Positions 1-32,154 of a stretch of 32,154 bases of DNA are shown one piece after another; within the stretch, counting starts at the first letter, position 1, and each line of letters opens with the position of its first letter. The notes under the pieces are model-generated. The model searched no databases, had not been told where the DNA came from, and was given only the letters and a program-made list of their open reading frames with translations. The stretch is from NCBI GenBank assembly GCA_028873515.1, contig JAGWIG010000030.1:1-32154 (forward strand). The letters run 5' to 3'. This stretch comes from Pseudomonadota bacterium. Its GTDB lineage: Bacteria; Pseudomonadota; Gammaproteobacteria; Burkholderiales; REEB80. Position numbers and translations under genes: made by a program.

Positions 1-140
1 AGAACAGGGACTTCACCACCATTACACAACTGGAGATTGATACGGCAATGGAAAGATTGAACAATCGACCACGTAAACGGCTTGGATATCTGACACCCAA
101 TCAGGTATTCTTCAAACCAGGCATTGCACTTCAAACTTGA
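1..140 (+). pseudogene. IS30-family transposase, C-terminal end (cut by window edge)
   Basis: An open frame runs from base 3 to the TGA at 138-140 and encodes 45 residues. It contains NNRPRKRLGYLTPNQVF, the typical C-terminal signature of IS30-type DDE transposases. The catalytic core would lie left of the window, so I cannot tell whether the element is intact. The bases around 124-147 (TTGCACTTCAAACTTGAATC) resemble the terminal inverted repeat of IS30 elements and overlap the end of the gene, as is common in this family. The element boundary is inferred. Confidence 0.8.
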
Positions 141-751
141 ATCTGCAATCTTAATTTTGAAGAATATTGCATAAAAACCCCGAGCTACAGTGCAGGGCAA
201 TCGACAAATTCATGTGTCTTCAAAGTGTAACTTTTTTATACGGGATTGGTTAATGAATGGAAACCAGCAAGTGCTTCCATTTAGATAGTGGTTCCGATTA
301 ACTGGGAGCATGGGTTTTGCATTACGGTAGCAGATCGGCCTTAGACAGTTGTGATTCCTTTTACGTTCTTCCAGTCTGGTACATTATCCGTGGTTATGAC
401 TCCTGCTCCAGATCTATGATCCTGTCTTGGGTTAATAACAGATAAGGCGTGTTTTCATTGAGAACGAGTTGTTGTTTATTCTGGTTGACTATGAGCCTGC
501 CCGAAGAATATACGAATCTTATCGGGATGGCGAATGCGTTAAGCAGGAGTTTCATCAGTATCTGGATTACAGGATAACTGGGCTCATGGTACAATCATCA
601 TGCTGAATGCTAGAATACTAAGTAGAACCTACCACCAGTAAAGATTGCAGAATGCGATGTCAGTGAACTTGGATTGGAGCCTGTTCATCTTTGGTGATGA
701 GTATAGAAGTTTTAAGAGATTCTGTTTCCTGGCTGAGAAACCTTATCGAAC
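141..751. other. Intergenic stretch after the IS30 end, no convincing gene
   Basis: About 610 bases without a supported gene. A 66-codon frame on the minus strand (394-594) starts with TTG, has no clear ribosome binding site and matches no family I know, so I do not call it. The stretch probably holds the flank of the IS30 insertion and the promoter of the DUF192 gene at 752. I see no tRNA, riboswitch or strong hairpin. Confidence 0.4.
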
Positions 752-1207
752 ATGAGACAAGCTATCATTAGCAACGTGATCGGTCTTTTTTTCCTGTTTT
801 ACATGGCAGTCGCACTTGCCTCTGAGACCGTTGTGTTTGGAAATGAACAGGTGCGTATAGATAATCATGTCTTACATGTAGAGGTTGCGGTAACCGGACA
901 GGCTAAAAGACAGGGTTTGATGTTTCGCTCTTTTATGCCAAAAGACGAGGGGATGTTGTTTGTATACCACCCTGTTATTCCAGTATTTTTCTGGATGAAA
1001 AACACACTGATCCCTCTTGATATTCTTTATTTTGATAAAATGGGTAGACTGTTTGGTGAGTCATTGAACACTCCTCCATGCAGAGCGGATCCATGTCCGT
1101 TATATTCAAGTAAAAAACCGGTAGCATATGTACTGGAGCTTAATGCTGGCGTTACGAAAAAACTTGGTATTAAAATAGGCGCAAAACTGTCCCTTTTCCA
1201 TTCTTAA
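752..1207 (+). CDS. DUF192 family exported protein
   Basis: The 151-residue product starts with a signal peptide (hydrophobic residues about 8-22, likely cleavage after ALA at 21-23). The rest is one DUF192 domain. Its family hallmarks are visible: GLMFRSFMP, the MLFVY stretch, FWMKNTLIPLDILYFD, a PPC...CP.Y segment and YVLELNAG followed by LGI. DUF192 proteins are small beta-barrel proteins of unknown biochemical role, often exported. Two cysteines in the PPCRADPCP segment could form a disulfide in the periplasm. The stop overlaps the stop of the convergent TauE/SafE gene by four bases. Family assignment is strong; function is unknown. Confidence 0.9.
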   Translation: MRQAIISNVIGLFFLFYMAVALASETVVFGNEQVRIDNHVLHVEVAVTGQAKRQGLMFRSFMPKDEGMLFVYHPVIPVFFWMKNTLIPLDILYFDKMGRLFGESLNTPPCRADPCPLYSSKKPVAYVLELNAGVTKKLGIKIGAKLSLFHS

Positions 1208-2010
1208 TATTCGTGCCTGAGCATGATGATGACGATAATTGATAGGAGAATAATATAGACACGTGCGTAAGATTTGTCTGGTAATTGTCGGCCAATGCGG
1301 GCTCCCAAAGGTACTCCTATGAAACCACCTAAACCTATTCCAAGGAAAGCGGGGATATAGATGAACCCTGCAAATCCATAAGGAAGTCCATTTACCCTTA
1401 ACCCGATGAGAAAATAAGTTGCTGCGCCAAATAGTGCCACAGGAATGCTTAAAGGGGCTGCAAGCGCTACGGCATTTAACATGCGCATGTTGCAGCGTCT
1501 TAGAAATGGAATGGTCAAAACACTTCCGCCAACTCCTAGCAGAGTGGCGAAAATACCAATTCCTGTTCCTATGATTCCAATTGATATTTTAGAAGGAAAT
1601 TTTAAAGGTTTATTACTGATTTCAGTAAATTCATTATTTAACATATTGCGTATTATGACTAATAACAGAAAGCAGATGAAAAAATATCGGAGTGTTTCTC
1701 CAGAGATCCATTGTGAGAGGAACGCGCCCAGCATGGCGCCCCCTGCAATATAAGGTGAAATTTTTAAGAAAACTGCCCAGGAGATATTGCCCAGGCGTTC
1801 ATGTGCCAGGGTGGAGTTTATTGAATTCAGTATCATGATGGCAAGGGAGGTTGCTACAGCCGCATGCATAACCAGGTTTGACGGAACATTTACTTTAGGT
1901 AGTAGCCAATACAGTGCTGGAACAACAAGAAAACCTCCGCCGAACCCAAATAGGCTTGATGTGATACCAATGATAGACCCGACACTCAGATATATAAAAT
2001 AGGTTTGCAT
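1204..2010 (-). CDS. TauE/SafE family membrane permease
   Basis: The 268-residue protein is almost entirely hydrophobic, with about eight predicted membrane segments in two repeated halves. Each half has the glycine-rich signature of the TauE/SafE (formerly DUF81) family: GFGGGFLVVPALYW near residue 22 and GVGGSVLTIPFL near residue 158. Members export or import small organic sulfur compounds or other anions such as sulfite, sulfoacetate or taurine-derived ions. The substrate cannot be read from sequence, and no sulfur metabolism gene is adjacent. The ATG start has no obvious Shine-Dalgarno sequence. The gene is convergent with and slightly overlaps the DUF192 gene. Confidence 0.85.
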   Translation of the reverse strand: MQTYFIYLSVGSIIGITSSLFGFGGGFLVVPALYWLLPKVNVPSNLVMHAAVATSLAIMILNSINSTLAHERLGNISWAVFLKISPYIAGGAMLGAFLSQWISGETLRYFFICFLLLVIIRNMLNNEFTEISNKPLKFPSKISIGIIGTGIGIFATLLGVGGSVLTIPFLRRCNMRMLNAVALAAPLSIPVALFGAATYFLIGLRVNGLPYGFAGFIYIPAFLGIGLGGFIGVPLGARIGRQLPDKSYARVYIILLSIIVIIMLRHEY

Positions 2011-2494
2011 AGGAAAGACGCAAGGTTGGGCGAAATCTTATCATTAAGTTGCAAGGCTTGTCATGGTTTAACAGTGTCAAGTAGAGATAGTTTGGAGATA
2101 TCAGAAATCACAGCAGGCCCAGGTGACTTCAGCAAGTCCAAGTTTCGGGATTTTGCTTAAGATCGGATTGTTGATGAAGATGCTGTCAGGGAGAGAAAGT
2201 CGACAGGTTCAGGGCAAGCAATTTTCAGTATGATGGAACATTCCGGTTTCAACCCCGGCAAATCATTCCCAGTCAGGAGCATCCACATCCAAGTGTGGTG
2301 TATCTGGATACCCTCTGCCAAGACTACCTCTAATTTCTTGAAATCAGCCATCACCCAAACGTGCTGAACCTGACCCTGTATCAATAGTTCAGTGTGAATT
2401 TAGCCACCTGAGTACATGTAGTCTGTTTAATCCATTTAAGATGCCCTGTTTATTTAAACTGGGTTAATAGTAACTGGTATTTCGCTTATTTTGA
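2011..2494. other. Intergenic stretch, no supported gene
   Basis: About 480 bases between two minus-strand genes. Short frames exist on both strands around 2157-2384, but they overlap one another antiparallel, lack ribosome binding sites and match nothing I recognise. I see no strong terminator for the gene at 2495-2929. Confidence 0.4.
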
Positions 2495-2929
2495 TTAGAT
2501 CATGAGCTCGTTTAAATGGCGTGTTAAATCTCTCATTGCAAGTCGGGTGTAATCCTTATTTACAACTACCTTTAATCGCTCTTTTACATGTGAACTAAAT
2601 AAGTGGCTTATTTCGCCTAGAAAGGTGGGAGAAGCACAAAGTACAAGTTTGGTGTAGTTGTTTCTGATTCGTCCATCTTCCAGATATTCAGCAAGTTTGC
2701 GGGCAAAATGTTCCATTTCTATGCGTTGGGGAGATTTATGGGGTTCAAAATTTCCACCCATATAAAATTTCCCCTGTGCATCACTCACTAAACTGTGGCT
2801 GGATTGTCTTACACTTGGATTATTCCAGTCTTTTAGGGCCTTGATACCACTGATGCGTCCAAGATAGAGAAAGAGTTTTGCTTCTGAGGCATTAGCAACC
2901 ATTATCCAGACTTGATCTGTTTTATTCAT
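2495..2929 (-). CDS. Host attachment protein family (baeRF-like)
   Basis: The preferred start is the ATG at 2927-2929, giving 144 residues, because a strong AGGAGG lies a few bases upstream. A longer frame to 2968 exists but lacks this support. The N-terminus (WIMVANASEAKLFLY), a central NFEPHKSPQRIEMEHFARKL segment and a C-terminal VKERLKVVVNKDYTRL region match the family annotated as host attachment protein (PF10116), related to bacterial eRF1-like proteins. Its name comes from an Agrobacterium study; the molecular role is not established. The spacer KSPQRIEMEHFA is typical. It stands alone, with no operon partner. Confidence 0.75.
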   Translation of the reverse strand: MNKTDQVWIMVANASEAKLFLYLGRISGIKALKDWNNPSVRQSSHSLVSDAQGKFYMGGNFEPHKSPQRIEMEHFARKLAEYLEDGRIRNNYTKLVLCASPTFLGEISHLFSSHVKERLKVVVNKDYTRLAMRDLTRHLNELMI

Positions 2930-3483
2930 GTAGACCTCCTTGAATAATTGACATCTCCAAGATGTCAAATTTATGACAGAAATTCAAGTCCCATTTGAAA
3001 TATTTTATGATTAGTTTAGAGGCCTGTTTTTCAGGAAAATAATTAATATGATATACGCATCATGATTATTTTTTTAGATTAAAAGGTTAGGCAAGATGGT
3101 TATCTTGTTTAGAATTGATGCTGTTGGTTTTGATGCAGCCGTGTCTCATGAAGGTAATGAGTCGAGATGGCAGATAGGTGATTAGCATGAAGTATAAGCC
3201 GGACAGAAAATATACCGGATTTTTGTTAAATCAGACTAGTAGATGGTATCCAGATAGTTATGAACAACCGATGATTATTATTTGTTACATGGAAGTAAAA
3301 TTTTCCTGGGTAACTAGATGCAGGCGTTTATGGAAAAAATGGATCCTTCAATGTTTTTCCTGAAAGTGCAGGAATTTTAGAGTGGGCTGGATTGATAAAG
3401 CAACGGCCTGCTTTATTTTAATTAAATGTAGATAATCATATTGTTGTAGTTATATTCTTTTGACAAATTAATCAGGCAGGTTT
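2930..3483. other. Intergenic stretch with a terminator but no clear gene
   Basis: About 550 bases. Short + strand frames occur (3096-3173, and 3178-3363 with an internal ATG at 3187), but none resembles a known protein. A terminator-like hairpin sits at 3395-3416 in + orientation, which hints at a short + strand transcript or a decayed gene here. Confidence 0.4.
3395..3420 (+). terminator. Intrinsic terminator-like hairpin
   Basis: ATAAAGCA (3395-3402) pairs perfectly with TGCTTTAT (3409-3416) around a six-base loop, followed by TTTA and further T-rich sequence. The T-rich tail is on the + strand side only, so it would end + strand transcripts. There is no confident + strand gene upstream in this interval. 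Confidence 0.5.
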
Positions 3484-3906
3484 TTAAATTTCGACTTTTT
3501 GAATCTGTCGTCTATGATTTGAAAACACCTGCTGGATTTCAAGCCAGTCTTCTTCAGCGACGAGGATGGCACGGCCATGCCGACAATCAATGGCCATGGG
3601 CTGACGTTCAATTACTACTGAGGTTAGAATACCTGCGAGTTTTGTTCTGGCCTCCGTGATAGAAAGTGTTTTTAAACGGTCCGAATAGCGGGAACGATCC
3701 TGTAATTTGTTTAAAGCACCAATCTTGATTTTAAACAATTCATATACCGTTGTCGGCATGTCACGATGGGATTTTGAGGTTGTGGGGCGTAACCAGGAAA
3801 TAAATGTTTCAAGGGGTACACCAAGTAACCGTGCTGCTTCAGTCCTTTTTAATCCCGCACCTTGATACAGCGCACGAATTTCTTCGACAGTTGGGGACAT
3901 TTTCAT
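3484..3906 (-). CDS. HTH - Phd/YefM-like fusion protein
   Basis: The chosen ATG at 3904-3906 has AAGGA just upstream and gives 140 residues; a longer frame begins with TTG at 3927. Residues about 5-40 form a helix-turn-helix of the type EEIRALYQGAGLKRTEAARLLGV, seen in Cro/YdaS-like and transposase-associated regulators. Residues about 80-128 resemble a Phd/YefM antitoxin DNA-binding fold (LSITEARTKLAGIL, then RHGRAILVAEEDW). No toxin gene (Doc, YoeB, RelE type) lies next to it on either side. It may therefore be an orphan regulator or a relic of a toxin-antitoxin pair. The HTH is fairly clear; the Phd likeness is weaker. Confidence 0.55.
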   Translation of the reverse strand: MKMSPTVEEIRALYQGAGLKRTEAARLLGVPLETFISWLRPTTSKSHRDMPTTVYELFKIKIGALNKLQDRSRYSDRLKTLSITEARTKLAGILTSVVIERQPMAIDCRHGRAILVAEEDWLEIQQVFSNHRRQIQKVEI

Positions 3907-4041
3907 ATTTTTCCTTGGTATGAACAAATTTTTATTGATGGTTAAAGATTAAACCGCAATGTTATAACAAGTCCTGCTTAAAAAAAATGCTTTTGTATCC
4001 TTGTTCGCAATCTGGGCAAGCACTGTTGACATTATGTGGAT

Positions 4042-5139
4042 TTATAATGTTTCAAGCCATGTAGCTGGTTGTTCAAGCTTGCGGCGCCAAGTTACGAAAG
4101 TATCAAAATCGATAAAATCAAAGTTTCCTAAACCGTATTTTTTTACAAGGCTGAACACGGCTTGCTGTATTTTTATTTCATCGATAAACCATACTGGAAA
4201 AGTGGTATCCCAGATTGTGTCCAAATTATTTCCTACAGTGATGACAATCAATTTTTTTTCAGGAGAATAGCTTGCTCGTACTGGAAACACTTTGTTTCCA
4301 GAAAGATTTATGGAGCGGGGTATGGCAAAATGTTCCATTTGAAGTAAACAGAGTGACGCATCACCCTCTTCGATTGCGTAGGAAAGCTGATTAGGTATCA
4401 GAGGCATGACATCAAATCCTGTACCATTTGCTTTAATATGCATATTAAGATAGATACCTAGTCTTTTAGACCATAGCGCTGCTTTATCTTTATCGGATGA
4501 AACCGCTTTAGGTAATTGGAATGACTTATCGGTCAACGGTCTGGTAAGAAGACCGACTAGATAGCGTAGATGCCAGTTTTCTCCCGGTATGCCGCTATTA
4601 ACTAGAAATGAACGTGAAAGAGGTGAAGCCATGCCTTTTTTTTGGGATAACATTGCATGTGTCAGGGTTTCACGCAAGCGAAGAAGGCCATTTGCACCTT
4701 GTTGTTCAATTTCCTCTTTCGTGTGCAGTGTATCAAGAAAGATGACATTTGCATCATGATCAAACCAGTTGGCAAAGATTTCAGTTAAAGGTCCGAGATC
4801 AGGATTGACTAATTCGGTTTCAATATTCCCTGGCTTATCGATTTCGGCTGCAAAAATTAGAGGCGTAGCAAAAAGTTCAACAATAAATTTATTTTTATCG
4901 ACGTTGATTTGCCCTACTTCACTTAATTGTTGTAAAAATGCGGCTACCTTGGGAAGGGATTTGCCTGCATCATGATACAGTCTGTTTAAGAGATCCATGT
5001 CATTTTCTCGTAGGGCAATTTCAAATGCCCCTGTCCAGGGCTTGAAAGAGGGTGGGGAGGTTTTATGAATTGCATTCAGAAATGATTTGATCAGTGTTTT
5101 GTTTTTAAACCTCAGTTGAGTTTTACTTGGCTTTACCAT
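4042..5139 (-). CDS. Conserved-looking hypothetical protein, 365 aa
   Basis: I do not recognise this protein. It begins with a basic segment (MVKPSKTQLRFKNKTLIKSF), has AGGA before the ATG and no signal peptide or membrane segment, so it is probably cytoplasmic. It is a mixed alpha/beta sequence with no metal-binding cysteine pattern and no P-loop. The frame is long, uninterrupted and has ordinary codon use, so it is likely a real gene. It vaguely recalls large betaproteobacterial hypothetical families such as DUF2863, but I cannot support that. It is divergent from the lytic transglycosylase gene; the roughly 250-base AT-rich gap between them should hold both promoters. Confidence 0.65.
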   Translation of the reverse strand: MVKPSKTQLRFKNKTLIKSFLNAIHKTSPPSFKPWTGAFEIALRENDMDLLNRLYHDAGKSLPKVAAFLQQLSEVGQINVDKNKFIVELFATPLIFAAEIDKPGNIETELVNPDLGPLTEIFANWFDHDANVIFLDTLHTKEEIEQQGANGLLRLRETLTHAMLSQKKGMASPLSRSFLVNSGIPGENWHLRYLVGLLTRPLTDKSFQLPKAVSSDKDKAALWSKRLGIYLNMHIKANGTGFDVMPLIPNQLSYAIEEGDASLCLLQMEHFAIPRSINLSGNKVFPVRASYSPEKKLIVITVGNNLDTIWDTTFPVWFIDEIKIQQAVFSLVKKYGLGNFDFIDFDTFVTWRRKLEQPATWLETL

Positions 5140-5389
5140 GTTTTTTCCTAGACATATGTTTTTGTGGGTTTTATCAAGATATTTTGTAAAAAATTATTTG
5201 TTGTTTAACAATTTTTTTTTTGGTGTTATTATCTCAGGCGAACGGTTACTCGAATAGTTGTTAGACATCTAGGTCAATTCTGGTTCCCAATGTAACATCT
5301 TCTCTAAGCTGCAATCTGCATAAACAGTAAAGCAGATGAATCTGTGTTTCTTGCCGATAAAATGTGGAAATGAGAGGTATCACATTAAT

Positions 5390-5956
5390 ATGATTAAAAA
5401 ATATCTTATAATAATAGGGTTATTGATGGGTTTGTGCCCCATTCAAAATCTGGTTTTTGCCAATGAGTTTTCTGGCAATATCGTAAAACGGCCTGTAGCA
5501 ATACCTGCTGATAGCAAGCTTATTCAATATCTGCATAACACCTTTGCATTACCATATTCCAAGGCATTGAAAATTGTTGCAGAAGCATACAAGAATGCCA
5601 TGGAGCAACATATTCATCCCGCATTGGTGCTGGCCATTATTTCGGTAGAGTCAACTTTTAAAGATCATGCGCATAATGGAAATGCTGTGGGTCTTATGCA
5701 GGTGATTCCGCGTTACCACCCAAACCAGGTTGCCGAGATTGGGGGAGTGAAACGTCTTTACGAGCCAGCGAATAATATTCGGGTTGGTACCATTATTTTA
5801 CATGACTATATTGTGGAAAATGATGGCAATTTGCGTGCTGCACTAGCTCGCTATTCAGGTTCATATCCCTCACAAGTCAATCAGCCATATTTTAACCGGG
5901 TCATGAGCCGTTATAAGAAAATCAAGGCAATGATGGTTCCAGAGTTCAGTGAATAA
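5390..5956 (+). CDS. Lytic transglycosylase with SLT domain
   Basis: The ATG at 5390 is preferred because it places a classic signal peptide at the N-terminus (MIKKYLIIIGLLMG, cleavage near VFA-NE at about residue 24). A longer frame from 5336 would bury it. The mature part carries one SLT (GH23-type) domain. ISVESTF holds the catalytic glutamate (E87), followed by AVGLMQVIP and later ARYSG, all standard SLT motifs. It should cleave peptidoglycan in the periplasm to give 1,6-anhydromuropeptides. At 188 residues it is a minimal member without extra substrate-binding domains, like those of conjugation or secretion systems, though none is nearby. Confidence 0.85.
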   Translation: MIKKYLIIIGLLMGLCPIQNLVFANEFSGNIVKRPVAIPADSKLIQYLHNTFALPYSKALKIVAEAYKNAMEQHIHPALVLAIISVESTFKDHAHNGNAVGLMQVIPRYHPNQVAEIGGVKRLYEPANNIRVGTIILHDYIVENDGNLRAALARYSGSYPSQVNQPYFNRVMSRYKKIKAMMVPEFSE

Positions 5957-6014
5957 CTGCCCTAATCTTGTAAAATTTGTAATAATACGGCTTTCTTGTA
6001 TCAAGTGAGTTGTA

Positions 6015-6317
6015 ATGGAACCTGAGGATTGGATTATTACCATAGCTGAATCCGATGGTTTGGAACGTGTTGTAGAATCACTTGATGAAGCTAGGCGCTT
6101 CGTTTGGTTTCGCATGAAAAATCTTTTTGGCTCCGATCAGGATGTCGCCCGAATCCTATTGATGGCACTAACTGAAAAATCCAGCTTTCATGATCTTGAT
6201 GCGGCGGATTGTTTTGATCTCTCCTATCTTTTCCTTGATGAAAATGTTCAATTGCTTCGTGATGAACTGGAAGGGCTGGGTCTTGGTGCACTCATATCGC
6301 GTATAAATCTTGCCTGA
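6015..6317 (+). CDS. Small acidic hypothetical protein, 100 aa
   Basis: I do not recognise this family. The product is acidic, rich in Asp, Glu and Leu, has no signal peptide or membrane segment and is predicted mostly helical. It lies between the lytic transglycosylase and the DedA gene on the same strand, 58 bases after the former and 17 bases before the latter, so it may be co-transcribed with dedA. The Shine-Dalgarno is weak. The clean acidic, helical composition favours a true gene. Confidence 0.55.
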   Translation: MEPEDWIITIAESDGLERVVESLDEARRFVWFRMKNLFGSDQDVARILLMALTEKSSFHDLDAADCFDLSYLFLDENVQLLRDELEGLGLGALISRINLA

Positions 6318-6334
6318 AACAGGAAAAAAATATC

Positions 6335-7285
6335 ATGCAAGAAATGCTCGTGCTGCTCAAAAGTTATCCTTTCCTGGTTGTTTTTCTTTTTGTGTTTATC
6401 GAACAAGTAGGTTTACCTATCCCCGCAATGCCTGTTTTAATCATAGCAAGTGCGCTTATATCGAGGAGTAGCCAAGGCTATCTGCTGATTTTGATTGTGA
6501 TACTGGCTGCATTGTCAGCCGATTTAATATGGTATATGACGGGAAAAAAATACGGATTTCGAGTTTTACGCAGACTCTGCAGTATTTCGCTTTCGCCTGA
6601 TTCCTGTGTTCGGCAGACTGAAGGAATTTTTAGCCGGTTTGGGTATATTGCCCTGATCGGATCGAAGTTTTTACCGGGATTTTCAACAGTGGCCCCCCCT
6701 TTGGCAGGTGCTACTGGTATTGCATTTATGCCCTTTGTCTTGTTTGATGGTATTGGGGCTTTAATCTGGACGCTTTTCTCAGTAAGTGTTGGAAGGATAT
6801 TTCATACTGACATTGACAATGTTCTTGCTAAATTTCTTCACGCTGGGTCCATGGCGGGTTTTGTCGTTATTGTTTTGTTTGGGTTTTATCTTTTATTTAA
6901 ATGGTGGGAACGGCGTAAATTTTATAAGGCATTGGAGATGGCCCGCATTAGTGTAGAAGAGCTTCTTGCGCTAAAGAAGACAGGTAAATTTCCTCTGGTT
7001 CTGGATGTTCGAAATCCCAATTCGGTACAGGAAGGGCATATTCCAGGTGCAATTCTTGCTAATCTTGATGGACTTGATGAATCTGTTGAAGGGTTGCCTC
7101 GTGATCAAGATATTGTTGTGTACTGTAACTGTCCAAATGAAGCTTCTGCAGCTTTGGTTGCGCGTGCGTTGATGGATAGGGGATTTGCACGGGTACGCCC
7201 ATTAAGGGGAGGACTTGAAGCCTGGGTTGATGCGGGATTGGATGTTGAGCGAGGTGAAGTGCCGTTAAATCCTGTGTTAGATTGA
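6335..7285 (+). CDS. DedA family membrane protein fused to a rhodanese-like domain
   Basis: Residues about 1-195 are a DedA/VTT (SNARE-associated) domain. Signs are the N-terminal FIEQVGLPIPAMPVLI segment, the G(K/R)xxG-like turn at GKKYGFR, and the FLPGFSTVAPPLAG motif, which in this family carries the conserved proline and charged residues of a membrane re-entrant loop. Residues about 200-310 are a rhodanese-like domain: LDVRNPNSVQEGHIPGA and VVYCNCPNEASA with the candidate active-site cysteine. DedA proteins act in membrane homeostasis, probably as lipid flippases. The rhodanese domain would face the cytoplasm. Such DedA-rhodanese fusions are known in proteobacteria; the combined job is not. 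Confidence 0.85.
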   Translation: MQEMLVLLKSYPFLVVFLFVFIEQVGLPIPAMPVLIIASALISRSSQGYLLILIVILAALSADLIWYMTGKKYGFRVLRRLCSISLSPDSCVRQTEGIFSRFGYIALIGSKFLPGFSTVAPPLAGATGIAFMPFVLFDGIGALIWTLFSVSVGRIFHTDIDNVLAKFLHAGSMAGFVVIVLFGFYLLFKWWERRKFYKALEMARISVEELLALKKTGKFPLVLDVRNPNSVQEGHIPGAILANLDGLDESVEGLPRDQDIVVYCNCPNEASAALVARALMDRGFARVRPLRGGLEAWVDAGLDVERGEVPLNPVLD

Positions 7286-7320
7286 ATTTTTTTCATGATA
7301 AGTGTTGGTTTGAGTCAATT

Positions 7321-8469
7321 TCAGAAATTATTTGCCAGTGAAGTGTTTCTGGAAAGTGTTTGCTTGATTTCTTCTGCAGTAGCTAGTGCATTTTTAATGC
7401 TGTTCCCAATGCAATTGATATGAGCCATTTTCCGGCCTGGTCTTGCCGTATGTTTACCATAAAGGTGAAGCTTGGCCTGAGGATGAGTAAAGACTTTTCG
7501 CCAGTCAGGCTCACCATGAGACCAAAGATCTCCTAGTAGATTAATCATGACTACAGGAGTAAGAAGCGAGGAACTGCCAAGGGGAAGACTACATAGGGTA
7601 CGCACTTGTTGTTCAAATTGTGAGGTGATGCAGGCATCTTGGGTATAATGGCCAGAATTGTGAGGACGTGGTGCGATTTCATTGACATATGGCTTGCCAG
7701 CCACGATGAAGAATTCAACACCCATAACGCCCTGATAGTTCATCTTGTGCGTTATGTTAACCGCAATGCTACGCACTTCTTCAGCAAGTTTCCTTTCAAT
7801 CCGTGCGGGTACGATACTCATATCCAGTATCGCGTTTACATGCCGGTTTTCTGAAACCGGATAGACTTCAGTCTCATTATGTGTTCGGGCCACTATGACT
7901 GAGACTTCAGCGTCAAGTGTGAGAAGCTTCTCCATAACGCATGGCTTTCTCCCTAGCGAATCAAAGGCATTGTGTGCTTCTGCTTCATTGAAGATAATAG
8001 TTTGTCCTTTGCCATCATAGCCCAGCCTGCAAAGCTTAAGAACAGAAGGTAGGCCAACTGACGTCAAGGCAGAGAGGATGTCAGAGTGGGAGGTAATGTT
8101 GGTATAGGGACCGATTGGAAACCCATTCTCTTTCATGAACTGTTTTTCAAGCATTCTGTCTTGGGCGATAGCGACATTTGAAGCGGTAGGGTGTACTTGT
8201 GTAAAAGCAGTAAGATATCTTAATGTCTCTGCTGGCACGTTTTCAAACTCTGTTGTTACGGCATCACATTTATGACCAAGTTCAGCAAGTGCTTCCTTAT
8301 TCTCATAATCTGCCTTGATATGAAAGTTGGCAATTTCCCCAGCAGGGCAGTTATCAGCGGGATCGAGTACGATCACCTTGTATCCCATGGTACGTGCTGA
8401 CATGGTAAACATTCGTCCGAGCTGTCCACCACCAAGCATGCCAAGAGTTTTTCCAGGTAGGATCATCAT
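7321..8469 (-). CDS. purK: N5-carboxyaminoimidazole ribonucleotide synthase
   Basis: The 382-residue protein is an ATP-grasp enzyme of de novo purine synthesis. It converts AIR, ATP and bicarbonate to N5-CAIR. The N-terminus [13 protein letters not shown] is the PurK signature. [31 protein letters not shown] and [14 protein letters not shown] mark the ATP-grasp core and active site. Length is normal. Its ATG overlaps the purE stop (ATGA, 8466-8469), so the two are translationally coupled and supply consecutive enzymes. A second ATG directly follows the first. Confidence 0.97.
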
Positions 8470-8957
8470 GATTCGGGTAATATGGCGTTAAGGACCTCTA
8501 GTTCCTGGTTTTTGCGAAATGCAAGAAGCAGATCTGAAACAGCTGGATTGGACTGTGCAACAAGACTTGCGGCGAAAAGTGCCGCATTGGTTGCACCCGC
8601 TTCGCCGATGGCAAAAGTTGCTACGGGAATTCCTTTTGGCATCTGAACTATGGATAGCAATGAATCAAGACCTTTCAAATAACGCGAGGGTATGGGCACT
8701 CCGAGTACGGGAATGGTTGTCATGGCGGCGAGCATGCCTGGCAGATGGGCAGCCCCTCCAGCGCCAGCGATTATGGCCATTAATCCCCGTTCTTTAGCTG
8801 TAGCTGCATATTCATATAGTAGATCCGGCGTGCGGTGTGCTGAAACGATGCGTTTTTCTACCTTAATATGCATTGTTTCTAACATGAAAACGGCCTGTTT
8901 CATGATGCCCCAGTCCGTTTTGCTTCCCATGACCACGCCGATCTGTGGATTATCCAT
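8466..8957 (-). CDS. purE: N5-carboxyaminoimidazole ribonucleotide mutase
   Basis: This 163-residue enzyme is class I PurE, which rearranges N5-CAIR to CAIR in purine synthesis. The AHRTP motif (active-site histidine), [12 protein letters not shown], and VLGVPIPS followed by [18 protein letters not shown] are all present. The N-terminal motif reads GSKTDW where GSDSDW is usual, a small variation. It is the first gene of a purE-purK pair on the minus strand. No clear Shine-Dalgarno precedes the ATG. Confidence 0.97.
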
Positions 8958-9682
8958 GTAAATAAAACCATGTATTAAAACCGGGTATATTATCTTACTG
9001 TGGTATTTTTGGCGACAGATATTGGATTGAGGTTTGTAAAATCAAAACATATGTTTTCTGGAAACTGGTTTTCGGCATGGATCAAGTTGGGATTGAGGTC
9101 CAGGTTAAGGCAGGAGCGGATGGTGTGACAATCTTATCTGTCTGTCGTGAATAATATGGCTGTTGAATTTTCCAGCGAAGAAAAGATGGATCTTTATTAA
9201 TTGAGGCTGAAAGGATTTTGCTGTGTATAGCTGTCAGGGGAAAAATATTTCGGATTGCTTTATTATGGTGGGCGATAATTCAGGGTCTATATAAGATTGA
9301 ATTGTGTTGCTCTGGTTAATGGGATATTAGAAGGGTATGCCGGTTATAGTGTTTAGTTTTTCATGAAATGATATAACAAAGTCATCTATAACCGCTAAGT
9401 CGGGTTTTCTCTGTATTCAGTTAGTTCTGGAAACAGATCATGGCAGGATGATGATGAACGGATGGGCATAAGGTTAATGGATGTCGAATCTCCATATACC
9501 ATTCCCCTGTGATTTTTTGATGATGGCTTGATGGGTCATGCTTTTGGCCGCTCCTTACATCAGGCATGAGGCTTGTCGTGAAAATGATAATCAGAATTAA
9601 GCGGTGTTTACCCCTTATGGATGATTGACCATTCAATAGCCCTTATTTATGGTTGACGTATCAATTAATTGTCAGGAAGAAC
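8958..9682. other. Long intergenic region between purE and the MFS gene
   Basis: About 725 bases between divergent genes, expected to contain the promoters of purEK and of the exporter. No confident gene. A short + frame near 9077-9154 resembles a piece of a hexulose-6-phosphate synthase (see findings). The minus frame at 9421-9636 looks like chance. Confidence 0.4.
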
Positions 9683-11290
9683 ATGCGGTTTGTCAATCAG
9701 GATACTGTTAAAATTTCCAATCACCAGCGTTCATTTCGCGAATCCCTGTTGGCCATGATGGGGCTTTTTTTTGTGGTGATGATGGTGGCTCTGGATCAGA
9801 CTGTTGTTGGTACGGCTTTACCAACTATAGTTGCAGATCTTAAAGGTTTTGATCTATACGCCTGGGTAGCGACAAGTTATTTGCTTACTTCAGTGATTAC
9901 AGTACCCATATTTGGTCGTTTGGGTGATTTTTTTGGCCGCAAGTATTTTGTAGTCGCATCGATAATTATCTTTACCTTGGCTTCAGCCCTGTGTGGGCTT
10001 GCTTCGAGCATGAGTTTTCTTGTCATTGCCCGATCCTTGCAGGGGATCGGTGGAGGAATGCTGGTTGGTACTGCATTTGCCTGTGTTCCGGACTTGTTTC
10101 CTGATCCTCATGCTCGTCTACAGTGGCAAATCATTATCAGTACCGCCTTTGGTCTTGCCAATGCCATAGGTCCCTCCCTCGGGGGGTTCCTAACCCAGTA
10201 TTATGGATGGCGTTCTGTATTTTATGTCAATTTGCCCATTGGCATCTTGAGTCTCTGGTTTGTGTGGCGACATATGCCACATATCAGGAATTCACACCAT
10301 CGGGGCTCTATGTCACTTGACTGGATTGGAGCGCTTCTGATTGCGCTTGTCTTAGGTAGCCTTCAGTTATTTGTTGAATTTGTGCTACGCCAAGGTACGC
10401 ACCTGGTATCAACCGTTTACGCTGTTGTTTGTATTGGGGCAATCATAGGGCTTTTATACCATGAACGTCGTGCTAAACAGCCTGTCTTGCCACTCGAGAT
10501 GTTCAGGGAGCGTGCCCTTTCAGCATTATTCATGTTATCTGTCTGTATCGGATTTATTTTGTTTGCGTGGATGTTTTATCTTCCTCTTATGCTGCAGGGT
10601 GGTTTCGGCCTGTCTCCGAATGCAGCGGGGCTTATCATTACCCCTCTTGTAGTCTGTATTACTGTTGGCTCCATAGCTAGTGGACGCCTCATTACCCGTA
10701 TACCAAGTATATCCATCATCATGAATACAGGCATTGCTTTGCTTATCGCAGCAGGTGTGGGGATGACCGTGCTTGAGCCTGACCGAGGGCATGTATTAAC
10801 CTTGACCTATATGATTGTTGGTGGCTTGGGAATCGGCCTGGTGATGCCGAATCTGACGATTTTTACCCAAGAGCTTGCAGGACGATCGCATCTTGGTATA
10901 GCAACAGCACTTATCCAGTCTTTTCGTATGGTGGGAGGTATGATTGGTACTGCACTGGTTGGATCTGTTGTTAACAGGTTTTATACAAGCAGTGTTTCAG
11001 ATTATCTTGATTTGCATCATGCAAGCGCCTTGAGGACTAGTCTTACTGATCCGCAAATCCTGGTCAATCCTGTTGCCAAGGAGGCACTGAAGGCACATGC
11101 ACAGATCTATCATGTTGATGGAGCTTTACTGATTGACATGGCGCGTCAGTCGCTTATTCATTCGGTTCACGTGAGCCTCATTCTTCCTGTTGGGGCGGCG
11201 ATCGGAGCTTTATGGTTGATGAGGCGGGTTCCTCCTATGAAGCTATCAGGAAATATCAGGCATGTTCCCTTACCAGTGGATGAAACGTGA
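9683..11290 (+). CDS. MFS exporter of the DHA2 (EmrB/QacA) type
   Basis: The ATG at 9683 is preserved behind AGGAAG; a TTG-started longer frame from 9653 is less likely. The 535-residue protein has about 14 membrane segments. Motifs of the DHA2 drug:H+ antiporters are visible: LDQTVVGTALPTIVADL in the first segment, GRLGDFFGRKYF in the first cytoplasmic loop, and SLQGIGGGMLVG. It should export drugs or other toxic compounds using the proton gradient. The stop overlaps the GTG of the MarR gene, so the regulator is co-translated. No membrane fusion (EmrA) partner is present here. The substrate is unknown. Confidence 0.9.
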   Translation: MRFVNQDTVKISNHQRSFRESLLAMMGLFFVVMMVALDQTVVGTALPTIVADLKGFDLYAWVATSYLLTSVITVPIFGRLGDFFGRKYFVVASIIIFTLASALCGLASSMSFLVIARSLQGIGGGMLVGTAFACVPDLFPDPHARLQWQIIISTAFGLANAIGPSLGGFLTQYYGWRSVFYVNLPIGILSLWFVWRHMPHIRNSHHRGSMSLDWIGALLIALVLGSLQLFVEFVLRQGTHLVSTVYAVVCIGAIIGLLYHERRAKQPVLPLEMFRERALSALFMLSVCIGFILFAWMFYLPLMLQGGFGLSPNAAGLIITPLVVCITVGSIASGRLITRIPSISIIMNTGIALLIAAGVGMTVLEPDRGHVLTLTYMIVGGLGIGLVMPNLTIFTQELAGRSHLGIATALIQSFRMVGGMIGTALVGSVVNRFYTSSVSDYLDLHHASALRTSLTDPQILVNPVAKEALKAHAQIYHVDGALLIDMARQSLIHSVHVSLILPVGAAIGALWLMRRVPPMKLSGNIRHVPLPVDET

Positions 11291-11724
11291 ACCAGGAATT
11301 GGAACGGCTTGCCATTTTGCAACAGCTAGGGAAGACTTATAGAGCGTGGATGTCTGCATTTGAAACCGAAGTCGGGCATTGTCTCCCGCGCTGGCGTATT
11401 CTTACCCAACTTCGGGAATTGAGCAAACCTTGCGCACAGAAGAAGCTTGTAGAACGGCTGGGTATTGATCCTGGATCGCTTTCTCGACTGTTGGGAGCTC
11501 TTGAGAATCAAGGTTTGGTAAGTCGCAGTCCAAGCCGCAAAGATAACCGTTATATTGATGTCGTACTTACCCCATCCGGTCAAAGGGAGGTGGAAAGATG
11601 TACGCCACTTCGTGACCATTTTATTGCCAAAGCGCTGGATGGTATAGAAGATAGAGATCTTTTGACATTTAAATCGATGCTTGTTGTTCTTGAATATGGA
11701 TTTAGTGGCAGTAGCTTAAAATAA
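11287..11724 (+). CDS. MarR family transcriptional regulator
   Basis: The GTG start (11287-11289) overlaps the MFS stop codon, indicating coupling. The 145-residue protein has the MarR winged-helix layout: WRILTQLREL, the KLVERLGIDPGSLSRLLGALENQGLVSRSPS recognition region (residues about 52-80) and the wing segment KDNRYIDVVLTPSGQ. MarR proteins usually repress an adjacent exporter and release DNA on binding a ligand, so it probably controls the MFS gene in front of it. The order exporter-then-regulator means autoregulation through the same promoter is likely. It ends one base from the convergent pfp gene. Confidence 0.9.
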   Translation: MNQELERLAILQQLGKTYRAWMSAFETEVGHCLPRWRILTQLRELSKPCAQKKLVERLGIDPGSLSRLLGALENQGLVSRSPSRKDNRYIDVVLTPSGQREVERCTPLRDHFIAKALDGIEDRDLLTFKSMLVVLEYGFSGSSLK

Positions 11725-11725
11725 T

Positions 11726-12982
11726 TCAAACAGCATAGGGTGGGAGTTGTGGTTCAATAAGCCTATTTTTCAGGCGTACAAAATCGGGAAGGCCATTTTT
11801 CATGGGAACTGGAGACTCTCCTTGAATAAGGGGGAGAAGATAGTTGTGGCATGCTTCAGTGATCCCATATCCATCTTTATTGATGAAATCTTCTGGCAGG
11901 TGTTTTTCAACATTCGCGATTTCGCTAAGCTGAACCTTTGAAATTTCCCATTTGTAAGGCTTGTCAGACAATCGATGAATAATGGGCATGATGGTATTTT
12001 CTCCTTCCAGCGCGTATTTGACTGCCGCTTTTCCAACAGCATAGGCTTGTTCAACGTCGGTAAGTGATGCAATATGACGAGCCGAACGTTGAAGGTAATC
12101 TGCAACTGCCCAGTGCACCTTTAGTGAAAGCCTGGTCTGTACAAGATTGGCGATGAAAGGCGCAACCCCACCTAGCTGTGCATGACCAAATGCATCCCGC
12201 ATGCCAGTTTCACTCAGAAAATTTCCATTCTCAGCCCTTACCCCTTCTGAAACTGCTACAACACAGTAACCTTGGCGTGCAACTGTAATCTTGACCTTAT
12301 CTAGAAAACTAGCTTCATTGAAGGGTCGTTCCGGAAGGAGAAGAAGATGAGGTGCATCGTCGGCGTACTCTTTTGCCAATGCACAGGATGCAGTAATCCA
12401 GCCAGCATGTCGCCCCATTACTTCAAGTACAAAAACCCGAGTAGAAGTTTCTGCCATGCTTGCAATATCATAGGAGGCTTCACGAATGCTTGTTGCAACA
12501 TATTTTGCAACGGAACCGAATCCTGGTGATGAATCAGTGACAGGCAGATCGTTGTCAACCGTCTTAGGGATACCGATGGCGACCAGGGGATAATTCATGC
12601 TTTTTGCAATGTTGGCGATTTTCCAGGTTGTATCCTGCGAGTCTCCCCCGCCATTATAAAAGAAGTAACCAATGTTGTGTGCCTGGAAAACATCAATGAT
12701 CCGTTTATATTCAGTAGGGTTTTCTTCAGCCTTCTTGAGTTTGTAACGGCAGGAGCCAAACGCCCCACCTGGCGTAAATTTCAATCTTGCAATATCGGTA
12801 TCTGATTCAAGTGAAGTATCGATAAGTTTTTCACGCAATATACCAAGAATACCATTCTGTCCGGCATAGATTTTACCTATCCGGCCTGGATGGGCACGGG
12901 CGGTTTCAATGACGCCACATGCGGAGGCGTTGATAACTGCAGTTACCCCGCCTGACTGTGCGTAAATCACATTTTTTGACAT
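11726..12982 (-). CDS. pfp: Pyrophosphate-dependent 6-phosphofructokinase
   Basis: The 418-residue protein belongs to the phosphofructokinase A superfamily. YAQSGGVTAVIN at residues 7-18 binds the phosphoryl donor. GGGDS at 111-115 has Asp at the position that is Gly in ATP enzymes, and PKTVDND at 139-145 has the Lys typical of PPi users; both point to pyrophosphate as donor. Other motifs include EVMGRHAGWI and VAVSEG. The reaction is reversible between fructose 6-phosphate and fructose 1,6-bisphosphate, and methylotrophs with sugar-phosphate C1 cycles often rely on it. It lies 45 bases downstream of gap with AAGGA before its ATG, so the two probably form one operon. Donor preference is inferred. 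Confidence 0.88.
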   Translation of the reverse strand: MSKNVIYAQSGGVTAVINASACGVIETARAHPGRIGKIYAGQNGILGILREKLIDTSLESDTDIARLKFTPGGAFGSCRYKLKKAEENPTEYKRIIDVFQAHNIGYFFYNGGGDSQDTTWKIANIAKSMNYPLVAIGIPKTVDNDLPVTDSSPGFGSVAKYVATSIREASYDIASMAETSTRVFVLEVMGRHAGWITASCALAKEYADDAPHLLLLPERPFNEASFLDKVKITVARQGYCVVAVSEGVRAENGNFLSETGMRDAFGHAQLGGVAPFIANLVQTRLSLKVHWAVADYLQRSARHIASLTDVEQAYAVGKAAVKYALEGENTIMPIIHRLSDKPYKWEISKVQLSEIANVEKHLPEDFINKDGYGITEACHNYLLPLIQGESPVPMKNGLPDFVRLKNRLIEPQLPPYAV

Positions 12983-13027
12983 TGCTTCTATCCTTGTTCC
13001 ATTTTTTAAACTAGAGCATTTGCCTAA

Positions 13028-14062
13028 TCAGGTTGCTCTGGATTGGGTCAAGCCTAGTTTCATCATGTAGGATGCGGTATCGATCATCCTGCAACAGAAG
13101 CCCCATTCATTATCGTACCATGCGCAAACCTTGACGAGTTTTCCATCAATGACCCGGGTCAGGTTTGCGTCATAACAACTGGAAGCAGAAGTGTGATTGA
13201 AATCGATGGAGACCAGGGGAAGGGTGCTGTAATCAAGAATTCCACGCATTGCCCCTTCACTTGCTTCTTTCATAAGGGAATGAATTTCTTCTACATTTGT
13301 TTTCCGGCGTGTATTAACAGTCAAATCCACGATTGAAACATTGATGATTGGAACCCGTACTGCAAAACCGTCAAGTCTACCTTTGAGTTGAGGTAATACC
13401 AGACCCACAGCCGAGGCGGCACCGGTTTTAGTCGGGATCATGGAATGCGTTGCGGCGCGGGCGCGGAGAAGATCTTTGTGGTAGACATCTGTTAGCACCT
13501 GATCATTAGTATACGCATGAATGGTTGTCATGAAGCCGGATTCAATTCCAAGATGATCTTCGATGACCTTGGCAATGGGCGCTAGGCAATTTGTTGTACA
13601 GGACGCATTGGACACGACCCTTTCCTGTCCTGTGATTACATCATGATTAACACCATAGACAATAGTTGCATCCACATCATTGCCCCCAGGGGCTGATATG
13701 AGCACTTTTTTAGCCCCTGCTCGAATATGGGCAAGGGCTTTCTCTTTGGAAGTGAAAGCGCCGGTACATTCAAGGACGATATCTACATCAAGTTCAGCCC
13801 AGGGAAGCTTTTCTGGATCCCTTTCGTGATAGATGGGAATATTTTTACCGTTGATCACAAGATGCTTTTCTGTATAACTGACGGACTCGCTAAATCGTCC
13901 ATGAACGGTGTCAAATTGGGTAAGGTGGGCATTGACTTTATTGTCGCCCATGGCATTAATCGCTACAATTTCCAGATCATGTGTTTCATGTGTTTCATAG
14001 AGGGCACGCAGGATGTTTCGTCCAATGCGGCCATAGCCCGTAATGGCTACGCGTGTTGTCAT
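13028..14062 (-). CDS. gap: Glyceraldehyde-3-phosphate dehydrogenase
   Basis: The 344-residue enzyme oxidises glyceraldehyde 3-phosphate to 1,3-bisphosphoglycerate. GYGRIGRN (residues 9-16) is the dinucleotide-binding turn. [12 protein letters not shown] holds the catalytic Cys155. [16 protein letters not shown] and MIPTKTGAA follow, as in the betaproteobacterial Cbb/GapA type, and WYDNEWGF is near the end. After beta strand 2 it reads AINAMGD; most relatives have Asp (IND) where this has Ala37. That Asp sets NAD preference, so the cofactor may differ (see findings). GGAG precedes the ATG. It is first of the gap-pfp pair. Confidence 0.95.
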
Positions 14063-14360
14063 TTCTGTCTCCAGATGGAATGGTCCCTCTTGTATTATAA
14101 ATCTTTCAGCTTTTCTTGGCGCATCAAATAATGATTAATTATGAGTTCATAACATGGATTAAATGATATTTGGATTATGTGGTTCATGGGTTTTGTTGTT
14201 CAAGGTGCTTTTTATTTGGTTTCACCTGCATCATGCAATGTGTTTTTTTGAGGGGATTGCAGCTTTTCAAATCAGGATTCAATAGGTGTCATGCTATCTT
14301 TGATGCTGACAGGCATATAGCATTGTAAATAGCTCTAAAAGAATGCTGGCGCGTATTGAT

Positions 14361-15368
14361 TCATGGCAGGGGTGTTAATTGAATACAGGCATGGTTTTCA
14401 TTCATTTTTTTCTCCAGAAGCTTGGTGACGGCATAGAGAGTATCAATGCAGGGGGTGGGCACATTGATGTGACGCCCGATTTCAGCTATAGCACCAACCA
14501 GTGCATCAATTTCAAGTGCTCGTCCAGCCTCAATGTCCTGCAGCATGGACATTTTATGTGACCCAAGCTTTTCAGCACCACTGATTCGTCGATCGATAGG
14601 TAACCTGATTCGTACCCCAAGGCTAGTGGCTACTGTCTGGGCTTCTATCATCATGTTTTCGACCAGTGATCGGGTTAATGGATAAGCAAGCAGATCTATG
14701 ACAGTTGCGTGACTAAGTGCACTTATTGGGTTAAAGGTTACATTTCCTAGAAGCTTGAGCCAGACCTCACCTCGTGTGTCCTGGAGTACTGGTGCACGGA
14801 AACCCGCTTCGTTAAAGAGTAGTGATATTTTCCTGACCCGTTCTGTCTGGCTGTTATCTAGCTCTCCAACAGGGAATCGGTCTCCTCCATGATGATGAAT
14901 GATTCCGGGGCTGATAATTTGTGCAGCAGGGTAAACCACAGAATGCAATATTCGATGACTTTCAATATGTGAAATAATGATGCCACCCGGGTCTACCGTT
15001 TCGAGGGCAAGACCGGCAAGAGGTCCTTTTATGCCATGAAAATACCAGAATGGAATCCCATTCTGTAATGTGACAATGATTGTGTCTTTATGAAAGAGAT
15101 TGGCAATATTGGCTGCAACAGGCTTTATCTGATGGGCTTTCAGGGCAAGGATAATAAGGTCCTGTTTACTAAGCATTTCAAATTGCTCGAAAACATTAGG
15201 TCGCGAATAGATTTCTCTGCCGTTATTGAATAGAACTCGAAGTCCTTTTGTCTTTATGGCCCTGTAATGATCTCCCCGTGCAATCAGGTTGATTTCATTA
15301 TTAGTTCTAGCAAGTCCTGATCCTAGTAACCCACCTATGGCTCCGGCACCAATTATGCAGATTCTCAT
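14361..15368 (-). CDS. 2-dehydropantoate 2-reductase family protein (PanE/ApbA)
   Basis: The ATG at 15366-15368 is preferred (AGAGGA six bases upstream) and starts the protein right at the Rossmann fold (MRICIIGAGAIGGLLG); a longer frame begins at 15389. The 335-residue product has the family's C-terminal helical domain with WLKLLGNVTFNPISALS (carrying the catalytic Lys) and ALEIDALVGAIAEIG. PanE reduces ketopantoate to pantoate with NADPH for pantothenate and CoA synthesis. Genomes often hold paralogues acting on other 2-ketoacids, so I give no gene symbol. It is single, about 300 bases from gap on the same strand. Confidence 0.88.
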   Translation of the reverse strand: MRICIIGAGAIGGLLGSGLARTNNEINLIARGDHYRAIKTKGLRVLFNNGREIYSRPNVFEQFEMLSKQDLIILALKAHQIKPVAANIANLFHKDTIIVTLQNGIPFWYFHGIKGPLAGLALETVDPGGIIISHIESHRILHSVVYPAAQIISPGIIHHHGGDRFPVGELDNSQTERVRKISLLFNEAGFRAPVLQDTRGEVWLKLLGNVTFNPISALSHATVIDLLAYPLTRSLVENMMIEAQTVATSLGVRIRLPIDRRISGAEKLGSHKMSMLQDIEAGRALEIDALVGAIAEIGRHINVPTPCIDTLYAVTKLLEKKMNENHACIQLTPLP

Positions 15369-16220
15369 ATTGAATCCTCTGTGTGTCATTGGGGATTGGG
15401 TTGAATTTGAAACAACACTGAATGGCCATGCCAGTAATAATCTATCATTTTTTACGATCTAAGGCCCAAATTTCCAATTTCGTATAAATGAGTTATAACT
15501 ACTAATAGCTAATGCAGATTCAAGCTTGAACACTATCGGTCAACTGGGTGAGATGTGGCACCGGTGCGAAACCAGCGCACAGTATGGCGGTAGGGTGGCG
15601 GGTGAAGGACGATCGGATGATGGTTGGCAGGACCTGGCAATTTGCGCAAGAGAAGTTGTGGCAGCAACGGAATCCTGAGTAAAGCAGTGGCTATGCGGCC
15701 ATCAGTCAGTGGATAACGTCATCGGCAAAACATCAGCAAGGCATTGTCATCTCGTTGAGTGCAGGACCGGGTTAACGCTGGTTCACAAAATTGAATAGTC
15801 GACTCGGGGAACGGCTTGGACACCAGGCACCTATCCAGGTATTCCTAGAGTCGGGCGTTGAACTGCATATTTGTCGAGAAACATGCTAGAGCATGTAATT
15901 CTGGTATAGAAAGGTTATTCTAACCTATTGCCTACATTGATGGCATAGATGCATGGATGGTGTCTAGTGTTTATCCGGATGTTTAATTATGCTCCCTGGC
16001 TTGCCGGGTGAAATAAAGACCGGGTTCTTCAAGAAAACGCATTTCATGTTTCAGGGGTTGTATTGATTAATTCTGGTAAGGTTAAGTTTTTCTTGATCTT
16101 GCTCAATTGCTTCTCACATCTGCAATATATTGATGGATAGAATTTTCCATGGAGTTTTTTTCAAAGTCCTGGTTTTTTGTGATATATGGGGTGGAAAAAA
16201 AGGTTTTATTCAGATTACTT
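15369..16220. other. Long gene-poor region containing a decayed IS30 copy
   Basis: About 850 bases. The part at about 15540-15880 is the remnant of an IS30 transposase, listed separately. The rest (15369-15539 and 15881-16220) holds the PanE-family gene's promoter and the sequence downstream of the LuxR gene. I see no other gene. Confidence 0.5.
15540..15880 (+). pseudogene. Decayed IS30-family transposase remnant
   Basis: In the frame near 15800-15870 the sequence reads RLGERLGHQAPIQVFLESGV, a degraded version of the RKRLGYLTPNQVFFKPGI end seen at the left edge of the window. Upstream, across stop codons, fragments like QQRNPE and SGYAAISQWITSS resemble the WSPEQISGYL and HETIYQWI region of IS30 transposases. 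Several stops and likely frameshifts break the frame, and the N-terminal and catalytic parts are largely unrecognisable. Boundaries are approximate. Confidence 0.65.
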
Positions 16221-16838
16221 TCATAATAAAGATAATTCGGTATGATTGGAATGGGCAAGGATCCATACAGCGGCTTCCAGGCGTGACCGTAATTTGAGTT
16301 TTTTTAGAATGTGTTTTACATGAACCTTTACAGTTCCTTCACTTATGTTGAGGGCCCGTCCAATTAATTTATTGCATTGGCCAGTAGCGAGCAAAGACAG
16401 GATTTCCTTTTCACGTGAAGTTAACCCATGATTTTGTATAGGGTTTTGTGATTTCAAAAGTTTTGCGTAAAGGATTTCAACTGATGTATTGATTGTAATT
16501 GTTCCATTTGCACTGGTGTTGTGGGCATGAGGCTGATTTAGGATCTGGGTTTCATCCACGATATGCAGTATCTGGCATGAAGGGACAAGATTGCGTATGG
16601 ATTCCAGCATGTCCTTGTTCTGGAATTCAATCAGTCTGGATGAAATCAGCAGCACATCAGGTTGACATAATTTTGTTAGAAGCACCCCTTCTGTGGCGCA
16701 GTTTGCTTCACCGATAACCTCGAACGAGTGAGATCGCGTAATCTTGTTTCGAAGCTGACTCAAGGATTCATGTTTTTCGATAATGAAGAGTACTCGGTAA
16801 CGTCTGGGTTGTAACAGATTACGTTCGGACAGGTTCAT
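16221..16838 (-). CDS. NarL/LuxR-type regulator with degenerate receiver domain
   Basis: The 205-residue protein has a receiver-like N-terminal half (residues about 14-125) and a LuxR-type helix-turn-helix (about 140-195: LTSREKEILSLLATGQCNKLIG, then SEGTVKVHVKHILKKLKL). The receiver lacks key residues. The usual acidic pair before H23 is replaced by E21-K22. The phosphoacceptor Asp in the PDVxLLD motif is Ser66 (PDVLLISSRL). It therefore probably does not respond to phosphorylation in the usual way. No sensor kinase is adjacent. GGAG precedes the ATG. It is divergent from the small-membrane-protein/permease block and could regulate it, which is inference. Confidence 0.88.
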   Translation of the reverse strand: MNLSERNLLQPRRYRVLFIIEKHESLSQLRNKITRSHSFEVIGEANCATEGVLLTKLCQPDVLLISSRLIEFQNKDMLESIRNLVPSCQILHIVDETQILNQPHAHNTSANGTITINTSVEILYAKLLKSQNPIQNHGLTSREKEILSLLATGQCNKLIGRALNISEGTVKVHVKHILKKLKLRSRLEAAVWILAHSNHTELSLL

Positions 16839-17241
16839 GATTTTTTCTCCACGGCCTTAGGCCCCAGGAATGTTTGTTTGCGTAACTTTTATCTAAAATT
16901 GCACTTTTCCAAGTGATTCGGGACTACATCAAAGAACTCTAAAAATTTCTAATTGTGAAACTTTATTTCCTACTGTTATAAAATTTTATTTTTCCGCTGT
17001 CAATCAGGTTAGTAATTTTCTTTTTTAAAATATCACTGGGATTTATCTGGAATTTAAGAATAGCGATCAGTTTTTTTCTTTGCCTTAAGATTGAAGAACA
17101 GCTTGATATGGCTACCAGACTCGATTTAAAGCGAAAATCGGGTAAATTGAAAATATGAGTCAATGTAATCGTATATAAATACTTAATTGATACCTCATTG
17201 TGGGTAATTATCAAAAAAAAATCTTCTTGTATTTCCAGGCA

Positions 17242-17276
17242 ATATCATAATTATATTAATTATATCAATATGATAT
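17242..17276. promoter_or_regulatory. Candidate operator palindrome
   Basis: ATATCA (17262-17267) and TGATAT (17271-17276) form a perfect inverted repeat with a 3-base spacer. A third half-site ATATCA starts at 17242, exactly 20 bases (two helical turns) upstream. ATATCATA (17242-17249) also pairs with TATGATAT (17269-17276). The array lies about 66 bases upstream of the -35 candidate, a position suited to an activator. The surrounding sequence is very AT-rich, so chance is possible. Confidence 0.4.
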
Positions 17277-17342
17277 GCTTTTATTGGCCAACTGGTTTAC
17301 TAAATAAATTGGCCGAAGGTATTTTTTTCGCAAAAGTGGGAG

Positions 17343-17371
17343 TTGACAAAGAAAAATCACCTGCATAGCAT
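17343..17371 (+). promoter_or_regulatory. Candidate sigma70 promoter for the permease block
   Basis: A perfect -35 TTGACA (17343-17348) is followed after 17 bases by TAGCAT (17366-17371), which matches the -10 consensus in four of six positions. Transcription would start near 17378, leaving a leader of about 113 bases before the ATG at 17491. Confidence 0.5.
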
Positions 17372-17440
17372 GCATTTCATAACAGTAAAAAAAAATTCAC
17401 ATTTAGAAGTACGTATTTGGTTTTTCATCTTTGCAGGGGC

Positions 17441-17471
17441 GCCTTTAAAAGGCTGGTTTGCGGCTAAGCCG
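17441..17471 (+). promoter_or_regulatory. Leader hairpins upstream of the first membrane protein
   Basis: Two perfect short inverted repeats lie in the predicted leader: GCCTTTAAAAGGC (17441-17453) and CGGCTAAGCCG (17461-17471). They end just before the Shine-Dalgarno AGGAG (17480-17484). Neither is followed by a T run, so they are not plain terminators; they may influence translation or be protein-binding sites. Confidence 0.35.
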
Positions 17472-17490
17472 TATTTATTAGGAGACGAAG

Positions 17491-17799
17491 ATGCAGCAAC
17501 GTATGTCTGAACGAATTGAAAGAATGTATCTCGGTGATATCTGGTTTGCTGCGGTGATGATTGCTGCAGTTTGGCTGGCTGTGGGTTTTGTATTTTTTGA
17601 GATGTTCAACTTTCTCAAGGATCCGGTTTTCAGGATTGTCGAAATTGTTGCAGCACTGTTTCTGCTTGTATTTAACTCTTCCTCAATGACTGCAATGATT
17701 CGTCATTATAAGGAAGATAAAGAGTGGATTTATGAACGCGACATCATAAACCTGGATCAGGCCCGTGCAGATGCGGCTAGTTCCAGACAGGCAGCATAG
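17491..17799 (+). CDS. Small membrane protein, two membrane segments
   Basis: The ATG follows AGGAG by six bases, a strong start. The 102-residue protein has two predicted membrane segments (about residues 17-38 and 47-67) and a charged C-terminal tail (HYKEDKEWIYERDIINLDQ) likely in the cytoplasm. I do not recognise a family. It is the first gene of a tight + strand block: the next gene starts seven bases after its stop, then come a 55-aa protein and an APC permease. Its place suggests an accessory or assembly subunit of the transporter, but no direct evidence shows that. Confidence 0.75.
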   Translation: MQQRMSERIERMYLGDIWFAAVMIAAVWLAVGFVFFEMFNFLKDPVFRIVEIVAALFLLVFNSSSMTAMIRHYKEDKEWIYERDIINLDQARADAASSRQAA

Positions 17800-17806
17800 G
17801 GGGGGT

Positions 17807-18193
17807 ATGGCTAAGAATCATTATGTTCCAAAGGTTCAGAGCGGATTCGGTCAGTTTATAGATTGTGTCCTGATACTGGTGCTTGTTTATGCCAGTCTAT
17901 ACGCACCGCTGCTCATGCAGGCTAATTCAGGAAGCAGTGCGGCTAGCAGTTCGGAAAAACCTACCTGGCAATCTTTAAAGCAGAACAGTTTCGAAGCGGG
18001 GCAATGGCAGAAGCTCGGGTATACCCCTGAACAGGCACAGCCCATTATTGAGACCAGGTTTGAATACAGCATAAGTTGGCCCGTTCTTGGCCTCACTGCC
18101 GCAGTCATTATCGGCTATTACTTATTTATGTTGAAGGTTTCTGACAAAGAGTACCGGGAAGTCATCCGGGAAAAATTCGGTGATAGGCCATAG
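17807..18193 (+). CDS. Membrane protein, two membrane segments with a long outer loop
   Basis: The start is the ATG at 17807 behind a GGGGGG Shine-Dalgarno-like run; an earlier in-frame start at 17765 would overlap the previous gene. The 128-residue protein has one membrane segment at about 17-36, a hydrophilic stretch of some 50 residues rich in Ser, Gln and Glu, a second segment at about 90-110, and a basic/acidic tail ending VIREKFGDRP. The loop between segments is probably periplasmic. I do not recognise the family. It is tightly packed between the other small membrane genes. Confidence 0.75.
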   Translation: MAKNHYVPKVQSGFGQFIDCVLILVLVYASLYAPLLMQANSGSSAASSSEKPTWQSLKQNSFEAGQWQKLGYTPEQAQPIIETRFEYSISWPVLGLTAAVIIGYYLFMLKVSDKEYREVIREKFGDRP

Positions 18194-18201
18194 GGGGAAA
18201 C

Positions 18202-18369
18202 ATGGGCTTTTGGCAAATTTTTTCAGATTTATCATGGGCAGTATCAGTGCTCATGGCGGTGTGGATGATTTATGACACTTGGCGTGTCCAACAGGAATAT
18301 GACGAGTCCTTTCTCATGAGTTCGCGAGAAGGTGCAGAGGAACTCTCAGCGAAGGAGACAGATAAATGA
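18202..18369 (+). CDS. Short single-pass membrane protein, 55 aa
   Basis: ATG at 18202 follows AGGGGGAAAC, eight bases after the previous stop. The stop TGA (18367-18369) overlaps the permease ATG (18366-18368), so translation is coupled. The 55 residues begin MGFWQIFSDLSWAVSVLMAV, which together with the next few residues forms one membrane segment (about 7-26), and end in an acidic tail. I know no family. The gene is easily missed because of its size. Good start signals and exact packing make it very likely real; a role as a small transporter subunit is inferred. Confidence 0.7.
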   Translation: MGFWQIFSDLSWAVSVLMAVWMIYDTWRVQQEYDESFLMSSREGAEELSAKETDK

Positions 18370-19757
18370 GTGCACAGGTGATAGAAGCACCCAAACAGCA
18401 CATTTCGTTGAAAAAGGTCTTAAGCCCAATCCATATCTGGGGGCTTGGGGTCGGGATTGTGCTGGTTGGCGAGTATATGGGCTGGAATTTTTCCGTTGCC
18501 AAAGGTGGCGCCCTGGGTTCGCTTATTGCATGCTGGGTTATTGGCCTGCTCTATACTTGCGTGGCCATGATAGATTCAGAAGTAACTTCAACAGTGGCTG
18601 CTGCAGGGGGGCAGTATACTCAGGCCAAGCATATTATCGGGCCCCTTATGGCATTTAATGTCGCACTTTATCTAGTGCTGGCATATACGATGCTGGAAGC
18701 AGCAGATGCGACCGTATTCGGTGATTTACTGCAGGAAGTGGCAGGAAATTTCGGGGTTGCAAATCTTGATCCTCGCCCCTTTGCTTTTTTGTGCATCATG
18801 TTTCTGGCCTGGCTTAACTATCGTGGGGTGTTCATAACCTTGACGTTCAATTTTGTCATTACTGCGTTCGCCTTTGTTGCCATAATACTGGTATTTTTTG
18901 GGGTCGCGCCCTGGTCGCCCGGAGTTGTCTTGCATCATGCGGATCTTATCCATGGCTTACCTTATGGATGGATTGGAATTATTGCTGCTTTTCAGTTTGG
19001 GATGTGGTATTACCTGGGGATTGAGGGCACTTGTCAGGCGGCAGAAGAATGTCGTTCGGCTGCAAGATCCATTCCACTTGGAACCATGAGCGGAATGATT
19101 ACCCTAGTCATTGCTGCTTCTTTAACGTGGTATATCTGTTCCGGTCTTTTGCCCTGGGAATATCTGGGTCAGGCAACGACACCTTTGTATGATGCAGCGA
19201 GAGTGACTAATAGTACCTGGATGCAGGTTGTCATGTTTGTCGCTACGGTGTTTTCTAATCTGGCTTCTGCAAATGGCTGTATTAACGATGCGTCGCGTGC
19301 CTGGTTTTCGCTTTCGCGTGATCGTTATATGCCGCCAGTATTTGGAGCAGTACATCCACGTTACCGCACTCCTTATCGATCGGTCCTGTTTCTGATTCCT
19401 ATTGCTGTATCCTTTGCCTTTACAAACCTTTTGGATCAAATCATTACTTTTTCGATTTTGTCCGGGCTTCTTGGATACACCTTTATGTCGATTAATATGA
19501 TGAGATTTAGGCGGCTGTGGCCATTAGGTTCCATTCATCGCGGCTACATTCATCCATTTCACCCTTTGCCGGCAGTGATGCTTTTCCTGCTGTGTACTAC
19601 GGTCTATTTTGCCACGTATCTTGGTTATGGCAGCCAGCTCCTGGCTATTATGGCGTTCTTTATCATTGCTTCACTTTGGTTCAGTTTGCATCGCTACAAG
19701 TTCGTGAAACGGGGTGACCAATTTACAATGCCTTGGCCAAGACCCAAGGGCTATTAG
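18366..19757 (+). CDS. APC superfamily permease, ethanolamine-permease-like
   Basis: The 463-residue protein has about 12 membrane segments and the APC layout. HIWGLGVGIVLVGEYMGWNF at the N-terminus, AGGQYTQAKHIIGP, YLGIEGTCQAAEECRSAARS and LPWEYLG are close to ethanolamine permease-type transporters (amino acid-polyamine-organocation superfamily). The substrate should be a small amine or amino acid. Because it lies on the same strand a few kilobases upstream of a methylamine-oxidation cluster, methylamine or a methylated amino acid is a fair guess. It is the last member of a tight block with three small membrane proteins, which is unusual for APC carriers that usually act alone. A UspA gene follows 13 bases later. 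Confidence 0.85.
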   Translation: MSAQVIEAPKQHISLKKVLSPIHIWGLGVGIVLVGEYMGWNFSVAKGGALGSLIACWVIGLLYTCVAMIDSEVTSTVAAAGGQYTQAKHIIGPLMAFNVALYLVLAYTMLEAADATVFGDLLQEVAGNFGVANLDPRPFAFLCIMFLAWLNYRGVFITLTFNFVITAFAFVAIILVFFGVAPWSPGVVLHHADLIHGLPYGWIGIIAAFQFGMWYYLGIEGTCQAAEECRSAARSIPLGTMSGMITLVIAASLTWYICSGLLPWEYLGQATTPLYDAARVTNSTWMQVVMFVATVFSNLASANGCINDASRAWFSLSRDRYMPPVFGAVHPRYRTPYRSVLFLIPIAVSFAFTNLLDQIITFSILSGLLGYTFMSINMMRFRRLWPLGSIHRGYIHPFHPLPAVMLFLLCTTVYFATYLGYGSQLLAIMAFFIIASLWFSLHRYKFVKRGDQFTMPWPRPKGY

Positions 19758-19770
19758 ACAAGGAGGAATC

Positions 19771-20205
19771 ATGGACAAGCAGTTGCTATGTGCAACAGAT
19801 GGATCGCATGTTTCGCAAAAAGCGGTGAACTATGCTGTAGGTCTTGCGCATCGGTTGCAGGTGCCAATTACTTTCCTTGTTGTGCATCCGGTTGAGGATG
19901 ATTCATCAATGGATCCGGTTCGTAGTTGGGATGGTAATGTCATTGAGGCAATGGATTGGCAGGTACACAAGGATCTGGCTGATGCACAGTCTATAGCAAG
20001 GGAAGCAGGGTTGACCCAGGTAACCCTTGCTGCGATTGGAAGTCATGAGGTTGCTGAAGCGATTGTGAAGTATGCTGAAGGGCATGGCCTGGATCATATC
20101 CTTGTAGGATCTACAGGGAGATCGGGCGTTGCCAAAATGATGTTGGGTTCAGTTGCTTCACGAGTAGTGACTTTGGCGCATTGCCCGGTTACTGTGGTTC
20201 GCTGA
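19771..20205 (+). CDS. Universal stress protein, UspA family
   Basis: The ATG at 19771 follows AAGGAGG, a near-perfect Shine-Dalgarno, and gives 144 residues. A longer frame from 19714 would overlap the permease and is rejected. The protein starts LLCATDGSHVSQKAV and ends with GSTGRSGVAKMMLGSVAS...CPVTVV, the ATP-binding G-2X-G-9X-G(S/T) motif of Usp domains. Usp proteins are cytoplasmic and sometimes bind transporters, as with TeaD and the ectoine TRAP system in Halomonas. Here the gene ends the permease block just before a strong terminator, which suggests a regulatory link to the transporter. Confidence 0.9.
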   Translation: MDKQLLCATDGSHVSQKAVNYAVGLAHRLQVPITFLVVHPVEDDSSMDPVRSWDGNVIEAMDWQVHKDLADAQSIAREAGLTQVTLAAIGSHEVAEAIVKYAEGHGLDHILVGSTGRSGVAKMMLGSVASRVVTLAHCPVTVVR

Positions 20206-20216
20206 TTTGAAACTCA

Positions 20217-20241
20217 GGCCCGCGTTTTGCGGGCCTTTTTT
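20217..20241 (+). terminator. Strong intrinsic terminator after uspA
   Basis: GGCCCGC (20217-20223) pairs with GCGGGCC (20229-20235) around a GTTTT loop, followed by six T (20236-20241). This is a textbook rho-independent terminator, 11 bases after the UspA stop. It separates the permease block from the next two genes, although the following ATG is only 12 bases beyond the T run, so read-through could still feed it. Confidence 0.9.
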
Positions 20242-20253
20242 CAGGGATGATTT

Positions 20254-20943
20254 ATGCATCCATTTGTTCTGCTTCTACTTGTGTTGCTGTTTATCTATCT
20301 GGCCTGGCGATTTGTTAAGGATCAGAATACTTCCAAAAGAGAAAGAGAATCCCTTTTTGATGATTGTCTGGATCTTTTCGAAGCTTATAAAGTACGTAAG
20401 ACGCCCAGCGGATATCCAGAGCTAGTAGGTCGCTATAAGTCAGTCCCTTTCAGGCTTGAACTTATTTTTGATGCAGCAGCTTTTCGTAAACTTCCTTCGT
20501 TATGGCTAATAGTAAATCTTGAAGCCCCTTTGCAGACTGAAGGGATTGTCGATTATCTTGTAAGGCCGGATAATACAGAATTCTATTCGCCAGGATGGCT
20601 GCTGCCGATGAGCCTGCCCATTCCTGAATCCTGGCCCCAGCATGCAATTCTTCGTACTGACACTCCTGATCTGGCATCCTGGCTAGAGCAGCTTGTAGGT
20701 GTACAGCAATTATTTGAAAACTCCCGTATGAAAGAGCTTTCCTTTGGAAGCTCAGGAGTCCGGCTGGTCAATCAGGTAAAGGAAGCTAATCGTGCAACCT
20801 ATACAACCATGCGTTATGTGAAGTTCGATATGTCAGTAATAGAAAGAGAATCAGTAAGGGAGTTGCTTGAAAGGGCAATCAGTTTTCATATGGCCCTGGA
20901 TCGCATAACTCGGGAAAAAAACGAGGTCTGCATGTATGCCTAA
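20254..20943 (+). CDS. Membrane-anchored hypothetical protein, 229 aa
   Basis: The ATG follows AGGGATGA right after the terminator. The protein starts with one hydrophobic segment (residues 3-20, MHPFVLLLLVLLFIYLAW), which could be an anchor with the rest in the cytoplasm because Arg and Lys follow it. The remaining 200 residues are a soluble mixed alpha/beta domain without motifs I recognise. It overlaps the next gene by eight bases, so they are co-translated. It has no promoter of its own visible; the terminator lies immediately before its ribosome binding site. Confidence 0.7.
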   Translation: MHPFVLLLLVLLFIYLAWRFVKDQNTSKRERESLFDDCLDLFEAYKVRKTPSGYPELVGRYKSVPFRLELIFDAAAFRKLPSLWLIVNLEAPLQTEGIVDYLVRPDNTEFYSPGWLLPMSLPIPESWPQHAILRTDTPDLASWLEQLVGVQQLFENSRMKELSFGSSGVRLVNQVKEANRATYTTMRYVKFDMSVIERESVRELLERAISFHMALDRITREKNEVCMYA

Positions 20944-21232
20944 GCCGCTTAATCCGTTTCTGGTGATGTTGGCTGCAATCATTTTGCCCGGCATGGGACA
21001 GGTATTAAACGGGCAGCCTACGCGCGGCCTTGCCATGGATGCCTTCATGATTGTTCTCGGTGTTGTAACCTTACATTTTGCCCATCCGGGAGCCGGATTT
21101 ATTGCAAGTCATGCAGGTGGGGTGTTTGTGTATGCGATTAGTGTCATGGATGCGTATAAGTTTGCACGTCTTCGTTATGAAACATGGAACCGTGAATCTG
21201 ATTCATCCGCATCCGGTATTAAAGATACATAG
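20936..21232 (+). CDS. Small membrane protein, 98 aa
   Basis: The ATG at 20936 lies inside the end of the preceding gene. The 98-residue product has two or three hydrophobic segments and begins with NPFLVMLAAIILPGMGQVLNGQPTRGL. The PGxGQ..NGQ..RGL pattern recalls the turn found in TM2-like and DUF5683-like small membrane proteins. Function is unknown. It is the last gene before the methylamine operon and is followed by a very AT-rich gap. Confidence 0.65.
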   Translation: MPKPLNPFLVMLAAIILPGMGQVLNGQPTRGLAMDAFMIVLGVVTLHFAHPGAGFIASHAGGVFVYAISVMDAYKFARLRYETWNRESDSSASGIKDT

Positions 21233-21386
21233 TATCAATTTATATAAATTACCCATCAAGTGGTATTAAAAATAATATATATTGAAAATCAATTACATAT
21301 ATAAAATATTTACCCTATATTCAGGTATTTTCCAATTTAAATAGATTAAAAGGTTTGTAAAAGCCAGAAAACCGAATTATTGATGG

Positions 21387-21415
21387 TTGACAGTCCTGGA
21401 ATTGTGATTCATGAT
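21387..21415 (+). promoter_or_regulatory. Candidate promoter of the mgd-gmaS-mgs operon
   Basis: TTGACA (21387-21392) is a perfect -35 box. After 17 bases comes CATGAT (21410-21415), matching the -10 consensus in four of six positions. The start would be near 21422 with a leader of about 78 bases. It sits in a very AT-rich gap (21233-21499), which also has a perfect 14-base palindrome AATTTATATAAATT at 21237-21250 just after the previous stop. Confidence 0.5.
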
Positions 21416-21499
21416 ATGAACTATTATTTAATTACATGAACTTTATAAGCTGTATTTTTAGATCAAATCCCTAATCCTAATTGTTTACAGGAAAGATTC

Positions 21500-22741
21500 A
21501 TGCCATTACGTCTTCTCCGTTTTGCATTAAGCCGCAGGCATCCTGAGCCACGTATGTTTACTGAGCGTGACAAGCTCGGTAAAACCTACGACGTCGTGAT
21601 TATAGGAGGCGGGGGGCATGGTCTTGCCGCAGCCTATTATCTTGCAAAAAATCACGGCATAACCAACGTATGCGTCCTGGAAAAGAATTATCTGGGTGGC
21701 GGAAATACTGGAAGGAATACGACTATTGTCCGCTCTAATTACCTTACTCCGGAGGGAGTTGCTTTCTATGACCGCAGCTTAAAATTGTTTGAGGATCTGT
21801 CACAGGATTTTGACCTTAATCTTTTTTATTCTACTCGTGGACATTTTACCCTGGCACATACTGATTCAGCGATGCGCACTATGCGTTGGCGTGCTGAGGT
21901 CAATAAGCATCTGGGCATTGAATCTGAAGTCGTTGGCCGTGATTTTATCAAGCGCATGGTTCCAGAAATGGATCTTGAGTGTTCGGGGCATTCGCCTATA
22001 CAGGGTGCGTTATACCACAAACCTGGCGCTGTTGCCCGACATGATGCGGTGGCGTGGGGATATGGGCGTGGTGCAGACATGCGTGGAGTGGAAATTTTTC
22101 AGAAAACTGAAGTGACTGGGATTGATGTTGAAAACGGAAAAGTGAAAGGTGTAGGCACAAGTAGAGGATATATCTCTACACGGAAGGTTTTATGTGCGGT
22201 GGCAGGGTCGACGCCCCGGATTACAAAAATGGTCGGAATTCGTACCCCAATAGTTATTCAACCTCTTCAGGCATGTGTAACTGAACCGATAAAGCCATGG
22301 CTTGATACCATAATCGTTTCTGGAAGCCTGCATGTGTACGTTTCTCAGTCTGACCGTGGCGAACTGGTAATGGGCGCATCTGTTGATCCATATGAAATCC
22401 ACTCTACTCGTTCAACGCTGGATTTTACTGAAGGTCTTTGCGCGCACATGCTTGACATGTTTCCATTCCTTTCCAATACAAAAGTCAATAGACAATGGGC
22501 AGGTATGGCAGACATGACGCCAGATTTTGCACCTATCATGGGCAAGACTCCGATTGAGGGATTTTACATTGATGCAGGGTGGGGTACTTGGGGTTTCAAG
22601 GCAACACCGGTGTCTGGCGAAACGATGTCACATACGGTCGCCAATGACGTGGATCATGAATTAATCCACACCTTCCGTCTGTCACGGTTCAAGGAACTGG
22701 ATCTGACGGGCGAAAAAGGTGCGGCTTCTGTAGGACATTAA
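21500..22741 (+). CDS. mgdA: N-methylglutamate dehydrogenase subunit A (SoxB-like)
   Basis: The 413-residue protein is homologous to the beta subunit of heterotetrameric sarcosine oxidase. GGGGHGLAAAYYLA at residues 36-49 is the FAD-binding Rossmann turn. GRNTTIVRSNYL (71-82) and RHDAVAW (180-186) follow; His181 aligns with the histidine that covalently holds FMN in SoxB. WAGMADMTPDFAPIMGKTP and GWGTWGFKATP near the C-terminus match the oxidase family. It should oxidise the secondary amine of N-methylglutamate to release glutamate and a C1 unit. AGGAAAG precedes the ATG. It starts an eight-gene operon. Dehydrogenase rather than sarcosine oxidase is inferred from the gmaS and mgs neighbours. 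Confidence 0.92.
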   Translation: MPLRLLRFALSRRHPEPRMFTERDKLGKTYDVVIIGGGGHGLAAAYYLAKNHGITNVCVLEKNYLGGGNTGRNTTIVRSNYLTPEGVAFYDRSLKLFEDLSQDFDLNLFYSTRGHFTLAHTDSAMRTMRWRAEVNKHLGIESEVVGRDFIKRMVPEMDLECSGHSPIQGALYHKPGAVARHDAVAWGYGRGADMRGVEIFQKTEVTGIDVENGKVKGVGTSRGYISTRKVLCAVAGSTPRITKMVGIRTPIVIQPLQACVTEPIKPWLDTIIVSGSLHVYVSQSDRGELVMGASVDPYEIHSTRSTLDFTEGLCAHMLDMFPFLSNTKVNRQWAGMADMTPDFAPIMGKTPIEGFYIDAGWGTWGFKATPVSGETMSHTVANDVDHELIHTFRLSRFKELDLTGEKGAASVGH

Positions 22742-22743
22742 TT

Positions 22744-23004
22744 ATGAAACTGCTGACATGCCCAATTAATGGAACAAGACCACTGCAGGAATTTACCTGG
22801 GGTGGTGAATACCGGGTAATGCCTGATCCGGACCAGGTAAGCGATGAGGAATGGGCCGATTATGTGTTCAACCGTAACGGTGCGCCAGGTATCAAGAAGG
22901 AGTGGTGGCATCACACTGCTTCTGGTATCTGGTTTATTGCCGAGCGGGATACCGAGCGCGATGTCGTGTTGCGTACCTATCTATATAGCGGGAAAGATGA
23001 GTGA
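22744..23004 (+). CDS. mgdB: N-methylglutamate dehydrogenase subunit B (SoxD-like)
   Basis: The 86-residue protein is a delta-subunit homologue of sarcosine oxidase: a CP..G start, EFTWGGE, DEEWADYVFNRN and WFIAERDT match the family. In classical SoxD, four residues (C6, C9, H59, C63) bind zinc. Here C6 is kept but the second Cys is Asn (CPING) and the late Cys is missing, so zinc binding is doubtful. That may be normal for the N-methylglutamate dehydrogenase subgroup. It lies two bases after mgdA and overlaps mgdC by one base (TGATG). Confidence 0.88.
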   Translation: MKLLTCPINGTRPLQEFTWGGEYRVMPDPDQVSDEEWADYVFNRNGAPGIKKEWWHHTASGIWFIAERDTERDVVLRTYLYSGKDE

Positions 23005-25958
23005 TGACAGATTTGAACAATCGGCAGTCGGTAGATGCTGCACTGGAAAAAAATCGGTTGCCCAGGCAGGCTGGAGAATGGATCGAGCGTAATCAACGTG
23101 TGTATTTTACGTTTGAAGGCAAGACCTATGGCGGATTTGTTGGTGATACCGTCAGCAGTGCCATTGCTGCATCTGGAAATAAAGTAATGGGTCGTAGCTT
23201 CAAATATCACAGATCGCGCGGCATCCTGTCCTTGTCGAACCATGATATCAATACCATGATGCAGGACGAGAATGATCCTACAATCCGTGCGGATGTTGTT
23301 TCTGCCAAGGAAGGGATGGAACTCCGTTCTGTTAACACCTTTGGTGGACTGGAATCGGATCGTGGCCGTTTTCTGAACCTTTTTGCCAGATTTTTGCCAG
23401 CAGGATTTTATTACAAGACTTTTCATACTCCGAAATGGTTGTTTCCGATGTGGGAAAAGGTTTTCCGTACGCTCACAGGCCTTGGGGTGGTTAATGTTGA
23501 TTCACCCCGGATACGTACTCCAAAACGTTATGATTTTACAGATGTTCTGGTGATCGGTGCGGGACCTTCTGGTCTTTCAGCGGCCATAGCTGCTGCCAAG
23601 GAAGGTGCTAAAGTGGTTTTGGTGGATGAGAATGCCAGACCAGGTGGAACCCTTACTTATGACCATGGCGGGCTGGATGAAAATCTTGAACTGCTTGGAA
23701 GGCTGCTTGATGAAATAAAGCGTAACCCGGGAATTCAGCTTCGCCCAGGGACAGTGGCGACAGGATATTATGCGGATAACTGGGTTCCGCTTGTAGACGA
23801 AGTGCGCATGACCAAGATGCGTGCGAAAACCGTTATTGTTGCATCCGGTGCTTTCGAACAGCCCTGTGTATTTCGGAATAATGATCTACCAGGAGTCATG
23901 TTAGCTTCAGCCGCACAGAGACTTGTTAAGCGTTATGCTGTTCGCCCTGGACGCAACCATGTCATTGTGACTTCCAACAGTGCGGGATACCGAGCTGCAC
24001 TTGATATGGCCAGCAGTGGCGCATCAATCGCAGCAATCGTGGATTTTCGCCCTGAGGGCGAACCTAGCACATGGCATGAGCGTGCGGTCGGTCTTGGCAT
24101 CCGAATCTTGCCTGGATACTGCATTTATGAGGCAATACCCCAGGAGGATAAGCTGGGCGTATCTGCAGCGATTGCAAGAAAACTTTCCTCCACGGGAGAA
24201 ACAGAAGAATCAGGCAGCCAGACTATTTCTTGCGATACCATCTTGATGGCTGTCGGTTATGCTCCTGCTGCGAACCTGCTTTATCAGGCAGGCACGAAAA
24301 TGCGCTATACCCATGAAACCGAACAGTTCGTTCCCGAGGCTCTGCCAGACAATGTTTTTGCTTGCGGGCGCGTAAACGGGGTTTACACCGTTCCTGCACA
24401 GCTTCTTGATGGTGATCGTGCAGGGCTTGCTGCTGCTGAAAAGGCAGGTTGCCCAGTAAGCCGTAAGGCTTCAGCCGTGCCGGCTGAAGCAGTGAGCCCA
24501 AGTCATCCCTATCCTGTTATTGCTCATCCAAAAGGTAAGAATTTTGTCGATTTTGATGAAGATCTGCATTTGCGTGATTTTTATGTATCCGTTCAGGAAG
24601 CGTTTGACAATATCGAACTCATGAAACGTTTTACAACTGTCGGCATGGGGCCCTCGCAAGGAAAACATTCAAATATGAATGCAATCCGTATTCTTGCAAG
24701 GCTAACCGGAAAAAGTATTGCTGAAGTCGGGACAACAACGGCCAGGCCTTTCTTTCATCCAGTGAAACTTTCCCATCTCGCCGGACGGGGTTTTTCTCCT
24801 GAGCGGTTCACGCCCATGCATCACCGGCATGCTGAACTTGGGGCTGTATTCATGGATGCCGGAAACTGGAAACGCCCAGAATATTATCGATGTGAAGGAA
24901 TGTCCCGATTAGAGACCATACGTATGGAAGTACGCAATGTTCGAACTAACGTCGGCATGATTGATGTTGGAACTTTAGGAAAGATCGAGGTTTTTGGACC
25001 TGACTCTGTTAGGTTCATTGAACGGATGTATACCGGACTGTTTGCTAAACAGGCAGTGGGTACAACTCGATATGCCCTAGGCCTTGATGAATCAGGTGTA
25101 ATTATTGACGATGGGGTAGTAGGCCGACTTGCAGACGAGCACTTTTTTGTAACCACTACTACTACCGGTTCAGCGCAGGTCTATCGCGAAATGAACCGAT
25201 GGGCTCTTTTGTGGGGAATGGATGTAGGTATTGTCAATGCTACAGGCTATATGGCTGCGATGAACCTTGCCGGACCCAAATCCCGTTCGATATTGGCGCC
25301 TCACTGCAACATTGATATCAGCGATGAGTCTGTGCCCTATCTTGCATTGAGAACCTGCCAAATCGGAGAGGTTCTGGCACGCATCATGCGGGTAGGGTTT
25401 GTAGGTGAGTTAGGCTATGAAATTCATGTGCCTTCCGAAAATGGTCTTTATGTCTGGGATCTACTGATGAAGGAAGGTGAGAAACATGGCATTCATCCTT
25501 TTGGTGTAGAAGCCCAACGTGTCCTGCGTCTGGAAAAGGGTCATATCATAGTCAGTCAGGATACCGACGGCTTGACCAATCCGTTTGATGCAGCGTGTGG
25601 TTGGGCAGTCAAGATGAACAAACCTTTTTTTATTGGGCAACGAAGTTTGAAAATTGCCCAGAATATGGAAAGAAAACAGGTTCTAGCAGGTTTCTCTCTT
25701 TCCAGGGGATATGTCGGTGAGCTCCCTAAAGAATCACACTTAGTGATTGAGGGCGGTGAGATCGCAGGTCGAATCACGAGCATTACAGATTCCGAAGCAT
25801 TGGGGCGGGTGATTGGGCTCTGTTTTGTGCGTCCTGACATGAATGTTATAGGACAAGCTATCCAGTTTCGTCTATCAGATGGTTCAATGGTGCCCGCGGA
25901 AATTGTGGCTACTCCCTTTTATGATCCAGAAGGATTGCGCCAGAAAGTGCAAGGATAA
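23004..25958 (+). CDS. mgdC: N-methylglutamate dehydrogenase subunit C (SoxA-like)
   Basis: The 984-residue protein is the large subunit. A GTG one codon upstream (23001) is an alternative start, but the ATG at 23004 fits a TGATG junction with mgdB. Residues about 30-110 match the cysteine-free ferredoxin-like N-terminal domain of SoxA (GDTVSSAIAASG, GRSFKYHRSRGI). Near residues 180-205 is a dinucleotide-binding fold (VIGAGPSGLSAAIAAA), probably for NAD. Residues about 590-975 form a GCV_T/aminomethyltransferase domain that binds tetrahydrofolate (NVGMIDVGTLGKIEV, GELGYEIHV, LRLEKGH). It may pass the C1 unit to folate as well as release formaldehyde. Length is normal for the family. Confidence 0.94.
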   Translation: MTDLNNRQSVDAALEKNRLPRQAGEWIERNQRVYFTFEGKTYGGFVGDTVSSAIAASGNKVMGRSFKYHRSRGILSLSNHDINTMMQDENDPTIRADVVSAKEGMELRSVNTFGGLESDRGRFLNLFARFLPAGFYYKTFHTPKWLFPMWEKVFRTLTGLGVVNVDSPRIRTPKRYDFTDVLVIGAGPSGLSAAIAAAKEGAKVVLVDENARPGGTLTYDHGGLDENLELLGRLLDEIKRNPGIQLRPGTVATGYYADNWVPLVDEVRMTKMRAKTVIVASGAFEQPCVFRNNDLPGVMLASAAQRLVKRYAVRPGRNHVIVTSNSAGYRAALDMASSGASIAAIVDFRPEGEPSTWHERAVGLGIRILPGYCIYEAIPQEDKLGVSAAIARKLSSTGETEESGSQTISCDTILMAVGYAPAANLLYQAGTKMRYTHETEQFVPEALPDNVFACGRVNGVYTVPAQLLDGDRAGLAAAEKAGCPVSRKASAVPAEAVSPSHPYPVIAHPKGKNFVDFDEDLHLRDFYVSVQEAFDNIELMKRFTTVGMGPSQGKHSNMNAIRILARLTGKSIAEVGTTTARPFFHPVKLSHLAGRGFSPERFTPMHHRHAELGAVFMDAGNWKRPEYYRCEGMSRLETIRMEVRNVRTNVGMIDVGTLGKIEVFGPDSVRFIERMYTGLFAKQAVGTTRYALGLDESGVIIDDGVVGRLADEHFFVTTTTTGSAQVYREMNRWALLWGMDVGIVNATGYMAAMNLAGPKSRSILAPHCNIDISDESVPYLALRTCQIGEVLARIMRVGFVGELGYEIHVPSENGLYVWDLLMKEGEKHGIHPFGVEAQRVLRLEKGHIIVSQDTDGLTNPFDAACGWAVKMNKPFFIGQRSLKIAQNMERKQVLAGFSLSRGYVGELPKESHLVIEGGEIAGRITSITDSEALGRVIGLCFVRPDMNVIGQAIQFRLSDGSMVPAEIVATPFYDPEGLRQKVQG

Positions 25959-25961
25959 AAC

Positions 25962-26627
25962 ATGAGACAAAGCCCGATGGAATTTCTCTTGACTCGCCTT
26001 GGTGTCCGATTTGGCGAGGCAGGAAGTATGCGAATAGCGTTGTCAGCTGCTGATGAAAAATACGAATCCTCATGTATCGAGAATTTGGGGTTGGCTGATA
26101 CCACATTTCTTTATCGTATAGGGCTCAAGGGACCTAAAGCGGGGCAATTTCTGGTTTCTTTAGGATTGCCTGTACCACAAGAGCCGAATCATTGGGAGCC
26201 TTTGGATGGGGGAGGTTATTTGATGCGGCTTGGCATGTCAGAATTTTTTCTCGAGGATGGCCCATCAGGTACGTTCGTTAAATATATCAGTGAAAAGCTT
26301 GGGCCGGATGGTCATGCCGGGGTTTATCCAGTGCGGCGTCAGGATGCAGGTATGGTCTTGTGCGGAAAAATGCAGAATGAGCTATTGGCCCAGACATGTA
26401 ATGTGAATTTCGCAGGCATGGATGGTTCAGATCGAATCGTTGTGATGACATCGATGACAGGGGTAAGTGTTGTAATGATACAAGCAGAAGTAAATGGGGA
26501 ACCATCGTGGAAGATTTGGTGCGATGGAACATTTGGACATTATTTATGGGACACACTTCTTGAGATTGCTTTGGAAACGGGGGGCGGCGTTATAGGCTGT
26601 GCCAGGCTTTACCCGGAACTTGGCTGA
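25962..26627 (+). CDS. mgdD: N-methylglutamate dehydrogenase subunit D (SoxG-like)
   Basis: The 221-residue protein matches the sarcosine oxidase gamma subunit: a single small GcvT-like fold used structurally. It starts with SPMEFLL, and carries GLKGPKAGQFLVSLGLPVP and GGGYLMRLGMSEFFLEDG. It follows mgdC by three bases with AAGGA before its ATG. Sequence conservation in this subunit is low in general, so position in the operon is part of the evidence. Confidence 0.85.
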   Translation: MRQSPMEFLLTRLGVRFGEAGSMRIALSAADEKYESSCIENLGLADTTFLYRIGLKGPKAGQFLVSLGLPVPQEPNHWEPLDGGGYLMRLGMSEFFLEDGPSGTFVKYISEKLGPDGHAGVYPVRRQDAGMVLCGKMQNELLAQTCNVNFAGMDGSDRIVVMTSMTGVSVVMIQAEVNGEPSWKIWCDGTFGHYLWDTLLEIALETGGGVIGCARLYPELG

Positions 26628-26667
26628 TTTTGAAGCGGGGCATTGATTATAAATACAGGAGACTGAC

Positions 26668-28035
26668 ATGACAGCTGCAATGAAGCTGGATCATAAGCTG
26701 ACCAGCGTAGGGGACGCCAAGAAGTGGCTTGAAGCCAACAACGTCAAGTATGTATTGGCTCAGTTTGTGGATATCCATGGATCGGCCAAGACAAAAGCAG
26801 TACCGGCAACACATTTTGAAGACATTCTAACTGCAGGTGCGGGGTTTGCAGCCTTCGCCATCTGGGGTATGGGAATTGGGCCTCATGGCGCCGATTATAT
26901 GGCAAGAGGTGACTTGGGTACGCTATCCCTTATCCCCTGGATGCCGGGCTATGCCCGGATAGTTTGTGATGGGTATGTTAATGAAGCTCCACATCAGTAC
27001 TGTTCCCGCGTGATTCTTAAAAATCAGATCAAAAGACTCTCTGAGCGGGGTTTAACCATGTTTACAGGCATCGAACCTGAATTTTCGCTTCTGGTTCGCG
27101 ATCCTGATGGCAAGATACGCCCCCATCTCGAGTCCGATTGTTTGGCAAAACCTTGTTATGATTACAAGGGATTGGCTCGAACCAATGAATTTCTTGATAA
27201 ACTGACCCAGTCCCTGATTGAAACCGGCATTGATGTTTACCAAATTGATCATGAGGATGCAAATGGTCAATTTGAAATCAACTATACCTATACTGACTGT
27301 CTGACTTCAGCCGATCACTATATATTCTTTAAAATGGCGGCGTCAGAAATTGCCAATTCTCTTGGTCTTATCTGTACTTTCATGCCGAAGCCTTTTTCAA
27401 ATCTTCCTGGTAATGGTACGCATATGCATATTTCCATGGGGGATGCAAAACATGGCAACCTGTTCCAGGATAAAAAGGATCCTCAGGGACTTGATCTTTC
27501 ACCCATGGCCTATCATTTTCTAGGCGGAATTCTGAAACATGCAAGAGCTCTGGCTGCTCTTGCATGCCCAAGCATCAATTCATACAAGCGTCTGGTAGTT
27601 GGACGATCATTGACTGGGGCAACATGGGCTCCAGCCTATATCAGTTACGGCAATAACAACCGTTCGACAATGGTGCGGATCCCGCCTGGCCGGTTGGAAC
27701 TGCGTCTTCCAGATGGTAGTACCAATCCATATCTTGCGACTGCCGCACTCATTGCTGCAGGCCTTGATGGACTGGATAACAAGATTGATCCGGGCATGGC
27801 ACAAAGTGACAACCTCTACAATTATTCCTCCGCTCAGCTCAAGGCCAAGAAGATTGGCCTGTTACCACAGAATCTCAATGAAGCGCTTGTTGCCCTCGAA
27901 AGCGACAAGACTATTACCAGGGCTCTAGGAGGAGATTTTGTAGGTGAGTTTATAGATCTTAAACGGATGGAATGGGTTGATTATCAACGTCACGTTTCTG
28001 ATTGGGAAGTGAACCGTTATCTGGAGTTTTTCTGA
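26668..28035 (+). CDS. gmaS: Gamma-glutamylmethylamide synthetase
   Basis: The 455-residue enzyme belongs to the glutamine synthetase family. [52 protein letters not shown] and [17 protein letters not shown] are the catalytic-domain motifs. Its divergence from ordinary GlnA and its place between mgd and mgs identify it as GmaS, which ligates methylamine to the gamma-carboxyl of glutamate with ATP, the first step of the pathway. CAGGAGA precedes the ATG. It lies 40 bases after mgdD. A plain GlnT-type glutamine synthetase is the alternative, but context makes that unlikely. Confidence 0.92.
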
Positions 28036-28054
28036 TTTAAGAGAGGAAGTAATC

Positions 28055-28954
28055 ATGTGTGGAATCGTTGGTTTGCTCATTAAGAATCCAGCCATGCGTG
28101 ATGAGCTTGGGGAGCTTATGCTCCCTATGCTCATCGGAATGACCGAACGTGGCCCGGATTCAGCTGGGCTTGCCGTATTTGGAGACCGAATCTCAAAGGG
28201 AAAGGTTAAATTCAATCTCTTTGCGACCAGTGCCGATTTCGACTGGAATTTATTCGAAAAAGCATTTGATAGCCATTTTGGCAGTATTGCTGATTTGACT
28301 ATCAAAGGCCGCCATGCGGTTTTGTCCACGACAGTCATATGGGAATCAGTGCGGGATTGGCTTGTTCATTCTTATCGGCGTGAATTAACCATCCTGTGTG
28401 TCGGGAGCAGCATGGATATATACAAGGATATCGGCACCCCAGGGCAAGTTGCGGAGCGTTACGGTTTTAAAAACTTGCATGGCAGCCATGTGGTCGGCCA
28501 TACAAGAATGGCGACTGAATCAGCTGTTACACCCCAACATGCTCATCCTTTTACAGCAGGGCATGATTTTTGCCTTGTGCATAATGGATCCTTGTCAAAT
28601 CCAAACAGTATCCGCCGAAAGCTTGAGCCTCTTGGTATCCATTTTGATACGGATAATGATACCGAAGCTGCCTGCCGTTATCTGGAATGGCGTTTGCGTG
28701 AGGGAGACACACTTGAACAGGCAGTCCAATCTGGTTTTGAGGAACAGGATGGGTTTTATACCTTTTTGATGGGGACAGAAAACAAGCTCGCTCTAGTGCG
28801 AGATGCTTTTGCATGTAAACCTGCAGTGGTTGCTGAGAATGATGATTATGTAGCCATTTCTTCTGAATTCCGCTCGCTTGCCCGCTTGCCGGATATAAAG
28901 AATGCTCGATTGTTCGAGCCAGCCCCAGAGGAGTTGTATGTATGGACAATTTAG
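28055..28954 (+). CDS. mgsA: N-methylglutamate synthase subunit A (glutamine amidotransferase class II)
   Basis: The 299-residue protein starts MCGIVGLL, with Cys2 as the N-terminal nucleophile after Met removal. TERGPDSAGLAVFGD, HTRMATESAVTPQHAHPF and LVHNGSLSNP are the class II amidotransferase motifs, as in the amidohydrolase domain of glutamate synthase. It should hydrolyse gamma-glutamylmethylamide and pass on methylamine. GAGAGGAAG precedes the ATG. It overlaps mgsB by 13 bases. Confidence 0.93.
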   Translation: MCGIVGLLIKNPAMRDELGELMLPMLIGMTERGPDSAGLAVFGDRISKGKVKFNLFATSADFDWNLFEKAFDSHFGSIADLTIKGRHAVLSTTVIWESVRDWLVHSYRRELTILCVGSSMDIYKDIGTPGQVAERYGFKNLHGSHVVGHTRMATESAVTPQHAHPFTAGHDFCLVHNGSLSNPNSIRRKLEPLGIHFDTDNDTEAACRYLEWRLREGDTLEQAVQSGFEEQDGFYTFLMGTENKLALVRDAFACKPAVVAENDDYVAISSEFRSLARLPDIKNARLFEPAPEELYVWTI

Positions 28955-29664
28955 CCCGCAAGAACAGTGATGGAAAGGAAACCCTGTTGTTTGATTTATC
29001 GCAGACTACCGTCCGCGATATGAATCAGTTCCTGCATCATAATCTGGATAAATCGAATGTAAGCAATATCCGCATTATCCACCCTGATGGGGCCCACAGT
29101 ATCGCTGTGGGATTGGAGGTGCCTGTAAATATTGAAATTGAGGGTCATGCCGGATATTTCTGTGCCGGAATGAATAAGCAGGCCAATGTCACCATAAAAG
29201 GTAATGTTGGCTGGTCTGTTGCTGAAAATATCATGTCAGGCATGGTGCGTGTCAAGGGGTATGCATCGGAATGTGCTGGAGCATCAGGCCATGGCGGCAC
29301 GCTAATTATCGAACGTGATGCAAGTCTGCGCTGTGGGATTTCCATGAAAGGCGTAGATATTATCGTTGGGGGGTCTGTCGGTAATTTTTCTGCGTTCATG
29401 GCTCAGGCCGGTCATCTGGTCGTGTGTGGTGATGCAGGAGATGGATTGGGCGACTCTATTTATGAAGCAATAATTTATGTGCGTGGCAAAATCAAGTCGT
29501 TAGGCGCTGATGCGCGTATTGAACCTTTAACAGATGAAGATCATAAGGTATTGGCAAAATTACTTGCCCTTGCAGGGTTCAAACACGATACGAAAGAGTT
29601 CAAGCGGGTGGCTTCTGCTCGCCAACTCTATCACTGGAATGCTGACGCCAATCAGGAGTATTAA
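28942..29664 (+). CDS. mgsB: N-methylglutamate synthase subunit B (GXGXG protein)
   Basis: The 240-residue protein matches the GXGXG right-handed beta-helix domain of the glutamate synthase large subunit: GHAGYFCAGMNKQANVTIKG, GHGGTLIIERDAS, GGSVGNFSAF and GDAGDGLGDSIYEA. The repeated glycine-rich turns are plain. It probably holds the amidotransferase and synthase subunits together and helps channel the amine. It starts inside mgsA and ends one base before mgsC. Confidence 0.9.
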   Translation: MDNLARKNSDGKETLLFDLSQTTVRDMNQFLHHNLDKSNVSNIRIIHPDGAHSIAVGLEVPVNIEIEGHAGYFCAGMNKQANVTIKGNVGWSVAENIMSGMVRVKGYASECAGASGHGGTLIIERDASLRCGISMKGVDIIVGGSVGNFSAFMAQAGHLVVCGDAGDGLGDSIYEAIIYVRGKIKSLGADARIEPLTDEDHKVLAKLLALAGFKHDTKEFKRVASARQLYHWNADANQEY

Positions 29665-29665
29665 G

Positions 29666-31012
29666 ATGTCTAATTTATCCAAAGAGCCGTCTTTTCTGTT
29701 CGGCGAAGATACGATTCAATACATTCAGCATGCAGCAGCGACAGGGCTTTATGATATTCGTGGTCTTGGTGCTAAACGTTACCTGCCGTCGTTTGATGAT
29801 CTTCTTTTCCTGGCCGGATCTGCTTCCCGCTATCCTCTTGAAGGTTATCGTGAAAAATGTACGACAACGACTGTTCTCGGGACGCGTTTTGCTAAAAAAC
29901 CAATTGAGCTAAAGATTCCAATAACCATAGCAGGAATGAGTTTCGGATCATTATCAGCAAATGTCAAAGAAGCCTTGGGTCTTGCAGCTACCGAGCTCGG
30001 CACCTCAACGACAACAGGGGATGGAGGTATGACTTCAGAGGAAAGGCTTTCATCGAAAACCCTTGTTTATCAATGCCTTCCATCACGGTATGGGTTTAAT
30101 CCAGATGATGTGCGCCGTGCGGATGCGATAGAGCTGGTTATTGGACAGGGTGCAAAACCCGGAGGTGGAGGTATGCTTCTTGGCCAGAAAATTACGGCAC
30201 GGGTGGCCCAAATGCGTACCCTTCCAGCAGGTATAGATCAGCGTTCGGCCTGTCGTCATCCTGACTGGACCGGTCCAGATGATTTGACTATAAAAATTCA
30301 GGAGTTGCGCGAAATTACGGACTGGCAGGTTCCGATTTATATCAAAATTGGAGCAACACGTGTCTTTAATGATGTGAAACTGGCTGTACATGCAGGTGCG
30401 GATGTCGTCGTCGTAGATGGTATGCAAGGTGGTACGGCAGCAACACAAAAAGTCTTTATCGAACATGTTGGGGTTCCAACACTGGTCGCAGTTCAACAAG
30501 CCGTGTCGGCATTGGAAGAAATGAATATGAAGGACAAGGTGCAGCTTATCGTTTCAGGGGGGATTCGCTCTGGAGCAGATGTTGCCAAAGCTCTGGCCAT
30601 GGGGGCTGATGCTGTGTCTATTGGTCAGGGTGTTTTGTTTGCTCTTGGCTGCAATTCACCAACCTGGATTGATCACGATGGCCAGCACATTGACGCGACT
30701 GAAGATTATACCAAGCTTGAGACCATGCCAGGTTTTTGCCATCATTGCCATACAGGCAAGTGTCCGGTTGGCGTAACTACTCAGGATGAAATTCTTGAGA
30801 AACGACTTATTCCGGAAGTGGGGGCACGGCGTGTCAAAAATTATTTTAAAACACTTAACATGGAGCTGACTACAATTGCCCGAGCCTGTGGTAAATCTAA
30901 TGTGCATCATCTTGAGCGTGAGGACCTGGTAGCACTGACAGTGGAATCTGCTGCTATGGCCCATGTTCCACTTGCTGGTACTAACTGGATTCCCGGATTG
31001 AAGGAAATCTAG
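29666..31012 (+). CDS. mgsC: N-methylglutamate synthase subunit C (FMN and Fe-S synthase subunit)
   Basis: The ATG at 29666 is chosen because AGGAG precedes it; an in-frame start at 29534 would lie inside mgsB. The 448-residue protein is the FMN-binding glutamate synthase domain. It has PITIAGMSFGSLS, GTSTTTGDGGM, GAKPGGGGMLLG, YIKIGA, VVVDGMQGGTAATQ and VSGGIRSGADVAKALAMGADAV. C358-x2-C361-x4-C366 (CHHCHTGKC) is the 3Fe-4S cluster motif. It reduces the imine of 2-oxoglutarate and methylamine to N-methylglutamate. Confidence 0.94.
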   Translation: MSNLSKEPSFLFGEDTIQYIQHAAATGLYDIRGLGAKRYLPSFDDLLFLAGSASRYPLEGYREKCTTTTVLGTRFAKKPIELKIPITIAGMSFGSLSANVKEALGLAATELGTSTTTGDGGMTSEERLSSKTLVYQCLPSRYGFNPDDVRRADAIELVIGQGAKPGGGGMLLGQKITARVAQMRTLPAGIDQRSACRHPDWTGPDDLTIKIQELREITDWQVPIYIKIGATRVFNDVKLAVHAGADVVVVDGMQGGTAATQKVFIEHVGVPTLVAVQQAVSALEEMNMKDKVQLIVSGGIRSGADVAKALAMGADAVSIGQGVLFALGCNSPTWIDHDGQHIDATEDYTKLETMPGFCHHCHTGKCPVGVTTQDEILEKRLIPEVGARRVKNYFKTLNMELTTIARACGKSNVHHLEREDLVALTVESAAMAHVPLAGTNWIPGLKEI

Positions 31013-31090
31013 TCTGTACGCTTTTAATTGGCAGGATGGGGCCTTCTTGATATAGTAAGTTGGCCTTTCCTGTCATTTAATGGAAGTTGT

Positions 31091-31729
31091 ATGAATCAAG
31101 AAGAGCGATCGTCAATTTTAGCTGAAAGCGAGCCAGCTGGTCTTGAACAGTATATAGGGCGTACAATACGTGATCTGCGCCTGAAAAACCGGCTAACCAT
31201 TGCTGATGTTGCAGCGAAAGCGTGCATCAGCCGCGGGATGCTATCGAAGGTTGAAAATGGTCAGACCTCTACAAGTCTTGATACCCTGAATCGCATTTGC
31301 CAGGCGTTTGGAATTACCCTTTCACGTCTTTTTAAACAGTATAACATTCCAGCTGGTGGAGCCCAGCATGTACGAAAAGGTGAAGGGATGGAAGTGGTGC
31401 GGGCTGGAACACGCATGGGGCATACCTACCGGTTATTGGCCTATGATCTTGGCCCCAAGAAGGTTTTTGAACCTTTTCTGATTAGCATGGATGACCAGTC
31501 TGAAGTGTTTGGTACCTTTGAACACCCTGGCACAGAATTTATTTATATGCTGGAAGGTAAAATTGAATACCGACATGGGCAGCATACTTATGTGTTGACA
31601 CCGGGCGATTCACTCATGTTTGATGGCAATATTGTACATGGGCCTGAACAGCTTATCGATGTACCCATCCGTTTTCTGGCATTGATCATCTATGGTGAGG
31701 ATTATGATGGAAGTCTGTCATCTGAATGA
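31091..31729 (+). CDS. XRE family regulator with cupin domain
   Basis: The ATG at 31091 (GGAAG upstream) gives 212 residues; a longer frame from 31028 is less likely. Residues about 20-80 are an XRE helix-turn-helix (IRDLRLKNRLTIADVAAKA, SRGMLSKVENGQTSTSLDTL). The C-terminal part (about 120-205) is a cupin: PGTEFIYMLEGKIEYRHG, YVLTPGDSLMFDGNIVHG, the sensor fold of MerR-like small-molecule regulators such as PuuR. It starts 78 bases after mgsC on the same strand and probably controls the methylamine operon in response to a pathway metabolite. Confidence 0.88.
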   Translation: MNQEERSSILAESEPAGLEQYIGRTIRDLRLKNRLTIADVAAKACISRGMLSKVENGQTSTSLDTLNRICQAFGITLSRLFKQYNIPAGGAQHVRKGEGMEVVRAGTRMGHTYRLLAYDLGPKKVFEPFLISMDDQSEVFGTFEHPGTEFIYMLEGKIEYRHGQHTYVLTPGDSLMFDGNIVHGPEQLIDVPIRFLALIIYGEDYDGSLSSE

Positions 31730-32007
31730 AATTGTTTGATTTTCAGGTTCTATGTCCTTTTATTCTGTTCTGGTTTTTTCTTTTTTAGCTTTGCAGGCTA
31801 AATGCTGTTTTATAGTATTTACGATATTGCTGTTGCCCCCGAATGTTAAGCTATTTATTTAATCACGATACCTGTTTAATCCGTTCATATTGTTTCCTGT
31901 CCTAAGAATTGATCCCTCATGATTTATTCTTTTCAGGTTATAAAAATCAGGAAATGTTTACGACCATGACTCTGGTTCCATGGCATGCCCATGAAAAACT
32001 GCAATGG
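31730..32007. other. Intergenic stretch, with a short frame interrupted by the group II intron
   Basis: About 280 bases, T-rich at the start, with no clear terminator (a weak TTTAGC/GCTAAA hairpin lies at 31784-31802). At its right end a + strand frame opens behind AGGA (ATG about 31954 or 31966) reading MTLVPWHAHEKLQW before running into the intron. I do not recognise it; it may be the interrupted start of a gene. Confidence 0.35.
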
Positions 32008-32154
32008 ATCGAGTAGGGTGAGGGGTTACCCCCTCAGCCCTCTCACACCACCGTACGTGCGGTTCCGCATACGGCGGTTCAAGTAGAACGCTGGAGTTGC
32101 TGGTGGATTGCCACCAGCGAGACCAGCCCGAGTTGCGTGAAGTGCTTTGGCGGC
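32008..32154 (-). mobile_element. Group II intron 3' end (domains V and VI), cut by window edge
   Basis: Read on the minus strand, ACCGCCGTATGCGGAACCGC pairs back with CACGTACGGTGGT (about 32047-32080), the compact hairpin of group II intron domain V. It is followed by a second hairpin (32016-32040, GGG..GAGGGG/CCCC..GCCC) fitting domain VI. The intron would end near ATCGAG, about position 32008. The rest of the intron and its 5' exon lie right of the window. The segment is GC-richer than its left flank, as expected for a recent arrival. Confidence 0.75.
32079..32153 (-). CDS. Group II intron reverse transcriptase, last 24 residues
   Basis: A minus-strand frame enters from the right edge and stops at 32079-32081, ending PPKHFTQLGLVSLV...QQLQRST. 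The F..LGL.SL pattern resembles the C-terminal end of group II intron reverse transcriptase/maturases, which sit in domain IV just before domain V. Only the tail is visible, so the assignment rests on it plus the adjacent domain V. Confidence 0.55.
   Translation of the reverse strand, partial: PPKHFTQLGLVSLVAIHQQLQRST

Follow-up and report, generated by a model that had tools for sequence, protein, structure and literature searches.

The window analysed here is a contig of 32,154 nucleotides from a gammaproteobacterium of the Burkholderiales lineage REEB80 (GenBank assembly GCA_028873515.1, contig JAGWIG010000030.1). On its forward strand it carries an APC permease gene set among genes for small membrane proteins, followed by the genes of the N-methylglutamate (NMG) pathway; the counts given with the features refer to the loci in which each family was found.

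17491 to 17799, + strand: S1, 102 aa, profile matched in 80 of 81 loci
17807 to 18193, + strand: S2, 128 aa, 81 of 81 loci
18202 to 18369, + strand: S3, 55 aa, 81 of 81 loci
18366 to 19757, + strand: APC permease, 463 aa, PF13520
19771 to 20205, + strand: UspA-family protein, 144 aa, PF00582, optional member
20216 to 20236, + strand: terminator-like hairpin in the UspA-O6 interval, 9 pairs (7 GC), then a T run
20254 to 20943, + strand: O6, 229 aa, 79 of 81 loci
20936 to 21232, + strand: O7, 98 aa, 76 of 81 loci
21500 to 22741, 22744 to 23004, 23001 to 25958 and 25962 to 26627, + strand: mgdABCD, N-methylglutamate dehydrogenase (the first two assigned by family, the last two by gene order)
26668 to 28035, + strand: gmaS, gamma-glutamylmethylamide synthetase, TIGR03105
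28055 to 28954, 28942 to 29664 and the MgsC frame 29534 to 31012, + strand: mgsABC, N-methylglutamate synthase (mgsA assigned by family, the other two by gene order)

S1, S2, S3, the permease, O6 and O7 make up a six-gene block that extends to position 21232, past the hairpin. A sequence-only reading of this DNA had described three small membrane genes running into an APC permease, and this is indeed the arrangement present, with 7 bases between S1 and S2, 8 between S2 and S3, and an ATGA overlap at the S3/permease junction. The same reading had packed the permease and the three small genes into one unit with UspA; it overlooked O6 and O7, whose reading frames overlap by 8 bases, and UspA does not belong to the core. 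The UspA gene does follow the permease (after 13 bases) and precedes a strong terminator-like hairpin as claimed, and its product is a clear family member (PF00582, 93.3 bits against a cut-off of 24), but its occurrence in 23 of 81 block loci rules it out as a core member. These loci, the window's own and the closest 80 of 400 confirmed relatives, are a sample biased to the clade. Ordered by stop codon, the genes run S1-S2-S3-permease-O6-O7 in all 81, the window's own included, as far as the contigs reach (ordered by the start of the longest reading frame, eight loci seem irregular), and the median gaps are 10 bases between S1 and S2, 9 between S2 and S3, and 1 between O6 and O7. Because this order is constant, the block is not a product of chance; that the small frames are chance ORFs is likewise ruled out, each being conserved in at least 76 loci. 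All misses lie on cut contigs or cut loci: the only one for S1 is L028, whose sequence begins 0.7 kb before the permease, both for O6 are on cut contigs, and the five for O7 are on cut contigs or cut loci (S3 and O7 were counted in fetched neighbourhoods).

A strong hairpin precedes O6 in 41 of 70 intervals across the loci, which share ancestry and do not represent 70 independent cases. Overall, the terminator scan gave seven terminator-like sites against 6.3 expected, the other six having only 3 or 4 GC pairs. The sigma-70-like site ahead of S1 (17343-17371) does not rise above the chance level, 17 such sites having been found where 13.7 were expected. At 16221-16838, upstream of the block, there is a gene for a LuxR-type regulator.

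Searches of whole genomes and plasmids are less biased tests of co-occurrence than the 81 loci. The S2 profile gave 15 matches in 398 genomes of the phylum, of which we believe 14; the match in G360 was rejected as spurious (E 6.6e-4, inside a 931-aa frame, 16 bits on rechecking). Searches of the same 398 genomes with the permease and with O6 returned the same 14 genomes, O6 being found only within the block. On plasmids, S2 and the permease clade (64-75% identity) occur in the same 22 records; the next plasmid permease, an ethanolamine permease of 30% identity, is in a record without S2. S1 matched in six of 321 genomes of the class, the window's own included; four of the other five hold the whole block (L151 with its permease spread over two frames), and the contig of the fifth ends about 0.4 kb past S1. 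Small proteins occurring mostly without the permease, the outcome named beforehand as speaking against a joint unit, are thus not what these 14 genomes and 22 plasmid records show. By record titles, the block is found in the well-known methylotroph genera Hyphomicrobium, Methylophaga, Methyloversatilis and Paracoccus (in P. aminophilus JCM 7686 on pAMI6), and also in rhizobia and Labrys; two of our entries (L002 and G312) are apparently one record.

The three proteins encoded ahead of the permease jointly have five TM-like stretches. S1 has two (about residues 19-35 and 45-61), followed by the conserved motif fNtas..AM..HY.eDk..iYg.DI..lD; S2 has two (about 20-36 and 93-109), separated by a loop of 50-56 residues in which W54, W67, L70 and G71 are invariant across 26 aligned members; S3 has a single one and a conserved tail, L.SSREG. 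In the window, none of S1, S2, S3, O6 and O7 reaches a Pfam or NCBIfam cut-off (S3 was scanned against Pfam as the window protein alone). Scattered weak Pfam matches among 26 members of each of the other families we take as hits of hydrophobic stretches: for S1, DUF4153 in 5 members (best E 1.9e-4) and fatty acid desaturase in 6 (best 0.0015); for S2, BCCT in 2 (best 2.5e-4); for O6, five Pfam families in one member each (best 0.071); and for O7, DUF6677 in 17 (best 0.0039) and DUF5683 in 16, the best of these (4.9e-5) being the window protein itself, below the cut-off and over 23 residues. A PDB sequence-profile search with S2 found nothing at E≤1, and its structure model (pLDDT 75, pTM 0.39) lacks the quality that a fold search requires.

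O6 consists of an N-terminal TM anchor and a domain predicted to fold like TtfA and CCDC47, and its model is a confident one (pLDDT 92.6, pTM 0.88). The model matches the soluble domain of TtfA (PDB 6T84; VIA, Z 11.7, rmsd 3.9 over 157 residues, 10% identity) and chains of the multipass translocon (VIA, Z 11.4 over 211 residues, rmsd 4.7; 10.8 over 199, 4.6; 9.5 over 183, 4.2), which we infer to be CCDC47 from PDB 9I78 and its paper (7TM3 and 6W6L being assigned by inference). Foldseek returned nothing for the O6 model at E≤0.001 (best 0.0047), and a PDB sequence-profile search gave no match at E≤1, TtfA included. PF07946, which we take to be the CCDC47 family, has no entry at E≤1 among the Pfam matches of the 26 O6 members scanned, and the resemblance to TtfA and CCDC47 appears to be structural only, without a sequence match. 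O7 has two to three TM-like stretches and the motif LPG.GQvlN....R; PF03669, presumably the Asterix family, is absent from the weak Pfam listings of the 26 O7 members. TtfA is an accessory protein found in complex with the bacterial transporter MmpL3, according to the part of the report at hand (PMC6593404); that partner is a lipid exporter, whereas O6 is encoded beside an APC permease. CCDC47 is described as sharing a complex that chaperones multipass proteins with Asterix, a small membrane protein (PMC12572126). It resembles the predicted O6 in combining a single TM helix with a globular domain, but it is eukaryotic and has latch helices at the ribosome and Sec61, while O6 is found only in the block.

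The permease carries a PF13520 domain over residues 28-449 (98.4 bits against a cut-off of 27), and its best NCBIfam match is the ethanolamine permease family TIGR00908, at 187.3 bits under an equivalog cut-off of 381.75. It belongs to a discrete clade that is related to the ethanolamine permeases. Both are of the APC family and share the motif GE(Y/F)xGW with the same acidic residue in TM1, which in the block permease reads GE(Y/F)MGWN; the glutamate, E36, is present in all 81 loci and also in two ethanolamine permeases. Both also have amine-catabolic neighbours, an Azospirillum relative annotated as ethanolamine permease adjoining eutBC. The block permease is nevertheless only about 30% identical to this group, scores half the TIGR00908 cut-off, and in the window is adjoined downstream by NMG genes rather than ethanolamine ammonia-lyase genes; the plasmid records of ethanolamine permeases lack S2, and no plasmid record falls between 30% and 64% identity among the best 40 matches listed. 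The nearest solved carrier by sequence is GkApcT (PDB 5OQT, 6F34), matched by permease residues 10-434 of 463 (5oqt, E 6.2e-21). In the excerpts consulted, GkApcT is described as binding the amino-acid carboxylate with Thr43 and Gly44 (PMC5803215). In our alignment E36 adjoins the two positions matching these residues, which argues against amino-acid intermediates as the substrate.

The placement of the block directly upstream of the methylamine (NMG) operon, already proposed from the sequence, is borne out by family matches downstream. GmaS scores 611 bits with TIGR03105 (cut-off 470), MgdA resembles sarcosine oxidase beta (TIGR01373, 488 bits, short of the cut-off of 529), MgdB belongs to the SoxD family (PF04267) and MgsA has a class II GATase domain; MgdC, MgdD, MgsB and MgsC were assigned from gene order and from their recurrence with the others. 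NMG genes flank the block in 52 of 81 loci and are missing from the flanks of the other 29. When these 29 genomes and that of L021 were searched whole, 27 of the 30 had a GmaS-family gene, most of the matches being only about 40% identical, so that other type III glutamine synthetases may be among them. GmaS was missing at E≤1e-80 in three block genomes (G403, G422 and G423), one of which is an isolate draft, Paracoccus sp. IB05. In the phylum draw, GmaS lies within the fetched stretch in 11 of 13 other block genomes. GmaS reaches the cut-off in 11 of 14 block genomes and in 26 of 384 block-less ones. PF06433 (methylamine dehydrogenase) was unmatched in 18 block genomes, but also in all 14 controls, and the search is therefore uninformative. 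Together, the co-occurrence of S2 with the permease and the NMG linkage give good support to the earlier proposal of a functional unit tied to methylamine.

Expression data from M. universalis FAM5 add weak support for the amine link. Its NMG genes and "co-clustered conserved proteins" are reported to rise 6-10-fold on methylamine; against the block as importer stands that homologues of urea/ammonium transporters respond to methylamine as well (PMC5023235). In the table of that study the q-values of the NMG genes are 0.65-0.75, so that the induction is not statistically firm, and block genes are not named in it (PMC5023235, in part). The FAM5 cluster is given as mgdABCD-gmaS-mgsABC in the portion seen of another report (PMC8292978), and in strain EHg5 the block comes after mgsC.

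The block is not the only way of supplying the NMG pathway, because GmaS occurs without it and an Amt protein has been named as methylamine transporter in Pseudomonas. The latter is encoded by Pseudomonas sp. C5pp, for which methylamine is a nitrogen source, in an operon gmaS-mgsABC-amt (PMC8292978); we met no other protein named as the methylamine transporter of an NMG cluster. Amt (PF00909) is unrelated to the block permease and has no accessory block. Among 11 fetched block-less NMG loci, hand-picked from the 26 such genomes and with longer flanks than the 81 block loci, gmaS stands together with mgsABC in 10, and Amt lies near the NMG genes in five (L122 and L125 by homology; L124, L126 and L128 also by Pfam). 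Near the block, Amt was found in 1 of 81 loci and in none of 13 further ones fetched; the contrast of 5/11 with 1/81 (Fisher p 5e-5) is a lead only, the sample being hand-picked and the flank lengths unequal.

On the observed gene order, conservation, co-occurrence and NMG linkage, we consider it probable that S1-S3, the permease, O6 and O7 form an obligate functional unit that imports methylamine or a close primary amine as a secondary transporter of several components. Transport, substrate, physical complex, topology and division of labour might then be pictured as follows. The permease would supply the NMG pathway by carrying methylamine or a close primary amine that lacks a carboxylate; S1-S3 would pack against it as subunits on which its stability, affinity or gating depends; O6 and O7 may be a pair that helps in the assembly or stabilisation of the multipass permease complex, or that regulates it, and would probably be made in smaller amounts, behind the hairpin. 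A more specific proposal, in which O6 is a bacterial counterpart of the PAT chaperone, with O7 in the place of Asterix, dedicated to a six-protein APC importer, strikes us as unlikely.

APC carriers normally act alone or with one partner, which favours a permease that is a complete carrier by itself, with S1-S3, O6 and O7 as factors of its assembly, stability or turnover outside the working transporter. The predicted fold of O6, that of an assembly factor or transporter partner, and the hairpin that sets O6-O7 apart in many loci point the same way, as does GkApcT, which without the small protein MgtS kept its initial rate and showed less total transport, according to the excerpt available (PMC5803215). 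S1-S3 are nonetheless packed as tightly and present as constantly as the permease, and five dedicated factors would be unusual for one carrier of ordinary length; we rate the complete carrier as rather unlikely. Another substrate for the transporter, be it ethanolamine, dimethyl- or trimethylamine, or an intermediate such as gamma-glutamylmethylamide or N-methylglutamate, could account for the ethanolamine permeases (TIGR00908) being its closest named relatives, for the 29 loci without a flanking NMG gene and for the three genomes without a GmaS match. This appears improbable when the Azospirillum ethanolamine permease adjoins eutBC and the block clade, at about 30% identity, adjoins NMG genes, and E36 beside the carboxylate site speaks against the amino-acid intermediates. 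Several membrane proteins with charged tails, the UspA gene of some loci and the LuxR-type gene upstream (16221-16838) might also suggest a permease that detects amine outside the cell, its signal being relayed by the small proteins, with little bulk transport. The genes common to the 81 loci are, however, those of the block and of NMG, with no regulator or kinase gene among them, and the permease keeps a conserved carrier-like site in TM1, so that we regard a sensor as very improbable.

For the favoured reading, a multi-component amine importer, GkApcT offers a precedent, an APC carrier joined by a small TM protein. This protein, the single-TM MgtS, packs on TM5 of the carrier and came from the E. 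coli expression host (PMC5803215); in the block, by contrast, the permease is constantly accompanied by three dedicated genes. An obligatory partner of an APC carrier is also found in the heteromeric amino acid transporters SLC7-SLC3, where one protein combines a single TM helix with a large outer domain that is glucosidase-like. The putative partners in the block are instead several, of 55-229 aa, and without a glycosidase match.

The block represents a second concrete candidate for a methylamine transporter of NMG clusters, beside Amt. If the importer reading is true, it would show that a bacterial APC carrier can work as an obligate machine of many parts, and the block would offer a small bacterial setting for the role of the TtfA/CCDC47 fold on multipass membrane proteins. 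Comparing block clusters with Amt clusters would make it a testable question whether methylamine serves as a carbon source or as a nitrogen source.

The sequence-only reading had proposed that three small membrane genes (S1 to S3), an APC family permease and a UspA gene form a multi-subunit amine transporter. The packing it described is exact and its coordinates were confirmed, including the 7- and 8-base gaps, the ATGA overlap and the hairpin behind the UspA gene. All five genes are present, but the extent of the unit had to be redrawn, as two further genes encoding small proteins (O6 and O7) recur with the rest, while UspA was detected by profiles at 23 of 81 loci. The features of the window are:

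17491-17799, plus strand: S1
17807-18193, plus strand: S2, after a 7-base gap
18202-18369, plus strand: S3, after an 8-base gap
18366-19757, plus strand: APC permease, ATGA overlap with S3
19771-20205, plus strand: UspA, after the permease
20216-20236: terminator-like hairpin between the UspA gene and O6
20254-20943, plus strand: O6, starting 17 bases past the hairpin
20936-21232, plus strand: O7, overlapping O6

O7 is followed by mgdABCD, gmaS and mgsABC (some of them named by their order), the genes of the N-methylglutamate (NMG) pathway for methylamine. An HTH-cupin protein encoded immediately 3' of mgsC (31028-31729) is a likely regulator of the methylamine genes, and a LuxR/GerE-type regulator gene (16221-16838, minus strand) is divergent from S1. 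None of the five small proteins of the window matched Pfam or NCBIfam above their cut-offs, and 26 members each of S1, S2, O6 and O7 gave scattered weak Pfam matches at most.

Conservation was assessed in the closest 80 of 400 confirmed permease relatives from species-representative genomes plus the window's own locus, using profiles built from the ORFs of these 81 loci. S2 and S3 were found in all 81, S1 in 80, O6 in 79 and O7 in 76, and the order S1-S2-S3-permease-O6-O7, judged by stop codon, is kept in 81/81. Wherever a gene is missing (S1 in L028; O6 in L033 and L064; O7 in L001, L024, L033, L062 and L064), the contig or locus stops before it would be complete. In a draw of 398 genomes of the phylum the S2 profile called 15, one of which was judged spurious; the permease (E ≤ 1e-60, 66-100% identity) and O6 occur in the same 14 genomes as S2. 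Among 72,556 plasmid records, S2 and the permease (at 64-75% identity) were each detected in 22, and the two sets of records are identical, in line with the expected co-occurrence of small proteins and carrier. The next best plasmid permease among the matches listed is ∼30% identical and annotated as an ethanolamine permease, and S2 is absent at E ≤ 0.01 from the other 216 plasmid records with a permease match. Searching 321 genomes of the class for S1 yielded, besides the own genome, five with a match: the whole block is present in four of these, and in the fifth the contig ends ∼0.4 kb past S1. Across the S1, S2, permease and O6 searches of these samples, no partner was seen to occur alone on an uncut locus. 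The permease gene of one of the four whole-block genomes (L151) runs across two overlapping frames (∼9197-10600) and may be broken by a frameshift or misread through sequencing error. Two Hyphomicrobium loci (L046, 4020-7359; L048, 6001-8807) carry two tandem permease copies between S3 and O6, as if one accessory gene set served two carriers.

NMG genes flank 52 of the 81 loci within 6 kb. Thirty block genomes were searched whole (L021 and the 29 non-own genomes lacking flanking NMG genes in the first flank search), and 27 contain a GmaS-family gene at E ≤ 1e-80; no match at this threshold was obtained in the other three (G403, G422, G423). These matches are mostly ∼40% identical to the GmaS of the window and could in part represent other type III glutamine synthetases; alphaproteobacterial GmaS proteins encoded beside mgsABC are likewise ∼40% identical. 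Paracoccus sp. IB05 (L077) is one of the three block genomes without a GmaS match at E ≤ 1e-80; its gmaS may lie on a contig absent from the assembly, or the transporter may serve a different purpose there. The anticipated association with gmaS is also evident in the phylum draw, where GmaS at E ≤ 1e-100 occurs in 11/14 block genomes vs 26/384 others; in the three block genomes short of this threshold, the fetched stretch encodes a GmaS that scores 334-335 bits. Besides the own genome, this draw has 13 with the block; GmaS lies within the fetched stretch in 11 of them, and in the remaining two ∼15 kb off on the same contig and on another contig, respectively. The converse fails, as NMG/GmaS loci also occur without the block: among 11 such loci fetched, gmaS is accompanied by mgsABC in 10, several of which also have mgd genes, and stands alone in one. 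Upstream of one block-less NMG operon (L120), at ∼1.4 kb, lies a different APC permease (583-2352; PF13520, 226 bits).

On plasmid pAMI6 of Paracoccus aminophilus (L131) the block and the mgsABC and gmaS genes are arranged back to back, with the annotation “hypothetical protein” for each of the five accessory proteins; the available part of the paper on this organism describes the NMG operons and does not mention the block (PMC4543880). The same methylamine region encodes a second annotated APC family permease (2737-4542). The block is also a fair candidate for the conserved proteins co-clustered with the NMG genes of M. universalis FAM5, because the FAM5 cluster ends in mgsABC (mgdABCD-gmaS-mgsABC, PMC8292978) and the block of strain EHg5 sits 3' of mgsC. 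Against this, the FAM5 expression table does not name the block and its gene numbers place mgdA after mgsC (PMC5023235). In this strain the NMG genes and the co-clustered proteins are up 6-10-fold on methylamine, but this expression support is weak, since the NMG genes have q-values of 0.65-0.75 (PMC5023235).

An Amt gene was found near 5 of the 11 block-less GmaS loci (L122, L124, L125, L126 and L128; five by homology, three confirmed by Pfam), vs 1/81 block loci and 0/13 further fetched block loci. The Amt of Pseudomonas sp. C5pp, encoded in a gmaS-mgsABC-amt operon, is named as the inner-membrane methylamine transporter in a review, methylamine being a nitrogen source for this strain (PMC8292978). 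Similarly, amtB is included in a figure legend for Ruegeria pomeroyi (PMC5520151), which is described as using methylamine as nitrogen source only (PMC13390433). Together this suggests two ways of importing methylamine, and it is tempting to speculate that use as a carbon source relies on the block and use as a nitrogen source on Amt. Two Amt genes lie elsewhere in the own genome (G000:C157:172530-173711 and C237:43141-44280), whose single PF13520 match is the permease of the block.

Permease residues G35, E36, G39, W40 and N41 are invariant in 81/81 sequences, and the first four are shared with two ethanolamine permeases. The nearest solved carrier, GkApcT, binds the carboxylate of its amino-acid substrate through Thr43 and Gly44 in the first helix (PMC5803215); these two residues align with V34 and G35, immediately ahead of E36, where an acidic residue would suit a small cationic amine lacking a carboxylate. 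Hydropathy predicts two TM stretches in S1 and S2, one in S3 and two or three in O7. Many of the most conserved residues of these four proteins lie in the tails and, for S2, also in a loop of 50-56 residues. GkApcT has a single-TM partner, MgtS, packed against its TM5, and when MgtS is lacking less substrate is moved at a similar initial rate (PMC5803215); an APC carrier is thus able to bind a small TM partner.

Median gaps are 10 bases for S1-S2 and 9 for S2-S3, S3 and the permease overlap by 4 (median), and O6 and O7 are spaced within one base (median), with a median of 99 bases ahead of O6. Of 70 gaps between permease or UspA and O6, 41 contain a strong hairpin (stem ≥9 pairs, ≥7 G-C), whereas 50 shuffles gave 0.96 on average and 4 at most; a weaker criterion gives 59/74, including 22 that have a T-rich tail. 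Most simply, the hairpin would act in partial termination or 3'-end protection, in which case O6 and O7 would be produced at lower levels than the transporter itself, and this would fit an assembly or regulatory role.

The high-confidence structure model of O6 (pLDDT 92.6, pTM 0.88) is most similar to TtfA (Z 11.7, 157 residues, rmsd 3.9), followed by translocon chains (7TM3, Z 11.4; 9I78, Z 10.8; 6W6L, Z 9.5) and a next row at Z 7.1; Foldseek E-values are weak (best 0.0047). Judging from the 9I78 paper, these chains would be CCDC47, which consists of one TM helix, a globular domain and latch helices and is elsewhere complexed with the small protein Asterix (PMC12572126). TtfA is an accessory partner of the transporter MmpL3, with which it forms a complex (PMC6593404), and each of the two precedents assists a multipass membrane protein or its assembly. 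Our literature search returned no paper naming both TtfA and CCDC47 and no text comparing them, nor any description of the block within its coverage, which mostly excludes subscription journals.

The block is conserved, tied to methylamine use and obligate in the samples searched, and it very probably constitutes one functional unit. On balance, it is best read as a multi-component amine importer, for which methylamine or a close primary amine is the probable substrate and of which S1 to S3 are reasonably likely to be physical subunits.
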